Assembly: GCA_036268055.1 (NCBI GenBank)
Contig: DATAUW010000018.1
Span: 186,001 to 250,000, forward strand
Source: Verrucomicrobiia bacterium
GTDB taxonomy: Bacteria > Verrucomicrobiota > Verrucomicrobiia > Limisphaerales > Pedosphaeraceae
Reading direction: 5' to 3'
DNA: 64,000 nucleotides
In this document: one piece after another, positions 1 to 64,000 of the stretch
Layout of the letters: the number at the start of each line of letters is the position of its first letter
Numbering within the stretch: position 1 is the stretch's first letter
Translations under genes and position numbers: made by a program
The notes under the pieces: generated by a model
What the model saw: the letters and a program-made list of their open reading frames with translations, nothing else
Database searches by the model: none
What the model was told of the DNA's origin: nothing

Positions 1-58
1 TCGCAAACAGCGATTTGCCGCCACCGATGGAGGCTGAAATGAAAGTGATGTCAGCCAT
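1..58 (-). CDS. P-loop ATPase, N-terminus only (possible Zot/pI-like)
   Basis: Only the first 19 codons lie in the window. They begin with ATG at 58 and read out of the left edge. The peptide carries a Walker A motif (ASIGGGKS, fitting [AG]xxxxGK[ST]) directly after a hydrophobic beta-strand, right at the N-terminus. That layout is typical of Zot/pI assembly ATPases of filamentous phages, but also of many other P-loop proteins. The start overlaps the end of the 38-aa gene, so translation is probably coupled. The Zot reading is inference from the upstream genes (small membrane proteins and a secreted, C-terminally anchored protein). Too little of the protein is visible to be sure. Confidence 0.5.
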   Translation of the reverse strand, partial: MADITFISASIGGGKSLFA

Positions 59-167
59 GCAAATGCCCTCCAAAGAGAATCCAATATGTCAGGTCAGACA
101 GCACCCGCCAGAGCAGGTAACAAGTGCAGACCAACAGGACGTAAAGTACGAATAAAGGAACGCGCAT
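51..167 (-). CDS. tiny 38-aa membrane protein
   Basis: A 38-codon ORF starts with ATG at 167, one base after the stop of the 183-aa gene, and ends inside the start of the P-loop gene (TGA 53-51, overlapping its ATG 58-56). It encodes one hydrophobic helix (roughly residues 4-20, FVLYVLLVCTCYLLW) followed by a short polar and aromatic tail. I do not recognise a family. Packing between two genes of the same strand, with a downstream overlap, is the best evidence that it is real. Tiny membrane proteins at this place are usual in filamentous-phage morphogenesis modules, so a minor coat protein is possible. Confidence 0.5.
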   Translation of the reverse strand: MRVPLFVLYVLLVCTCYLLWRVLSDLTYWILFGGHLHG

Positions 168-168
168 A

Positions 169-720
169 TTATTCTTGGATGGCGGGTTGAAGGCCGCGAC
201 GAATCATGTAGATCGCAAACAAAAGGAAGGCGGGACCGACGCCGAATTCAAACCCTTCGACCACGTCGGCCACCTGCTGACTGGGTGAAGGCCATGCGCT
301 TCCGCTCGAAGGCGGGACGAATCCGAATTGTGAGGCAATATTCGAATCCCGATACTCCGTCCATTGCATCGAGTAGCTGCCCGAACTCGCATCACCCGAC
401 CCGATCAAAATGATCCAATCGTTGGTCGTTGTGTCGGGAACATCGCCATTTTGCTGCTGGTAGTACGGAATGTCATAAGGTCCATTCGTGATCGAAGCGG
501 GGTCATAAGAGTTGACCAGAGCCGTGGAGCCAGTTGGAACCATTGCTTGAAATCGTCCGCCTATGGGGAGAGTGAGCGATTGCGGGGCAAAATTTGCATC
601 CTTAAATTGCAGTACCACCTCGTTTGTCCAACCGTTGAGGACATACATCTCGCAAAAGACCGTCTGACAGTTTGCAGCCAACACGCTGCCGAGAAATAAA
701 ATTGTCAAAAGAATTTTCAT
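169..720 (-). CDS. secreted protein with C-terminal membrane anchor, unknown function
   Basis: A 183-aa protein with a signal peptide (hydrophobic residues 3-16, cleavage near AANCQ). A beta-rich extracellular part of about 130 residues follows, with a T/N-rich stretch (PDTTTNDW). A single C-terminal transmembrane helix (around 158-173, GPAFLLFAIYMI) ends in arginines and a short cytoplasmic tail. It sits 10 bp downstream of the 278-aa gene and 1 bp upstream of the 38-aa gene, so the set is one transcription unit leading to a P-loop ATPase. A signal peptide with a C-terminal anchor is also the layout of filamentous-phage coat and adsorption proteins. That role is inferred; no sequence family was recognised. 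Confidence 0.55.
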   Translation of the reverse strand: MKILLTILFLGSVLAANCQTVFCEMYVLNGWTNEVVLQFKDANFAPQSLTLPIGGRFQAMVPTGSTALVNSYDPASITNGPYDIPYYQQQNGDVPDTTTNDWIILIGSGDASSGSYSMQWTEYRDSNIASQFGFVPPSSGSAWPSPSQQVADVVEGFEFGVGPAFLLFAIYMIRRGLQPAIQE

Positions 721-730
721 GGCGCTCCTT

Positions 731-1567
731 TCAATTGACCAGCCAGAGGATCAAAACCCGGATTCCCAAAGTCAGCGGAATCCCGATGAGATAACGAAAA
801 GTCACGTAGCTCCAAAACGCTGAAATCCAAACATCCATCGGCATCGCCAGATTGATCATGTGCCACATCGGACTGCCGCCCAGGGAAGTGACGCCACCAG
901 CGAAGCTGGCGATCAAGCTATGCGAATTGGTGAAGTAAGCCGCGAGTGCCACCGGCACACTCAAGAGCAACGCCGAGATGATGACGGCGTAGCCCACCGC
1001 ACTAACCGCCGACGCATTCGTTCCTGCAATTTCTTCCGTGCTGCCCTGCACTTGCCGTTGTGATAGAACATCGGCCACGGCTTTTTCGCCGTAGCGCAAC
1101 ATGGCGAAAAACAAACTGATGCAGGTGCACCATGCGATACACTGACGGACGGGTGACCAGTAGCCCGCCAGAAATCCCATGCCGATGGTCATGGTTCCCA
1201 GACCGGCTATGGGGATGCTCAGGCTGTCGTCTGAACCAGCATCCACGGAAGGTTGTGCTGGAAGCCCGCCGACCGCCGCATTCCAGCCGTTCGTCAGATT
1301 GCCTGCCGCCGTCGCCGCCTGATCCTGGGTGTTCGTCAGTTGCGGTTGATTCGTCAGGTTGGTCAACAAAAGGGTGTTGGTATAAATGCCGCCCAGCCAT
1401 GAGTTGTTTGAGGAAAGCAGATTTGAAGTCGTGTTGCCCTCGGCAAGCCGACCGAAAATTGATATGAAACTGCGCCGAGCGAATCGGAGATTGGAAACTG
1501 CGAAATTGCTGGCGTTGCTTCGCGAGGAAACACCCCGATTCTTTGAACTGGCGGAAGTGGTAGGCAA
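731..1567 (-). CDS. multi-pass membrane protein, 5' end uncertain
   Basis: A 278-codon ORF. The C-terminal 150 residues hold at least three hydrophobic segments (about 143-158, 190-212 and 245-275), and the middle is N/T/Q-rich, as in secreted linkers. No family recognised. The first 35 or so codons (to about 1464) are antisense to the opposite-strand gene and have a basic, serine-rich composition unlike the rest. No other ATG exists before about residue 126, so the genuine N-terminus, probably a signal peptide, may have been lost at a junction near 1440-1470 or may use a non-ATG start. It is the first gene of the minus-strand module leading to the P-loop ATPase. Confidence 0.45.
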   Translation of the reverse strand: MPTTSASSKNRGVSSRSNASNFAVSNLRFARRSFISIFGRLAEGNTTSNLLSSNNSWLGGIYTNTLLLTNLTNQPQLTNTQDQAATAAGNLTNGWNAAVGGLPAQPSVDAGSDDSLSIPIAGLGTMTIGMGFLAGYWSPVRQCIAWCTCISLFFAMLRYGEKAVADVLSQRQVQGSTEEIAGTNASAVSAVGYAVIISALLLSVPVALAAYFTNSHSLIASFAGGVTSLGGSPMWHMINLAMPMDVWISAFWSYVTFRYLIGIPLTLGIRVLILWLVN

Positions 1568-1931
1568 GTGGGTTTGGATTCAATTCACTGAAAAACAGCC
1601 AAGCGATATTACGCGAGTTTTGGCTGAACTTGGTTTCCATTGGAACAATACCCGCCAGACATGGCAGCACCCTTGCGGAACGATGCCCCTCGAAGGAGCG
1701 AAGCGCGAGCTTTACAAAATGACAGGATGTTCCTCTAATCCTATATCGAACGATATGGGAATGCATCGCTCTTCAATGCCGGAAGACATCCGCGAATTGC
1801 TGGAGTTAATCCGCGCTGGGAAATTGTTTGCGCTGCAAGAATGGATTAAAGCTGGGAAGCGACTCGACGCTCCTGAAATTGAAGGGGGACAGGTTTTGCA
1901 ACTGGCAGTCGACACCGGGTTTCACATATAG
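1464..1931 (+). pseudogene. truncated DnaJ-like/WVW-domain accessory protein
   Basis: Begins MKLRRANRRLETAK and encodes 155 aa; an in-frame ATG at 1386 exists but gives an unlike N-terminus. Residues 25-65 (GKWVWIQF ... LGFHWNN..R..WQHPCG) match, from memory, a domain seen in DnaJ-like and plasmid or transposon accessory proteins. It is followed by a segment rich in EDIRELLELIRAGKLFALQEWI that resembles the start of an ankyrin-like tail. The frame stops right after TGFH, where I would expect relatives to continue. The stop lies 9 bp from the stop of a convergent, also shortened ORF. I read it as cut at its 3' end by a rearrangement. Family recall is uncertain. Confidence 0.5.
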
Positions 1932-2116
1932 TCGAACACCTCCTTCGAGCGGGAAAGTGGAAACCCGCTTGGGTGGGGAGAGGCGGCAAGTAGCGGTGCG
2001 GTTTCTTTTTCGGGAATCCACATACGCTCCCGCAATTGCCGATTTTCCTCCCGAAGTCGTTCGCATTCCGCAAGTGCTTCAGCAAGCTTTGGGTCGGGGG
2101 ATTGGGATGCGCTCAT
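1922..2116 (-). pseudogene. N-terminal coiled-coil fragment of a larger protein
   Basis: A 64-codon ORF beginning MSASQSPDPKLAEALAEC followed by a short coiled coil (ERLREENRQLRERM) and a proline-rich linker, stopping at 1922. This resembles the leader of large helicase/primase proteins (for example of TOTE conflict systems), in which a similar coiled coil precedes the catalytic part. Nothing catalytic remains here. It stops tail to tail with the plus-strand fragment ending at 1931, which suggests that both genes were cut at one junction near 1925. The parent family is a guess. Confidence 0.35.
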
Positions 2117-2137
2117 GGTTGAGTTCGCCTGGCGGTA

Positions 2138-3010
2138 TCACAGATTCAGCTTACTGAAGAATTGCGCCACTACGCCAAAATGTTTCTCCATGTCAGGTTC
2201 GAGGCTGCATTCCGCCGCCATCTCTGAAAACGGACCAGACCATGCGAGTGGCGGTGGTGAAAGTGTGGAAGGAATATCGTGCGTCTTGCGCCGTTGAAAG
2301 GTTTCACGAATCGCTTTCGGCAGTCTAGTCGTATCCAGTTTGGTGTGTTCGATCAGAAGAACCAAATCAATCAGATCTTTAACGCGGGTATTTTCCCGGC
2401 CCATTCGCGGCAAAGTATAAGCATGGATTTTCTCCGCGAATTGTTCTTCTGGTGAAACCGCCGAAAACTTTCTGCTGTCAATTCCCGCAAACCCAAGCCA
2501 ATCCCGACCCGAAAGCATTTCGTAAGGTTCGCGCAGAACATCGCCTGTGCTCACATCCAGATGGAATTTCGCAAAAGTTCGCCCTGCCAGTCGCGCATCT
2601 ACAGGAAACCGTGCGCCGCCGTACGGTGCAGCGTCCAAATCTTGCGTCGCGTCGCCGAAAATAAATGTGAAAAAATCATGCAAGTCCGAGTTTCCCGCTT
2701 CGCGCAATGATTCCAGCACCTTAGACACATTGCCCTCCCAATCAGCCGAACTTACAGGAAGCTTCCTCATGGCCAGGTCAATATCGCGTGTCGTCCGCGC
2801 AGTTTTCAGGCGTAGTTCCATTGCGTAACCGCCCTTCAGCAACCACGGCGCATTCGGGATCGCGAATAAGCGGCAGAGCAAACGGTCAAAGGCGGCTTGT
2901 CGCCGCAGACGCTGAAGGTCGAAACTTTCGTCCTGTGCTATTTTTTTCAGACGGCTTTCCAATGCGACGCGAAAGGCAGTGGCGGAAGCATATTTTCGCG
3001 GAGGCTTCAT
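2138..3010 (-). CDS. abiEii: AbiEii/AbiGii-type nucleotidyltransferase toxin
   Basis: A 290-aa protein of the AbiEii family (DUF1814), the toxin half of type IV toxin-antitoxin and abortive-infection systems. The family is predicted to transfer nucleotides, in studied members to tRNA acceptor stems. Visible signature: KGGYAMELRL followed by R.TRDIDLAM (residues about 60-80), the G[GS]-x9-12-DxD catalytic motif of the polymerase-beta fold. A later conserved motif is RVKDLIDLVLLIE (around 222-234). Its ATG overlaps the stop of abiEi by 4 bp (ATGA), so antitoxin and toxin are translationally coupled, antitoxin first. Length is normal. The pair sits in an accessory patch with truncated genes on its downstream side, as expected for a mobile defence cassette. 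Confidence 0.88.
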   Translation of the reverse strand: MKPPRKYASATAFRVALESRLKKIAQDESFDLQRLRRQAAFDRLLCRLFAIPNAPWLLKGGYAMELRLKTARTTRDIDLAMRKLPVSSADWEGNVSKVLESLREAGNSDLHDFFTFIFGDATQDLDAAPYGGARFPVDARLAGRTFAKFHLDVSTGDVLREPYEMLSGRDWLGFAGIDSRKFSAVSPEEQFAEKIHAYTLPRMGRENTRVKDLIDLVLLIEHTKLDTTRLPKAIRETFQRRKTHDIPSTLSPPPLAWSGPFSEMAAECSLEPDMEKHFGVVAQFFSKLNL

Positions 3011-3621
3011 CCTTTGTTCGCGGTAAGCAGGTCATCAAACCATTTCGGAAGATTTTTTTTGCGACGCAGTTCTGCCATGTCTCGAATAGTAATCAGTCCA
3101 CGCTTTCGCCCTTCCGTTAGCGCTTGTTCAACAATGCCGCGCGAGACAGCTTCAGCCGCGACCAGATCGATGATGGTGTAGAGAGGTCGAGTCACAGCAA
3201 ACCCCTGCCGTTGCTCAACATCCTCCTCATCGAGGTTCCCTCGGTGTAGCATCAGTACTTTCGGGGTTTCTGCATTTCGCCGAAACGCGATTGGAACAGT
3301 CATGTGCAGTTTCGCCGGATTTACATCCGAGAGTTCATGGATGCTGAGAGCAGTTTGATGGGAATAAACACCTTCTGGCTCGCCAGCGCGGTTGCGTGAC
3401 CAGAGGGCGTAAATGACAAGTTGTTCTTCTGACGATTGAGGGAAACGGGCCAGTCGGTAAATTCCTCGTTCGACTCGCACCCAATTTCCAGATTTAGCGT
3501 GATGCGCCTGACTGCCAAGCTGGTAACCCGCATCGGCCGCCTGCTTGGCGGTGAAATAGCCCTGCTGGCCTTCGGCAATCTCGAAGAGAGAGTCAGTAGC
3601 GGTTTTAGCTTGAATACGCAC
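3007..3621 (-). CDS. abiEi: AbiEi-family antitoxin / transcriptional repressor
   Basis: A 204-aa antitoxin of the AbiEi family, predicted to neutralise AbiEii and to repress its own operon. The N-terminal winged-helix part reads LFEIAEGQQGYFTAKQAADA and W.RVERGIYRLARFP. The C-terminal part holds YSHQTALSIHELSD and FAVTRPLYTIIDLVA, both typical of the family. I place the start at GTG 3621, not at upstream in-frame ATGs (3759, 3714), because a 33-bp palindrome lies immediately upstream and a promoter-like TTGCAC/18 bp/TATATT would place the transcript start next to this codon, giving a leaderless mRNA. The start choice is inference; the family call is firm. Confidence 0.85.
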   Translation of the reverse strand: MRIQAKTATDSLFEIAEGQQGYFTAKQAADAGYQLGSQAHHAKSGNWVRVERGIYRLARFPQSSEEQLVIYALWSRNRAGEPEGVYSHQTALSIHELSDVNPAKLHMTVPIAFRRNAETPKVLMLHRGNLDEEDVEQRQGFAVTRPLYTIIDLVAAEAVSRGIVEQALTEGRKRGLITIRDMAELRRKKNLPKWFDDLLTANKG

Positions 3622-3622
3622 C

Positions 3623-3655
3623 GCACGAATATACAAGTAATTTGTATAAACGTGC
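3623..3655 (-). promoter_or_regulatory. palindromic operator/promoter of abiEi-abiEii
   Basis: A 33-bp interrupted palindrome directly upstream of the abiEi GTG. The outer arms are GCACG/CGTGC, the inner arms TATACAA/TTGTATA, and the central 5 bp GTAAT; 12 of 14 arm positions pair. On the minus strand it overlaps a promoter-like -35 TTGCAC and -10 TATATT. AbiEi antitoxins are known to bind inverted repeats in their own promoters, so autorepression here is likely. Confidence 0.65.
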
Positions 3656-3742
3656 AACAGTGGATTTCTGACAATTCTGCAACAATAGCTGCACTTTTCC
3701 ACTTGAAAGGGCATCGAGCTGAGGGACAATCTCAACTCAGCA

Positions 3743-4111
3743 ATGAGCGAACAGTCCAAGAGAATTTCCCGGCAGGAACTATACGAAAAGATTTGGATAG
3801 CGCCGCTGAAAAAGGTCGCGGAGGAGCTTGAAACTACGTACGCCGAGTTGGCTCGACTTTGCGATCAACTGAATGTCCCGAAGCCAGCGCACGGCCATTG
3901 GCAGCGACTCAAGCTTGGTCTTCCTATCGAAGTGTTTTCATTACCCGAACCGACGCCTGGAATGGCCGTAGAGGGAATGCTTAAACCGAAAGGGTTGCCG
4001 AAAAATAAGACCATAGACGCCATGACCCTAAAATCGGGGGCGTTCTCTTTAGTTACGGCGCACCAAACCAATAGTATCGTTTTGGATAATTCGTCCATTG
4101 GGGATCGCTGA
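3743..4111 (+). CDS. small HTH-like protein, unknown function
   Basis: A 122-aa protein, divergent from abiEi. Residues 8-60 (ISRQELYEKIWIAPLKKVAEEL ... CDQLNVPKPAHGHWQRLKLG) match a recurrent domain of bacterial hypothetical proteins with a helix-turn-helix look: an ELYE.VW..P..KLA start, then a second helix, then P.P..G.W..L..G. The remainder is linker-like. From memory, relatives are often longer (200-300 aa), so this copy may be shortened. Its place next to a toxin-antitoxin pair suggests accessory-gene traffic. No catalytic motif seen. Confidence 0.6.
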   Translation: MSEQSKRISRQELYEKIWIAPLKKVAEELETTYAELARLCDQLNVPKPAHGHWQRLKLGLPIEVFSLPEPTPGMAVEGMLKPKGLPKNKTIDAMTLKSGAFSLVTAHQTNSIVLDNSSIGDR

Positions 4112-4217
4112 ATTAAGACGAACCGCCGACCAGAACATTGGTAGCTATCGGAGTCCAGGTGGAACTGGATAAATAAAAAACTCCGAAAGTGCCAAGTTCT
4201 TAGGTACACTCACCCCG

Positions 4218-5723
4218 ATGCACGATTCCGATGCGAATAACGATTTAACCCTGCAATTAAAGGCAGCAACCGATCTGCTTGAAAAGGTGGCGATTGACCG
4301 CACCGCGCTGGACAAGCTCTCTGAGACCGACCGGGCGCGTCTTTTTTCTGCGGCACAGAAAATCTTTTTTCCTGATTATTCCGAGCGCCGCCGCCAAGTC
4401 AAAGCCACGTTCCGCGCTCGTAAAGCAGAAAGGGCGGAACAGCTTCAGTCCAGACTCAATCAAACCGGCATCCGCGCGCTGCGCCGGGAAAAGGTCTTCC
4501 TGACCCCGAACGTGTTTCCGCCGGCAAATTTCAAACAGCACGAGGTCATTGATGATCCCGACTTTCGCGAAGCCATCGAACCGCGGCATTGTTACGTCTG
4601 CAAACAGGATTACACCACGATCCACCATTTCTATGATCAGTTGTGTCCCGCCTGTGCCGCGCTGAATTTCCAGAAGCGCACCGAGACGGCAGATTTGAAG
4701 GGGCGGGTGGCGCTGCTCACCGGTGGACGGGTGAAGATTGGGTATCAAGCGGGCATCAAGCTTTTGAGAGCCGGGGCGGAGCTGATTGTATGCACGCGAT
4801 TTCCCCGAGACGCAGCCTTGCGCTATGCAGCCGAGCCAGATTTTAAGGACTGGTGTGACCGGTTAAAAATCTATGGTCTCGATCTGCGCCATACACCCAG
4901 CGTGGATGCCTTCACTCGCCACCTGCTTGAGACGCAACCTCGTCTCGATTTCCTCATCAACAATGCGTGCCAGACGGTTCGCCGTCCGCCGGGGTTTTAT
5001 GAACATATGATGGCGGCGGAGAAAGGTCCGGTTGAAGCCATGCCCGGCCCGGCCCGCAAACTTCTCGGAGATTACGAGGGTCTGCGAAGTTACAACCCGC
5101 TTCCCGAGACTGTGGGAATCACCCGCGCCGCAGAGTTGTCCCAGGTCGTGCTTCTGCCGGAAGAAGAGGCGGCAAAAAAGGAACTGTTCCCTGAAGGAAA
5201 GCTCGACCAGGATCTTCAACAGATAGATCTGCGCGGCCGCAATTCCTGGAGGCTGACGATGTCCGAGGTTTCGGCGGTGGAATTGCTTGAGGTTCACCTG
5301 GTGAACGCCGTTGCGCCATTCATACTGAATGCGCGGCTGAAACCGCTCATGCTCAGGTCTCCGGAAAGGGATAAGCATATCGTGAACGTCTCGGCAGTCG
5401 AAGGCCAGTTCTACCGCCGGTGGAAGACGACCCGGCATCCGCACACGAACATGGCCAAGGCTGCTCTGAACATGATGACACGCACTTCAGCCGCCGACTA
5501 TCAAGCCGACGGCATCCACATGAATGCGGTGGATACCGGGTGGGTCACCGACGAAGATCCAATAGAGATTGCTGCGCGCAAAATCAAAGATCATGCGTTC
5601 CATCCGCCACTGGATATTGTGGACGGGGCTGCGCGGATCGTTGATCCGATTTTCGCTGGATTCAATACCGGTCAACCTATCTGGGGGAAGTTCCTAAAAG
5701 ACTATCGAGAAACGGATTGGTAA
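4218..5723 (+). CDS. SDR-fold protein with zinc knuckle, catalytic Tyr replaced
   Basis: A 501-aa protein. Residues 1-120 are charged and helical. A CX2C-X14-CX2C zinc knuckle follows (C125, C128, C143, C146). A short-chain dehydrogenase Rossmann domain begins near 160 (VALLTGGRVKIG, then FLINNACQTVRRPP). About 110 extra residues sit between the NNA motif and the active-site region. There, NVSAVEGQF is followed by HPHTNMAKAALN: the SDR lysine is present, but the position four residues before it is Thr, not Tyr. The C-terminus keeps the VDTGWVTDE substrate-loop region. It probably binds NAD(P); oxidoreductase activity is doubtful or uses another residue. Flanked by the abi patch and a tRNA; no operon partner. 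Confidence 0.75.
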   Translation: MHDSDANNDLTLQLKAATDLLEKVAIDRTALDKLSETDRARLFSAAQKIFFPDYSERRRQVKATFRARKAERAEQLQSRLNQTGIRALRREKVFLTPNVFPPANFKQHEVIDDPDFREAIEPRHCYVCKQDYTTIHHFYDQLCPACAALNFQKRTETADLKGRVALLTGGRVKIGYQAGIKLLRAGAELIVCTRFPRDAALRYAAEPDFKDWCDRLKIYGLDLRHTPSVDAFTRHLLETQPRLDFLINNACQTVRRPPGFYEHMMAAEKGPVEAMPGPARKLLGDYEGLRSYNPLPETVGITRAAELSQVVLLPEEEAAKKELFPEGKLDQDLQQIDLRGRNSWRLTMSEVSAVELLEVHLVNAVAPFILNARLKPLMLRSPERDKHIVNVSAVEGQFYRRWKTTRHPHTNMAKAALNMMTRTSAADYQADGIHMNAVDTGWVTDEDPIEIAARKIKDHAFHPPLDIVDGAARIVDPIFAGFNTGQPIWGKFLKDYRETDW

Positions 5724-6085
5724 ACAATTCGACAGCCTCAAGGGTTGTGATGATTACCGATGCCGAGTGGTGACCGTTCCGACCGATGTCTTCATCAAAA
5801 ATCTTGAATCAATTATTTGCAGTGCCGTAGCGAGAAATGAAAATCAACCCTTGTTTGTTTTCGAAAGGCCAACGGGGCATAGAAATTGCGGTTGCGGCGC
5901 TAAAGCCCTCGAATTGGCCGCTTGCGAAGATCCTGAACCTTCTGATAGGTTGCCTCTGCATGCGAACGATGCTTATGATTATGACTGGACTGTTACCTAG
6001 GGTGCATCCAGTTTCCTCTTGCCACAGCGGCACGAAGTCAAGGTGCGGTCGCCGACGCATATTTAAGTGGTTTGTGATCAATGCC
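5724..6085. other. intergenic stretch, no gene supported
   Basis: Between the SDR-like gene and tRNA-Leu. Short ORFs exist on both strands but overlap each other, lack ribosome-binding sites and show no recognisable motif. No terminator with a T-run was seen. Confidence 0.5.
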
Positions 6086-6173
6086 GCCGGTGTGGCGAAA
6101 TGGCAGACGCACAGGACTTAAAATCCTGGGACCGTAAAAAGTCGTGTCGGTTCGAGTCCGACCACCGGCACCA
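6086..6173 (+). tRNA. tRNA-Leu (UAA anticodon)
   Basis: An 88-nt class II tRNA. The acceptor arms GCCGGTG (6086-6092) and CACCGGC (6163-6169) pair, followed by discriminator A and an encoded CCA (6171-6173). The anticodon stem is CAGGA/TCCTG with loop CTTAAAA and anticodon TAA at 6119-6121. There is a long variable arm (stem GAC/GTC) and a normal T arm with TTCGAGT at 6151-6157. It reads UUA leucine codons. Confidence 0.95.
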
Positions 6174-6523
6174 AACTAAAGCAGTTGGAACTGCGCGGTT
6201 TGGAACCCCTTCACATGTGAGTGCCAGCAGAAATGCCAGCAAACGGCTGTTCTGCTGGCGTGGATTCCGATGCCGTTCCGCTTTCTTAAAGGAGCGTTTG
6301 AATCGGGCTTGGCAGCGCAACTGCTGACGCAATATGGTCGGAATCCAGTGGCCTAGCCGCTGGTCGAGGCAACACTCTGAAAGCGATCTGCACAAGGGCA
6401 AACTAAAAAGAGCACCAAGGAGGTTTGCGCTGATGGGAATATAGTCCCCGGCAAAAAACGCGGGGCAAAAAGGCTTGAGGACCGTTGAGGACGTGGAGAC
6501 GACATTAATTGAAATTTTGTCCT
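6174..6523. other. intergenic stretch after tRNA-Leu with a 10-bp inverted repeat
   Basis: No gene supported. It contains a perfect inverted repeat GCCAGCAGAA (6223-6232) / TTCTGCTGGC (6250-6259) with a 17-bp loop. There is no T-run behind it, so it is not a classic terminator. No integrase gene or copy of the tRNA 3' end was seen nearby. Confidence 0.5.
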
Positions 6524-7540
6524 TCAACGTGCCGCTGCGCGCTTCAACGACCGCCAGTGGCCGGGTGTGGCCCCCTCCCAGTTTTTGAAAGCGCGATAGA
6601 AAGAATTCGGATCATCGTAACCGAGCAGGTAAGCGGCTTCGTTGATTTCCATCGAGGATTGAGTGAGGTATTGGCGTGCGAGTTCCTGCCGGGCTTCGAG
6701 CAGCAGTTGACGAAAGGTGGCGCCTTCATCGGTGATGCGGCGTTGCAAGGTGCGCGCACTCATCCCGAGTTCCCTGGCCACGAGTAAAATGTCCGGACGA
6801 TTGCCTGAGAGCAGACGTTTTAAAATCCACTTTACCTGATCGCCGACCTTGGTTTTAGCCTTTGTCCCTTCCAAAGCCTTTTCCAGTTGCGGATTCAACA
6901 TTTCCAAGAGATCGGCGTTGTGGGTCGCGAACGGCAGGTCGAGGTCCGCAGCGTTAAGAACCAGCGCATTGCGTCGCAAGCGGAATCTCACCGGGCATTT
7001 GAAAAACTTCTCGTGGACGCCACTCGACTCCGGCGCACGCTTTAATTCCACTCGCTTGGGCCGAAGCTGGGTCTGGGTACCGCGGCGACCAAGCTCGACG
7101 AATGACGCGAATATAGCATCTGTGAGCAGCGGCGGTATGTCACCATCGGGATACAGCCAAACCGTCTCGATGATGCACTCATCTCCCTTGGAGGTAAGAT
7201 GAACCTCTTCGGGACAGCAGAGTTGCTTGTATCTTGCGACGCGTTCAAGCGCATCCCGGTAATTGCGGGCGTGAAGCGCGGCGAGGGTTCCCGGATGGTA
7301 ATGTTCAGGTTCGAGTTGGCTCGCGAGTTTCAAGCCTGCGGCGGGGTCGGGATTGAGTTCACCGACCGCGCGCCAAAGGGCGAAGAACTGGGCGGTGGTC
7401 ACAAGGTTCTTCACGCCATCGTAAAGGCTGACCGGCAGCCGACTTTGGCGTAGCACCGTCGCCGGCGTGAGTCCGAGCTTTTTCAAGCCGTGCCAGAACG
7501 CGTTGGCGGCTTTGAATTTGTCCGAGACTTGAGAAGGCAT
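6524..7540 (-). CDS. AraC-family regulator with OruR/ArgR-type sensor domain
   Basis: A 338-aa transcription factor. Residues about 20-200 look like the arabinose-binding-like sensor domain of AraC proteins (VLRQSRLPVSLYDGVKNLVTTAQFFALWRAVGE is typical at its start, split here by reading). The C-terminal hundred residues hold two helix-turn-helix motifs: DILLVARELGMSARTLQRRI, then INEAAYLLGYDDPNSFYRAF ahead of WEGATPGHWR. It lies 54 bp downstream of an SDR gene on the same strand, so the pair may form one unit in which this protein controls the SDR. The effector is unknown. Length is normal for the subfamily. Confidence 0.88.
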   Translation of the reverse strand: MPSQVSDKFKAANAFWHGLKKLGLTPATVLRQSRLPVSLYDGVKNLVTTAQFFALWRAVGELNPDPAAGLKLASQLEPEHYHPGTLAALHARNYRDALERVARYKQLCCPEEVHLTSKGDECIIETVWLYPDGDIPPLLTDAIFASFVELGRRGTQTQLRPKRVELKRAPESSGVHEKFFKCPVRFRLRRNALVLNAADLDLPFATHNADLLEMLNPQLEKALEGTKAKTKVGDQVKWILKRLLSGNRPDILLVARELGMSARTLQRRITDEGATFRQLLLEARQELARQYLTQSSMEINEAAYLLGYDDPNSFYRAFKNWEGATPGHWRSLKRAAAR

Positions 7541-7594
7541 GTTGCAAATATAGGGATAGATGTGGTGTTTGGAAATCGCCGATGTTTATTTCCA

Positions 7595-8476
7595 TCAGGC
7601 TTTGCCGAGGACTTCCAAAACTGCGGCGTTAGGGACAGATGCTGTTACCCCGTCGAAGTCTGTTGATTGAGTTAGCGATGCCCAGCGATCCAACTCATCG
7701 AGACTTTGCTGGTAGCCACGGCGGCCCAGGGCCATCGCGTCATTGCCAAGTGGCAGTCGCAACGGCGGCATTGACCGGTTCGCGATCTGTAAAATGGCGG
7801 CGGCGCCTTTGCGGGGATCTCCCGGCTCATGTCCCGTGTGGGCTTCCATGTGTTTGCGCATGACACCGACGGTTGGGGCGTAAGCCGCGATGGGTGTGGC
7901 GTAGGCCATTGAGTTGCCCGCCCAATCGGTGCGGAACCCACCCGGTTCAACGATGGTGAGCTTAAGGCCCAACGGCTTGATCTCTTGCGCGAGCGATTCG
8001 CTGAAACCTTCCACGGCGAATTTCGCAGCGTTATAGCCCGACAAGCCGGGCACGCCGATGCGACCGCCGATGGATGTGATCTGAATGATATGTCCGTGGC
8101 CCTGACGACGAAGGATGGGAAGGGCCGCGCGCGTGACGTGGACGACGCCCCAGAAATTCGTGTCCATTTGGGCGGCGAATTCATCGGGCTTCATCTCTTC
8201 AAATGCGCCTGAGAAACCATATCCGGCATTGTTAACGAGAACGTCAATCCGGCCGAAAGCTTCGATGGCAAAGGCGACTGCTTTTTCCGCGTTCGTGGGC
8301 GAGGTGACGTCGAGCTTCACGGGGCGAATTTGTGAACCATAGCGTGCCACGAGATCGTCGAGTTGTTCGGGCCGACGGGCCGTGGCGATGACGCAATGAC
8401 CGGCCTCAAGGACCGCTTCGGTAAGAGCACGGCCAAAGCCGCGCGAACTGCCAGTAATGAACCAGATGTTTTTCAT
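7595..8476 (-). CDS. short-chain dehydrogenase/reductase (classical SDR)
   Basis: A 293-aa NAD(P)-dependent oxidoreductase. It has all classical SDR motifs: the cofactor loop TGSSRGFG (residues 8-15), DVT for the adenine pocket, VNNAGYG, the serine in ITSIGG, and YNAAK as catalytic YxxxK. The following EPGGFRTDW is the usual post-active-site motif. The family includes many broad-specificity carbonyl reductases; the substrate cannot be read from sequence. It starts at ATG 8476 and is followed by the AraC regulator gene. About 460 bp separate it from the divergent CBM9 gene. Confidence 0.88.
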   Translation of the reverse strand: MKNIWFITGSSRGFGRALTEAVLEAGHCVIATARRPEQLDDLVARYGSQIRPVKLDVTSPTNAEKAVAFAIEAFGRIDVLVNNAGYGFSGAFEEMKPDEFAAQMDTNFWGVVHVTRAALPILRRQGHGHIIQITSIGGRIGVPGLSGYNAAKFAVEGFSESLAQEIKPLGLKLTIVEPGGFRTDWAGNSMAYATPIAAYAPTVGVMRKHMEAHTGHEPGDPRKGAAAILQIANRSMPPLRLPLGNDAMALGRRGYQQSLDELDRWASLTQSTDFDGVTASVPNAAVLEVLGKA

Positions 8477-8936
8477 ATTCGTTTTTGTTTGTCATTCCCA
8501 CCGGACCATCCGGCGGTATTGACACGAATAAACTACCTCAACCCGTCACGCATGTAACTAGCACGAGGCGCCAAATGACTCGCAGGATGCGCCAAATTTT
8601 TTTAGGAATATAAACCGGGCGGAAGCTAGTCTGTTTCGCGGACAGATTCGGCCTCTTGTCGCTTTAGAAGAATTCAGGAGTGGCCGGCCATGACGTCCAC
8701 AAATTCACGGTAAGAATTAACGCTGACACGGAACGCTGTTTCAGCATTGAGGAAAAAGTCTTCCGAATCTGGCCAACTACTGGCAAAACTATCAGCAGAA
8801 GTGTAGTAAAGTGTTGGTTCTGGTAGTGAAAGTGTTTGCTTTCAACTATCTGTCACCGGCGGGTCGCGAGTTTGAGTTACACAAGCGCAGAGTGATTGCT
8901 CGCCAAAAGCAACTTGCCGGTGTTAGAGTATCGCGC
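8477..8936. promoter_or_regulatory. divergent intergenic region with phased direct repeats
   Basis: Upstream region of both the SDR gene (minus) and the CBM9-fusion gene (plus). AAAGTGTT occurs at 8808-8815 and again at 8829-8836, exactly 21 bp apart, within the longer similar pair GTAGTAAAGTGTT / GTAGTGAAAGTGTT. Two helical turns of spacing suit a dimeric activator. An in-frame ATG at 8811 would extend the downstream protein, but it gives no signal peptide and would make this region coding. Confidence 0.4.
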
Positions 8937-11900
8937 GTGAATATTCGATACCTCTCAGGATTATTCTTTGGGATCTTGGTTATGGCTGCGTTTCCTTCTT
9001 CGGCGAGTGAACAGGCCGAGTGGCATAAAATGGAAACCATTGTGCCCAATGGTTATTTGTGCCGGCACATTGATCATCCGCTCACGATAGATGGTGACTT
9101 GAATAAAGCGGATTGGGCACAAGCCGCGTGGTCCAGCAATTTTGCAGATATTTCCGGCGCGGGCAAGGCGGCTCCGCGGTTCCACACGCGCGCGAAATTA
9201 TTGTGGGACGAAAATTATCTTTATGTGGCCGCGCAGATCGAGGAGCCGCACGTGTGGGCGACCATCACGAATCATGACGAGGTGATTTTTCAAGATCCGG
9301 ATTTCGAGGTCTTCATGGATCCCAAGGGCAGCACGCATAATTACTATGAGTTTGAAATGAACGCGCTAAACGCCGGTTGGGATTTGCGGCTCGACAAACC
9401 GTATATTGACGAGGGACGACCGCACAACGAATGGAATATTCCCGGCTTGAAAACTGCGGTCAAGGTGCAGGGCTCGATCAATAATCCGGCGGACGTGGAT
9501 CAAGGTTGGACGGTGGAAATTGCGTTTCCGTGGAAAGTTCTCGGTGAATACGCGCGTCATCCGGGAGCGCCGAATGAAGGCGAACAGTGGCGAGTGAATT
9601 TTTCTCGCGTCGAATGGCAGATCTCCACGAACAACGGCATCTACAAAAAAATTCCCGGTGTGTCCGAGGATAATTGGGTTTGGTCACCCACGGGAGTTGT
9701 GGACATGCACCGACCGGAAATGTGGGGCCTGGTGCAATTCACGCGCGATTCAAAAAATAACGGCGATCCCGCTTTGGTTATTCCCGGTAAATTCGCCCGT
9801 GACGCGGCTTTGGATATCTATCATGCGCAACGGGATTTTTGGCGGGAGCATTCTCGCTGGGCGCAAAGCTTAAACGAACTTGGCTGGAAGACGAACAACT
9901 TGCCGGCGGGCGTGGAATCGCCGGAACTCACTCCCACGGCGGATGGCTACGTTTGCGCTGTGTCGTTTGGGGACACAACCAACCGGCACGTTTGGCGAGT
10001 GCGGCAGGATCGGTTGCTGGCATTGGACGAACCGTTGCCGCTCGAAACGGAAACATTCGTTACCCATGCTGGGGAAGTTCACGGCGATGCCGGGCGGCGT
10101 GCGGCGTGGTTCCTAGTGGACAATATGCCGATGCACGATCGCAGTTGGTTGAGTGAAGAATTTCTGATGACCAATCTCGACCTCGCGTTGCAGGCGCGCA
10201 AAGAATTTCCCTGGGCGCAAAAAATTCCCGAGACGATGTTCTTGAATGATGTTTTGCCTTACGCATCGCTCGACGAGCCTCGCGATGAGTGGCGCCCGAA
10301 TTTTTACCACATGGCGACCAATTTGGTTCGCGATTGCAAAACGGCGACGGACGCCGCGCAAGTTCTGAACCGCGATTTGTTCAAGCTCATCAATGTTCAT
10401 TACAACGTCACGCGCAAGCGCAACAATCAAAGCCCGGCGGAGTCCATCGCGCAGGGCAAGGCGACTTGCACCGGCCTCGCGATCATCCTCGTGGATGCCT
10501 GCCGCGCGGTGGGCGTGCCGGCGCGAATCGCGGGCGTCGCCCAGTGGGCGCAAAAGGAAGGCAATCATACGTGGGTGGAATTCTGGGACGGCGATTGGCA
10601 TTTCCTGGGCGCGGATGAATACGACAAGGCAGGCCCGGACAAAGGTTGGTTCAACGGCGATGCCGCAGTGACCGTCGCGGGCACAAATTTTCTTAATCAG
10701 ATTTATGCGACGAGTTGGCGGCACACCGGAACTTATTTTCCGATGTCGTGGGATTTGGATTCGCGCGAAGTTCCCGGAGTCAAGGTGTCTTCGCGATACG
10801 CGTCGCTCGTGCCGCCAGCGAACCCGGCTTTTAAAGTTGTGCACGTCCGGCTTCGCGAGCGGGATGGCCGATCGCGCGTCGTGAGCAAAGTCGAACTTCG
10901 TTCCGCGTCGGATGTTTTGATGTCCACTGAACAAACGCGTCCCGAAACCGCCGACCTCAATGACATGCCCGAATTCAAGTTGCCCGACGAAGCCGTAAGC
11001 GTCGCCTTTCGTTTTGTGCGCGGCGCGGAAGTTCGGGAAAAAATTATTCCCTGCGCCGCGTGCGCGAGGTCGCAGACCTTTGATCTCGCGTGGGAAAGTC
11101 TCGCGCCGGTGTCCACGAATATTCTGGTGGCTGAAGCGTGGCTGGAACATCCACTGACGGAGCGTGGAGCCGTGCCGGAATTGCAACTGACCCGCGCCGA
11201 ATCACAACGACTTTCGATCTTCGCCTGGGAAATGGTCAAGCAAGCTGAAGCGAAGGACGCCCAGGTCGAATTGTCCGCCAAACAAATCACCATCGGCGAT
11301 AATCATTTGAAATGGATGGAAAAAACTTTTGGCGACGCGCCCTTCGGCAAACGGACGTTGTGGATCACACTGCACGGAGGCGGGCAGGCGACCACCGAGG
11401 AAAATGATCGTAATTGGAAAGGCTACTGGGGACGATACGAATTCCCCGCCGGCAGCATCAACGTAGCTCCCCGCGCGCCGGTGGACGCGTGGAACATGTG
11501 GTTCGTCAAACCGGTGGATGACTTGTTCAACCGATTGATCGCGGACATGGTGACGCAACGCGGCGTGGATCCCAATCGTGTTTATTTGATCGGCTATTCC
11601 GCCGGCGGCGATGGAGTTTATGGACTGGCCCCGCGCATGGCGGATCGTTTCGCCGCGGCCACCATGTGTGCCGGGCATCCAAATCAGACGACGCCCGAAG
11701 GCCTGCGCAACCTGCCGTTTTTTCTCTACATGGGCGGCGAAGATTCAGCCTACAACCGCAACATCGTCGTCCGGGAATTCAGCGCAAAAATGGACGTGCT
11801 GCAAGCGAGCGACCCCTCGGGATATTTTCATCGCTGCACCGTTTATCCCGGCCTCTCCCACAACATGCAAAATCGCGAATCCGAGGCAATCCCGCGCATG

Positions 11901-12257
11901 GCCGCGCATTCGCGCGCAGTATGGCCTCAACGCGTTGTCTGGAAACAAGATGCAGATGTCGCGCACCGCCGTTTCTACTGGCTGGAGCATGCCACCGATC
12001 CCATTCAACCAAATCAAATTTTCGCTGCGCACGTTGACGGGCAAACCATTCAGATCGAACAGCCTGCGACCGGCGCCCTCGACCTGAGACTCTCGGACAA
12101 TTTGGTAAATCTGGACGAACCCATCGAAGTGACCGCCGGTGGCCGAAAAATTTTTGAAGGCAAAGTTTCGCGTTCACTCGCCGCGATTGCCACATCGCTT
12201 GCCGAACGCGAAGACCCCGAAGGCATCGCGCCCGCCCAACTCCACGTGGCGTGGTAA
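8937..12257 (+). CDS. secreted CBM9 - transglutaminase-like - alpha/beta-hydrolase fusion
   Basis: An exported three-domain protein of 1106 aa from GTG 8937, chosen because a signal peptide follows at once (YLSGLFFGILVMAAFPSSAS). Residues about 35-290 are a family-9-like carbohydrate-binding/DOMON domain (IDGDLNKADWAQA; WTVEIAFPW; EQWRVNFSRV). Residues about 450-590 are a transglutaminase/protease core with an intact-looking Cys511 (ATCTGLA), His544 (GNHTWVEF) and Asp560. The C-terminal part (about 800-1000) is a PHB-depolymerase/acyl-esterase-like hydrolase with a GYSAGG nucleophile elbow (Ser888), His975 and LHGGG oxyanion loop. It likely breaks down polymer-bound peptide or ester material outside the cytoplasm. 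The GntR regulator starts 19 bp downstream. Confidence 0.78.
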   Translation: MNIRYLSGLFFGILVMAAFPSSASEQAEWHKMETIVPNGYLCRHIDHPLTIDGDLNKADWAQAAWSSNFADISGAGKAAPRFHTRAKLLWDENYLYVAAQIEEPHVWATITNHDEVIFQDPDFEVFMDPKGSTHNYYEFEMNALNAGWDLRLDKPYIDEGRPHNEWNIPGLKTAVKVQGSINNPADVDQGWTVEIAFPWKVLGEYARHPGAPNEGEQWRVNFSRVEWQISTNNGIYKKIPGVSEDNWVWSPTGVVDMHRPEMWGLVQFTRDSKNNGDPALVIPGKFARDAALDIYHAQRDFWREHSRWAQSLNELGWKTNNLPAGVESPELTPTADGYVCAVSFGDTTNRHVWRVRQDRLLALDEPLPLETETFVTHAGEVHGDAGRRAAWFLVDNMPMHDRSWLSEEFLMTNLDLALQARKEFPWAQKIPETMFLNDVLPYASLDEPRDEWRPNFYHMATNLVRDCKTATDAAQVLNRDLFKLINVHYNVTRKRNNQSPAESIAQGKATCTGLAIILVDACRAVGVPARIAGVAQWAQKEGNHTWVEFWDGDWHFLGADEYDKAGPDKGWFNGDAAVTVAGTNFLNQIYATSWRHTGTYFPMSWDLDSREVPGVKVSSRYASLVPPANPAFKVVHVRLRERDGRSRVVSKVELRSASDVLMSTEQTRPETADLNDMPEFKLPDEAVSVAFRFVRGAEVREKIIPCAACARSQTFDLAWESLAPVSTNILVAEAWLEHPLTERGAVPELQLTRAESQRLSIFAWEMVKQAEAKDAQVELSAKQITIGDNHLKWMEKTFGDAPFGKRTLWITLHGGGQATTEENDRNWKGYWGRYEFPAGSINVAPRAPVDAWNMWFVKPVDDLFNRLIADMVTQRGVDPNRVYLIGYSAGGDGVYGLAPRMADRFAAATMCAGHPNQTTPEGLRNLPFFLYMGGEDSAYNRNIVVREFSAKMDVLQASDPSGYFHRCTVYPGLSHNMQNRESEAIPRMAAHSRAVWPQRVVWKQDADVAHRRFYWLEHATDPIQPNQIFAAHVDGQTIQIEQPATGALDLRLSDNLVNLDEPIEVTAGGRKIFEGKVSRSLAAIATSLAEREDPEGIAPAQLHVAW

Positions 12258-12276
12258 AATTATTTGACCCGCACGC

Positions 12277-13356
12277 ATGAAAAACCGGCCTGAACGAACC
12301 AGCCTGGTGCGCAAGACCGCCATTGCGCTGATGAAAGAAATCGAAGACGGCAGCCTTGCTGGAAACCTACCCGGCGAACTCCAGCTAAAAGAGCAACTGG
12401 CGATTGGCCGCGACACCTTGCGGCTGGCGTTGAAGCTCCTCGAAAAAGACGGCTGGCTCACCGCGCCGCGCCAGGGCCGGCGCCGTGCCGTCATCCCTCA
12501 TCGCGTGGCGTCGCACAAAACCTCCGAGCAACTGCCCGTGACCTTTCTCTCGCCCTATGCGGTCGTGGACCGGATCGTTCTTCTCGAATTGGAAGACCTG
12601 CAATTACAACTCAGCGAGCAGGGGCGCAGCCTCCGGTTTCTGTCCTCGCGCCTCTTTCACCTCGCGAACCCGGAACATCAACTGGAACAACTCGTTCACG
12701 AACATCCGTCCGCCGCGTGGATCCTTTACATGAACAGCGAAGCGATGCAGCGCTGGTTCGAGAAAAAAGGCATTCCAACTTTCATTTACGGCAGCCCCTT
12801 TGCCGACGTGAAATTGCCCTATGTCGTCAACGATTGGGAAGCCGCCGCTTTTCACGCGGGAATCCAACTCGGACGAAACGGCCATCGCGTGGTCGCCTTG
12901 TTCCGCAGCGAACAAAATTATCCCGGCATGATCATGTGCGAAAAAGGCTTGCGGCGCGCCTTGGCGAGCCTCGAGCCCAAAGGACGCCTCTTGCTTTTCT
13001 ATGACGATCAAACGCCTCAATCGGTGGCCCGTTCCCTCGATAATGCGTTCGCCTCCAAACAACAACCCAAGGCCTTGGTCTTCACCAGTTCATCCCAGGT
13101 GCTGACGTGTTTGTCGTGGCTGGTCTCTCGCGGCATTCGTTCACCGAATGATGTCTCGCTGGTTTCCCTGCCGAGCGATAGCTGGTTTGTCGAGTTGCAT
13201 CCACCCTTGTGCCATTACCAATGCAATTCCCGGGTCTTCGCGCGCCATCTCGCCGTGCGCGTCATGGAGTTGATTGAAAGTGGCCGGGTAAGCCGCAAGT
13301 CCGTCCGCGTCCGCCTCGAATATGTTCCCGGCGCCACCATCGGCGCCGCGCTTTGA
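12277..13356 (+). CDS. GntR-type regulator with LacI-like sensor domain
   Basis: A 359-aa transcription factor. The N-terminal winged helix (residues 8-75: LMKEIEDGSLAGNLPGE, then GRDTLRLALKLLEKDGWL) is of the GntR type. Residues 85-355 resemble the periplasmic-binding-like sensor of LacI/GalR proteins (YVVNDWEAAAFHAGIQLGRNGH; PNDVSLVSLPSD). Such GntR-LacI hybrids usually sense sugars and control neighbouring degradation genes. It follows the CBM9 fusion gene by 19 bp in the same direction, so it probably autoregulates that operon. Ligand unknown. Confidence 0.85.
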   Translation: MKNRPERTSLVRKTAIALMKEIEDGSLAGNLPGELQLKEQLAIGRDTLRLALKLLEKDGWLTAPRQGRRRAVIPHRVASHKTSEQLPVTFLSPYAVVDRIVLLELEDLQLQLSEQGRSLRFLSSRLFHLANPEHQLEQLVHEHPSAAWILYMNSEAMQRWFEKKGIPTFIYGSPFADVKLPYVVNDWEAAAFHAGIQLGRNGHRVVALFRSEQNYPGMIMCEKGLRRALASLEPKGRLLLFYDDQTPQSVARSLDNAFASKQQPKALVFTSSSQVLTCLSWLVSRGIRSPNDVSLVSLPSDSWFVELHPPLCHYQCNSRVFARHLAVRVMELIESGRVSRKSVRVRLEYVPGATIGAAL

Positions 13357-13431
13357 CCATCTGAACAAGTATTGCTTTGTAGAAACCAAGGAATTCTCAA
13401 TTTGTCCGGACGTGAAACTGAAGTGTGTTTG

Positions 13432-13608
13432 GGGGAGCGCACGCGTCCCGCGTGCAGTGTTTGGCGTCCCGCCAAACACATTTCCCATCTTTAATCTGAC
13501 GTTTATCATGATCTCTACAAAACAAAGCGGGTCTCCAAACATCGCGACGCGTCTTCTCCCTCTCCGCCGCCGCCAGCGGGGGAGAGGGCCGGGGAGAGGT
13601 GGTCTTTG
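13432..13608 (+). repeat. dispersed palindromic repeat, family A copy 1
   Basis: A unit of about 175 bp. It has hairpin 1 (GCACGCG TCC CGCGTGC, 13439-13455), hairpin 2 (TGTTTGGCG ... CGCCAAACA, 13458-13478), a conserved tail (catttcccatcttta, tatcatgatct) and a terminal GC-rich hairpin built on ctctccgccgcc...gcgggggagag. Near-identical copies lie at 13661-13910 and 18553-18716. Translated, it gives spurious SARVPRAVFG peptides. Confidence 0.85.
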
Positions 13609-13660
13609 GTCTCTATAGAAAACACGGAATTCCCCATTCATTCGTGAGTGCAACCGAAGT

Positions 13661-13910
13661 AGGTTTTGGGGAGCGCACGCGTCCCGCGTGCGGTGTTTGG
13701 CGGGGCGCATCCGCGCACTGCCGAGATAAAACCCTGCAGCGCGGCCGCTCGCAGCCCCGCAGGGGCAACTGATATCCTGGCGCATGGTAGGGCTGCGCGG
13801 CAGCGCAGCCGTCCTGCCATTTGGGGGCAGTGTCAAGATGCGCCCTGTTTGGCGTCCCGCCAAACACATTTCTCGCCTTTATCTCTAATGTCATGATGCT
13901 TTCTACAGAG
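13661..13910 (+). repeat. palindromic repeat, family A copy 2, split by an insertion
   Basis: Left part 13661-13702 contains the first hairpin (13675-13691) and ends in TGTTTGGCG. The right part resumes at 13846 with the same nine bases and continues into the conserved tail (cattt, tcatgat). A 143-bp element interrupts the second hairpin. Confidence 0.8.
13703..13845 (+). mobile_element. 143-bp MITE-like element nested in a repeat
   Basis: The element begins with GGGCGCATC...CACTGCC and ends with the inverted form: terminal inverted repeats of 20 bp, 16 matching. It is flanked by a perfect 9-bp direct duplication TGTTTGGCG (13694-13702 and 13846-13854), as expected from target-site duplication. 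It has no coding capacity. Its centre carries a copy of the family B sequence (about 13754-13813), including the hairpin GGCTGCGC/GCGCAGCC. It was presumably mobilised by a transposase elsewhere. Confidence 0.7.
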
Positions 13911-13922
13911 CAAACAAGTATC

Positions 13923-13957
13923 AACTTGTTTTATTTTAAAACAAGTTGTTTTTTTTT
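13923..13957 (+). promoter_or_regulatory. AT-rich dyad with T-run (copy 1 of a three-copy motif)
   Basis: A perfect 11-bp inverted repeat AACTTGTTTTA (13923-13933) / TAAAACAAGTT (13937-13947) followed by a run of Ts. In form it is an intrinsic terminator, but no gene ends just upstream. The same core (TTGTTTTATT..nAAAC) recurs at 20075-20097 and, on the minus strand, 25446-25468. Confidence 0.5.
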
Positions 13958-14250
13958 GAACGCGGATGAAAAAGGAGTAGCGTAACTTTATTGTGAATTT
14001 CTACTAACCAGCCGTTTCTAATCGTTCCGAAAACCTTTGGGTTTGCCGGATGGACTTTAGAGATCTCTGAACGGTTGGTGGTAAAAGTATTCTTTGCGGC
14101 AGAGACCTGCTTTCTAAGTCGTTGAATTGGCAGGCTGATGTAATATTGCAAAGTATCTCGCGATTTCATCATCGCGGGCCGCTATACGCTGTAGTTTCAT
14201 ATAAAATGAAAGTCCACTGTTTCATTCCACCTTCAGGTTGTAACCCGGTT
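13958..14250. other. upstream region of the first prepilin gene
   Basis: No gene supported. It contains the dyad TTTCAT-ATAAA-ATGAAA around 14197-14213, about 40 bp before the chosen start codon, possibly regulatory. In-frame upstream ATGs (14122, 14206) would lengthen the protein but give no better signal. Confidence 0.4.
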
Positions 14251-15129
14251 ATGAAGCCGACCACCCATAGCCGTCACGAAATGAGTATGCCTGCGGACGG
14301 AACTTCAAATTTTCAAAGCCCGAGCCGTAACTCATCATTTTTTCGCGGCCAGCGCTCCGCCTTTACCCTCATTGAGTTATTGGTAGTTATCGCGATTATC
14401 GCCATCCTGGCCGGGTTGCTGTTGCCCGCCCTCGCCAAGTCCAAGCAAAAAGCCCAGGCCATCCAGTGCATAAATAATTCCCGGCAAATGATTTTCGCCT
14501 TGCATATATATGCGGGCGATTTCGCAGACGGCCTCCCGAATAATATTGGCGGAGACACCAGCATGAACAGTTGGGTGTATGGCGAATTGTCTTGGTTAAA
14601 CTCCAGTGACAATACGAATTGGGTCAAAATGCTTCAGGGCCAGATGGGCCGTTATACTCAAAACTACCAAATCTATCATTGTCCGGCCGATAAGAGCATC
14701 GCTCCCGGAATGACCGCTCCGCGCGTCAGAAGTATTTCCATGAACTTTGCGTTCGGGAATAAATCAACCACTTTGCCGGTCATCAAGACCTATGACGATA
14801 CCTGGCCCAACTTTCTTAAAATGTCTGATGTGCGAAATCCGTCCCTGACTTGGGTGTTCAATGATGAGCATCCCGACAGCATTAATGATGGTTTTCAATG
14901 CACTCCCGATGCTGACGCCGAAACCAATGTTTGGGGTGATTTGCCGGCTTCCTATCATAATGGCGCTGCGGGTTATGCGTTTGCCGATGGTCACGCCGAA
15001 GTTCACAAGTGGGTCAACACCGCTAATACCGATCAGCCCGTCCGTCAATCCTCTTCGTACCTGCCGCTTACAGTAACTGGCGTTAGGGATGACATCATTT
15101 GGGTCGAAGCCAGAATTTCTCCGCCCTGA
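14251..15129 (+). CDS. prepilin-like protein, H-X9-DG type (1)
   Basis: A type IV pilin-like pseudopilin of about 292 aa. It has a basic N-terminal leader, then the prepilin peptidase motif and helix ([14 protein letters not shown]..., residues about 35-60). A globular part includes [10 protein letters not shown]. The C-terminal H-X9-DG motif ([20 protein letters not shown]) defines a prepilin-processing-associated family abundant in Verrucomicrobia, Planctomycetes and Lentisphaerae. I chose ATG 14251; 14281 is also possible. It lies 50 bp upstream of the LamG/Ig giant in the same direction and is probably co-transcribed with it. It likely sits in the inner membrane and is assembled or presented through a type II secretion/type IV pilus-like system. 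Confidence 0.88.
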
Positions 15130-15179
15130 CCACCAACCCAGTCTTTTCGGAAAGCCAACCAACCAGCACTCAGAAACCT

Positions 15180-18100
15180 ATGCGAAAATACCTGTCAACC
15201 TGCCTATTGATAACCGCGCTCGCCGGCGGCGCGGCCAACGCCCAATACTCCAACGCCGTGGTAGCCTTAAGCCCCGTTGCTTATTGGCCTCTCAACGAAA
15301 CCGTCCAGCCTCCCGCGGCCTTTGTCGCGACTAACTCGGGTGTGTTGGGAGCAAAAGCCAACGGCTACTATAATAATCCTTACTATCCCGTGGGCGACGG
15401 CACTTACGGCCAGCGAAATCTATTCAATGGACCGCAAACCGGCGTCACCAGTGATGGCGATGCCTCGGCTGGCTTTGCTGGCGGTGTAAACGCCAATGAT
15501 AATAGCGGTTACCTGCTTATCCCGCAGATCAATGGCGACTTGAATGTCGGCAATGCCTTCACGGCGGAAATATGGGTGATGCCGGGAGGCGGAGATCCCA
15601 ATGACACAACCGGCGGAAGTTTTTCCAGTTCAGAATGGGCCGGCTTGATCAAAATCGGCGGCGGTGGATTGTTTTACACGGAAAATGGTGACGCCTCCGG
15701 GAATACCTACGGCTTCACGCTTTCTATGGCCGGTGTGAATACTCTTGGTTTCCCGGTCGGCTGGTATGGCGGAGTGCCTTATACTGGTCCCATCCAATTG
15801 CAAACCAACGCCACCTGGGTCGTTGATTTCTTCGGCGGCAATAATGGCAACACGCCTTCGCTGGAGTTCGATGTTCCTTTCCTCGAACCGACGCCCACTT
15901 GGTTCCATCTCGTCGTTACCTATGATGGCACCAACGCCAATTTTTATACCAACGGCGTTCTGGCGGCCACCACGGTTCCCGGCACACCGCAATCCACCAA
16001 TAGCGTCTGGGCAGCCAATCAGTCGCCGATCACCAGCGCCTCTGGCGCCTATCAGTTTGCTGCGGTAAACGGCAAAAATTTTGCGCCGGACACGATCAAT
16101 CCTCTCTGCATCGGAAATATCAACGAGAGCTTTTCCATCATCAGTCAAGGCTTTCCCGCGGCGAACGCCATCGGCTTCAACTGCCAGGTGTTCAATGGTT
16201 CCGTAGATGAAGCGGCGGTTTACACGAACGCTTTATCCGCCGCCGCCATCGCCAAACATTATGCCGATGCCACGGCCTCGAACACGAACCTCTATAAAGC
16301 CGATGTTCTTAGCTCCAATCCCATCGTTTATTTGCGGTTTGATGAACCTGCTTATACAACGCCGGACAGCAGCACCTTCCCCATCGCCGCCAATTACGGA
16401 AGCATGGGCTCAGCGGGCCAGGGTCTGTATCAACCGGGAACCATTGCGGCAACGCCGGGCGCGCCCGTGGCTGGTTTCGGTGCTCAAAGCGTAGCTGTCG
16501 AAGTCAATGGCTTGGACGCTGCGGTGGATGTCGGGCAGGGGACTCTATCAGGTTCCCCCCTTGATCCGACGGGCACAACTCCCTTCTCAGTGGCGGCCTG
16601 GTTTCGCTCCAATCCCGCCGATTGCTACGGCCGGTTCCAGACCATGATCGGACGCGGTGATTCTGGCTGGCGCTTTTCGCTCGATAACAGCGGTCATACC
16701 CGCTGGAATCCCGGCGCGGGTCCTGAACTGAATAGCACGGTGAACTACAACGACGGAGCGTGGCATCAAATCGTCGGCGTATCCGACGGTTCTACCGCCA
16801 CCATGTATGTTGACGGGCAAGTCGCGAGCACCCAGGGCGGAGTCGGAAATTTGGGAGGCACATTCCAGGATCTTCTGATTGGCGGTGCTCCGGACTATAC
16901 CACCAGTGACCGGAACAGTTCCCAGCAGCGCTATTTCCCCGGCCAAATTGCTCAAGTGGCGTTTTTCCCCACCGCGCTTACCTCGGGCCAGGTGCAGACG
17001 CTTTATAATGCGGCTGACATCCTGCCGTTCATCACTCACGAACCTGTCGCCTCTATAACCATCGGTCAGGGCAGCAGCGGATCGCTCAGCGTCACGCCCG
17101 GCGGCACGGCTCCGTTTGGTTATCAATGGTTCCAGGGCAGCACCAAGCTATCGGAAGTTCCTGGAAATATCGTGGGTTCAACCAACCAGACTTTGGTCAT
17201 CACCAACGCAATCTTGGCCAACGCCGGCAATTACAGCGTGGTGGTATCCAATGCTTATGGAGCCGTCACCAGCAGTATTACGGTCGTTACCATCAGCCAG
17301 CTTCCCACGATCCTCTCGCAGCCCACGCCCGCTTTTGCGACTAATTATGTCGGCAATCAGATCACGTACAGCGCGAATGTCGCCGGGGCCGCAACTTTGA
17401 AGTATCAATGGTATAACGGAACGAATGCCATTAGTGGCGCCACCGCCTCCAATCTGGTGGTTACCACCGTTGCGGGAACCAGCAAATACGATTTGGTCAT
17501 CACTAACAGCGTCGGGGCAGTCACCAGCAGCGTAGTTACTCTGGTGGGTCAAACCTTTGTCCCGCCGCCTTCTGGATTCGTGGTGAACTTCGCGGTTCCG
17601 CAAAATAACGTCGCCACCAATGTCTATGTCGGCCAGGGCGCTTACAGCGATCCGGGCAATAACGTCTGGAACCCATTCCCGGCGGCTTCCGGCACGGCCA
17701 CGGCTCCGGCCCTTTCTTCCACCAGTAACCAGACCTTGGTCACGGCAACCCTGACTTACGGCTTCAACAATGGCGCCACCGCCAATACCACTCAGGGCAC
17801 GCCATCCTACCTGCTCGCGTTTGAGGATGCCGTCAATGCCGGCTCCCCCGGTATCGGCACTTCGTTGCAGCCGGAAGGCCAGATCCAGTTTAAAGGTCTC
17901 CCGCAAGGTTCTTATACGATCTATCTCTATGCGGGCAACTACGATGGCAACCGCGGTTCCATCTTTAGCATCAACCCCATCAATGGCGGCGTGGCCGACG
18001 GCGGCACGAACGATGCCGAAAACGGTTCCGTCATCGGCGGCAACGCCATCGCCAATGGCACTTGCACCTTCGCCGAAGGAGATAATTATGTCTTCTTCCG

Positions 18101-18407
18101 GGGAGTGACACCTGATCCCACCGGCCTCGTCACTGTGACTTATATCTCCGATACCAACGCGATCAGCGGTTTCTCCGGTGAAGCGCCGTTCGATGCCGCG
18201 CAAGTCATCGGCTCCACTGTGACTCATCCCACCCTGACCGTTCAGCCTTCAGGCACCAATGTCGTGATCACCTGGAGTCCAACCAGCAGCATCCTGCTCT
18301 CATCCACGAATGCCACCGGACCTTATGCGGTCGTGCCCGGCGCAACCTCCCCATATACGACTAATACCTTGAGCAAACAACTCTACTTCCGCGTGCACAC
18401 GCCATAG
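15180..18407 (+). CDS. giant secreted LamG/Ig-like protein
   Basis: A 1075-aa exported protein. Signal peptide MRKYLSTCLLITALAGGAANA. Two LamG-like concanavalin domains follow (about 30-330 with FHLVVTYDGTNANFYTNG; about 390-620 with WHQIVGVSDGSTATMYVDG). Then come two Ig-like domains (about 625-800; YQWFQGS, YQWYNGT, each ending GNYSVVVSN or similar), a further beta domain (about 800-1010, SYTIYLYAGNYDGNRG), and a C-terminal module ending QLYFRVHTP. The architecture suggests carbohydrate binding or adhesion at the cell surface; no catalytic motif. It starts 50 bp after the prepilin gene and ends 16 bp before a strong terminator. I chose the ATG at 15180, which gives the signal peptide. Confidence 0.85.
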   Translation: MRKYLSTCLLITALAGGAANAQYSNAVVALSPVAYWPLNETVQPPAAFVATNSGVLGAKANGYYNNPYYPVGDGTYGQRNLFNGPQTGVTSDGDASAGFAGGVNANDNSGYLLIPQINGDLNVGNAFTAEIWVMPGGGDPNDTTGGSFSSSEWAGLIKIGGGGLFYTENGDASGNTYGFTLSMAGVNTLGFPVGWYGGVPYTGPIQLQTNATWVVDFFGGNNGNTPSLEFDVPFLEPTPTWFHLVVTYDGTNANFYTNGVLAATTVPGTPQSTNSVWAANQSPITSASGAYQFAAVNGKNFAPDTINPLCIGNINESFSIISQGFPAANAIGFNCQVFNGSVDEAAVYTNALSAAAIAKHYADATASNTNLYKADVLSSNPIVYLRFDEPAYTTPDSSTFPIAANYGSMGSAGQGLYQPGTIAATPGAPVAGFGAQSVAVEVNGLDAAVDVGQGTLSGSPLDPTGTTPFSVAAWFRSNPADCYGRFQTMIGRGDSGWRFSLDNSGHTRWNPGAGPELNSTVNYNDGAWHQIVGVSDGSTATMYVDGQVASTQGGVGNLGGTFQDLLIGGAPDYTTSDRNSSQQRYFPGQIAQVAFFPTALTSGQVQTLYNAADILPFITHEPVASITIGQGSSGSLSVTPGGTAPFGYQWFQGSTKLSEVPGNIVGSTNQTLVITNAILANAGNYSVVVSNAYGAVTSSITVVTISQLPTILSQPTPAFATNYVGNQITYSANVAGAATLKYQWYNGTNAISGATASNLVVTTVAGTSKYDLVITNSVGAVTSSVVTLVGQTFVPPPSGFVVNFAVPQNNVATNVYVGQGAYSDPGNNVWNPFPAASGTATAPALSSTSNQTLVTATLTYGFNNGATANTTQGTPSYLLAFEDAVNAGSPGIGTSLQPEGQIQFKGLPQGSYTIYLYAGNYDGNRGSIFSINPINGGVADGGTNDAENGSVIGGNAIANGTCTFAEGDNYVFFRGVTPDPTGLVTVTYISDTNAISGFSGEAPFDAAQVIGSTVTHPTLTVQPSGTNVVITWSPTSSILLSSTNATGPYAVVPGATSPYTTNTLSKQLYFRVHTP

Positions 18408-18423
18408 TAAGTCGTCTTTCCAG

Positions 18424-18459
18424 GGCCGGTGATTGCATAAGCAATCACCGGCCTTTTTT
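18424..18459 (+). terminator. intrinsic terminator after the LamG/Ig gene
   Basis: A perfect 13-bp stem GGCCGGTGATTGC / GCAATCACCGGCC (18424-18436, 18441-18453) with loop ATAA, followed by six Ts. It ends the prepilin-giant protein transcript. Confidence 0.92.
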
Positions 18460-18552
18460 ATTTTCCCGGCTTGCCTTCGCCAATTACAATCCGGGCACGG
18501 AAGTGCGCAGCTTGACACTGTTCTGAAACGCAGGAGGCTGATTTTTATTCCC

Positions 18553-18716
18553 GGGGAGCGCACGCGCCCTCGCGTGCAGTGGTTGGCGCCCTCGCCAACC
18601 ACATTTCCCATCTTTATTCTGATGTTATCATGATCTTACAAAACAAAGCGAGTTCCCAAACACTACGCCGCTTCTTCTTCCTCTCCGCCGCCGAAAGCGG
18701 GGGAGAGGTGGTCTTA
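18553..18716 (+). repeat. dispersed palindromic repeat, family A copy 3
   Basis: The same order of elements as copy 1: hairpin GCACGCG CCCT CGCGTGC, then hairpin TGGTTGGCG CCCT CGCCAACCA, then tail (catttcccatcttta, tatcatgatct) and the ctctccgccgcc...gcgggggagag hairpin. The second stem differs from copy 1 by a compensating T-A to G-C change at its third pair. Confidence 0.85.
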
Positions 18717-18809
18717 GCAAAAAAACCGCCGCGAAAGTCAAAAGCCAGGCTGCTCTAGCCTCTTCCACTTCGCGAAGGCGAGGAAGATGAATACTTGGCT
18801 ACCGAAACG

Positions 18810-20024
18810 CTACCCCAATTCCGCCGTCAATGCGTTGGCAAGAATTTTGTATTGCGGCAGCGAATTATATAACTGCGCGGAAATCCGCAACAGACGTTGA
18901 GGATGAACCGGCCACGGCATGAGCGGCACTTCGATGTGATGTTTGGTTCGCAGCGCGTGTTGCAAAGGATATTCGTCCAACGGCCACGGCGGCAGCGGCT
19001 CGGGCGGCGCAGCGGGCAGGGGAACGCATGCGAGTGAGCCAATAAACTCCGCGGGACAAGGCTCATTGACCTTCAAAGTTTCACAAAGAAGCTTTCGCGC
19101 CGCCAACGCCAATTCGCGATTGCGGGCCATGACCGCCGGCCAGCCGCCGGGCAAAGCCGCATCCATAAAACGAATCGCTTCCGGCACGCTCAAAGCGGCG
19201 GAAAAATCCGAAGTTCCCTGCCAGCAAAACTCGATCAGAAATCGCGACCGATCTTTGCGCCGCGAATTCGCGCCGTGACTGATCGTGAGCGGACGAATCT
19301 CTTCCCGTTTGTCCGGCCGCACATAGAGCAGGGCAACGCTTTTGGGCGCGCAAAGCCATTTGTGACAGTTACCCATATAATACGCCGCGCCCAGTTCCTG
19401 AAGTTTCAAGGGAACCATGCCCGGAGCATGCGCTCCGTCCACCAGCGTATCCACTCCGCGATTATTGAGTTCCTTTACAAGTTTGACAATGGGAAGAATG
19501 ATTCCCGTCTGGCTCGTCACGTGGTCTATCAATACGAGGCGCGTACGCTTGGTCACCGCCTCCAAAATCGGAGTGATCAATTCATCCGCGCGAGAAAAAG
19601 GAAACGGAATGTTCACCACGACCACTCGCGCACCCGATCTTTCAGCGACGAAGTCCAGGGCATTGCGACTCGCATTATACTCCTGATTCGTCACGATAAG
19701 TTCATCCCCGGGACTAAACTTCAACGAGCGCAGAACCGTGTTCACCCCACTCGTGGCATTGGCCACAAAAACCACGTCTTCAACCGGTGCGCCAGCGAAT
19801 TGAGCCATCGCCGCGCGGGCCGTGTCGAGCTGCGTTTCCAATTCGCGGACGAGAAATTGCATCGGCGATTTCTCCAGCCGCATCCGCCACTCGTTTTGCG
19901 CTTCCAATACCGGCTTCGGGCACGCCCCGAAAGCGCCGTGGTTCAAATAAATGATGTCCGGCGACAAAGCCCACAGGCCGGGATTTGCCGCGGGCAAATC
20001 AATGGATGGATAATCGTTCGACAC
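18810..20024 (-). CDS. class V aminotransferase, isopenicillin-N-epimerase-like
   Basis: A 404-aa PLP-dependent fold-type I enzyme. The start reads IIYLNHGAFGACPKPVLEAQ; FVANATSGVNTVLRSL binds the cofactor phosphate; LVDGAHAPGMVPL holds the cofactor Asp; and NCHKWLCAPK holds the Schiff-base lysine (K222). This set is typical of the CefD/isopenicillin N epimerase-like subgroup, whose members act on amino acids or sulfur compounds. The actual substrate cannot be told. It is divergent from the S53 peptidase gene; about 190 bp lie between, with a dyad motif at 20075-20097. Confidence 0.85.
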   Translation of the reverse strand: MSNDYPSIDLPAANPGLWALSPDIIYLNHGAFGACPKPVLEAQNEWRMRLEKSPMQFLVRELETQLDTARAAMAQFAGAPVEDVVFVANATSGVNTVLRSLKFSPGDELIVTNQEYNASRNALDFVAERSGARVVVVNIPFPFSRADELITPILEAVTKRTRLVLIDHVTSQTGIILPIVKLVKELNNRGVDTLVDGAHAPGMVPLKLQELGAAYYMGNCHKWLCAPKSVALLYVRPDKREEIRPLTISHGANSRRKDRSRFLIEFCWQGTSDFSAALSVPEAIRFMDAALPGGWPAVMARNRELALAARKLLCETLKVNEPCPAEFIGSLACVPLPAAPPEPLPPWPLDEYPLQHALRTKHHIEVPLMPWPVHPQRLLRISAQLYNSLPQYKILANALTAELG

Positions 20025-20074
20025 CGGTTGAACTTAATCAGAAGCGCCCCAATGATAAATCACAAACGCATCCC

Positions 20075-20097
20075 AACTTGTTTTATTATCAAACAAG
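20075..20097 (+). promoter_or_regulatory. AT-rich dyad (copy 2 of a three-copy motif)
   Basis: CTTGTTT...AAACAAG inverted repeat containing TTGTTTTATTATC. It lies about 120 bp upstream of the peptidase ATG and 50 bp upstream of the divergent aminotransferase. No T-run follows, so a protein-binding site is more likely than a terminator. Confidence 0.45.
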
Positions 20098-20214
20098 CGG
20101 TTTGAACTTCTTGAATTGCGTCGGAAATGATGGTTTAATGATAACTAGAACCAATGTTTCCGTTAAGCGCGCCGAACCAGCCGCCGCCATATTTTTTTGA
20201 TCTTCAATACCTTT

Positions 20215-23200
20215 ATGTCACGCAGATTTGTTTCCCCCTCTAGTCGCATCGAATGGTTGTTTCGCGGCTTCGCCATGGCGATGGTGTTTCTGTTTGTATC
20301 CGCCGCCATCGCCAGTGCCACCGACCTGAAAATAATTCCCGGCCATGTCCCCAAAGGTATGAATGGCGTCGCCGCCGTCTCCCATCTGCCTTCGACCAAT
20401 CGGCTGCGCCTGGTCGTGGGATTGCCCCTGCGCAATCAGGCGTCGCTGGACAATTTATTGGTGGAACAACAAGACCCAACCAGCACAAATTTCCATCGCT
20501 GGCTGAAGCCCGAGGAATTCGCCCAACAATTTGGCCCCACCACCGAAGATTATGAAAAAGTGGTTCATTTTGCGGAATCCAACGGACTCGTGGTGGAAAG
20601 CCTCACTTCCAATCGCATGTTGGTGGACGTCCATGGCGAAGTCACTAATATCGAAAAAGCCTTTCATCTAGGTTTGCACGTTTACCCGCATCCAACCGAG
20701 AACCGAAATTTTTACGCCCCGGACACCGAACCCACCGTTGACGCCAGCGTTCCCATCCTCCACATCAGCGGCCTGGATAACTTCATCCTGCCGCATCGCT
20801 TCGGTGGAGGAATAAAACCCCTGGACACCAATCCAATCGTTGCCTACGCGACCGGTTCGTCCCCCGGCGGATTTTTCATGGGCAAGGATTTTCGCACCGC
20901 TTACGTCCCGGGCGTGACCAACACCGGCGCCGGCCAATACATCGCAGTCGTGGATGTCGGCGGCCCTTATTATTCAAAAGACGTTTACCTGTATGAGACC
21001 AACGCCGGCCTCTCAACCAACACCGTCGTCACAAACATCTTACTGTCCGGCTCGACCGGCATCCCCGTCGGCAACACCGCCAACGAAGGCGAACAAGTCC
21101 TCGACATTGACATGGCCATGTCCATGGCCCCCGACGCCACCATCTTGAACTACGAAGGCGAAGCCCACGACGTCTTCAACCGCATCGCCAGCGACAACCT
21201 CGCGAAACAAATCACCCTGTCCTACGGCTTTGGCATTGATGCCACCATCATCCAATATTTTCAACAGTTCGTCGCGCAAGGGCAGGCGTTCAGCCAGGCC
21301 TCCGGCGATGGTGGCGCGGATTTGGACGGCGGCACTGGGTTAACCGGCGTGCCCTACGCAACCATTGTCGGTGGCGTTTCCTTGACGACCTCTGGCGCGG
21401 GCGGCCCGTGGCAATCCGACATCACCTGGGGCGGCAGCGGCGGCGGCGTCAGCGGTTACGGCATTCCCACTTGGCAGCAAGGAGTAAGCATGGTTAGCAA
21501 TCTCGGTTCAACGAACTTCCGCAACTACCCCGACGTCGCCATGCCTGCCATCAACATCTTCACCGTCTATGAAAATGGCACTCTCATCGGCGGAACCGGC
21601 GGCACCAGTGCCGCTTCGCCATTGTGGGCCGGATTCATGGCCTTGGTCAATCAACAGGCCGCATCGCTCGGTCAGACTTCTGTTGGCTCTCCTAACCCGG
21701 CGATCTACGCCATCGGCAGAGGACCTCTCGCCACTTACACGAAAGCCTTTCACGACATCACCAGTGGCAACACATTCAACAGCCAAAACCCAACCAAGTA
21801 TCCGGCCGTTTCCGGTTACGATCTGGCGACCGGTTGGGGCTCGCCGACCGGCAGCAACACGATTAACGCGCTCGTCGGCACTGGCACGAATGACTTCACG
21901 TTTTATATCTTGCCGGGCGTTTTGAATATCGTGCCGGGCGGCACACTCGCCGCAACGATCCCGGTCACGCGACCAAATGGCTACAACGGCACTATCTCCT
22001 TCGCAATTTCCGGATTACCTACAGGTGTTACCGCGGTGTTCAATCCGGTGGCCACTACAAGTTCAAGTCTTCTGACCTTTTCAGTCGCGCAAACGGCGTT
22101 GCCCGGCACCAATTCGATCACTATCACCGGCACATCCGGCGTCTTGTCTCACACCGTCAAACTCAACCTCGCAATCGTGTCGCCGATTCCCGGGTCAACC
22201 CCGGTTAATCTCTCATCGCTTTACAATCGCGTGGGAATTTGGTCAGACGGGCGAACCTTCAGCGGCGGTGTGGACAATGTGGGATACGCTTTCTCCGCGA
22301 ATTTGGTAAGCGCTTCGCCAAGCTGGAACGGCTTGGTTTTTAATCTTGGCCCAGCGAATGCCCTCGACGTGGTCAGTTGCAGTTCGCAAGTCGTCACGCT
22401 CCCCGCGGGAAATTTCACCTCGCTGAACATCCTTGGCACAGGTGTGGAAGGCACGCAAACCGCGCAGACCCTGACGGTGACTTATACGGATAATTCCACC
22501 ACTAAGTTCACAAATAGCTGGAGTGACTGGGCCAACCCGCAACATTTCGCCAGTGAGACACAAGTGATCAACATGGCCTACCGCAACAATGGCAGCGGAA
22601 GCAAAGACCTTTTTACGTCGGTCAATCTTTACGGCCACAGCTTTGCGCTCGACGAAACCAAGATAGTAAAAACTGTCACGCTTCCCACCAATGCGAATGT
22701 CATCGTGGCAGGAATCGTACTGGCGAACGAACCGGCTGCTGTCTCGCTGGGTTTGTATTACAATCGCCCGGGCATGTATTCCGATGGCGTGACCTTTACC
22801 AATCCAGCTACAGGCGGGGCTGACGGTGGCGGAGCCGCTTATTCGGCGACGTTGCTGACTGGATCACAAATCTGGACGAATACGCCTTTTAATTTCGGCC
22901 CGGCCAACACCAACAATATTATCAGCACCGCCGGACAAACCATTCTTTTGCCCAAAGGCAATTACTCAATCCTGCGGATGATCGCCAGCGGCGTGCAAGG
23001 CAGCCAGGCTTCGCAGACTTTCACCGTGACCTACGCGGACGGCACGACCAACAGCTTCCTGCAAAGTCTGAGCGACTGGTTTTCGCCGCAAAACTTTTCC
23101 GGTGAATCGAAGGCCATAACCATGGGACATCGCAACAGCAGCAACGGCACGGCGGACAACCGGACGTTCTATTTCTATGGCTACTCGTTCAAGTTGAATA

Positions 23201-23757
23201 ACGCCAAGGTGGTTCAAAGCTTGACACTGCCGAGCGATGCCAATGTCCTCGTTGCTGCCGTGAGCCTGGTTCCAAATTGGGCCCCGGCCTTCAAGGTGAA
23301 TCCCTTTATAGAATCCGCAATCACCGCCGGACAAAGTTATTCCGCGACGATGGTCACAAATGCCAGCGACCTTAATGGCGACGCGCTCACCTATGCCAAG
23401 GTCAATGGCCCCAGTTGGTTAAATGTGGCCACTAGTGGTTTCCTCTCGGGCACGCCGCTCTCTTCACAGACTGGTAACAACACATTTCTTGTCAGCGTGA
23501 TTGATTCCGGCGGGATGTCGAACACGGCCACGATGACCATCAATGTGCTTCCCGCGCCAGCCATCGTTTCCGGGTTCACGAGCAATACGAATGGCATCTC
23601 CATGAACTGGACTGGTGGCATTGGTCCTTTCCAGTTGCAGATGTCAACCAACCTGGCGCCGGGATCCTGGATAAACGTGGGCAGTCCAATTTCCTCAAAT
23701 ACTTTCATCATCCAACCCAACGGACCGGCGGCATTCTACAGAATCATGGGAAACTAG
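20215..23757 (+). CDS. S53 family peptidase (sedolisin/kumamolisin-like), multidomain
   Basis: A 1180-aa secreted acid serine-carboxyl peptidase. After a signal peptide (GFAMAMVFLFVSAAIASA) comes a pro-kumamolisin activation domain (about 30-190). The catalytic domain has the ExxxD pair Glu293/Asp297 (GEQVLDID), the oxyanion Asp in ASGDGGAD, and Ser465 in GGTSAASPLW. After about residue 570 there is a beta domain, then two tandem copies of a 170-residue domain (about 660-840 and 840-1025) sharing YNR.G..SDG..F, GPA, LP.GN and QT.TVTY.D. A cadherin-like domain (PAFKVNPFIESAI...) and a C-terminal module ending FYRIMGN follow. I chose ATG 20215; an in-frame TTG lies at 20197. It should digest proteins outside the cell at low pH. 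Confidence 0.9.
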   Translation: MSRRFVSPSSRIEWLFRGFAMAMVFLFVSAAIASATDLKIIPGHVPKGMNGVAAVSHLPSTNRLRLVVGLPLRNQASLDNLLVEQQDPTSTNFHRWLKPEEFAQQFGPTTEDYEKVVHFAESNGLVVESLTSNRMLVDVHGEVTNIEKAFHLGLHVYPHPTENRNFYAPDTEPTVDASVPILHISGLDNFILPHRFGGGIKPLDTNPIVAYATGSSPGGFFMGKDFRTAYVPGVTNTGAGQYIAVVDVGGPYYSKDVYLYETNAGLSTNTVVTNILLSGSTGIPVGNTANEGEQVLDIDMAMSMAPDATILNYEGEAHDVFNRIASDNLAKQITLSYGFGIDATIIQYFQQFVAQGQAFSQASGDGGADLDGGTGLTGVPYATIVGGVSLTTSGAGGPWQSDITWGGSGGGVSGYGIPTWQQGVSMVSNLGSTNFRNYPDVAMPAINIFTVYENGTLIGGTGGTSAASPLWAGFMALVNQQAASLGQTSVGSPNPAIYAIGRGPLATYTKAFHDITSGNTFNSQNPTKYPAVSGYDLATGWGSPTGSNTINALVGTGTNDFTFYILPGVLNIVPGGTLAATIPVTRPNGYNGTISFAISGLPTGVTAVFNPVATTSSSLLTFSVAQTALPGTNSITITGTSGVLSHTVKLNLAIVSPIPGSTPVNLSSLYNRVGIWSDGRTFSGGVDNVGYAFSANLVSASPSWNGLVFNLGPANALDVVSCSSQVVTLPAGNFTSLNILGTGVEGTQTAQTLTVTYTDNSTTKFTNSWSDWANPQHFASETQVINMAYRNNGSGSKDLFTSVNLYGHSFALDETKIVKTVTLPTNANVIVAGIVLANEPAAVSLGLYYNRPGMYSDGVTFTNPATGGADGGGAAYSATLLTGSQIWTNTPFNFGPANTNNIISTAGQTILLPKGNYSILRMIASGVQGSQASQTFTVTYADGTTNSFLQSLSDWFSPQNFSGESKAITMGHRNSSNGTADNRTFYFYGYSFKLNNAKVVQSLTLPSDANVLVAAVSLVPNWAPAFKVNPFIESAITAGQSYSATMVTNASDLNGDALTYAKVNGPSWLNVATSGFLSGTPLSSQTGNNTFLVSVIDSGGMSNTATMTINVLPAPAIVSGFTSNTNGISMNWTGGIGPFQLQMSTNLAPGSWINVGSPISSNTFIIQPNGPAAFYRIMGN

Positions 23758-23783
23758 TACGAGAATAGAAGTGATACAACGAT

Positions 23784-23860
23784 GCGCAGGGGCAACTGAT
23801 ATTCTAGCGCATGGTAGGGCTGCGCTGCCGCGCAGCCGTCCGAAGTCCCGCAGGGACGAC
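23784..23860 (+). repeat. dispersed repeat, family B copy 2
   Basis: Core GGGGCAACTGATATTC..GCGCATGGTAGGG is followed by hairpin GGCTGCGC TGCC GCGCAGCC and cgtccgaagtcccgcaggg. The same core occurs at 13754-13813 (inside the MITE-like element) and 24169-24243. A separate hairpin CCCAGCAA TTTA TTGCTGGG follows (23872-23892). Confidence 0.8.
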
Positions 23861-24168
23861 CGAACTTAGCCCAGCAATTTATTGCTGGGATCTTATTCCG
23901 CTCTCAATCCAAGTCCCGCGAGGGACGAAAGAATTTTCCTCAGACGGTTGAGCTTTCACCTCAATTTTCCCCAGCAATCCCACTCGCCCAACGCTTCTCA
24001 TTAACCATGTCGTCTTCAGTTGGGGGACCCTCGTCGAAAACAACTCATCTCTATATCGGGCGCAGCGAGGCGAGCCCAGGCGAGCATCATATTCTCACCG
24101 GTGCTTTCACTCTCCTCGTCAAAAGTTTCCTCCAGCAATTTGCTGGCTTGGATTCTTTTGAACCAAAT

Positions 24169-24243
24169 CCCGCTGGGACAACTGATATTCTAGCGCATGG
24201 TAGGGCTGCGCTGCCGCGCAGCCGTCCGAAGTCCCGCAGGGTC
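24169..24243 (+). repeat. dispersed repeat, family B copy 3
   Basis: Nearly identical to copy 2, starting cccgctgggacaactgatattc and ending with the GGCTGCGC/GCGCAGCC hairpin and gtcccgcaggg. The region from 23758 to 24448 is a repeat island without a supported gene; short ORFs in it are read-through of these repeats. Confidence 0.8.
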
Positions 24244-24306
24244 GGCCAGGATTAGCCAGCCATTTAGGAGACTAAGAGTAAGTGCAATCGCAGACCAAGT
24301 CGCATC

Positions 24307-24378
24307 AGGGACGAAAGAAAATATTCTGCGCGCCGCAATTCGTGAACGAGAATTTTGCGGCAGGGTTCTTTCGTCCCT
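24307..24378. repeat. 72-bp nested cruciform
   Basis: Outer arms AGGGACGAAAGAA (24307-24319) and TTCTTTCGTCCCT (24366-24378) are perfect over 13 bp. Inner arms GCCGCAA (24332-24338) and TTGCGGC (24355-24361) are also perfect. The outer arm also occurs alone at 23921-23933. Confidence 0.75.
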
Positions 24379-24448
24379 TGCGTCTCTGCTGGAACTGAAG
24401 TACCAAAAGCCTTTATCTGACGCTGCATCCTTTATGGATATCGTCTAA

Positions 24449-24480
24449 TTAAAAAAGCCAAGCCGTATAAGGCTTGGCTT
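24449..24480 (-). terminator. intrinsic terminator of the second prepilin gene
   Basis: Stem AAGCCAAGCC / GGCTTGGCTT (24455-24464, 24471-24480), loop of 6. On the minus strand it is followed by a T-run (complement of the A-run 24451-24456). It lies 30 bp beyond the stop of the prepilin gene. Confidence 0.88.
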
Positions 24481-24509
24481 GTTCCAACGAAATTCAGGAC
24501 TGCCAAAGG

Positions 24510-25421
24510 CTAATCGAGAGCTGAAGTCCGCTGCTGCATCCAGTTGACATCCACCGCACTATCATTTGCCTTTTGGCTGTGGTTACCGGTTCCGGTGTTG
24601 AGCAGGATGGTGCTGCCCTTCCACCGATGAATTTCAGAATGTCCATCGGCAAAGGAAAATCCTGCGCCACCGTTGTGCCAACTGGCGGGAAAATCTATGA
24701 TGTCGGCCTGAGGACCGGTAGATTGCATTTGAACTGCAAACATGGCGTCATTGATGCTATAAGGATTTTCGTCGAGCAGTACAAAAAGCATGGAAGGTCC
24801 CGGGAGGTGTGTGTCAGAAATCTTTCCATACGTATGCCACGGAGCCGGGCAGCCATTACCGACATTCATGTCGGTCAGCCACTGCCCATTCACAGCACCA
24901 CCGGGTGGCGAACACTTGAGCGCGATCGGGGTAGTCCCCACCGCCTGGCTCATGGAAATGCTCCGAACGCGATCGCCTTCGCCCGGAACCGTACTTTTAT
25001 CCGCCGGGCAGTGGAAGACGCCAACAGATTTTATATAGGATGCGAGCATGCAACGGGTCGGATCCAGAAGCGCGTTGCTGTTGGTATTGTCAGGATTGGT
25101 TGCGGTAAAATCCTCGTTCATGTTGCACCATGAGGGAATTCCAGTCCCGGGAAAATTATAGGGCCAACTGTCAGCATTATCGCCGCCATACAAGTGAAAG
25201 CACATCATCACTTGCCGGGTATTGTTGATGCAATAGGTTGCTTGGGCTTTTTGTTTGGCTTTGGCCAGCGCCGGAAGCAGCAACCCCGCCAGAATCGCTA
25301 TGATGGCGATGACCACCAGCAATTCAATCAGAGTGAAAGCGCCTCGCCGGCTGGCGGACTGGATTGGATAGGAGATTCGGTTATTTCGTTTCATACGTTT
25401 TTCAATAAGGGTTTTATGCAT
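24510..25421 (-). CDS. prepilin-like protein, H-X9-DG type (2)
   Basis: A 303-aa pseudopilin with a basic leader, the prepilin motif [14 protein letters not shown] (about 28-41), [20 protein letters not shown] in the middle, and [20 protein letters not shown] near the C-terminus (H-X9-DG). I chose ATG 25421, preceded by AGGG; ATG 25394 is an alternative. It lies downstream of the 1592-aa giant on the same strand, separated by a strong hairpin, with a dyad motif just upstream, so it probably has its own promoter. Same family as the genes at 14251 and 47721. Confidence 0.88.
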
Positions 25422-25445
25422 TTCCCTAGTTGTTCCCGTCCGAAG

Positions 25446-25468
25446 TAAGTTTGTTAATAAAACAAATT
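25446..25468 (-). promoter_or_regulatory. AT-rich dyad (copy 3 of a three-copy motif)
   Basis: On the minus strand it reads TTTGTTTTATTAACAAAC, centred about 35 bp upstream of the prepilin start at 25421. It matches the copies at 13923 and 20075 over most of 23 positions. Its position fits a promoter or operator of this prepilin gene. Confidence 0.5.
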
Positions 25469-25482
25469 TTCAATTTTGAAAT

Positions 25483-25512
25483 GGGGCCGGAGTGTTTATG
25501 CACTCCGGCCCC
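25483..25512 (-). terminator. strong hairpin downstream of the 1592-aa giant
   Basis: Perfect 12-bp stem GGGGCCGGAGTG / CACTCCGGCCCC, loop TTTATG, 22 bp beyond the stop at 25535. The T-tract on the minus strand is short (ATTTC), so termination may be partial. Confidence 0.7.
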
Positions 25513-25534
25513 GATTTATTAATGTCCGCCAGTA

Positions 25535-28500
25535 TTAAGGCAGCACCAGTTGATAGAACTCTTGCGAGCCCGTCACCGGCACTGTGACTTGATTCATTCC
25601 GCTCACCGTCGTGACGGCGTTCGTGACGTTCGACCAGCTTGGCGAGGTCAGGCTCGCGCTCTTTTGCAGGACGTAACCGCCCACACCCGCCGGCCAGGTC
25701 AGGTTCAGATTCGTGCCGGACGCAGTTGCCGACAGATTCAGCAAGCTGATGAATTGGAAGTTGCTGACTTGCTGGGTGGCGAAGCTTCCGCCGTCAGCGC
25801 CAGTGAATCCGACATAAGCCGTGTTTGCACCTACCGTTGACGGCACGTTAATGCTGGCCGACGTCGAATAGGAGGTGCCGGCATTCGTATCCTGCAAGGT
25901 CAGCGATGCTTTCCCATTAAGATAAGTCAGCGTGGTTGCGATGACATCTCCGCTCGAGATAAGCACGGGTGAAGGGAATGTATTCGGCCCAATGGCGCCG
26001 TTGATATCGAATGCGATACCCACACCGCTGGCCACACCGCCGTAAATGTTGAATTCAAGTTCAACACTGGGGATGATAGTGTTGAGGGCCAGGGTTCCAC
26101 CACCAGCACCCAGCGCAGAAGCTCCGCGAGGATCGTTCTGGATGACAAACCCGATGCCGTCCGCAGGATTGCCGCCCCCGCTATCAGTCACTTGATAGAG
26201 CCAGCTTGCCTTGAAGCCGCCCACATAAACCGGGAAGCTGAAGAAGCTGCTGTTCGCCTCGCTGCCAAGGCTGGAGGTCAACTGGATCACGTTGGGAGCC
26301 ACATACAAACTGGTTCCGCTGGTGCCCTGAGAGGTCCAGCCCGATCCTAGCCCATTGAATCCAAGCACCGGCAATACCGTAACTGCCGCTGTCGTTGATG
26401 CGGCCGTGCTGCCACCGTTGTTGGTGTTATTCACCAGGACTTGATAATTCCCGGAATCGCCCAACTCAGTGTTGAGGATCGTCAAGGTATTGCTTGTGGA
26501 ACCAGAGATGCGGGCATTATCCGAAAGATTGGTTCCATTGTCCTGCCATTGATAGGTCAACGGCGGGCTGCCGCCGGCCGTCACCGACAGGACGAGTGGG
26601 TATCCCGAATACACGGCATACTGAGGTTGGAGATCCGTTTGGATCACCGGCGGGCCGCTAACCACGGTCAAAAACACTGGGGCAGTGGCAACCGAGCCAA
26701 AGGAATTTGACGCTACGAACTGGTAGTAATTTCCGTTGAGGCTCTGCGAAATATTCGCAAGCGTGAATGTCCCGTTGGTTTGTCCGGCTATCGCCGTGGT
26801 CGGATTAGCGCCATCCGAGTGATACCACTGCATGCTGAGCGGCGCTGTGCCGTAAGCTGAAGCCACAAAGGATATCGTGCTGCCTTCGGATGCCGTGATA
26901 TTGGTCGGTGATATGAGGAGTCTCGGAGCTATGCCCGCCGCAAGGAAGTGGGCCTGCACCTGATTGGAGGTCAAGGCGTAGTTATAAAGCGAGACTTCGT
27001 CAACTGAACCTGAGAGTTGATCGCTCGGAGCAAACGCATTGGTCGTGGAACCGTTGCGCCAGCCGATAGTGAAACGGTTGGTGGGAGCATTATCCGCCAG
27101 GACGCCCATGCCGTTGGTTGGCAGTGGCACTAACGCAGCGAGTTGGCCGTCAACCCACAGATATTGACTTTTGTTGGGTTCGTCCAACACGGCAACGACA
27201 TGATGCCAGTTTCCATCAGCATTTTTACTGTTGGCATTCGCGTTATGGGCCGCTCCGGCCGCGTCGCGGAAATAGAAGCGGAAGGAATTGGACGTGCCAC
27301 CGGTATCAATAGCGAACTGTTCGCCACCGCCACCGTAGCCAAGGCAAACGATTCCCGCGCCGGCGATTTGGGCAAAACCATTTCCAGTTTGAAGAGGGTT
27401 GACCCAGGCTTCAATCGAGAAGGTACCGTCCTGGTTGGTAGGCTTCGCGAAGTTGATGCCTTGCACATCAGTCACGTAGCTGAAGTTCGTGTTCACCGTG
27501 CCGAACGCCGCTGCCGTGTCGGAATCGTTCGTGCTGTATCCTGCAACTCCGATAACGGCGTTGCTATAAACACCGTCGTGGCTTCCGACATAATCAATGG
27601 CCGCAATGCCATTATTACCGGCTCCATCATCAGGGGTTTCATCCAGCCGGAAATAGGCAATCGGATGGTCAGCCACGATGGCGTTGGCATACAAGCCGAC
27701 CGGCGCGATGATTGTCAGATTTACAATCGAACTGGTGGTGACACCGAAGACGTTGCTAACCACAACATCGTATGTTCCTTCGTCAGCCATCGTAATGTTA
27801 GCCTTGCTGTAAGTGGCGTTTGTGGCGCCGGTTATTTTGGTGGTCGAATTTTGATACCATTGATAGGTGATCGGAGAAGGGCCATTGGCGACTACGCCAA
27901 ACGAGAGCGTGGCCCCGGCAAACAAGGTCTGAGATGCCGGGAAAGGCTGGGTCGTGATTCCCGGCGCGATCGGGGTCAAGCTGCCGAGGAACTGAATTTC
28001 GCCTATCTGCAAGCCAGCCGCCGTCGTATTGGTCTTGGTGTTATTGAAAGTGACGCGATAGCTCGTGTAGCCAGAGGTATTCGCGAAATCAACTTCCTGC
28101 AACACATCGTTGGTGACGTTGATTGCCGAAACAGTGTCGAGATTGCGCGTGTCCGGCAAAGCCAAAGCTTGATCGGGCACAATCTCCGTCCAGTTAGTGC
28201 CGCTGTCGTTGGAACCTTCCAACATGAAATCCGCTGGATCGCTGGCCGCCGAGTTGGCAGTCGTATAAAACCGCAGGGCATACACGATGGAACTTCCGAC
28301 TGCCGGCGTGATGACGAAGCTGACTGGGCCGTCGAACGGAGCAATGTTGGTTCCCGAAGTTCCGTAGTTCAAGTAAGGAGCCAAAGTCCCGTCAACCAAT
28401 GAGGACGCGGTCTCGCCAGCGGGAGAGGCAAACACTTCCACGTCGGAGATCGAATCGCCAATCCGCGCAATATTCGTGCCGGTCGAATGCAGAAGGGTAA

Positions 28501-30313
28501 GCGGAGCAGGGGTGCGAAGCTGGACATTGGTCGTCACCGAATTAGTCACCAGGCAGGTGTAATACGCGACATCGCTCGCACCTACATCTGAAATAGTCAG
28601 GTTAGTTGTCGTGACTCCGCTGATAGTCGAGCCGGTGCCGGTGCTGCCGTCGCTCAGATTACTAAATGGACCATTGGGGCCGGGGCCTTTCTGCCATTGG
28701 AATTGCGGCGCCGTGCCGAAAATGGTGGCAACGCCGAATTGGGCCGTTTGACCCGCATACACATTCTGCGCGGCTGGAACTTCCAGGGGCGAGAGCGTCA
28801 CCGCAATCGGATCCGTCGTCGCGCTAACTGCGAGAACGTAAGTGGTCCAATTCGCGCCGCCAGCCGAGAAGTATTTGCAGACGATGTTAGTGATCGGGCT
28901 CGTGGTGTGCAGCAGTTGGAATTGCGATTCAAAAATGCGGGGATCCAGGAACGGAAGATTGGTCACATTTTGAAGCGAACGGGCGGCGTTGAAATTCGCA
29001 CGGCCATTCGCGCCGTAAGCGACGACCACCGGAACCCCCGCGCTGACGGTGCCATTGTTGAACCAATCGAAACCGAAGAAGAAGTTCGTTTCGTTCACCC
29101 CGTCCGCGTGTTGGAGAATGATGACGTTGGTCATCACGTTTGCCGCACCGATGGAAGCGCCGGCGGTCAGGAGCGAAACAGCGGTATAAGCCGCAGGCGT
29201 GATCGGGGTGATGTTCGCGATCTGATGATTCGTATCAATCAGCGTGGACATCGGACCCTGATAGCTGGGAGCCATCTGATATTGGCGCCCGGTCGAGATG
29301 CTGGTCAGGATGGAATTATGCGCCGGGAAACCGGAGAGGGGATGGTTGGTATCCCAGCCGACTTCGAACCAGGTATTGGCGCCCGCGCCGCCGGAACTGA
29401 TGTTCGTTCCGTTATCCATCGTGGCGTTGTAAGGCAGCGGCAAAGGAGTTTGCTCGATGATGGGGTCGCCATCATAGCCGGTGACGGTGATGGGACTGAA
29501 TGCCCCACCCGTGCTGCCGCTCATTGCAAAAATACAGCAACGACCGCCGTCATGATAGGTAAAGGAAATACTGGTCACCGGACTGGCCGTGTCAGTAAGA
29601 GGAATGTCCAACGACCAGAGAACGCACTGACTCACATTGCCGGTATTACCGTAGGCAGTGGTCGTGGCGCGACCCAGGGCGGAAAAAGCTTCCACTGGAA
29701 CCAGCGTCGTGTTGTCCTGGCTGCCCGTGTAGGCGCCAGTCGTGCTATTAAATGCTCCGAACCAATCCGGTCCAATGATACCGTTGGTTTCAGACGTGCC
29801 GTCTTGATGGTTGACCACACAGGTCATGCCGCAAGGGCCGTTGCCGGCGGAAAGCAGCAGCGACAGGCTGCTGTAGGCGGCAGGCGAGGGGACAAAAAAC
29901 GAACCGGTCGTATAGTTGTTCGTAAATCCCACCGGAATATTGGTATAATTGCCGATGAACACGGCGCAATTTCCCACATACGTCGGCGGCATCTGATACA
30001 CGTGATCCGCTTTAAACCGGTTAGTAGCCAGCGTCCCGGGGTGAGGCAGGCCAAACGGGTTAATGGTCGTGGCGTTTAATAGATCCAAGCCGAGTTCAAA
30101 AAATGTATTTCCAGTTTGAGCTGGGCCGGCGTCCATGGTCACCGTGATCGCATTTTGCGAGGGCAGCGCCGGGTAGTTACTTTCGATCACGATATCGTAG
30201 GTAAAACTACTCGTAGTTAGTGGAACAGGTGAATAGCCGGCGTAGGTTTGGGCCGAAGCGCCCAACAATACGGCGCAGGCACTTAGTAGTTTGGACAATT
30301 TGATTTTTGTCAT
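25535..30313 (-). CDS. giant secreted multi-lectin/LamG/Ig protein
   Basis: A 1592-aa exported protein; signal peptide MTKIKLSKLLSACAVLLGAS. Order: two copies of a roughly 200-240-residue module (about 28-275 and 275-510; landmarks DIVIE or PIIE, Y.MPP/APSY, PAAY, DWF, SPVT/SPIT-I, FAMSG/AVSA); Ig-like; a discoidin-like domain (about 640-790, EGSNDSGTNWTEI); Ig-like; LamG (about 870-1130, WHHVVAVLDEPNKSQYLWVDG); two Ig-like domains; an L-type-lectin-like domain (about 1330-1520, ADGIGFVIQNDPRGASALG); and a C-terminal module ending EFYQLVLP. Several sugar-binding folds in one chain suggest glycan binding at the surface or on particles. It is divergent from the GH76 gene, which carries the same N-terminal module. 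Confidence 0.85.
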   Translation of the reverse strand: MTKIKLSKLLSACAVLLGASAQTYAGYSPVPLTTSSFTYDIVIESNYPALPSQNAITVTMDAGPAQTGNTFFELGLDLLNATTINPFGLPHPGTLATNRFKADHVYQMPPTYVGNCAVFIGNYTNIPVGFTNNYTTGSFFVPSPAAYSSLSLLLSAGNGPCGMTCVVNHQDGTSETNGIIGPDWFGAFNSTTGAYTGSQDNTTLVPVEAFSALGRATTTAYGNTGNVSQCVLWSLDIPLTDTASPVTSISFTYHDGGRCCIFAMSGSTGGAFSPITVTGYDGDPIIEQTPLPLPYNATMDNGTNISSGGAGANTWFEVGWDTNHPLSGFPAHNSILTSISTGRQYQMAPSYQGPMSTLIDTNHQIANITPITPAAYTAVSLLTAGASIGAANVMTNVIILQHADGVNETNFFFGFDWFNNGTVSAGVPVVVAYGANGRANFNAARSLQNVTNLPFLDPRIFESQFQLLHTTSPITNIVCKYFSAGGANWTTYVLAVSATTDPIAVTLSPLEVPAAQNVYAGQTAQFGVATIFGTAPQFQWQKGPGPNGPFSNLSDGSTGTGSTISGVTTTNLTISDVGASDVAYYTCLVTNSVTTNVQLRTPAPLTLLHSTGTNIARIGDSISDVEVFASPAGETASSLVDGTLAPYLNYGTSGTNIAPFDGPVSFVITPAVGSSIVYALRFYTTANSAASDPADFMLEGSNDSGTNWTEIVPDQALALPDTRNLDTVSAINVTNDVLQEVDFANTSGYTSYRVTFNNTKTNTTAAGLQIGEIQFLGSLTPIAPGITTQPFPASQTLFAGATLSFGVVANGPSPITYQWYQNSTTKITGATNATYSKANITMADEGTYDVVVSNVFGVTTSSIVNLTIIAPVGLYANAIVADHPIAYFRLDETPDDGAGNNGIAAIDYVGSHDGVYSNAVIGVAGYSTNDSDTAAAFGTVNTNFSYVTDVQGINFAKPTNQDGTFSIEAWVNPLQTGNGFAQIAGAGIVCLGYGGGGEQFAIDTGGTSNSFRFYFRDAAGAAHNANANSKNADGNWHHVVAVLDEPNKSQYLWVDGQLAALVPLPTNGMGVLADNAPTNRFTIGWRNGSTTNAFAPSDQLSGSVDEVSLYNYALTSNQVQAHFLAAGIAPRLLISPTNITASEGSTISFVASAYGTAPLSMQWYHSDGANPTTAIAGQTNGTFTLANISQSLNGNYYQFVASNSFGSVATAPVFLTVVSGPPVIQTDLQPQYAVYSGYPLVLSVTAGGSPPLTYQWQDNGTNLSDNARISGSTSNTLTILNTELGDSGNYQVLVNNTNNGGSTAASTTAAVTVLPVLGFNGLGSGWTSQGTSGTSLYVAPNVIQLTSSLGSEANSSFFSFPVYVGGFKASWLYQVTDSGGGNPADGIGFVIQNDPRGASALGAGGGTLALNTIIPSVELEFNIYGGVASGVGIAFDINGAIGPNTFPSPVLISSGDVIATTLTYLNGKASLTLQDTNAGTSYSTSASINVPSTVGANTAYVGFTGADGGSFATQQVSNFQFISLLNLSATASGTNLNLTWPAGVGGYVLQKSASLTSPSWSNVTNAVTTVSGMNQVTVPVTGSQEFYQLVLP

Positions 30314-30639
30314 AGCGGTTGCGTGTTTCTCAGCAGGGACTAATGGATGGGTCTGAGTTGTTTTGGTTAAGGATAAGCATCGTAACTACTTACTGCTTCG
30401 ATCTTTCTTTCAGCCAGATTTGCGGATTTCTGCCTGTTTCTAAGGGATTGAAATACAGTTACCAAAGTAAGTCTCCATTTGCAAGGGAAAATTTTTATTA
30501 CACGCCTTTTACAAGCTATGGAAAACCCAGTACCAAGTTACATAAATCGGGTCTGAAAAACCTAAAATCGGGTCACGTCGGTAGGTAGTCTTTCGGATTG
30601 CGAGCAGGGATATTTTATGTTACAAGTCAGGGCTATCCG
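30314..30639. promoter_or_regulatory. divergent promoter region between two giants, with a phased direct repeat
   Basis: No gene supported. AAATCGGGTC occurs at 30544-30553 and 30565-30574, starts 21 bp apart (two helical turns), about 70-95 bp before the plus-strand ATG. It is a likely regulator site for the GH76 gene or for both genes. Confidence 0.45.
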
Positions 30640-33600
30640 ATGACCGCGCAACTGTTCACGAAACAAGCTGGTATTTGTCTTGCCGTCATGCTTGCTTCCG
30701 GCCTAACGGCGGTTGCGGCTTTTTCACCGATCGCTTTGACCGGCGGCAGTTACAATCAGGATGTCGTCGTCGAACGAACCGCGCCCGCCCCGTTGATCGC
30801 CGGTGGATATACCACGGCCTCAATGGACAGCGGAACGGGAAACTCCGCCACCAGTTGGTATGAGCAGGGCTATAACGTGAGCAGCCCAACCACCGGATTG
30901 CCCCACGCTGGCGCGACTTTCACTCACCAAAGCGCAGCCGATCACCATTATATCATGGCGCCGAGCTATGCCGCCCCGGATGCAGTCCTCATTGATTCCA
31001 CGATTTCTCGCGCGACTCTCACGCTCACTTCGCCCGCCGCATATAATAAACTCTCCTTTTTGGAAAGTGGCGGACACAACGGCATCGTCTTCACTTATAC
31101 CGTCCATCATCAGAGCGGCGCTTCCGAGACTGGCAACGGAACCATCATTGACTGGTTCAACGGCGCCAATCCGGCGTGGACGGCGAACGGGCGGGTGGAC
31201 GTTGGCACCTTCGCTTTCAGCAATGTCAGCGGCAACGATCCCCGGCTTTACTCATTGGACATCATGCTCGCGAACAGCGCATCACCAGTCACGAGCATTG
31301 ATTTCTCTTACGTTTCTGGCACCGGAGAGGGAGCCATCTTCGCCGTCAGCGGTTCCACCACGGCGGATTTCAATCCGATTGCGGTGACCGGTTTCAATGA
31401 AGACATCGTGATCGAAGCCACTGCGGGCGCATCGGGAAATCTTTCAGGATACACGACCAGCACAATGGACACCGGCAATGCCAACACCGCGAATACCTGG
31501 TACGAAAATGGTTTCGTCCGTACAGCGCCCACGACCGGTCTGCCGCCCGCCGGTTCCATTCTTACCAACGTCACCGCGCCCGATCATCTGTATGTCATGG
31601 CTCCGAGTTACGCCGCGAAGGATGCCCTGCTGCTGACGTCGAATGCCCCCACCGGCAACTTCGTTCCGGTCACACCGGCGAGTTATTCGGCGCTCTCATT
31701 TCTGGTGAGTTCCGGCAACGGCCCCGTCACCGTTGGCTACAGTCTGCATCATGCGAATGGCGTCATTGAAAGCAGTTCCTTTGCGGTTCCGGATTGGTTT
31801 TACGGAGCGCCGGTCGCTTTTTATGCCAATGGCCGCGTGAATGTCAGTTCCAAAACCGTGGATTCCATTAATGCCAGCAATCCCCGGCTGTACGCGATTG
31901 ACGTGCCGCTGTCCACGACGAGTCCTGTCACTAACATCGCGTTCACCTGGCTCTCGGGCGGCAGCAGTTCCAGCGCGGTCCTCTTTTCCGTCAGCGGCGG
32001 AACGTCCACGCTCTTGCTCGCGCGGGACGATTTCAACATGAACACTGGCGCGGCCGTCCAATCTCTCCAGCAATGGTACAACGCCAGCGGCTTGTGGAAC
32101 ACCACCGGCTGGTGGAATTCGGCAAATTGCATCGAGGCGGTCGAAAACGACATCGCCGCGAACAACGATTTGCAATACCTCGCCATCCTTACCAATACCT
32201 TCAACTTGAATTCTGGCGGCAATTTCCTCAACGATTATTATGACGACGAAGGGTGGTGGGCGAATGCCTGGATTCACGCGTACGACCTCACCGGCAACGT
32301 AAAATTTTTGAACATGTCGAAGACCATCTTCGCCGACCTGACGAATGGCTGGGACCTTTCGACCTGTAATGGCGGCATCTGGTGGAGCAAGGACAAGACA
32401 TATAAAAACGCCATCGCCAACGAGCTTTTCCTGCTCACGGCGATCCGGCTGCATCAACGCACTCCCGGTGATGCCGGCGTCGGCAGTTATTTTTATTGGG
32501 CCACCAACGAATGGTCGTGGTTCCAGGCCAGCGGCATGATCAACGCCCAGCATCTCATCAACGACGGCTTGAATTCTTCCTGCCAAAACAACGGCGAAAC
32601 CACCTGGACTTACAATCAAGGCGTCATCCTTGGCGGCCTTACAGATTTATACAAAGTGACGGGCGATTCAAATTATTTGAACACCGCCATTTCCATCGCC
32701 AACGCCACTATCAGCACGCTCGTGAACAACCTCGGCGTGCTCGAAGAGCCTTGCGAAACGGGCGGCTGCGGCGGTGGTGATGTTCCTCAATTCAAAGGCG
32801 TCTTCATGCGGCATCTCGCCTATCTTTATGACGAGACGCGTTCGACTTCCTACTACAATTTTCTTCATCAGAATGCGCATTCGATTTGGTTCAATGACCG
32901 AAATGTTTTCAATCAACTGGGCTTGAAATGGTACGCCGCTCCCGACGCCGAGGACGCCGCGCGGCAAAGTTCGGCGTTGATGTCTGTCAGTGCGCTGGCC
33001 GAACCGGTTACGACATCGCTCCCGTTCGCGAAAGGTTCCGGCGATCCGGCATTCAGCCATGCGCTTGGGTTCGCGAATGGTTCGCTGGGATGGTCATGCA
33101 ATCCCAGCAATACCGCCGCGCCGGGGCTGCTTCAATACGGCCCATCCATTTCCTATTTGTCCGCCGGTATGCACGCGGCACATTTTCAAATTGCCGTGGA
33201 CGCCTTGAGCAACTCGCCCGCAAATCTCGCCCAAATTTCTGTGCTCGACGACACAAGCAATACGACTCTCGCCAGCGCAAATGTTTCGTGGAACGCTTTC
33301 GCCGAGACCAATCGCCCGCACGATTTTGTTTTGCTTTTCACGAACTCAACCACGCTCGACCCGCTGGAGTTTCGCGTGTTCTGGAACAACCTCGCCGGCG
33401 CGCCGACCCTGATTTTGAGTGATGTGACGGTGGATGGCTTGGTGAATTGGACGGCGGCAAACCTCACGCATGACACCGGACGCTTCGATGGATTCAAAGG
33501 CTGGGAGGCGGATCCAATTCGCGATAAAGCATCGGCATTTCTGGTGCGCGGACCTGGCACGAAAGAAATTCCCACCGGCGATTATGTTGCTCAATTTGAA

Positions 33601-34068
33601 TTGCGGGTGGACAACTTCAATCTGGATAATTCTACTGTGGCTGCCATCTCCGTATATGATTTGGACCACGCGACAGTGATGGCTTCGGCGAACCTGACGC
33701 GCAATCAATTCGCGAACGTGCGTTACCAAACTTTCTCCCTGAATTTCAACGCCGTCGCCGGCACGCATTACGATTTTCGGACTTTCTGGTATTACAGTCC
33801 GAATGCCCCGCGCCTCACCCAGCGCAGTGTGATGTTGCGCCCCGGCCCGATGAGCTTTTTCACTTCCACGCAGGCCACCAATGGAACGGTCACGATGTCT
33901 TTCACCGGCGTGCCGGGCACGACTTATACCGTCGAAGCCGCCGATAATATTTCTAATCCGCAATGGTCGCCCCTTCAAACTGTCACTGTTCCGGCGGCGT
34001 TGGGGAGTGTGGAATTCACCGACGCGATTTCCTCATCCAATCGCTTATACCGGTTGAAGCATCCTTGA
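30640..34068 (+). CDS. secreted GH76 alpha-1,6-mannanase-like enzyme with tandem N-terminal modules
   Basis: 1142 aa from ATG 30640 (signal peptide to about residue 23, [10 protein letters not shown]); an in-frame TTG lies further up at 30598. Residues about 25-235 and 235-447 are two copies of the module shared with both neighbouring giants (VVVE/DIVIE, TSWYE/NTWYE, MAPSYA, DWF, SPVT, FAVSG). The catalytic domain (about 460-815) matches glycoside hydrolase family 76, with the catalytic aspartate pair D535-D536 in [14 protein letters not shown] and later [11 protein letters not shown]. Two beta-sandwich domains and a C-terminal module ending LYRLKHP follow. GH76 enzymes cleave alpha-1,6-mannan, as in fungal cell walls. 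The family call rests on motif memory. Confidence 0.8.
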
Positions 34069-34200
34069 CGAGATAGTAAGTGCTGTCAGCCCACTTATAA
34101 GTCGCGGCGGCACATTTATTACAAAATTATAATCAAATTAAAGGCAGCAAGTAGGAGAAAGAGGCTGACTTTCTCACTGAAAGATGCCATATATAACTCA

Positions 34201-37200
34201 ATGACCCCTCCGTTTGCTGTAATCTCCATTTCGCGGTCACCGGCTCGTAACTTGTTGTTCGCGCTCACCGTTTTCACTCTATTATTTTTACGCGCGCCAA
34301 AAATAGTCGCCGCCAACATGACGCCCGTTGCGATGACCGGATTCAACCGCGACCTCGTCATTGAGAATAGTACGCCCGGCCCACCCTACAGCGCCGCCGC
34401 GCTGGAATTCAGCCCGGGTGAAGGAAATGGCTACTATCAGCATGGCCTTCCAAACTACACCGCCGGTTTGCCTGCGACCGGTTTGTTCACGAGCGCCATC
34501 GGTGACGGCACTATGTTTCAACTTCAGCCGTACACCACAAACAATGCTTTGGTGCTTAGCAGCGAGACCGGCATTTCCTCCGGCACGTTGACGCTTTCAG
34601 CGCCCGCGACTTACCTTCGTATCGCGGTCATCGCCAATTCTGCCAATGGCAACAGTTCCGGCGCGGCCACCATCACGTTTAAGTTCAGCGACAACAGCAC
34701 TATCACGGGCACTTACTTCGCGCCCGATTGGTTCAACAACGTGACGAACGTGGCTCTGGCGGGAATGAACCGCATCGGCATCAGCACCGGTTCGGAAAGT
34801 GGCGGAGGGACCAACCCTCGGTTTTATCAGACAACCTTCGATCTGAACGCGATGCTCGGTGCGGCCAACCAGCCACTGGTGAGCATCACGTTTTCAATGC
34901 CCTCCGTGGCCAAGTCCACTGGCATCTTTGCCGTCAGCGGTGAACTGGCAACCTCGATGCTCACTCCGCCCGTCATTGTGAGCCAGCCCGCCAGTGTTCA
35001 AGTCAACGAATTGTCGTCCGTCAATTTCAACGTCTCCGTTACCGGCAATCCCGTTCCTTCCATTCAATGGTACAAAAATGGATCGGCGATCCTAGGCGCG
35101 ACGAATCCGGTCTTCAGCATCGCCGCCGCGTCGTTGTCGGATGATCAAGCGAAGTTCCAGGCCGTCGCCGCTAATTTCTTCAGCAACCATACTTATACCG
35201 CCACCAGTACTCAGGCCACGCTCACCGTTGTTCCGGTGATGAAGCCGATTATAGTGAAAGGTTTCAATCTCGACGTGGTCATTGAGAATACTGCGGGAGC
35301 CGCGCCTTACCAAAGTTATGCCCAGGAATTAAATCCGAACGAGGGCAAGGCCTTTTATCAAAACGGCCTTGCCGGCACGAGTTACGGGATGCCGCTGAAT
35401 GGTTCGTTTCTCAGTCTCATTGACGGCACGCAATTCCAGTTTCAGCCTTACACAAATAATAATGCGCTCGCGTTGAGTTCGGACACGGGCATTTCCTCCG
35501 GCACGCTGACGCTGACCACTCCGGCCGTCTATGGCCGGATTGCCTTGATCGCCAATTCCGCCAGCGGCGGTGGCAATGGCACGATGTCCTTGCAATTTTC
35601 CGACGGCACCACGCTTGTGACCAACTTCTACGCGCCCGATTGGTTTAACAATACCGGCTACGCGCTGGGCGGCGTCGAGCGCATCAGCCTGTCCACCGGC
35701 GCGACTGACGGCATGGCGGGGACCAGCACCGAAGACCCGCGGTTTTATCAAACCACGATTGATTTGAATGCCTTGTACGGCGTGACCAACAAGGGACTTG
35801 TCAGTCTTTCCTTTGATCAAGTTGCGGGAACCGGCGCGACGGCGATCTATGCAGTCAGTGGAATTCTTGCGCCGCCATCGCCAGCGGTGATCGTATCGCA
35901 ACCTTCGCCTGCCAGTGTGATTGAACTTTCCCCGGTGAGTTTCACTTCTTACGCGGGCGGCAGCCCCGCGCCAGCCGTGCAATGGTATAAAAATAATAAC
36001 CCAATCGCCGGGGCGACAAATTCCATTTATAACATTCCATCCGCCGCGCTCGCGGACAATCAATCCAGTTTTTACATGGTTGCGGCCAACCTGATCGGCA
36101 GCACGCATTACAGCGTCACGAGCAGTGTGGTGACGCTGACCGTCATCGCGGATACCAACTCCCCAATTTTGCTCAACGCAAATTCGCTCGGCTTGAACGA
36201 AGTGTTGCTGGCATTTAACAAACGCATCAGCATCGCGACGGCGACGAACCTTGCGAACTTTTCAGTTTCCAGCACGAACGGTGCGCTTGCCATCTCTGCC
36301 GCGAACCTCGACAACTCACAAAGCAATATCCTTCTCTCCGTGAGTCCGATGGTTGATGGAACTTCCTATTTGGCCACCGTGAATAATCTGCAAGACCAGA
36401 CCGCGGCGGGAAATGTGATCGCTGCGAATTCTCATGCCCAGTTTGTCGCCAGTGTTTTCACGCCGGATGCCATCGGCAATCCTCCCTCAACCGGCGGTGA
36501 AGTGCGAACGCCAGGTGGCTTGACGGTTTCGGGCAACGGCTCGGACATCGGCGGCACCAACGACCAATTTCAGTTTGGCTACGAACTCATCACCGGCGAT
36601 TTTGATGTCAGCGTGAAACTTTCCAGCCTCGGCTTGTTCGACCTTTGGGCAAAAGCCGGTTTGATGGCCCGTGCGACCCTCGCGCCGAGCAGTCCGTTCG
36701 CGGCCTCGCTGGCGACGCCCGGCATGAATGGTTCCTTTTTGGAATCGCGCCTCGCGACGAATGGCCCATCCACCACCGCTGGAAATTTTCCTGTGAATTA
36801 TCCCGACACTTGGCTGCGATTGAAACGCGCGGCAAATGTCTTCACCGCGTTCGCCAGTTATGACGGACTGACCTGGACTTCGCTCGGCGCGGCCACGATT
36901 GTGATGTCGAACCAAATCTATCTCGGTTACGCGGTCAGCAGTCACAATTCGGCGCAATCTACCACAGCGCAGTTCTCGAATATTTCAACCGTCCCCAATA
37001 CCGCGCCCACCGGCACCATCGTGAATCCCAGCGAAACTCTCGGCCCGTGCAGCCGCAAATCGGGAATCGTCTTTTCAGAGATCATGTACAAACCGGCGGC
37101 GCGCACCGACGGCAACAATATTGAGTTTATCGAACTTTATAATTCTAATCCCTGGTTCTTCGATATCAGTGGCTATCAGGTGACTTGCGCGGACATGAAT

Positions 37201-40200
37201 TACACATTCCCGCCCGGCACGGTGATGAGCGCCGGTTCATTCCTCATCATCGCCGCTTCGCCGTCGGGCATTCAAAATGTCTATGGCATCACGAATGTCA
37301 TGGGACCGTACACCGGCAGCCTGAAAAAATCTGAGACGCTGGAATTGATTGATGAACATGGCGCGGTATTGCTGACCGTTCCGTATTCGAATTTGAATCC
37401 ATGGCCGATTGGCGCGGATGGTGAGGGCCATTCGATTGTGCTGGCGCATCCGACTTACGGCGAAGGTGACCCCCGCGCCTGGTCCATCAGCGATGCCGTC
37501 GGCGGCTCGCCAGGAACGCAGGAAGCCTTTCGCCCAAGTCCCTTCCGGAATGTGGTGATCAACGAAATCCTGCCTCACTCCGAAAATGTGAACGTGCCGC
37601 AATTCATCAAACTTTATAATCACAGCGCGGCGCCGTGCGACATCTCGGGCTGTGTGCTGACGGATGACGCATCGGCGAATAAATTCACCTGCCCGCAGGG
37701 AACCATCATTCCGGCTTCCGGTTTTATTTCATTCAACCAATCCCAACTCGGTTTCACGATGAACGGCGGTGGCGGCACGGTTTATTTCATCAATCCCGAT
37801 CACAGCCGCATCTTGGATGCGGTGCAATTTGAAGCGCAGGCGGACGCCTCCTCCTTTGGCCGCTCGCCCGATGGCGCGAATGATTTTTACCGTCTCACCA
37901 CACCCACCCCCCCCACAAATAACAGCAGCATCCTGATCGGCAACATTGTCATCAACGAATTGATGTACGATCCGATTACCGAAAATGACGACGATCAATA
38001 CATCGAGCTTTACAACCAGGGTTCCAACAGCGTGAACCTCGGCGGTTGGCAATTTACTTCGGGAATTACGTTCACTTTTCCAACGAACACAATCATCCCC
38101 GCCAATGGGTATCTCGTAGTTTCGCGCAACGTGACGAATCTGCTGGCGAAATATTCCAACCTGAATTCCGCCAACACCATTGGTAATTACAACAGCAAAC
38201 TTTCGCACAACGGCGAGCGGGTCGCGCTGGCGATGCCGCAAACTTTAAACGGCTCCAACACCATCTATGTCGTCGAGGACGAAGTGACTTACGGGATCGG
38301 CGGACGCTGGGGAGAATGGTCTTCGGGCGGCGGCAGCAGTCTTGAATTGCTGGACGCGCATTCCAACCATCGCCTCGCCGCCAACTGGGCCGATAGCGAT
38401 GATACGCAAAAATCCGCGTGGGTGAATATCGAAACCACCGGCGTGCTGGACAACGGCGCGAACTTCGAATCCAGCATCATGCACGCGCAAGTGGGATTGC
38501 TCGATGTCGGCGAATGCCTGGTGGATAACGTCGAAGTGGATGACACCAACGGCGTCAATTATGTTTCCAATCCCGATTTTGAAAATGGCCTGACAAACTG
38601 GGTCCCGCAAGGTTGTCATGTGCGTTCATCGCTCGAAAACATCGGATTCGCCGGAAGCCATTCGCTCCATGTCCGCAGCAGCGACCGCATTTTCACGGGC
38701 GATAATTCCTGCCAGGTTTTGTTAAACGCCAACACGCTCGGGGCTGGGAAGATGGCGACGCTGCGATTCAAGGCGCGCTGGATTCGCGGCTGGCCGGAAG
38801 TATTGTTGCGCTTGAATGGAAACTGGCTGGAAGCAGCCGGAGCGCTTCCCATTCCAGCGAACCTCGGCACGCCCGGCGCTGTCAACAGCCACGCAGTCAC
38901 CAACGCCGGTCCCGCCATTTACAACGTCACTCACTTTCCGACGGTTCCCGCCGCCGCGCAGAACGTCGTCATCACAGCCAATATCCACGATCCCGACGGC
39001 TTGCAAAATTTGACGTTGAACTATCGCATTGATCCCTCGACGAATTATGTCGCGGTTGCCATGCACGACGACGGCACCGGCGGCGACGCCATCGCGGGCG
39101 ACGGTATTTTCAGCGCCACCATTCCCGGTCAATCGGCGAATGTCGTGGCGGCGTTTTACATTTCCGCCACAGACAAGTTTGGTGCAGCCACGCGTTTTCC
39201 ATCCTTGCTCCCGGACAATTCCCCGGTGCGCGAATGCGTCGTGCTATTCGGCGACGGCAATCCCGGCGGCAGTTTCGGCGTCTATCATTTGTGGCTTACC
39301 CAAACCAACTTCGCGCGGTGGACCGCGCTGGGGGATTTGAGCAATGAAGGAAACGATTGCACGTTCGTCAACGGCTCGCGGGTCATTTATAATATGCAGG
39401 GCCGCTTTGCCGGCAGTCCCTTTCATCAGGAATTCAACACGCCCAATGGCAACCTCTGTCATTACAAATGGGTTTTCAATGACGACGATAAATTTTTGGG
39501 CGCGACCTCATTCAACAAAATCCATCAGCCCGGCAACAGCCCCGGCGATGATCTCACGCTCCAGCGCGAGCAGACTTCCTACACGTTTATGCGCGCCCTC
39601 GGCGTCCCGTGGCTCAGCCGCCGCGATGTCGCCGTCTATGTCAATGGCAACCGGCGCGGCGCGCTCATGGAGGATTCGCAAGCTCCCGATGGCGACATGG
39701 TAAAGGAATATTTTCCGAACGACAGCGGCGGGTTCCTCTACAAGATGCAGCCGTGGTTCGAATTCGCCCCGACGCTTTCCGGCAGCAGCTTGGGTGAAAG
39801 CGCGGAATCGTATTGCAACATCCTTCCTTACACGACCACCGGCGGCATGAAGAAAACCGCCCGTTATCGGTACATGTTCGAGATGCGCCGTACTCCGGAT
39901 TCCGCGAGCGACTATACGAATGTGTTTTCGCTGGTGGACGCGGCCAATTCATCCACCACGCCAAATTATGTCGCCAATATGGAGAACATCGCCGACATGG
40001 AAAATTGGATGCGCGTTTTTGCCGGCAATCACGCCGCTGGCAATCTGGATTCATTCGGCTCCGAGATCAGCCAAAATCTTTTTGGCTACATTGGCACAGC
40101 GGGCACGAAATATTCTCTGATGATGTGGGATTTCAACATTGATCTCGGCGGCCCGGAATCATGGCTGCCCGGGCAAAATCTTTTCAATGTCGGCACGGTG

Positions 40201-42627
40201 GACACCAACATGGCCGCCATTTATAATAACCCCACGTTCCGCCGCATGTATTGGCGCGCCTTGCAGGAATTGATCAACGGGCCGCTCAACGTGGCCAACA
40301 CCGCGCCGCTGGTGAATGCAAAATATCAGGCCTTCATCAACAATGGCGTTACCGCTCAGGATCCCGGCACGACCATTCTCCCGTGGATTGCCCAGGCGCA
40401 AGTGAGCATCGCCGCGCAACTCGCGGTCGAAAACGCCACCAACTTCGCAATCAATCCTCCCGTCGTAAGCAACGACGTGGCCTACGTGACCGGCGTCGCG
40501 CCCGTGAATGTGGACACCGTCCTGATTAATGGCGAGCCGTGGCCGATCACGTGGACGACCGTCACGAATTGGGTCGTTGCTGTTCCTCTGAAGCCGGGCA
40601 CGAATCAGTTGACCGTCGTGGCCGTGGACATCCACGGCCAGCCGATCTCCGGCACGGGCAGCACGATCAATGCGATTTACACTGGGTCTGCCGCATCGCC
40701 ATCCGGCCAGGTAGTGATCAACGAAATCATGTTCGATCCTATCGTTCCCAACTCCGCATACGTCGAACTCTATAACAATTCCAGCAACCTCGCTTTTGAT
40801 CTGTCCGGCTGGCAATTACCCGGCATCGGTTACACGTTCCCGGCGGGTTCGCTCATCCAATCGAACAGCTTTCTGATGCTGGTGGCAAATCGCCAGGCTT
40901 TCGCAGGCGCTTATGGCGCGACGATTCCCATATTCGATACCTTTTCCGGCACATTGCTCCCGGCACAAAACCTGAGCCTTCTCCAACCCAACGGCGGAAG
41001 CAATCTCGTCATCGCCGAAGTGCAATACGAAAATATTGCGCCTTGGCCCGCGGACACCTCCGGTACCGGCAAGTCTTTGCAACTGGTGGATCCGCATCAG
41101 GACAACTGGCGCGCGGGAAATTGGGTCAGCGGCTCGCCGACTCCGGGCGCGCGCAACACCGCGTTCGCCGCCATCACTCCGTTCCCACCACTGTGGATCA
41201 ACGAACTCGAGGCCAGCAACGTCACCAGCATTGTCAACAGTGCTGGCAATCACACTCCCTGGCTCGAACTTTATAATCCCGGCACGGCGGTCGTTTCTCT
41301 GAAGAATCTCTATCTCGCCAGCAATTATAATAATTTGACGCAATGGGCGTTTCCCTCGAACGCGGTCATCAATCCCGGCGAGTTCAAAATAATTTTTGCC
41401 GACAGTGCAGTGAATCTCTCCACCACCAATGAACCGCACGCCAATTTCACGTTGTCGAATCCTTCTGGCTCGCTGGCCTTGAGCCGCCTTTACAACGGCC
41501 AGCCGCAAGTGCTCGACTACGTGGATTATACGAATCTCCCGGCGAACGAATCCTACGGTTCGGTTCCTGACGGGCAAAGTTTTGTCCGCGAGCAATTCTT
41601 TGACGCCACGCCGGGCGCTCCCAACAATGCTCTCGGGCTGCCCGCGCATTCGTTCATTTCGTATTTGAGCGCCGGAACTATTTATTCCCAAAATTTTGAT
41701 TCGTTGCCCGACCCCGGTTCCACCTCCGTCAACACCGCCAATCCGGTGACCATCAATGGCACAACCTATTCGCTGGCCAACCCCTTCGACTTTGCTTTCC
41801 CTGCGCTCGCCAGCGGTAGCATCGGCGGTCTCGGCGATTCCGCACTGGCCGGTTGGTATGGCATGGCGGACCCAACCGCGAGTGTCGGCACGCGGTTCGG
41901 CGCGACCGATGGTGATCAAACCACCGGCGGTGTTTTAAGTTTCGGCTCGCCGAATAGTCTGAACCGCGCCCTCGGTTTGCTCGCGACCAGCACCACGGGG
42001 TTCACCGGCTTTGCCGCAAAAATAGTCAACCAAACCGGCGGCCCGCTCGATTGCATCACCGTGAATGTCACTGGCGAAGTCTGGCGGCAATCAAATGTCC
42101 CCAAGACGCTGCAATTTCATTATTACATTGATGCGGGCGCTTTAAATTCCTTGACCACCAATGCCACCGCATTTCTCCCATCGCTGAACGTCAGTTTCCC
42201 CACCGTCGCAGGCGATAGCGGCGGCGTTGCGGTTGCTGGCACGAGTCCGGCCAATCAAAAGGCCCTCTCCGTCGTTGATCAGGTGATCACCAACTGGCCC
42301 GCTGGCGCTGCGTTGTGGCTGGTTTGGGAAATGACCGATTCGTCCGGCAAAGCGCAGGGATTGGGAATTGACGACCTCAGCTTTTCCGCGACGACTGTGC
42401 AGTCCATCGTTTCAAAATCATTCGCGGTCCAAGTCTCCGGCACCAACGCGGTCTTCTCATGGCAAGCTCCTGCGGGTCCGAAATATCAAATCCAATACAC
42501 CTCCGATCTCGGCAGCACGAACTGGACGACTCTCGGCGATCCCGCGTCGGGAACCGGCGGCAACCTCACCGTGACGAACGCCGCCACCAATCCGCAAGGC
42601 TTCTACCGCCTGATGATTGTTCCTTAA
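34201..42627 (+). CDS. 2808-aa secreted protein: shared modules, lamin-tail domains, CotH-like kinase domain
   Basis: Signal peptide RNLLFALTVFTLLFLRA. Order: shared module 1 (about 40-250), Ig-like, shared module 2 (about 345-560), Ig-like, an SbsA-like domain (about 660-760), a concanavalin-like domain (about 770-930), three lamin-tail domains (about 955-1330; motif INE(I/L)(M/L)YDP...YIELYN), a binding domain, and a CotH-like domain (about 1690-2070). The CotH part shows NRRGALMEDSQAPDGD near 1820 and MMWDFNIDLGG near 1973, matching in outline the CotH kinase fold, though the canonical GxYxxxExxD is altered. Two more lamin-tail domains (about 2170 and 2335), a beta domain and a C-terminal module ending GFYRLMIVP close the protein. 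It ends in TTAA, overlapping the stop of the convergent reductase gene. Confidence 0.82.
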   Translation: MTPPFAVISISRSPARNLLFALTVFTLLFLRAPKIVAANMTPVAMTGFNRDLVIENSTPGPPYSAAALEFSPGEGNGYYQHGLPNYTAGLPATGLFTSAIGDGTMFQLQPYTTNNALVLSSETGISSGTLTLSAPATYLRIAVIANSANGNSSGAATITFKFSDNSTITGTYFAPDWFNNVTNVALAGMNRIGISTGSESGGGTNPRFYQTTFDLNAMLGAANQPLVSITFSMPSVAKSTGIFAVSGELATSMLTPPVIVSQPASVQVNELSSVNFNVSVTGNPVPSIQWYKNGSAILGATNPVFSIAAASLSDDQAKFQAVAANFFSNHTYTATSTQATLTVVPVMKPIIVKGFNLDVVIENTAGAAPYQSYAQELNPNEGKAFYQNGLAGTSYGMPLNGSFLSLIDGTQFQFQPYTNNNALALSSDTGISSGTLTLTTPAVYGRIALIANSASGGGNGTMSLQFSDGTTLVTNFYAPDWFNNTGYALGGVERISLSTGATDGMAGTSTEDPRFYQTTIDLNALYGVTNKGLVSLSFDQVAGTGATAIYAVSGILAPPSPAVIVSQPSPASVIELSPVSFTSYAGGSPAPAVQWYKNNNPIAGATNSIYNIPSAALADNQSSFYMVAANLIGSTHYSVTSSVVTLTVIADTNSPILLNANSLGLNEVLLAFNKRISIATATNLANFSVSSTNGALAISAANLDNSQSNILLSVSPMVDGTSYLATVNNLQDQTAAGNVIAANSHAQFVASVFTPDAIGNPPSTGGEVRTPGGLTVSGNGSDIGGTNDQFQFGYELITGDFDVSVKLSSLGLFDLWAKAGLMARATLAPSSPFAASLATPGMNGSFLESRLATNGPSTTAGNFPVNYPDTWLRLKRAANVFTAFASYDGLTWTSLGAATIVMSNQIYLGYAVSSHNSAQSTTAQFSNISTVPNTAPTGTIVNPSETLGPCSRKSGIVFSEIMYKPAARTDGNNIEFIELYNSNPWFFDISGYQVTCADMNYTFPPGTVMSAGSFLIIAASPSGIQNVYGITNVMGPYTGSLKKSETLELIDEHGAVLLTVPYSNLNPWPIGADGEGHSIVLAHPTYGEGDPRAWSISDAVGGSPGTQEAFRPSPFRNVVINEILPHSENVNVPQFIKLYNHSAAPCDISGCVLTDDASANKFTCPQGTIIPASGFISFNQSQLGFTMNGGGGTVYFINPDHSRILDAVQFEAQADASSFGRSPDGANDFYRLTTPTPPTNNSSILIGNIVINELMYDPITENDDDQYIELYNQGSNSVNLGGWQFTSGITFTFPTNTIIPANGYLVVSRNVTNLLAKYSNLNSANTIGNYNSKLSHNGERVALAMPQTLNGSNTIYVVEDEVTYGIGGRWGEWSSGGGSSLELLDAHSNHRLAANWADSDDTQKSAWVNIETTGVLDNGANFESSIMHAQVGLLDVGECLVDNVEVDDTNGVNYVSNPDFENGLTNWVPQGCHVRSSLENIGFAGSHSLHVRSSDRIFTGDNSCQVLLNANTLGAGKMATLRFKARWIRGWPEVLLRLNGNWLEAAGALPIPANLGTPGAVNSHAVTNAGPAIYNVTHFPTVPAAAQNVVITANIHDPDGLQNLTLNYRIDPSTNYVAVAMHDDGTGGDAIAGDGIFSATIPGQSANVVAAFYISATDKFGAATRFPSLLPDNSPVRECVVLFGDGNPGGSFGVYHLWLTQTNFARWTALGDLSNEGNDCTFVNGSRVIYNMQGRFAGSPFHQEFNTPNGNLCHYKWVFNDDDKFLGATSFNKIHQPGNSPGDDLTLQREQTSYTFMRALGVPWLSRRDVAVYVNGNRRGALMEDSQAPDGDMVKEYFPNDSGGFLYKMQPWFEFAPTLSGSSLGESAESYCNILPYTTTGGMKKTARYRYMFEMRRTPDSASDYTNVFSLVDAANSSTTPNYVANMENIADMENWMRVFAGNHAAGNLDSFGSEISQNLFGYIGTAGTKYSLMMWDFNIDLGGPESWLPGQNLFNVGTVDTNMAAIYNNPTFRRMYWRALQELINGPLNVANTAPLVNAKYQAFINNGVTAQDPGTTILPWIAQAQVSIAAQLAVENATNFAINPPVVSNDVAYVTGVAPVNVDTVLINGEPWPITWTTVTNWVVAVPLKPGTNQLTVVAVDIHGQPISGTGSTINAIYTGSAASPSGQVVINEIMFDPIVPNSAYVELYNNSSNLAFDLSGWQLPGIGYTFPAGSLIQSNSFLMLVANRQAFAGAYGATIPIFDTFSGTLLPAQNLSLLQPNGGSNLVIAEVQYENIAPWPADTSGTGKSLQLVDPHQDNWRAGNWVSGSPTPGARNTAFAAITPFPPLWINELEASNVTSIVNSAGNHTPWLELYNPGTAVVSLKNLYLASNYNNLTQWAFPSNAVINPGEFKIIFADSAVNLSTTNEPHANFTLSNPSGSLALSRLYNGQPQVLDYVDYTNLPANESYGSVPDGQSFVREQFFDATPGAPNNALGLPAHSFISYLSAGTIYSQNFDSLPDPGSTSVNTANPVTINGTTYSLANPFDFAFPALASGSIGGLGDSALAGWYGMADPTASVGTRFGATDGDQTTGGVLSFGSPNSLNRALGLLATSTTGFTGFAAKIVNQTGGPLDCITVNVTGEVWRQSNVPKTLQFHYYIDAGALNSLTTNATAFLPSLNVSFPTVAGDSGGVAVAGTSPANQKALSVVDQVITNWPAGAALWLVWEMTDSSGKAQGLGIDDLSFSATTVQSIVSKSFAVQVSGTNAVFSWQAPAGPKYQIQYTSDLGSTNWTTLGDPASGTGGNLTVTNAATNPQGFYRLMIVP

Positions 42628-44051
42628 GCGCAGTCATCAACGCTCGTCACATTTTTTGGCGCGGACGAAAACAGCGCGACTAGCCCCTCGGTTAAAGTGG
42701 GATGGGTAATGACGGCGTCCCGCACCACCGTATAAGGCAACTGCGCGATCATCGCCATCTGAACCGTGCCCATGATTTCGCCCGCGCCGAATCCAAAAGC
42801 TGTAAATCCCAAAATGCGATCGCTCTTCGAATCAATCAACGCTTTCATAAAACCACGCGTCTCCGACAGCGTTCGCGTTCGCAACACTGAGGTCATCGGA
42901 ATTTTGAACAGGCGGTAATCAATGCCGCCTTGTTTGGCATCGGTTTCAGCGAAACCGATGCGTGCAAGTTCGGGATCGGTGAACATGCAGAACGGCACCT
43001 GCCGCCCCGTCGTCACTCGCTTACCGCCCGCGAGGTTGTCACGCACGATGCGAAAATCATCGAAAGCGATATGCGTAAAATGCGGACTGCCCGCGCAATC
43101 TCCCACCGCCCAAACCCCGGGCGCGGTGGTTTCAAGACGTTCATTTACTTTCACGTAGCCTCGGTCGGTCAATTCCACACCCGCCGATTCCAACCCGATT
43201 CCACTGGTGTTCGGCGTGCGGCCACTCGCGACCAAAAGATGCGTTGCCTCAATGATGATCTCCGCACCATTTCGATTCGCGTGAAGCTTTATTGACTCGC
43301 CCGATTTTCCTTCGACCCGCGTGATGCGCGCATCGGTCACCACTTCGATTCCTTCGTCTTTGCAAATTTCGTGCAGCGAGTCTGTCACGTCCGAATCTTC
43401 GCGATGCGCCAGCCGAGGGTTTCGCTCAACGATGGTCACGTTGCTGCCAAAACGGCGCATGGCCTGGGCAAGTTCGAGCCCAATATAACCGCCGCCAATA
43501 ATCACAAGATGTCCGGGAAGATGATCCAGATCGAGCGCCTCGATATGCGTCAGCGGATTCGATTCGCGCAGTCCTGGAATCGCTTCAACCGTCGCGCGGC
43601 TTCCCGTGCTGATAACCACATTGTCTCCTTGAAGGACGCGCTTGCCGTCATCGGGCAGTGTGACCTCAATCGTCTTCGGGCCGGTGAAACGTCCCGAGCC
43701 AATCACCAATTCCGCGCCGCTCGATTTGAAATTCGCGAGATGCATGTCAACAAGACCAGCGACCATCGCCCGCTTGCGGTCGCGCACCGAGGGCATGTGG
43801 ATACGGCAATTATCCTTGGTGATCCCGAATTCACCGCTTCGCCAGAAATAGGAAGCGACCTTCGCGCTGTGGATGATATTTTTGCTGGGAAGGCACGCGA
43901 TGTTGGGGCAGGAACCGCCGATGTATTTTCGCTCGATCGCCGCCACGCGCTTTCCCTGTTTCGCCAAAGTCCAGGCAAGGTATTTGCCGCCTTCGCCCGT
44001 GCCCAGCACGACGAGATCATATTTTTCCGGCTGAGACGTCTTTTTTTTCAT
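42624..44051 (-). CDS. dihydrolipoamide-dehydrogenase-like flavoprotein disulfide reductase
   Basis: A 475-aa FAD/NAD(P) oxidoreductase of the pyridine-nucleotide disulfide family. It has the FAD motif VVLGTGEGGKYLAW, redox-active cysteines in GGSCPNIACLPSK (CxxxxC), the second Rossmann motif VIIGGGYIGLELAQ, VWAVGDCAG, and the C-terminal HPTLTEGL in place of the usual HPHPTLSE. The group includes dihydrolipoyl dehydrogenase, mercuric reductase and less-characterised reductases; the altered C-terminal histidine segment argues against a plain Lpd. I chose ATG 44051; ATG 44096 overlaps the protoglobin stop by 11 bp and is possible. Being downstream of a protoglobin, it could serve as a reductase for haem proteins or NO stress (inference). 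Confidence 0.82.
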   Translation of the reverse strand: MKKKTSQPEKYDLVVLGTGEGGKYLAWTLAKQGKRVAAIERKYIGGSCPNIACLPSKNIIHSAKVASYFWRSGEFGITKDNCRIHMPSVRDRKRAMVAGLVDMHLANFKSSGAELVIGSGRFTGPKTIEVTLPDDGKRVLQGDNVVISTGSRATVEAIPGLRESNPLTHIEALDLDHLPGHLVIIGGGYIGLELAQAMRRFGSNVTIVERNPRLAHREDSDVTDSLHEICKDEGIEVVTDARITRVEGKSGESIKLHANRNGAEIIIEATHLLVASGRTPNTSGIGLESAGVELTDRGYVKVNERLETTAPGVWAVGDCAGSPHFTHIAFDDFRIVRDNLAGGKRVTTGRQVPFCMFTDPELARIGFAETDAKQGGIDYRLFKIPMTSVLRTRTLSETRGFMKALIDSKSDRILGFTAFGFGAGEIMGTVQMAMIAQLPYTVVRDAVITHPTLTEGLVALFSSAPKNVTSVDDCA

Positions 44052-44085
44052 GAAGTAATTGGTTAAGAACGCTTCTTGGATTTGA

Positions 44086-44697
44086 TCACCATTCATTGGG
44101 CGCTTGGCGTGCGTCCGTGTAAGGCGCTGCCCATAACGCCAACTGAAGCTGCAGCGACCTGCACCACGCCTGATGCATTTTTTCCACCTCTTCAACGGAA
44201 TTTCCCTTGGCCGCCAGGTAAGGCTTGATGGTCTCGTTGATGACCGCCATGAAGGCGACGATGTCGCGCAACGGCACATGCGGAGTGGAGCGGACGCCGT
44301 CGGTTTTATTCTTCTTCAGCGAAGTATGGCGCAACGCAATTTCATGCTGGTAATTCAACCAGTCCTGATCGTAGGGCCGCAGGCACGTGTCGAGAATCCA
44401 CTGTTGAAACCGAAGATTGCTCTGTCTCAAATATTCTGGAATAGCGTCTCCTTCGGGTGTGCGCGAATGCCGCGCGAGATGCGGGATGCTCGCGATGATT
44501 CCGCTGCGCCAATGCTCAACAATTTGCCGGGTTTGATCACCCAGCACCTTTCCCGCGAGTTGTAAATAGCGCTGATTTTCCTCCGTGAAACCGACGCTGA
44601 TTTTGAGTTCCTCAAGCTCACGCATTGAGACCGGCGATTTGGCGACCGCTTCGGTCCCGTAGGAGTACCCTGGAATATTTTCGGAAATGGTTTTCAT
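44086..44697 (-). CDS. protoglobin
   Basis: A 203-aa haem protein of the protoglobin family: N-terminal extension, then an eight-helix globin fold with WLNYQHEIALRHT around the expected proximal-histidine helix and VPLRDIVAFMAVINETIKPYL after it. I chose ATG 44697 because GGAG lies six bases upstream; the ATG at 44736 lacks this. Protoglobins bind O2, CO and NO and act as sensors or detoxifiers. It shares a 134-bp divergent region with a truncated haemoglobin gene and is followed by the disulfide reductase gene, so the three genes may form a gas- or NO-response unit. Confidence 0.85.
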   Translation of the reverse strand: MKTISENIPGYSYGTEAVAKSPVSMRELEELKISVGFTEENQRYLQLAGKVLGDQTRQIVEHWRSGIIASIPHLARHSRTPEGDAIPEYLRQSNLRFQQWILDTCLRPYDQDWLNYQHEIALRHTSLKKNKTDGVRSTPHVPLRDIVAFMAVINETIKPYLAAKGNSVEEVEKMHQAWCRSLQLQLALWAAPYTDARQAPNEW

Positions 44698-44831
44698 GAA
44701 ATGCTCCGCGTTCAATCTGGCGACAAAAGAATACACGTGTAATCTGATAATTTGTGTAAAATTTTTTTAAAAAATGCGCCGTCACGGTTCCGGTTGCTCT
44801 TTCCTGAATCGCCGATAAATTATCTGTAAAT

Positions 44832-45206
44832 ATGCAATCAAACTTTTTGGACATCACTACTGAAGATGACATCAAGACGCTGGTTGATTCGTTCTACGCC
44901 AAGGTGAATGCCGACGATCTGTTGTCGCCCATTTTCAACGACGTCGCCAGAGTGAATTGGGAGGAGCATCTGCCGTTGTTGTACAAGTTCTGGAGCACGA
45001 TGTTGTTTCGCACCAACACTTATCAAGACCGTCCCTGGCCCAAGCACGCGGTTTTGCCGGTCAATCCCGAACACTTTTCGCGGTGGGTTGTTTTGTTTAA
45101 GGCCACGATTAACGAACATTTTGCCGGGCCTAAAGCGACTGAAGCCAAGAATATCGCCGCGAGCATTGCTGATACATTTCAAAATCGTTTTCAGATGATG
45201 AAGTAA
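44832..45206 (+). CDS. truncated haemoglobin, group III
   Basis: A 124-aa protein. DDIKTLVDSFYAKVNADDLLSPIFND, then WEEHLPLLYKFWSTMLF and the PVNPEHFSRWVVLFKATINEHF stretch, where the histidine before F (PEHF) is the proximal haem ligand of group III truncated globins. Length is normal. It is divergent from the protoglobin gene and ends 20 bp before the convergent Ada-AlkA gene. Roles in the family include O2/NO chemistry and protection under low oxygen. Confidence 0.85.
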   Translation: MQSNFLDITTEDDIKTLVDSFYAKVNADDLLSPIFNDVARVNWEEHLPLLYKFWSTMLFRTNTYQDRPWPKHAVLPVNPEHFSRWVVLFKATINEHFAGPKATEAKNIAASIADTFQNRFQMMK

Positions 45207-45226
45207 GAAAATTTTTCAGCGCTCAT

Positions 45227-46720
45227 TTAGCCGTTTTCAGCAGCCGCAGATTGAACTGCGGCTTTTCCATTTTTCCAGATGTGCAGCACCGCATAGCTGC
45301 GCCAGGGCCGCCACGCCTGCGACATTTCTTCGGCTCGTTTTGCCGTGACGCGGCCAAGATTATTGCGCACGGCGATGTCCTCTTTGGGAAACGCATCCGG
45401 CCAGCGCAAAGCGCGCATAGCGATATAATTTGCCGTCCATTGGCCGATGCCCGGCAGTTCTGCCAGAAGTTTGATCGTGGCCTCGGGGTCGTGATGATTG
45501 CCGCTATCGAGCGAAAGCTTGCCCGAAATTTGCGTCTGCGCGAGTGCGATGAGGCATTTGCAGCGCGCGCTGACGATGCCAAGCTTGGCAAGTTTATCCA
45601 CGCTTGTCCGAGCGACTTTTATTGGCGTGGGGCTTAACCGGTTTAACTCAGGGAATGGCGTCACGATCGGCTCGCCCAATGCGGTCACGAGCCGCCCGGC
45701 AATCGTGGTCGCGGATTTCACTGTGACCTGTTGCCCGAGAATCGCGCGCAAACCCAACTCGAATCCATTAAACGCGCCCGGCACGCGCATGCCCGGGTTG
45801 GCTTTAATCCAGGGGGCGAGCACGGTGTCCTTGCCCAAGTGATTGGAAATCATTTCCGGCCGCGCGCTCAAATCGAACAAGTCGCGCACCCGATTCAAGA
45901 GTGTGGGCAAGACCGGCGCGAGAGTATGAGTGAATTCCAACAGCAACGTATTTTTCTTTTCGGCCCGGGTGATTTTGATCCAGCCTTTGCGCTCTCCCAG
46001 ATGCACGGTGCGCGCGTAAAAATTGTCCGTCACCCACTCGACGCCTTTCAGTTCGCGCGCCTTGAGAAAAGCTAAAATCCCATCCCAATCGTACGGTGGA
46101 CGAAACGCAAGCTGGAGCGTTGACGTGCCGGAATCGTTTATCGAACTTGAACCTTCGATCGCCTTTTTGCGAAGCCGGGTCGGTGGCATGCCGTAACGGG
46201 TGCTGAAGGCGTCGTTGAAGCGGCGCAGGCTCGCGAAGCCGCTGGTGAATGCGATTTCCGTGACCGGCAATTTGGTTTCGGTGAGAAGTTGTTTGGCCAG
46301 CAGCAACCGCCGCGTGAGCAGTAATTGTATTGGCGGCACGCCCAATTCTTTTTGGATGATGCGACGGATCTGGCGTGAGCTTAATTTGAATTCTGCGGCC
46401 ATGGCTTCGAGCGCGCTTTCCTCATGCGCCACGCCTTCTTCAATCCGCTGGACGATGAGGTGTGCGATACGCTGGTTGCTGTCCACAGGCGCATTGCCGG
46501 GTGCCAACTCGGGGCGGCAGCGCAGGCACGGGCGGAAGCCGGCTTGTTCCGCTTCCTGCGCGGAATTATAAAAGCGGCAATTAACTTCCTTGGGCGGCTT
46601 CACCGGGCATATCGGGCGGCAATAAATTCCAGTCGAAGTCACGCCGACGAAAAAGAGCCCGTCGAAACGCGCGTCGCGGGCGAGCAGCGCCTTGTAATGT
46701 GATTTGATTTCCGGTTTCAC
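45227..46720 (-). CDS. alkA: Ada-AlkA fusion: methyl-phosphotriester sensor, AraC HTH, 3-methyladenine DNA glycosylase
   Basis: A 497-aa alkylation repair protein. Residues 1-75 are the Ada zinc domain with C34, C38, C65 and C68 (GIYCRPIC, PCLRCRPE); C34 would accept methyl groups from phosphotriesters. Residues 80-190 are an AraC-type DNA-binding domain (VTEIAFTSGFASLRRFNDAF). Residues 200-495 are an AlkA glycosylase with the HhH-GPD motif (LPGIGQWTANYIAMRAL) and the catalytic aspartate in PKEDIAVRNN. Such fusions both sense alkylation and remove damaged bases. It is divergent from ogt, with a 32-bp palindrome between them, so it may regulate both. Confidence 0.92.
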   Translation of the reverse strand: MKPEIKSHYKALLARDARFDGLFFVGVTSTGIYCRPICPVKPPKEVNCRFYNSAQEAEQAGFRPCLRCRPELAPGNAPVDSNQRIAHLIVQRIEEGVAHEESALEAMAAEFKLSSRQIRRIIQKELGVPPIQLLLTRRLLLAKQLLTETKLPVTEIAFTSGFASLRRFNDAFSTRYGMPPTRLRKKAIEGSSSINDSGTSTLQLAFRPPYDWDGILAFLKARELKGVEWVTDNFYARTVHLGERKGWIKITRAEKKNTLLLEFTHTLAPVLPTLLNRVRDLFDLSARPEMISNHLGKDTVLAPWIKANPGMRVPGAFNGFELGLRAILGQQVTVKSATTIAGRLVTALGEPIVTPFPELNRLSPTPIKVARTSVDKLAKLGIVSARCKCLIALAQTQISGKLSLDSGNHHDPEATIKLLAELPGIGQWTANYIAMRALRWPDAFPKEDIAVRNNLGRVTAKRAEEMSQAWRPWRSYAVLHIWKNGKAAVQSAAAENG

Positions 46721-46762
46721 CAGGGCAACATAAGTTTTTTCAGCGTGAATGCTAGCCGTTTG

Positions 46763-46794
46763 CGGACATTAGAATAAATTTATTATCATGTCCG
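46763..46794. promoter_or_regulatory. 32-bp palindrome between the repair genes
   Basis: CGGACAT ... ATGTCCG outer arms around a central AATAAATTTATT; 14 of 16 positions pair. It lies 43 bp upstream of the Ada-AlkA start and 65 bp upstream of the ogt start, a likely shared operator for alkylation response. Confidence 0.6.
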
Positions 46795-46858
46795 AAAATG
46801 GCGAGCAATTCGTCCGATTCCGGCTAACTTGTGAATAATAAAACTGAAAGTGATTTGT

Positions 46859-47395
46859 ATGAAACCAACCAGGAAAAACGAAAAGAACATCGTGAATTAT
46901 TATTCCATCATCGAAAGCCCCGTCGGCAAACTCATGCTGGTGGCGGATGTCTCGGCCCTGACGGGTGTTTATTTTGTGGGCCATGATCATATTCCTGCCG
47001 CGAGCCGTACTTGGACGCTGGATGCCCAAAATCCGGTTCTCCAAAAAACGGCGAAACAACTTGGAGAATATTTTGCGGGAAAACGGTCAAGCTTCTCGAT
47101 CCCCCTGCGGTTGTCGGGAACCGATTTCCAGGAAAAAATCTGGAAAGAAATCGCCCGCATCCCTTTTGGTGAAACGATCAGTTACAGCGATCTGGCTCGA
47201 CGCGCGGGAGCGCCGGCAGCCATTCGCGCCGCCGGAACCAGCACCGGTCGCAATCCTGTGGCCATCATCGTTCCCTGCCATCGCATCGTGGAAAAAAGCG
47301 GCGGGCTCGGCGGCTTTGCTGGCGGCCTCGATCGGAAGCGGCATCTCCACAAGCTCGAAAAAATCGAGACCAAGTCGGGAACTGCGCGAAAATAA
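46859..47395 (+). CDS. ogt: O6-alkylguanine-DNA alkyltransferase
   Basis: A 178-aa single-use repair protein that transfers alkyl groups from O6-alkylguanine to its own cysteine. Signature VPCHRIV with acceptor C140. Upstream IPFGETISYSDLARRAG and AIRAAGTSTGRNPVAII form the DNA-binding and asparagine-hinge region. I chose ATG 46859; an in-frame GTG at 46850 precedes it. It is divergent from the Ada-AlkA gene, forming an adaptive-response pair. Length and motifs are normal. Confidence 0.92.
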   Translation: MKPTRKNEKNIVNYYSIIESPVGKLMLVADVSALTGVYFVGHDHIPAASRTWTLDAQNPVLQKTAKQLGEYFAGKRSSFSIPLRLSGTDFQEKIWKEIARIPFGETISYSDLARRAGAPAAIRAAGTSTGRNPVAIIVPCHRIVEKSGGLGGFAGGLDRKRHLHKLEKIETKSGTARK

Positions 47396-47720
47396 AATTT
47401 GAGTTGTGCATCGTCGCGGTTCGATTCAGGACCGCGGACGAATCGTTTTTTAGAAATATTTCTTCGCCCTCGCGCCGTCAGTCCCGCTGTGGATTGGCGG
47501 CGTTTGCATGTTCAATCTTCTTCGCCGAAGGGAATCGCAAGACCCGCGCGTGCCCCTGCGCTATCTTTGCTGCAAGTTCACCAAATAATGACACGACCTA
47601 TGCATCGCCGCCGCCAGCCTCAGATCCTTCGCCGGCCAAACCGCGCTTCTTGTGTCATCGGCGCGATTGCATTTTCAGGATTGTCGCCCCGTTCGTAATA
47701 GATAGGTGAGCCATATATAT
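47396..47720. other. intergenic region before the third prepilin
   Basis: No gene supported. At 47509-47531 it contains TGTTCAATCTTCTTCG, differing by one base from the element upstream of the fucosidase operon (minus strand, 60520 downward). The prepilin start is preceded by AGGTGAG (47704-47710) and a run of AT repeats. Confidence 0.45.
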
Positions 47721-48617
47721 ATGTGCACAGTTGTTTCACGTAAGTTTCGCCAGCGCAATGGCCTGGCAGATTCACAGCGCGGTTTTACGCTGATTGAATT
47801 GCTCGTGGTCATTGCCATTATTGCAATTTTGGCGGGATTGCTCCTGCCCGCGCTGGCCAAGGCCAAATTGAAGGCGCAAACCGCAACCTGCCTGAACAAT
47901 CAAAAGCAACTTGCGCTCGCGTGGACCATGTATGCGGACGACAGTAATGGGCGCATCGTCAATTTCGATACCGCGCTAAATTCCTCTGGCGACAAACCCT
48001 GGCGTTTCGCGAATCCTCCATTTCCGCCGATCATTCCGCTCGGCAGTTCGCAGGACATCCGCGACATGCTCAATCTTCAGGCGGGTTACCAGCAGGGTCC
48101 GCTTTGGCAATATGCGCCCAATGCAAATGTCCTTCATTGCCCGGCTGACGCGCGTAGTCGCGTGCCGGCGGTCGTTGGCACGCCCAGCGGTCCTCCGGGA
48201 AATTACGCTTTTGGGAGTTATTCCGGGGCAGGCGGATTCAACGGCGTGATTTACTCGCCGAACACGCCCATCATCAAGCAGGCGGAAGTCATGCACGCAA
48301 GCCAGCGTTATTTGTGGATCGAGGAGAATGATCCGCGTGGAGAAAATCAAAGTTCATGGGTGATGAGCAATCCCGGACCGCCAGTCACGGCAGCCACGGC
48401 TTTTGAAGATTCCGTTGCCTCATGGCACGGCGGGACCAGCACGTTTAGCTGGGCGGACGGCCATGCGGAAAGTCACAAGTGGCTGGATGGCGCGACGATC
48501 ACCTACGCATTGAGTCAAGACCCGAATAAATATAACGGTTCGCAACCGAATTTGGCCATTTGCCCGCACGACCTCGCATTTCTCGCCGATGGCTACGCCA
48601 GCCAACAAAACCCTTAA
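47721..48617 (+). CDS. prepilin-like protein, H-X9-DG type (3)
   Basis: A 298-aa pseudopilin with the motif [14 protein letters not shown] (about 21-34), [12 protein letters not shown] in the middle and [20 protein letters not shown] near the end (H-X9-DG). I chose ATG 47721; an in-frame GTG at 47706 lies within the AGGTGAG that probably serves as ribosome-binding site. It is followed after 39 bp by the LamG/autotransporter-repeat giant, repeating the prepilin-then-giant order seen at 14.2 kb. Confidence 0.88.
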
Positions 48618-48656
48618 TCCTTTTCAAACTCAACCGACAACCGCCGCCAGATCATT

Positions 48657-51593
48657 ATGAAAAAAACCAACTCAACCCTTCTCACCTGCAAAAAGTTATT
48701 TGCCCTGCTCGCGCTGGCATTGATCTTCGTATTCGCTGCGCGCGCCGATTATCAAAGCACCGTTCTCGCGGATAATCCGCTGGCTTTTTATGCGGTGAAT
48801 CCCGGTGTCAATTCCGCCAACAGCGAGCCTGATCTCACCACCAATGGCAATGTCGGATACTCCATCAATGTTTATCCCGCGAATGGTCCTTCAATCTATA
48901 TCACTAACGCCGGAATTTTCGATGGCCAGGATTCAGAGATAGATCTTTCCCTGATTGCCACCAATCCGGCGCTGCTGAATTTCAGCGGGCCGATCACGCT
49001 TGAAGCCTGGGCGCAACCGGCAAACTCCAGCGAAGGTCCCGCCGACATCCTGGCAAAGGGCTTCGATCAGTCACAGAGCGCTGATGAAATTACGATTCGC
49101 GCGAATGGCGGAAATTATTTTGCCGGAACCTATGGTTCCAATGGAACTCGCGGAGCGAGCGGCGGCCATCAGGACACGAACTGGGTATATATCGTCGGTG
49201 TGAACGATGGCACGAATTGGTTTTTCTACGTCAACGGATTTCCGACTCAAACCAATGCCGACAACGTCGGCTCAATCAATTTCACCGACGCCTGGCGCAT
49301 CGGCAACGGCAGCGCCGATGGCAACGGCCGTTATTTTTCCGGCAACCTCACGGAAGTCGCGCTTTATAATTATGCCCTCACTCCCGCGCAAGTGTTGAAT
49401 CACTTTTTCATCGGCGAAGTGAACACCGCCCCGGTGAGTTCAGTGCCGGTCATCGTTGGCCAGCCGCAGTCGCAATCCACCTTTACCGGTGGTTCGGTCA
49501 CCTTCAATGTGAATGCGGTCAGTGCGTTGCCGGCGACTTATCAATGGTATCGCGAGACGACGCTGCTGTCGGGCAAAACGAACGCGAGTGTCACGATCTC
49601 GGGTGTTTCCTCCGCGGACGCCGTCAACTATCACGTCGTCGTCTCGAACTCCAACGGCAGCACGAACAGCGCATCCGCTTCGCTCACTTTGTTGGCAGCG
49701 GGAAATTCCTTGCGCTGGACGGGCAGCAGTTCGAGCACGTGGGATACCGGTTCTTCGCCCAACTGGATCAACACCGCCAACGGCCAAACGGTCACGTTCA
49801 ATACGAATGATCAGGTCTTGTTCGACGATACGCCCGGCGTGCCGCAAACGGTTTCGGTCGGCAGTGCGGTGGCTCCCAGTGTTTTTACCGTGGATACCAC
49901 CACAAACAGTTTTCTCTTTAACGGCTCCGGCCCGATCACCGGCTCCGGCAGCTTGATCAAAAAGGGTACGAGCCTTCTCACGCTCAATGTCTCGGCGAAT
50001 TTCACCGGCACGGTGAACATCAGCGGCGGCACGGTGTATGCCGGTAATTTTGCCTTCCAATCAGTAGCCGCGATGACTGTGACCAATGGCGGCACGCTGG
50101 ATTTTGCCGGTGGCCCGTTGAGCACGGGACAGCCGTTGACGGTCGGTGGCGTGGGCGTCGGCAAGGGTGGCGCATTGATCAACACAAGTTATGAATTGTA
50201 CGACCAGGTATTCAACATGACGCTTGTGGGCGATACCACTTTCGGCGGAACCTCGCGTTGGGACCTCGGCGACGGCAGCAGTATTAGCGGCCCGTACAAA
50301 ATCACCATCAATCGCGCCAGCGGAGTTTACGGCGAATGGGATACGGTCAATTTGTCCACCAATGTCGGCAATATCGAAATCACCTCCGGCAAACTTGGCG
50401 TCAAAGGCATGGGCAATACTTTCGGCAATCCCAACAACACGCTTACAGTTGATGGCGGCTGCGAACTGGATTTTTACGATAGCAATTTCGGCGCGAACAG
50501 CGGCTATAATAAAAACATTCACGTTCTGTCCAGCGGCCTGATACAGATGCTGAGTAGTCCGAGCATTCTCTTCAACGCGAATGTCACATTGGAAAGCGGC
50601 GCCAACTGGAACTTTTTCTCCGGCAGCGGCGGCGTCACCAACGGCGGCGTGTGGACGCTTAACGGCCCGACACATCTGCAAGTGGGCGACACCACGATCA
50701 CCTTCACGAATGTCATCGGTGGCGCGGGTGGTTTTGTTTGGGATAATTATAACAACGAACTCGTCTTCACCGCGGCCAACACGTACGCAGGACCGACGGT
50801 GCTCGGCGGCGGGCGTATGCTGGGGCTCATCGGCAATGGTTCCATCAGCCACAGCACGCCGATTTTCTTTGGTGGGTCGACCGTCGCGAATGTGGAGATT
50901 GATGCTTCCGGCCGTTCTGACGGAACGCTCACTCTGACGAGTGGGCAAGTGCTGGGCGGCATCGGCACGGTCAACGGCAATCTGGTCGTCGGCAGCGGCG
51001 CGACCATTGAGCCCGCCGGCACGAACAGCACCCTTGGCATTAGTGTTGGCGCGAATCCTATCGGTACCATTGCGGCGAGTGGTTCAGTGCAGTTGAACGG
51101 CACCACGACCCTCAAGCTCAATGGCACGGGGGTGAATGATTCGATTCAGGCTGGCTCCAGCATCGCCTTCAACGGCATTTTGAATCTCATCAACATCAGC
51201 GGCGCGCCGTATGCCGTGAATCAAACTTTTCAAATCGCCACCGCTTCGAGTTACTCCGGTGATTTTTCACAAATCGTTCCCAACACACCGGGCTCCGGCC
51301 TGGTCTGGGACAAGTCGCAACTGAATAACGGAATCCTTGGTATCATTGCTGGCTCTGCGCCGATCGCCTTAGCCAATCCGCAAGTCGTGGGCACAAACCT
51401 GGTCTTCGGCGGCAGCGGCGGTCCGGCCAGTGGCAGTTACGTCGTGCTGACTTCGACCAATGCCGCAGTGCCGGTCTCGACGTGGACACCGATCGCCACC
51501 AATTCATTCACAGCCGGCGGCACGTTTAGCGTGACGAACGGCATTGTGACGGGCGCGGCGGGACATTATTACGCCATCAAAATACTGCCGTAA
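48657..51593 (+). CDS. secreted LamG / Ig / autotransporter-repeat protein
   Basis: A 978-aa exported protein (signal peptide LFALLALALIFVFAARA). LamG-like domain about 30-255 (WVYIVGVNDGTNWFFYVNG), Ig-like about 260-345 (TYQWYRETTLLSGKTNASV). A long beta-helix-like part follows with autotransporter-associated strand repeats (SSTWDTGSSPNWINTANG; LTLNVSANFTGTVNISGGT; LVFTAANTYAGPTVLGGG). The C-terminal module ends GHYYAIKILP. There is no outer-membrane barrel at the end, so this is not a classic autotransporter; export probably relies on another route, perhaps linked to the neighbouring prepilin. It may bind surfaces or polymers. Confidence 0.84.
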   Translation: MKKTNSTLLTCKKLFALLALALIFVFAARADYQSTVLADNPLAFYAVNPGVNSANSEPDLTTNGNVGYSINVYPANGPSIYITNAGIFDGQDSEIDLSLIATNPALLNFSGPITLEAWAQPANSSEGPADILAKGFDQSQSADEITIRANGGNYFAGTYGSNGTRGASGGHQDTNWVYIVGVNDGTNWFFYVNGFPTQTNADNVGSINFTDAWRIGNGSADGNGRYFSGNLTEVALYNYALTPAQVLNHFFIGEVNTAPVSSVPVIVGQPQSQSTFTGGSVTFNVNAVSALPATYQWYRETTLLSGKTNASVTISGVSSADAVNYHVVVSNSNGSTNSASASLTLLAAGNSLRWTGSSSSTWDTGSSPNWINTANGQTVTFNTNDQVLFDDTPGVPQTVSVGSAVAPSVFTVDTTTNSFLFNGSGPITGSGSLIKKGTSLLTLNVSANFTGTVNISGGTVYAGNFAFQSVAAMTVTNGGTLDFAGGPLSTGQPLTVGGVGVGKGGALINTSYELYDQVFNMTLVGDTTFGGTSRWDLGDGSSISGPYKITINRASGVYGEWDTVNLSTNVGNIEITSGKLGVKGMGNTFGNPNNTLTVDGGCELDFYDSNFGANSGYNKNIHVLSSGLIQMLSSPSILFNANVTLESGANWNFFSGSGGVTNGGVWTLNGPTHLQVGDTTITFTNVIGGAGGFVWDNYNNELVFTAANTYAGPTVLGGGRMLGLIGNGSISHSTPIFFGGSTVANVEIDASGRSDGTLTLTSGQVLGGIGTVNGNLVVGSGATIEPAGTNSTLGISVGANPIGTIAASGSVQLNGTTTLKLNGTGVNDSIQAGSSIAFNGILNLINISGAPYAVNQTFQIATASSYSGDFSQIVPNTPGSGLVWDKSQLNNGILGIIAGSAPIALANPQVVGTNLVFGGSGGPASGSYVVLTSTNAAVPVSTWTPIATNSFTAGGTFSVTNGIVTGAAGHYYAIKILP

Positions 51594-51669
51594 GCATTTT
51601 GGGAAGTGGTTGTCAGGTGCGAACCGCCGGGCTGAATCCAGTCCGGCGGTTTGCTTATAATCACGAACG

Positions 51670-53706
51670 ATGATTGACTGGTGCGCAATGAAAGCCCCGT
51701 GGTTCATCCGATTTTTGTTTGCGGCGATTTTTCTTTCGCTGGCGCAATCGCCTCACGCAAATCCTTCCTTCCAGCAAACCGGCCACAAGCTCGTCATGTC
51801 CAATGGCAATGTGCGGCTCGAATATGATCTGAGCGCGGGCACTACAGATTTCTATTGGAACAACGCCAAAAAAATTTCGGCCTTCTATAGCGCCATTACT
51901 TTCAACACCGGCCACGTCAAAGGCATCAGTTACACTTCCTGGAATTATTCCGTTGCGGCGAGCAATCAGGTGATCGTCACCGCGACCGGCACGAATCTGC
52001 CGGTTATGAAACAATATTTCACGCTCGACCAACCGGACAGTTTTCTCATTCGCGTGGAAGCCATCGGCAGCCATCTCAAGGCAAATTGGATGGGGCCGCT
52101 AGTGGTGGATGCGGCGGGCGGCGTCACTCTCGGCGTGACTAATGATAATCGCGCCCTCGTTGTACCATTTGATAACGATGGTTTTGTCCGCTACGACGCG
52201 ATGCCCATAAACAATTCCGCCACCAGCTACGAAGTCGGCGCGTTCTACGACAACACCTCGCGCAACGGCCTGGTCGTTGGTTCAGTCACGCATGACACCT
52301 GGAAGACCGGCATTTTTTTCGCGGGCACGAACAATGGCCTGGAGGTGCTGAATGTTTTCGGCGGCGCGACCAATTCCGCGGATGTTTCGCCGCACGGTTT
52401 TGTCAGTGGCGATACGATTTCATCGCCCACGATTTTCGCCGGCTTCGGCAACGATTGGCGCGTGACCATGCAACATTTTGCCGTCGAGAACACAAACTTC
52501 GCGCCGCGCTTGCCGTGGACGAATGGTGTGCCGTTCGGCTGGAACAGTTGGGGTGTGCTGCAAAAGAAAATTAATTACACGAGCGCTATCGCGGTCTCGG
52601 ATTATTTTTTTACTAACTTGATGCCCGCGAATTTTGAGAATGACGGCACGGTTTACATCAACCTTGATGCCTTCTGGGACAATAATTTCAGCAGCGCGCA
52701 GTTGCAGGATTTCGTCAATCACTGTCATGCGCATGGCCAGAAGGCGGGCGTTTATTGGGGGCCATTTGCATGGTTCGGTTCGGCTGCCAGAGCGGCGAAT
52801 TCATTTGTCGAGGGCACGACCAATATGTGGCATTACAGCGATATATTGTTACGCGACGACAATGGGAATTTTCAAAAGCGCGACGGCGGTCTTGCGATTG
52901 ATCCGACGCATCCGGGCGCACGCACGCGCAATCATTATTATATCAATCTCTTTACCAATTACGGTTTTGATTTTGTGAAGATTGATTTTCTTTCGCACGG
53001 CGCGCTCGAGGGCAAACATTATGATCCGGCGGTAACTACCGGCATCCAGGCCTACAATCAAGGCATGCAATTTCTGCTCGACGAAATCAATGGCCGCATG
53101 TTCATCAGCGAATCCATCGCGCCCCTGTTTCCTTATCAATACAGCCACAGCCGCCGGATCGCGTGCGACGCCCAGGGTTCGCGGATCACCGATACTGAGT
53201 ACACGATGAACGCCGTTTCCTATGGTTGGTGGCTCGATGGCCTTTATGAGTTCAACGATCCCGATCTCATGGTCTTCGGCCATGGCATTGACACGAACGA
53301 AGCGCAAAGTCGTCTCATCTGTGGTGCGGTCACTGGTGTGCTGCTTAATGGCGATGATCTCACTTCTGTTTCTGGCCAAACCGGTGCGCACACTTTTCTC
53401 ACGAACGCCGCGATAAACGCCGTCGCGCGCTCTGCAAAAACCTTCATGCCCGTCGAGGCCAACACCGGCAGTCGTGCCGCAAATCTCTTTGTCCGCAATG
53501 ATAATGGAAGCTGGTGTATCGCGATTTTTAATTATGATTCGACTGTGACGAATCAGATGGTGGATTTTTCTCGCGCGGGCTTGCCTGACGGAAAATATAT
53601 TGTGACGAACTTGTGGGGTGGAACTGTTTCAACCAACAACGGATCAATGGCGGTTCAGTTGGCGGCCAAGCAGGCGAGGATTTTTCGTCTGGTGAAAGTC
53701 CGCTGA
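51670..53706 (+). CDS. secreted clan-D glycosidase, alpha-galactosidase-like
   Basis: A 678-aa protein (672 from the internal ATG 51688, which stands directly before the signal peptide WFIRFLFAAIFLSLAQS). An N-terminal beta-sandwich of about 280 residues is followed by a (beta/alpha)8 barrel. Barrel features: PFGWNSWGV near 290; GTVYINLDAFWDNN; YGFDFVKIDFLSHG, where Asp439 follows lysine as in the KxD nucleophile motif of clan-D enzymes (families 27/36 and relatives); DPDLMVFG; and a C-terminal beta domain. It probably cleaves alpha-galactosides or similar sugars outside the cytoplasm; the exact family is uncertain. It converges with the fucose operon but has no shared promoter. Confidence 0.75.
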   Translation: MIDWCAMKAPWFIRFLFAAIFLSLAQSPHANPSFQQTGHKLVMSNGNVRLEYDLSAGTTDFYWNNAKKISAFYSAITFNTGHVKGISYTSWNYSVAASNQVIVTATGTNLPVMKQYFTLDQPDSFLIRVEAIGSHLKANWMGPLVVDAAGGVTLGVTNDNRALVVPFDNDGFVRYDAMPINNSATSYEVGAFYDNTSRNGLVVGSVTHDTWKTGIFFAGTNNGLEVLNVFGGATNSADVSPHGFVSGDTISSPTIFAGFGNDWRVTMQHFAVENTNFAPRLPWTNGVPFGWNSWGVLQKKINYTSAIAVSDYFFTNLMPANFENDGTVYINLDAFWDNNFSSAQLQDFVNHCHAHGQKAGVYWGPFAWFGSAARAANSFVEGTTNMWHYSDILLRDDNGNFQKRDGGLAIDPTHPGARTRNHYYINLFTNYGFDFVKIDFLSHGALEGKHYDPAVTTGIQAYNQGMQFLLDEINGRMFISESIAPLFPYQYSHSRRIACDAQGSRITDTEYTMNAVSYGWWLDGLYEFNDPDLMVFGHGIDTNEAQSRLICGAVTGVLLNGDDLTSVSGQTGAHTFLTNAAINAVARSAKTFMPVEANTGSRAANLFVRNDNGSWCIAIFNYDSTVTNQMVDFSRAGLPDGKYIVTNLWGGTVSTNNGSMAVQLAAKQARIFRLVKVR

Positions 53707-53728
53707 CTTTAGCTTCGCGCCAAACGGA

Positions 53729-54586
53729 TTAAATGCGGTAAATTCTTTCCGCGTTCGCGTGAAATAATTTTGCCTGATCGGCGAGAGAAGCGGATGAAAC
53801 CATTTCCCGCACGGTTTCAACCCATCGCTGATAAGTCGTCGCGAGCGTGGACACCGGCCAATCGCTGCCGAACAACACCCGCTCGTATCCAAAAAATTCC
53901 AGCGTCCGCGCGAAATAAAATTTCAAATCGTCTGACTGCCAGTGTTCCAAGTCGGCTTCGGTGGTCAGGCCGGATAACTTGCAAATGACATTCGGCAAGG
54001 CGGCCAGTTCTTTTAATTCGGTTGCCCACGGTTCAGTTTGTTTTCCGCGAACGTCCGGCTTGCCGAAATGATCGAGAACAAAATTGACTTCAGGAGTCGT
54101 GCGAACGAGTTGGGTGGCCGCGCGAAGCTGGTGCTGGCGAATGCAAAGGTCGAACGTGAAGCCAAATTTTGCGAGCAGTTTCACGCCCGCGACGAATTTT
54201 GGTTGCCGGAGAAAATTGGGATCGGTTTCACCCTGCAATAGTCGCCGCACACCTTTCACCAAAGGTCGCGTCGCGAGGGCGGCAAGTTCGCTTTCGACGG
54301 CCAGGCCATTTTCAAGCGAGGCGTGGGCAACGATGCCGCGCAAACGCGATTCGGTTTTTGCCAATCCAGAAACCCAGTCCACTTCGGCGAGGCCTTGATT
54401 CGGTTCGCAACTCGCCTCGACAAAAATAATTTTGATGACATTTGCGTTGGCGCTGGCAGCGGCGAAATCAGCAGGTAGAAACGGGCGATTCAGCGAAGCG
54501 ACACCGTCAAGCCACGAGTAGCGGAGCCGCGTGGGATCCCAAAGATGAACGTGAGTGTCAACTATGGGCGGCGCGTTTGTCGTCAT
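53729..54586 (-). CDS. amidohydrolase-family L-fucono-lactonase-like hydrolase
   Basis: A 285-aa amidohydrolase-2 protein. N-terminal metal motif VDTHVHLWDP and YSWLDG are typical of the L-fuconolactonase/2-pyrone-4,6-dicarboxylate lactonase group. Also visible are FVEASCEPNQGLAEVDW, NFVLDHFGKPD, VICKLSGL and VLFGSDWPVS (C-terminal metal Asp). It should open L-fucono-lactone to L-fuconate. ATG 54586 overlaps the stop of the dehydratase gene by 4 bp (ATGA); the upstream in-frame TTG 54604 is less likely. Last gene of the fucose operon. Confidence 0.87.
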   Translation of the reverse strand: MTTNAPPIVDTHVHLWDPTRLRYSWLDGVASLNRPFLPADFAAASANANVIKIIFVEASCEPNQGLAEVDWVSGLAKTESRLRGIVAHASLENGLAVESELAALATRPLVKGVRRLLQGETDPNFLRQPKFVAGVKLLAKFGFTFDLCIRQHQLRAATQLVRTTPEVNFVLDHFGKPDVRGKQTEPWATELKELAALPNVICKLSGLTTEADLEHWQSDDLKFYFARTLEFFGYERVLFGSDWPVSTLATTYQRWVETVREMVSSASLADQAKLFHANAERIYRI

Positions 54587-55809
54587 TCCGGTTTCAGCTC
54601 GCAACTCGAGCCGGCGTCCTGCGGTGTTTGATAAACGCCGCCGCTCACGTTGCAGGGATTCACAAAATGCTCGCGCAAATGCGGGATGTGTTCAAGAAAA
54701 ACCACCTCGTTTCCGAGCGCGATGTGATTGAACAAAACCAGATGCTGATGCAGTTGCCCCATGTCCCCAACGTGCGGCACGACGGGCACACCGAATTTAC
54801 GCGAGAGCAAACTGACCGCGATGAACTCGCTCACGCCCGCCACACGAACGGCGTCCACCTGAATGAAACCGGCGCACCGTGCTTGCAAATAATTTTTGAA
54901 GACGACTCGATTCGGCACGTGTTCGCCGAGCGCAAGTTTCGTCGGCGCGATGGCGTCGGCCAGCGTCTTGTGGCCGAGCACGTCGTCGGGATGCGTCGGT
55001 TCCTCAATCCAGAACGGGTTGATTGCGCGGAGGCGCTGGCAGATGTCGAGCGCCTGCGGCAGCGTCCATTGCTGGTTGGCATCCACCATCACGCGCGCGT
55101 TGTCACCAGCGACTTCGCGGACGATGTGCGCGCGGCGCAAGTCACGTTCGGGATCGCGTGAACCCACTTTTAATTTCATCGCGGTAAAACCGGCGGCGAT
55201 GGCGCGTTTACAATTTTCGCGAACCTGCGCGTCATCATAGTTAAACCAGCCGACCGAAGTATCGTAACCGGGATAACCCGTTTTTAGAATTCCGGTGCGA
55301 GACGAACGAGTCGGCACATGAGCGCGAAGAATTTCCAGAGCCGAAGGCGCGGTCAGTTCATCTTCGAGATAGGAAAGATCGAGCGTCGCGAGAATTTGCT
55401 CGGGGGAAAGGTCGAGCAACAGTTTCCATAACGGCACGTCGCGAGTTTTTGCCCACAAGTCCCAGCACGCGTTGGTGACGGAAGCCAGCGCGAGTTGCAC
55501 GACGCCTTTGTGCGGCCCGAGCCAGCGGAACTGTTGTTCATCGGCAAGCGCGCGTTGCAGCACGCCGAATTCCGCCATGATTTCTTCGATGGATTTGCCA
55601 ATGAGTCGCTGCGCGTAAAATTGCGCGGCGGCGCACACAAGTTGATTGCCTTCGCCCAGCGTGAACGCAAGGCCGATGCCCGTGCGGCCGCGGTCGTCGT
55701 GCAGTTGCGTCACGGCGTAGGAATAAATCGGATCGCGATGAATGGCGTCGCTGCCGTGCCCGTGGCCGATGGGGAAGCGGGCGTCGCGCGTGGTGACTTT
55801 TTTGATCAT
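54583..55809 (-). CDS. fucD: enolase-superfamily L-fuconate dehydratase
   Basis: A 408-aa member of the mandelate racemase/enolase superfamily. MKLKVG holds the catalytic KxK (K212, K214). Metal ligands include D243 (VMVDANQQW), the following IEEPTHPDD and LGEHV. His346 stands in VPHVGDMGQ. The start (TTRDARFPIGHGHGSDAIHRDP, split) fits L-fuconate dehydratases closely. It dehydrates L-fuconate to 2-keto-3-deoxy-L-fuconate. Gene spacing: 4 bp after the dehydrogenase and 4-bp overlap with the lactonase, so the genes are cotranscribed. Confidence 0.9.
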   Translation of the reverse strand: MIKKVTTRDARFPIGHGHGSDAIHRDPIYSYAVTQLHDDRGRTGIGLAFTLGEGNQLVCAAAQFYAQRLIGKSIEEIMAEFGVLQRALADEQQFRWLGPHKGVVQLALASVTNACWDLWAKTRDVPLWKLLLDLSPEQILATLDLSYLEDELTAPSALEILRAHVPTRSSRTGILKTGYPGYDTSVGWFNYDDAQVRENCKRAIAAGFTAMKLKVGSRDPERDLRRAHIVREVAGDNARVMVDANQQWTLPQALDICQRLRAINPFWIEEPTHPDDVLGHKTLADAIAPTKLALGEHVPNRVVFKNYLQARCAGFIQVDAVRVAGVSEFIAVSLLSRKFGVPVVPHVGDMGQLHQHLVLFNHIALGNEVVFLEHIPHLREHFVNPCNVSGGVYQTPQDAGSSCELKPE

Positions 55810-55813
55810 GAAA

Positions 55814-56590
55814 TTATTTCAGGCGGCGATACCCGAGTTCAGCGCCGCCACTCACGTGCATCAAATGGCCCGTGATGAAACGTGCCTTGTCCGAAAGCAA
55901 AAACACACACGCGTCGGCGATGGCGTCACCGTCGGGGCAATAACCGAGCGGATGGATTTCGTTCAGGTATTGTTCGGTGGAACGCGGGTCGGGTTGTTCG
56001 GTGCACCATTGACGAAGCATCGGCGTCCACGCGCCTGCGGGACAAACAGCGTTCACGCGGATGCCATACTTCGTGTAATCGAGCGCCATGGATTTGGTGA
56101 GCGCATTCATGCCGCCTTTCGTCGCGGTATAGGCTGCGTGAATTTCCTGGCCGATGACACCGACGAGACTCGACGTATTGAGAATGCAACCCTTCGTTTC
56201 AACCAACGCGGAAAAAGCATGGCGCGTCGTGTGCAGGATGCTTTTCAAGTTTATGGAAAAAAGTTCGTCCCACTCGGCGTCGGTGGTGGTGTGAATGGGT
56301 TTTGAAGGCGTGGCGATGCCGGCGTTGTTGTGGACGGCGTCGAGCTTGCCGTAACGCGTGAGTGTTTCCTTGATCGCGGCGGCGACGTCAGCATCGCACG
56401 AGACATCGCAGACGAGACCGAGATGACCTTCGCCGAGATTGGCAGCGGCTTTGGCGACGGCGTCGGCATTATGCGCGGCGATGGCGACCTTCGCGCCCTC
56501 AGCGGCATACGCGCGCGCGCAATCCCAGCCGATTCCACCGGAACCGCCGGTGAGGAAAATAATTTTGTCCTGAAGCAGCAAGGCGCTCAT
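55814..56590 (-). CDS. SDR L-fucose dehydrogenase-like
   Basis: A 258-aa classical SDR: TGGSGGIG cofactor loop, CDVSCDAD, HNNAGIATPSKP, NTSSLVGVIG with the catalytic serine and YTATK as YxxxK, then VNAVCPAGAWTPM. In this operon it most likely oxidises L-fucose to the lactone; it could instead be the later 2-keto-3-deoxy-fuconate dehydrogenase, as both steps are done by SDRs. Start ATG 56590 overlaps the mutarotase stop by 4 bp. A perfect AAGGAGGT lies 12 bases upstream, an unusually long spacing. Confidence 0.85.
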   Translation of the reverse strand: MSALLLQDKIIFLTGGSGGIGWDCARAYAAEGAKVAIAAHNADAVAKAAANLGEGHLGLVCDVSCDADVAAAIKETLTRYGKLDAVHNNAGIATPSKPIHTTTDAEWDELFSINLKSILHTTRHAFSALVETKGCILNTSSLVGVIGQEIHAAYTATKGGMNALTKSMALDYTKYGIRVNAVCPAGAWTPMLRQWCTEQPDPRSTEQYLNEIHPLGYCPDGDAIADACVFLLSDKARFITGHLMHVSGGAELGYRRLK

Positions 56591-57000
56591 GGCAGAAAAT
56601 AAACCTCCTTCGTGTCCGACCAGATTTTTCCTTTCGCGGCGGCGTCGGGCAATGGCGACTGGCACGGGTCCGTCTCCTTCCACCAACGCTGGGTTTCAGG
56701 ATCATCGGTCATGCGTTTCATGTCGGCGTCAAAGTTCGTGCCGGTGTATTCGAGATACGCGAACAGATAAAGTTTGCCCTCAATCTCGCGCTCGTGGATC
56801 GAAAAATTCTGGATGTGACATTCCTTGATCATCTTGTTGACGCCGGGCCACGCGTGCGCGTGCAAATCTTCATAGTGCGCGGCCAGGTCCGGCTTGAGGC
56901 CAGTCACCCAAGCGTAGCGTTGCGGCGGCGATTTGACCTGGCAGGTGGTGGAACATCCAGCGAGCAACCCGGCCAGCAAAGAAATAAAAATGATTTTCAT
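56587..57000 (-). CDS. lipoprotein L-fucose/L-rhamnose mutarotase
   Basis: A 137-aa protein with a lipoprotein signal (FISLLAGLLAGCS, lipobox LAGC) followed by the L-rhamnose mutarotase domain: RYAWVTGLKPDLAAHYEDLH, HIQNFSIHEREIEGKLYLFA, and DDPETQRWWKETDPCQ. The enzyme interconverts alpha and beta anomers of the sugar. Members are normally soluble and cytoplasmic; here a lipid anchor would place it at the membrane outside the cytoplasm, close to the secreted fucosidase and the symporter. It lies between the symporter gene (15 bp) and the dehydrogenase gene (4-bp overlap). Confidence 0.87.
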   Translation of the reverse strand: MKIIFISLLAGLLAGCSTTCQVKSPPQRYAWVTGLKPDLAAHYEDLHAHAWPGVNKMIKECHIQNFSIHEREIEGKLYLFAYLEYTGTNFDADMKRMTDDPETQRWWKETDPCQSPLPDAAAKGKIWSDTKEVYFLP

Positions 57001-57015
57001 AACAGATATTTTTGT

Positions 57016-58710
57016 TCAGCGAAAAAGAATAAAGAGCGCGATAAATATCGCGACGATGACGCCGGCGAGGATGCGAAAATCGCCCAAACCGCGCGCGCCA
57101 AATTTATTTTGCAAAGGCTCACGCCAATTTTCCCAGACGAGCAATTCGGCTCCGGCCTTAAAGGGTTCGGGAAAAAGAAAGGTCGTGGCGACCATAATGA
57201 TCATGCACGCCACGAGCAGCACGAAGGCGATGAGCATGAAATCGCCGCGATAAATATTTTGCCAATCGAGATAAAAAGTGATGAAGCCGAGAATGATTCC
57301 CGCGATCAGAGTGATGAACGCGGACTTGCCGGAAGCGCGGCGCCAAAATACGCCGAGCAAAAAGACCGCCGTGATTGGCGGAGCGACGTAGGAGATCAGT
57401 TTGTTGATGCCCTGAAAAATCGTTTGGTAATGGCCGAACAAGGGCGAGCAAACGATGGCAAGAATAGTTCCGACAACCGTTGTGATTTTGCCGACGCGCA
57501 CGAGTTGTTCGTCGCTGATGGCTGGGCGATGGCGTTTGAATAAATCGTACGCGACGAGCGTGGCGGTGGAGTTGAGAGCGGCGGAGCAGGTTTGCATGGC
57601 GGCGGCGAGCATAGCGGCGGCGACGAGACCTTTCAGTCCGACGGGTAATAAATGCGTGATGAGAAAAGTATAAGTGTCGGTGGCGTTCTGAGGTGCGGCG
57701 TCACCGAAGGCGTGTTGTTGCACCAGCGCAACGCAGATCACGCCGGGCAGCACGAAAAGAAAAACCGGCAGAATTTTCAGGAATGCGCAGAAGAGTGGGC
57801 CGAGGCGCGCGTTGGTGTCGTCCTTCGCGGCCAACACACGTTGCACAATGGTCTGGTCGCAGCACCAATACCAGATGCCCAGCACCGGATAACCCAGAAG
57901 AACGGAATACCACGGCAGGCCGCTGGGATCTTTGGCGTCGCGCGCGAGATTGAGAAAATTTCCCGTGCCCCACGTCACGCCACTGTTTGGCACAGCGGCC
58001 AGCGGATGGGGATGCGAGGCGAGCGTGTGCGCGAGCTGGCTCCAGCCGCCGATTTTCAGATAGCCGGTGATGGTGATGACGACCGCGCCGACGAGCAGCA
58101 AAACCGTTTGCACACTTTCCGTCCACACGACGGCGAGCAGGCCACCGAGCATCGTGTAAACACCAGTGAGAATTCCCAGCACGCCGATGAAAAACAGCAG
58201 CGCGTCCACGCCGAGGATGGTTGCGCCGGGAGCGAGGCCGAGAATTCCGCGCAACACCCACGCAGCCGTGTAGAGCGCGACGCCCATGTGAATGACGATG
58301 GCGGAGAAGAGCGAGACGATGGACAGAACATCGCGGCAGCCGCGGTTGAAACGGCGCTCGAGAAAATCAGGCAGCGTGGCGACGCGCGAACGCAAATAAA
58401 GCGGCGCAAAAAATAGCGACAGCAGAATCAGCGTGAAGCCTGCCATCCATTCGAAGTTGCCGAAGACGAGGCCGTATTTGTAAGCGGCCTCGGCGAGACT
58501 TACGAGATGCACGGTGGAGATGTTCGCGGCGAACATAGCGAGGCCGATCACCGGCCACGCGAGTGTATTGCCGGCGAGAAAATAATGTCCGCCTTCGCCG
58601 CCGCGTTCGCCGGTGCGGCGCATGAAACCCGCAGCAATGCCGAGCCCGACCACGGCCAGCAGATAGCCGGCCACGATCGCCCAGTCGAGATTGCTCATCG
58701 GGTTATTCAT
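57016..58710 (-). CDS. sodium/solute symporter (SSS family), probable fucose importer
   Basis: A 564-aa inner-membrane protein with about 14 hydrophobic helices. Typical SSS features: WAIVAGYLLAVVGLGIAAG start, GHYFLAGNTLAWPVIGLAMFAANIS, RFNRGCRDVLS, YSVLLGYPVLGIWYWCCDQTIVQRVLA, and MQTCSAALNSTATLVAYDLF. The family moves sugars and other solutes with Na+; position after the fucosidase gene (4 bp) and before mutarotase and dehydrogenase argues for L-fucose. ATG 58710 or 58698 may be used. Confidence 0.88.
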   Translation of the reverse strand: MNNPMSNLDWAIVAGYLLAVVGLGIAAGFMRRTGERGGEGGHYFLAGNTLAWPVIGLAMFAANISTVHLVSLAEAAYKYGLVFGNFEWMAGFTLILLSLFFAPLYLRSRVATLPDFLERRFNRGCRDVLSIVSLFSAIVIHMGVALYTAAWVLRGILGLAPGATILGVDALLFFIGVLGILTGVYTMLGGLLAVVWTESVQTVLLLVGAVVITITGYLKIGGWSQLAHTLASHPHPLAAVPNSGVTWGTGNFLNLARDAKDPSGLPWYSVLLGYPVLGIWYWCCDQTIVQRVLAAKDDTNARLGPLFCAFLKILPVFLFVLPGVICVALVQQHAFGDAAPQNATDTYTFLITHLLPVGLKGLVAAAMLAAAMQTCSAALNSTATLVAYDLFKRHRPAISDEQLVRVGKITTVVGTILAIVCSPLFGHYQTIFQGINKLISYVAPPITAVFLLGVFWRRASGKSAFITLIAGIILGFITFYLDWQNIYRGDFMLIAFVLLVACMIIMVATTFLFPEPFKAGAELLVWENWREPLQNKFGARGLGDFRILAGVIVAIFIALFILFR

Positions 58711-58714
58711 CGCA

Positions 58715-60400
58715 TCAAGGCAATAATTCCACTTCGTTGATCGTCGGGCCTTCGCTCGCGTCGAGGATGTTCAGGCGAAACTCATGCGCGGTGACGGGGG
58801 CGAACGATTTTTCAAAACTGTCGCCGATGGTGGCGCCGCTGAAAACAGTTTTCCAATCGCCGTTTTCACGGACTTGAAAATCGAATTTCTGCACGCGATT
58901 CGGATACGCTTCCGAAATGTGAACACGACTGACAGTTTTTGGCTTCACGAAATTGACCGCGAGCCATGCCTGTTTGGTGCCGTTGTCGGTTGCCCAACGA
59001 GTGGATTCGTCGCTGTCGAAGGCGAGTTGTGGGCCATAGTCGGAATCGTTTTTCTCGAAGACATTTGAAGCGGTTGCGTGAAAGGTGGGAGGGATTTCCT
59101 GCGCAGGCAAGTCCATCGCGGAGCCGTCGAGGGTTAATTGAACGATGGTATCGCTCGCATCGCGGGAGGCGAGGGGAATGTTTAGAGTTAGTTTTCCATT
59201 TTGCTGCACGAATTCAACTTTTCCGCCGTTGAGGATTTGCGCCGATTTTATTTTGCGCGCGATGCCGGGAAGCTCGATGGCTTCTTCGTGTTGATGCAGG
59301 ATGTGAAGATAAATTTTATTTCCATGACGCGTGCTGGCGATGGATTTGGTCGGTTTCCACGGACCGCCGCGAGTTCCATAAATGGCGACGCCGTTTTTCT
59401 CCAGCCAGTGGCCGACCTCTTGAAGAATGGCGACCTGGCGAGGTTCGATGCGGCCATCGGGCATCGGGCCGACGTCGAGGAGAAGATTGCCGTCGCCGCC
59501 GGAACATTCGGCGAGAATGCGGATGACTTCGGCAGCGGATTTCAATTTGTCGTCCGGTTTCCAAGACCATTGCGTGCCGAGCGTCATGCAGGTTTCCCAG
59601 GGATTGGTGTCATCGTAAGCGCCGATTTTTTGTTCGGGCGTGTAATAATCCTCGTTGGGGCCGAGACCGCCCTGATGCAGCCACTGATCATACGTGCTCA
59701 TCTCAAGGCGATTGTTGATTATGATTTGCGGTTGCAGACGGCGCACGAGCGCATAGGTCTCGGCGGGATGCCACATCGTTGGACGCCCGTCGCTATCGAA
59801 CCAAAGCACGGCGATCTTGCCGTAATTGGAAAGCAACTCGCGCAATTCAGCCTGAATTTTTGTGACGAAGCGATCATTGTTTGCCGAACGGCAATCCGGG
59901 TCGCGCCAATCCATCGGCGAAAAATACCAGCCGATTTTCATATCTTGATGATGCGCGGCATCGGCAAGTTCCTGGCAAACGTCGCGATGAAACGGCGTCG
60001 CGCCGATGTTGTAGCCGTCTACTTTTGAATTCCACAACAAAAAGCCGTCGCCGTGTTTGGCGGTGAGCACCATATATTTCATGCCGGTATTTTTGGCGAT
60101 GCTTACCCATTCACTGGCGTTGAAATTGGTCGGATCGAATTGCTTGTAAAGATTGTCGTAAACCTCGACCGGGGTCGGGCCATTGTTGGGCGAATTGGTG
60201 TTGGAATTCGCGCGCGACCAACTGATTTCCTGACCGGTAAGACTGACCGGGCCCCAATGAATGAACATGCCGAATCGGGCGTCGCGCCACCATTCCAGGC
60301 GTTGGGCGTGCTGCGCGGCAGTTTCGCAAAGGGCGGTCGAAGTGACGGCGAGGATGGCAATCATTATCAACCCGGCCAGCAAATCTTTCAGACATTTCAT
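58715..60400 (-). CDS. secreted GH29 alpha-L-fucosidase with C-terminal F5/8C-type domain
   Basis: 561 aa from ATG 60400, where a signal peptide starts (LLAGLIMIAILAVTSTALC). Catalytic barrel about 25-345: RFGMFIHWGPVSLTGQEISW, YMVLTAKHGDGFLLW, and IAVLWFDSDGRP with the nucleophile Asp202; GNLLLDVGPMPDG closes the site. Residues about 430-560 form a discoidin-type carbohydrate-binding domain (STRWATDNGTKQAWLAVNF ... INEVELLP). It releases L-fucose from glycans outside the cytoplasm; the genes downstream import and oxidise the sugar. First gene of the operon. Confidence 0.93.
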   Translation of the reverse strand: MKCLKDLLAGLIMIAILAVTSTALCETAAQHAQRLEWWRDARFGMFIHWGPVSLTGQEISWSRANSNTNSPNNGPTPVEVYDNLYKQFDPTNFNASEWVSIAKNTGMKYMVLTAKHGDGFLLWNSKVDGYNIGATPFHRDVCQELADAAHHQDMKIGWYFSPMDWRDPDCRSANNDRFVTKIQAELRELLSNYGKIAVLWFDSDGRPTMWHPAETYALVRRLQPQIIINNRLEMSTYDQWLHQGGLGPNEDYYTPEQKIGAYDDTNPWETCMTLGTQWSWKPDDKLKSAAEVIRILAECSGGDGNLLLDVGPMPDGRIEPRQVAILQEVGHWLEKNGVAIYGTRGGPWKPTKSIASTRHGNKIYLHILHQHEEAIELPGIARKIKSAQILNGGKVEFVQQNGKLTLNIPLASRDASDTIVQLTLDGSAMDLPAQEIPPTFHATASNVFEKNDSDYGPQLAFDSDESTRWATDNGTKQAWLAVNFVKPKTVSRVHISEAYPNRVQKFDFQVRENGDWKTVFSGATIGDSFEKSFAPVTAHEFRLNILDASEGPTINEVELLP

Positions 60401-60444
60401 AAGGCGGACGAACCGCGCGGCGCGGCGACTAACAATTTTGGTTT

Positions 60445-60520
60445 CGTGGTGTATGCTAATACGTTGACACAGTGAACAGCGGGAAATCTTGCAAAATTGT
60501 TCACCGAAGAATATTGAACA
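60445..60520 (-). promoter_or_regulatory. fucose operon promoter region, element shared with the PEP-CTERM gene
   Basis: On the minus strand, TGTTCAATATTCTTCG (60520 downward) starts a 37-bp block; ACACCACG follows at 60452-60445. The same two blocks, 29 of 37 matching and with nearly the same separation (68 against 69 bp), stand upstream of the PEP-CTERM gene. An inverted repeat GTGAACA (60472-60478) / TGTTCAC (60498-60504) also lies here, a plausible site for the divergent AraC regulator. Confidence 0.55.
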
Positions 60521-60523
60521 TGC

Positions 60524-61540
60524 ATGACAGCCAAGCCGACCTACCAGACGCGCCGGGTGCGCTACGAGATAGATCGTTGCGAGCCACAGAACCGGGCGAT
60601 TGAAACCGGCAAAATTCATTTTCACGCGCTGACGAAAGGACACTATCCCGGCACGCCCGTTCCGCAGAATATTTTGTCCGGCTTGAGCAGCATCGGTTTT
60701 TGGAACGCCGGCGGGACACAGGACTGGGGGCTTGATACGCATCGCAACGAAGGCATCGAGATCATGTTTTTGGAAACGGGCACGATGGCGTTTTCGGCGG
60801 ACCAGAAGCAATATGATCTGCGCGCGGGACAATTTACCATCACGCGCCCGTGGCAGTTGCACAAACTCGGCGCGCCGAACATCGGGCCGGGGCGGTTGCA
60901 TTGGCTGATACTGGACGTCGGCGTGCGACGTCCGCATCAAAGCTGGAACTGGCCGCCGTGGATGGTGCTGACGAAAGATGACCTGGCGGAGTTGACGCGA
61001 AAATTGCGGCACAACGAAAATCCGGTTTGGAACGCCACGCCGGCCATTGGGCAATCTTTCCGCGAACTGGCGCGCACGGTGGAAGCGTGGGACCAACCTT
61101 ATGCCATTTCGCGCATGGCGACGTATCTAAACCAGCTTTTTTTGGGCATCCTCGACGCGCTGTCCGAGCAGCAGAAACAAGAAACGCCCGACCTGACTTC
61201 GCGGCAGCGCACGGTGGAATTATTTTTGCGGGAGGTCGAAAATAATCCGGCGACGGCCAGCGAAACGTGGACCATCAACAGCATGGCGGAGCATTGCAGC
61301 ATGGGCGTGACGGCGTTTTCCAAGTATTGCCGTGAACTGGTCAATTCGGGGCCGATGGAATTTTTGAATCGCTGCCGGCTTGACCGCGCGGCGAAACAGT
61401 TGCGCGAAAAGAACGGCCTTTCCATCACTGAGATCGCGCTCGCGTGCGGTTTCAACTCGAGCCAATATTTTGCGACGCGTTTTCGCCAGCGCTTTCACGT
61501 TTCGCCGAGCCGGTTCGGAGAAGAGCCGCGGGAAAAATAA
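60524..61540 (+). CDS. AraC-family regulator of the fucose operon
   Basis: A 338-aa transcription factor. Residues about 60-150 form a cupin-like sensor (EIMFLETGTMAFSADQKQYDLRAGQFTITRPWQLHKLG). The last hundred residues form the AraC DNA-binding domain: WTINSMAEHCSMGVTAFSKY, then LSITEIALACGFNSSQYFATRF followed by HVSPSRF. It is divergent from the fucosidase gene with 123 bp between them, so it very likely controls that operon, presumably in response to fucose or a fucose metabolite. Confidence 0.88.
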   Translation: MTAKPTYQTRRVRYEIDRCEPQNRAIETGKIHFHALTKGHYPGTPVPQNILSGLSSIGFWNAGGTQDWGLDTHRNEGIEIMFLETGTMAFSADQKQYDLRAGQFTITRPWQLHKLGAPNIGPGRLHWLILDVGVRRPHQSWNWPPWMVLTKDDLAELTRKLRHNENPVWNATPAIGQSFRELARTVEAWDQPYAISRMATYLNQLFLGILDALSEQQKQETPDLTSRQRTVELFLREVENNPATASETWTINSMAEHCSMGVTAFSKYCRELVNSGPMEFLNRCRLDRAAKQLREKNGLSITEIALACGFNSSQYFATRFRQRFHVSPSRFGEEPREK

Positions 61541-61541
61541 A

Positions 61542-61570
61542 GCGGCGCGATTCTTTCGAACTCGCGCCGC
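61542..61570. terminator. hairpin between convergent genes
   Basis: Stem GCGGCGCGA / TCGCGCCGC (9 bp, loop of 11) right after the AraC stop and 18 bp from the stop of the convergent PEP-CTERM gene. No T-run, so termination in either direction is possible but unproven. Confidence 0.5.
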
Positions 61571-61587
61571 GATGGATGAAGATGACT

Positions 61588-62292
61588 CTAGCTGGCTCGG
61601 AATTTCCGGCGCGCGCCTGCAAATAGCGCTCCCGCGCCAATCGTCAACAACGCCACAGTTGAAGGTTCAGGCGTGGGCGTGAGGTCACGGACTTGCAGGA
61701 GATTGAATTGGGCGGAGGGTATGGTTGCTCCGGGGGTCAGCGTCAGCGTCTCAGCGCCCGTGCCATCGGCCACGAAGGTTCCGATAATGTCCTGTCCCGA
61801 GCCAGTGTCGTCGGAACCATAGGCCAAAGATGGCGAGGTGTCGGTGCCGCCGGAAAGGGTTTCCGTGCGCGCGTTGACGGTGCTGTTGCGGCCGTCATTC
61901 ACCCACAGTTGCACTTCATACGTATTTCCCGGGGTCATGCCGTTCCAACTGACGGTGTAACTTCCGGAGCTGTTCCCGAACGCGCCGGCGTTGAGGAGCA
62001 GGTTGTAATTATTGTCGGAAGTGGTAGGAGTTGCGAACGTGCCGTTGTTTCCGCCATTATCAAAATTGTCCGTCGCGCCGGACAGATCCGGAAAAGCCTG
62101 AAAGGTCACGCCGTTTACGGTTAAGCCACTGGACGCATCCCCATTAAAGGGCGCCCAGGATCCAAAAAATGTTCCCGTCGTGCTGACGTCGGTTGGCCCG
62201 CTGATAAATGTGGGCGCTTGCCAGGTTATGTCGGCGGCGAATGCGGCGCCGGCCAAGCTGGCGACGGACGCGCAGAGAATCAGTTTTTTCAT
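61588..62292 (-). CDS. PEP-CTERM sorting-domain protein
   Basis: A 234-aa exported protein. Signal peptide LILCASVASLAGAAFA, a single beta-rich domain (WQAPTFISGPTDVSTTGTFFG; SYTVSWNGMTPGNTYEVQLWVND), then the sorting signal PTPEPSTVALLTIGAGALFAGARRKFRAS: PEP motif, hydrophobic helix, arginines. Such proteins are cut by exosortase and sent to the surface or exopolysaccharide matrix; no exosortase gene is in the window. Its upstream region resembles that of the fucosidase operon. Confidence 0.9.
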   Translation of the reverse strand: MKKLILCASVASLAGAAFAADITWQAPTFISGPTDVSTTGTFFGSWAPFNGDASSGLTVNGVTFQAFPDLSGATDNFDNGGNNGTFATPTTSDNNYNLLLNAGAFGNSSGSYTVSWNGMTPGNTYEVQLWVNDGRNSTVNARTETLSGGTDTSPSLAYGSDDTGSGQDIIGTFVADGTGAETLTLTPGATIPSAQFNLLQVRDLTPTPEPSTVALLTIGAGALFAGARRKFRAS

Positions 62293-62356
62293 AGATGGTT
62301 TGAGTGAGGTTCTGAGGTTGAGGGTTTATGAGGGTACAGTTGTGTTCGCGAAATTA

Positions 62357-62433
62357 CGTGGTGTCATAGCGCAAATGTATTCAATCTCGGCGCTGTAAAG
62401 CTTCTAATTTTCTTCAGCGAAGGATATTGAACA
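62357..62433 (-). promoter_or_regulatory. upstream region of the PEP-CTERM gene, copy of the fucose-operon element
   Basis: TGTTCAATATCCTTCG (62433 downward on the minus strand) opens a 37-bp block similar to the one at 60520-60484; ACACCACG follows at 62364-62357. It lies about 65-140 bp upstream of the start codon. Confidence 0.5.
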
Positions 62434-62465
62434 CTATATACGCCGGCCGCGGAGAAGATGAAAAT

Positions 62466-63149
62466 TCAGTTGGATGCCGGGCTGGTGGCGCCAGAGACGC
62501 CCCGGGTGAAATCAACGCGTGGCACGAGGACGCCGGTGGATTGGGAACCACCGGAATTGCCATTGCCGCTATTGCCGGAGGTATTGCCAAATGGAACGCC
62601 ACCAACGCCTTGCAAGCCTTGTTGAAAGGTGTTTGGGTCAACGCGAAAGACTCGCAGGTCGGTCAATTCGCCGACACGGAAGACGACGCCGTAATCGCGA
62701 ATGGAATACGTGATGTGCTGGTCCGCGCCGCGAGCGAGGCTGTCAATGGCGTCGCGCAGTGAAAGATGCGAGAGCGGCGGGTTGATCGTGATTTTAACGG
62801 ACTTCAAGGCTTCCGCGCTCGCGCCTTCGATGACGAAATTCATTCCGCGGTGATCAGGATCGCGCGCCTTGGCGGTCTCGCGAAGTTGATTCAAGGCATC
62901 CTCGAAGGGCAGGGAGTTGAACTGCAACGATTCGATATTAATATGGTCCAGTCGTGCGCGCGTCATTTGTGAGGCGGACATTGGGGCTGGATTAATTTTG
63001 GGTGGGGAGTCTGAAAGGGCTTTAGGTTGTGCGGCGGTGGACTGTGCGTTCGTGAGGGAATTGGTATCGCCGCCGAAAGTTGGGTGAAAGGGTAAAACGA
63101 TTGCGACCGTTGAGAGGAGAAATAAAATCAGCAGGCGCTGGGAGTTCAT
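62466..63149 (-). CDS. exported protein with an STN/secretin-N-like domain
   Basis: A 227-aa protein with a signal peptide (LLILFLLSTVAIVLPFHPTFG). Residues about 65-170 look like an STN-type fold: LDHINIESLQFNSLPFEDALNQLRE, then NFVIEG, VKITINPPLSHLSLRDAIDSLA and a final YGVVFRVG. These are the features of short domains found before secretins, in which V.L.L....L..AL is diagnostic. The tail is a G/N/S-rich low-complexity stretch (about 185-205). No secretin barrel follows, so it is a stand-alone periplasmic domain, function unknown. Confidence 0.65.
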   Translation of the reverse strand: MNSQRLLILFLLSTVAIVLPFHPTFGGDTNSLTNAQSTAAQPKALSDSPPKINPAPMSASQMTRARLDHINIESLQFNSLPFEDALNQLRETAKARDPDHRGMNFVIEGASAEALKSVKITINPPLSHLSLRDAIDSLARGADQHITYSIRDYGVVFRVGELTDLRVFRVDPNTFQQGLQGVGGVPFGNTSGNSGNGNSGGSQSTGVLVPRVDFTRGVSGATSPASN

Positions 63150-63587
63150 GGCGCGGTAACGTGAGGCAAACTTACGGCATGATTTGTAATGGGCAAAGAA
63201 AATAAGCGGCGATGAAACGAACGAATGGGACTGATGGGACCGATATTGCGCGGAGGTGGTTTTATAGAGTAAGGATGAGGTTTGTGGGGCGTGGTTCCAG
63301 GAAGCGGGCTTGCCTCGCTGCGCTCGGGATAGTGGATTTAGATGGGGCGCGATTTCCTCCCCCGGCTGAAGCCGGGGGTTAATGAGAAGCGGTGGGGTTG
63401 GAGGGCTCTGGACAGGGCGCGGGGCATGGAAAGTTTTTCGTGAAGAGACGGGTGAAAGAGAGGGAAGAACGCCAGGCGGAATCGAAGTTGCAGAGAGTTC
63501 TATTTGTATTGAAGAGCTGAACTTCGTTGGAGACGAACACGCCGTTTGGATTTGAGGGACGCTGGGGAGGCTGTTACATTGGGCGTG
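63150..63587. other. intergenic region before ribD
   Basis: No gene supported. It contains the hairpin CCCCCGGCT GA AGCCGGGGG (63359-63378), a dispersed GC-rich hairpin type, and an upstream CTTGCCTCGCTGCGCTCGG stretch that resembles, inverted, sequence near 24060. No FMN riboswitch consensus found. Confidence 0.5.
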
Positions 63588-64000
63588 ATGACGGATGGTG
63601 AATTCATGAAAATGGCCTTGCGGCTGGCGCGGCGCGCGTACGGGCGGACGTCACCGAACCCGATGGTGGGCGCGGTGCTGGTTAAGCGCGGGCGCGTGAT
63701 CGGGCGGGGGTGGCATCATCGCGCCGGACGGCCGCATGCGGAAATTGAAGCGTTGCGTGATGCTCAGTCGAATGGCGCGAGCGCGAACGGGGCCACGCTT
63801 TATGTCACGCTGGAGCCGTGTTGCACGCATGGGCGGACGCCGCCGTGCACGGAGGCGATCATCGCGGCGGGAATTAAAAAAATTGTGGTGGCGACGATTG
63901 ATCCGAATCCGGCGCATGCGGGACGGGCATTTAATATTTTGGGGCGAGCAGGAATCGAAGTGGTGGAGGGTGTTCGCGCGGAGGAAGCTGAGAAGTTGAA
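63588..64000 (+). CDS. ribD: RibD, deaminase domain (3' end outside the window)
   Basis: The first 137 codons of the bifunctional riboflavin enzyme (pyrimidine deaminase and reductase). Visible: TSPNPMVGAVLVKRG; the zinc site HAEIEAL (H50, catalytic E52) and EPCCTHGRTPPC (C78, C87); and IDPNPAHAGRAFNILGRAGI. The start ATG 63588 is preceded by an in-frame GTG. The reductase domain would lie beyond the right edge. Confidence 0.93.
   Translation, partial: MTDGEFMKMALRLARRAYGRTSPNPMVGAVLVKRGRVIGRGWHHRAGRPHAEIEALRDAQSNGASANGATLYVTLEPCCTHGRTPPCTEAIIAAGIKKIVVATIDPNPAHAGRAFNILGRAGIEVVEGVRAEEAEKL

Follow-up and report, generated by a model that had tools for sequence, protein, structure and literature searches.

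Repeat units of four neighbouring proteins in a Verrucomicrobiia bacterium belong to a widespread AziU2-like beta-sandwich family and are candidate glycan-targeting modules

The window, a 64,000-nucleotide stretch from the genome of a Verrucomicrobiia bacterium, contains four neighbouring genes whose products, secreted giant proteins, share a repeat unit of ~210 residues (Table 1). Protein B combines it with a GH76 domain that aligns with PDB 9r4k (CtGH76 group) at E 8e-45, the DD.GWWA motif included; the profile match and the Asp-Asp motif both place the domain in GH76. The gene probably starts at the ATG at 30640, the listed open reading frame opening earlier with a TTG at 30598. Protein A has a weak legume-lectin-like match close to its C-terminus, and its FYR-type domain terminates in FYQLVLP. 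Within protein C, the CotH kinase-like domain lies at about 39535-40359. The S53 peptidase, encoded ~7 kb upstream of protein B, was recognized by the Pfam model Pro-kuma_activ (E 2e-27) and by similarity to kumamolisin (PDB 1t1e, E 3e-33).

Table 1. Carrier proteins, repeat units and neighbouring features in the window (positions count from its first letter).
Feature	Position	Strand	Evidence
S53 (kumamolisin/sedolisin) peptidase: activation domain, catalytic domain, S1-S2, He_PIG, C-terminal FYR-type domain	20197..23757	+	
Divergent unit S1 of the S53 peptidase (S1/S2 boundary approximate)	22165..22716	+	profile matches
Divergent unit S2 of the S53 peptidase; kin to domains on Streptomyces plasmids	22684..23277	+	profile matches, model pLDDT 71.5
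Prepilin-type N-methylation (pseudopilin-like) protein without units, between the S53 gene and protein A	24510..25421	-	
Protein A, 1592 aa: signal peptide, A1-A2, Ig domains, LamG-like domain, C-terminal FYR-type domain	25535..30313	-	
Unit A2, 230 aa, second in protein A	28811..29500	-	alignment, BLASTP, profile match
Unit A1, 244 aa, first in protein A, abuts the signal peptide	29504..30235	-	alignment, BLASTP, profile match
Protein B: signal peptide, B1-B2, GH76 domain, C-terminal FYR-type domain	30640..34068	+	
Unit B1, 214 aa, first in the GH76 protein; model pLDDT 96.6	30721..31362	+	alignment, BLASTP, structure model
Unit B2, 213 aa	31369..32007	+	alignment, BLASTP, profile match
Predicted GH76 catalytic domain (endo-alpha-1,6-mannanase family), DD motif YDDEGWWA	32089..32994	+	Pfam PF03663 E 2e-43
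Protein C, 2808 aa: signal peptide, C1, Ig, C2, Ig, five lamin-tail domains, CotH kinase-like, FYR-type C-terminus	34201..42627	+	
Unit C1, 211 aa	34318..34950	+	alignment, BLASTP, profile match
Unit C2, 211 aa, Ig domain between C1 and C2	35239..35871	+	alignment, BLASTP, Pfam, profile match

Proteins A, B and C harbor two units apiece, in total six of 211-244 aa, which alignment and BLASTP link by significant similarity. An earlier note on this DNA had described a module occurring twice in each of the three neighbours at 25535, 30640 and 34201; together with a shuffle control, these comparisons established that the module is real and had been placed correctly. Pairwise BLASTP gave E 4e-69 for C1/C2, 2e-57 for B1/B2 and 2e-31 for A1/B1, the weakest pair being A2/C1 (E 2e-4, 37 bits), and identity within a protein amounts to 53% in C, 44% in B and 28% in A. 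The top score among 18,000 comparisons of shuffled units was 43 bits, a value exceeded by 13 of the 15 unit pairs; the two remaining pairs are both connected via third units. The landmarks described as fixed are so only in part: DWF is present in all six units, whereas the landmark near the start varies (VIE, VVE or IIE), MAPSY is limited to A2, B1 and B2, and SPVT or SPIT to proteins A and B. Likewise, the N-terminal position applies to A, B and C, where the first unit, as read from the sequence, starts right behind the signal peptide, but not to the family, in which relatives carry units mid-protein or near the C-terminus or stand alone. The term tandem does not fit protein C, since C1 and C2 are parted by an Ig domain and are not arranged head to tail.

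The three carriers have to be complemented by a fourth, overlooked one: the S53 peptidase contains two divergent units mid-protein, detected by a profile grown from relatives in other genomes. A whole-genome search with the 72-member family profile returned exactly eight units in the 5.1-Mb genome, every one of them in this stretch. The probability that four sites chosen at random in 5.1 Mb all lie within 22.5 kb is about 4e-7. One of the two GH76 genes of the genome carries units. Judging by its closest relatives, the genome is that of a verrucomicrobium near Pedosphaera. In the same-order relatives G419, G436, G606 and L018, two unit-bearing proteins lie close together, one of the LTD/CotH type and one Ig-type or peptidase-like, the LTD/CotH type being Pfam-confirmed in the window and L060 only and elsewhere deduced from the size of the protein and the grouping of its units. 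Such clusters are not found everywhere, other carriers being scattered. The confinement of all eight units to four adjacent genes, as though the products met, would suit a docking or spacer role, in which the unit joins giant proteins mutually or to a surface scaffold without a glycan ligand; the pairing of AziU2 with AziU3, considered below, would then represent the ancestral role.

Profile search and structure prediction, two of the checks proposed in the earlier note, yielded no named family and a confident fold with AziU2 as its nearest relative. Pfam-A (models to 2025), NCBIfam (June 2026) and PHROGs provided no credible name for the 72 family members, nor did Pfam and NCBIfam for the branch comprising the S53 units and their actinobacterial kin. 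Stray library matches were rejected; they had E 0.001 or worse and mostly concerned no more than two members, with one short motif reaching four. No unit matches the F5/8 type C (discoidin) model PF00754 at E 0.1; that domain does occur elsewhere within some carrier proteins. No carbohydrate-binding module (CBM) of Pfam or NCBIfam matches the units, and CBM folds surface only at Z 6-9. Neither the six-unit nor the 72-unit profile had a significant match in PDB sequence searches, and no paper on the module itself was found in the literature. The impression that this is not a named domain thus holds in the three libraries, but a relative is known, as the units are homologous to a solved enzyme subunit. 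What is new is a widespread branch, unnamed in Pfam-A, NCBIfam and PHROGs, of a family in which a single enzyme subunit has a solved structure.

The predicted structure of B1 is a beta-sandwich (mean pLDDT 96.6). In the VIA-align comparison it matched AziU2 with Z 17.5 over 175 residues (rmsd 2.8), the next family reaching Z 8.6, and Foldseek likewise ranked AziU2 first (E 5e-7, TM 0.61). The moderate-confidence model of the S53 unit S2 gave the same result, with Z 18.6 over 176 aligned residues (rmsd 4.0) and 7.6 for the next family. The following tier of folds consisted mostly of CBMs (CBM29, CBM86, CBM8, CBM11, CBM6 and CBM35); Cry toxin, PAPP-A and Eph receptor domains in the lists, at Z below 9, were taken as generic sandwiches. 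On sequence level, the profile of the S53/actinobacterial branch finds AziU2 (Azi28) in the PDB with E about 1e-21, the match covering nearly the entire chain. The main-branch profiles with six and 72 members do not reach AziU2 directly and join via this intermediate profile: hhalign connects it with the six-unit profile of the window at E 8e-10 and with the 72-member family at E 8e-19, the former being the independent figure because the 72-member set contains both S53 units. Fold and sequence through the intermediate branch are two routes to the same relation, and we regard it as solid that the units and AziU2 are homologous and form one AziU2-like beta-sandwich family. Secreted proteins rich in Ser, Thr and Gly may yield spurious similarity, and the two weakest unit pairs stay under the shuffle maximum; yet a low-complexity or convergent likeness of beta-sandwiches is refuted by BLASTP, the structure model and the fold comparison, with collinear motifs, pairwise E values down to 4e-69, a pLDDT of 96.6 and a fold match over the full length that is unique and common to both branches.

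Among solved structures, AziU2 alone is reached by sequence below E 0.01, so that no CBM of known structure is closely related. A CAZy-numbered or recently described CBM family absent from the three libraries could still include the unit, as relatives are widespread on glycosidases and the module may already have been noticed. Considering this sole structural hit, the missing named match in Pfam-A and NCBIfam, and the AlphaFold 3 paper of 2024, which still calls the fold of the AziU3/U2 complex novel (PMC11168924), we give such a prior description a small chance.

Related loci were sought with the single unit C1 as query. Relatives span Verrucomicrobiota, Planctomycetota, Bacteroidota, Actinomycetota and Burkholderia, those outside Verrucomicrobiota coming from plasmid records (the planctomycete Frigoriglobus, Streptomyces, Arthrobacter, Burkholderia, Prevotella and Segatella). 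Even samples gave units in at least 8 of 387 genomes for the phylum and at least 21 of 384 for the class, lower bounds that include the genome of the window and rest on few scored candidates per genome. In a search for a viral origin, C1 as query retrieved no relative in IMG/VR, and BFVD gave partial fold matches only (TM, normalised by query length, at most 0.36). Relatives bear one to three units per protein, without an obligatory N-terminal position, fused to GH76, GH85, GH92, GH3, GH31, S53 or GDSL enzymes; in some cases units make up the whole exported protein, and these stand-alone forms have PEP-CTERM-like tails. Signal peptides and stand-alone forms together place the module outside the cytoplasm. 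A maximum-likelihood tree of 72 units supports a C-type group (100/100) and an A/B-type group (100/99), with the GH76 units B1 and B2 clustering with the Ig-protein type. The second units of L053 and L018 are the tree neighbours of A2 (100/99), which means that the two-unit layout was in place before these genomes diverged. A separate long branch, of unsure exact placement, holds the S53 units.

In total ten glycosidase carriers, found by sequence alone, were counted, with L077 and L079 taken as one. GH76 occurs in the window, L062 and L064, with units that precede or follow the catalytic domain in three arrangements; GH92 in L074, L076 and L080 (two Streptomyces, one Burkholderia); GH85 in L084 and L085 (Prevotella, Segatella); GH3 in L077 and L079; and GH31 in L078. 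In Segatella, a GH130 gene adjoins the GH85 gene. Of the ten, some of them closely related, eight belong to families of high-mannose N-glycan or alpha-mannan degradation, a raw count without a background rate for these enzyme families; a review groups these families under the breakdown of high-mannose N-glycan and fungal alpha-mannan (PMC10154615). On GH76, GH92, GH85, GH3 and GH31 enzymes the unit corresponds to the structural part of the CAZy definition of a CBM, being a contiguous module with a discrete fold within a carbohydrate-active enzyme.

Glycan binding had been proposed from the attachment to GH76. This is plausible and is strengthened by the GH92, GH85, GH3 and GH31 partners elsewhere, but GH76 by itself says little, since glycosidases are a minority among the partners in Verrucomicrobiota: here, the carriers are mostly LTD/CotH, Ig/LamG, S53, NHL and SGNH-like proteins or stand-alone units. 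Two further points speak against glycan binding: AziU2, the only relative that has been studied, belongs to a hetero-complex as an enzyme subunit and is not a known lectin, and the most conserved positions of the units, listed below, look structural. With so many carriers that are not glycosidases, and in view of the stand-alone PEP-CTERM-like units, the docking role is a serious rival, one that we consider a real possibility without expecting it to prevail. The catalytic partners are highly varied and many carriers have none, units accompany Ig, LamG, LTD and other adhesive domains, and the structure of AziU2 was solved in complex with AziU3. Fusion across phyla to GH92, GH85, GH76, GH3 and GH31 is, however, the typical company of a substrate-binding module, and stand-alone PEP-CTERM-like forms were found in genomes with just one or two units. 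With a probability of about 50%, we infer glycan binding, the unit being a secreted CBM-like targeting module that holds its carrier on glycans, mannose-rich ones being the likeliest; the partner enzymes suggest this preference.

As such a targeting module, the unit would act like a CBM and anchor its carrier on substrate or cell-surface glycans, with fungal alpha-mannan and high-mannose N-glycans as the likeliest targets, and two or three successive units would raise avidity. The cluster would thereby provide the GH76 mannanase, the S53 peptidase and the Ig/LamG and LTD/CotH proteins with one common targeting head. AziU2 may be an offshoot of the family recruited to antibiotic biosynthesis as a partner subunit. 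We put forward tentatively, as an idea that may well fail, that a large, uncatalogued glycan-binding family spanning at least five phyla and favouring mannose-rich glycans was the source of the Streptomyces aziridine synthase subunit. In any case, a module found on many secreted enzymes and nameless in Pfam-A, NCBIfam and PHROGs gains a family and a candidate function, and AziU2, from a complex called novel in fold (PMC11168924), now lies within a widespread family, which bears on the origin of the aziridine synthase. If glycan binding is true, the units would make up a new CBM family that serves the turnover of N-glycans and fungal alpha-mannan; if the glycan-binding family was indeed the source, the "novel" AziU3/U2 fold would be a common extracellular lectin-like fold.

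The closest known system is AziU2 (Azi28) itself, a subunit of AziU3/U2, the aziridine synthase that takes part in azinomycin biosynthesis in Streptomyces sahachiroi (PDB 7wuw, 7wux, 8gs1); a review describes AziU3/U2 functionally as aziridine synthase (PMC12559475). The fold of AziU2 matches over the whole unit (Z 17.5-18.6), and AziU2 retains the Asp of the DW motif. In contrast to the extracellular units it is a biosynthetic subunit paired with AziU3, has 15% identity to the window unit and replaces the near-invariant Trp of the DW motif by Phe. This Phe also weighs against units being enzymes whose substrate is a glycan or small molecule bearing sulfate or amino groups, a reading prompted by the nearest solved relative being half of a synthase. 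Moreover, units adjoin complete catalytic domains, and their most conserved positions (Gly50, Gly59, Pro61, Asp144-Trp145 and Ser210 in B1 numbering) look structural, not catalytic. Enzymatic action by the units is unlikely, that specific form of it highly improbable, and the proposed targeting module is very probably non-catalytic.

The beta-sandwich CBMs of the second fold tier share the general sandwich layout and the glycosidase company with the units; they differ in that their Z of 6-9 over roughly 100-125 residues is a level common for unrelated sandwiches, in lacking any sequence match and, for most, in being ~60-80 residues smaller. The domains on GH92, GH3, GH31 and GDSL enzymes of Streptomyces, Arthrobacter and Burkholderia belong to the same family by profile and are likewise an extra domain on a secreted enzyme. 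However, they are ~180 aa long, single and C-terminal or mid-protein, yielded no library name, and form a separate branch in common with the S53 units of the window. Nearer to the main verrucomicrobial branch stands the C-terminal domain of the Prevotella and Segatella GH85 endoglycosidases (profile E 1e-33 and 1e-27), which differs as a single unit ahead of an apparent C-terminal sorting tail, in a protein that also contains an F5/8-type discoidin domain.

The AziU2-related unit is also carried by relatives beyond the window. At five loci (L007, L008, L010, L011 and L014), the protein opens with a signal peptide and closes with a PEP-CTERM-like tail (PEP motif, hydrophobic stretch, arginines), and a single unit makes up the entire exported part; these proteins are roughly 270 aa in size (L007, open frame 321). 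Two further carriers, L012 and L013 from the relatives' genomes G101 and G259, start with an SGNH-hydrolase-like domain, and their units are interleaved with a second repeated domain (HAVDVTSAGDGA...VGWDF).

Within the window, the S53 peptidase with its module copies had been overlooked in the earlier note. The two prepilin-type proteins, one of which matched DUF1559, are listed with the other features in the table below.

Features of the window, with the FYR-type C-terminal domain indicated
Feature	Position	Strand	Remark
CBM9-like domain and transglutaminase core protein	8811-12257	+	
GntR/LacI-type regulator	12277-13356		next after the preceding protein
Prepilin-type N-methylation protein	14122-15129	+	adjoins giant secreted protein
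Further protein	15099-18407	+	FYR-type C-terminus
S53 kumamolisin-type peptidase	20197-23757	+	two divergent module copies; FYR-type C-terminus
Prepilin-type N-methylation protein	24510-25421	-	adjoins giant secreted protein
Protein A	25535-30313	-	FYR-type C-terminus
Protein B (GH76)	30598-34068	+	FYR-type C-terminus
Protein C	34201-42627	+	FYR-type C-terminus

The FYR-type domain spans ~75 C-terminal residues, with FYR[LVI]xxP near its end, immediately ahead of the stop. A search with its profile (A5) returned 85 matches in the window's genome, and in all 20 places checked beyond the window the domain ended 0-4 residues from the stop codon. Pfam gave no match over it in the scanned window proteins. 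In this verrucomicrobial group it may act as a C-terminal signal for sorting or secretion, a putative role comparable to that of type 9 secretion tails.
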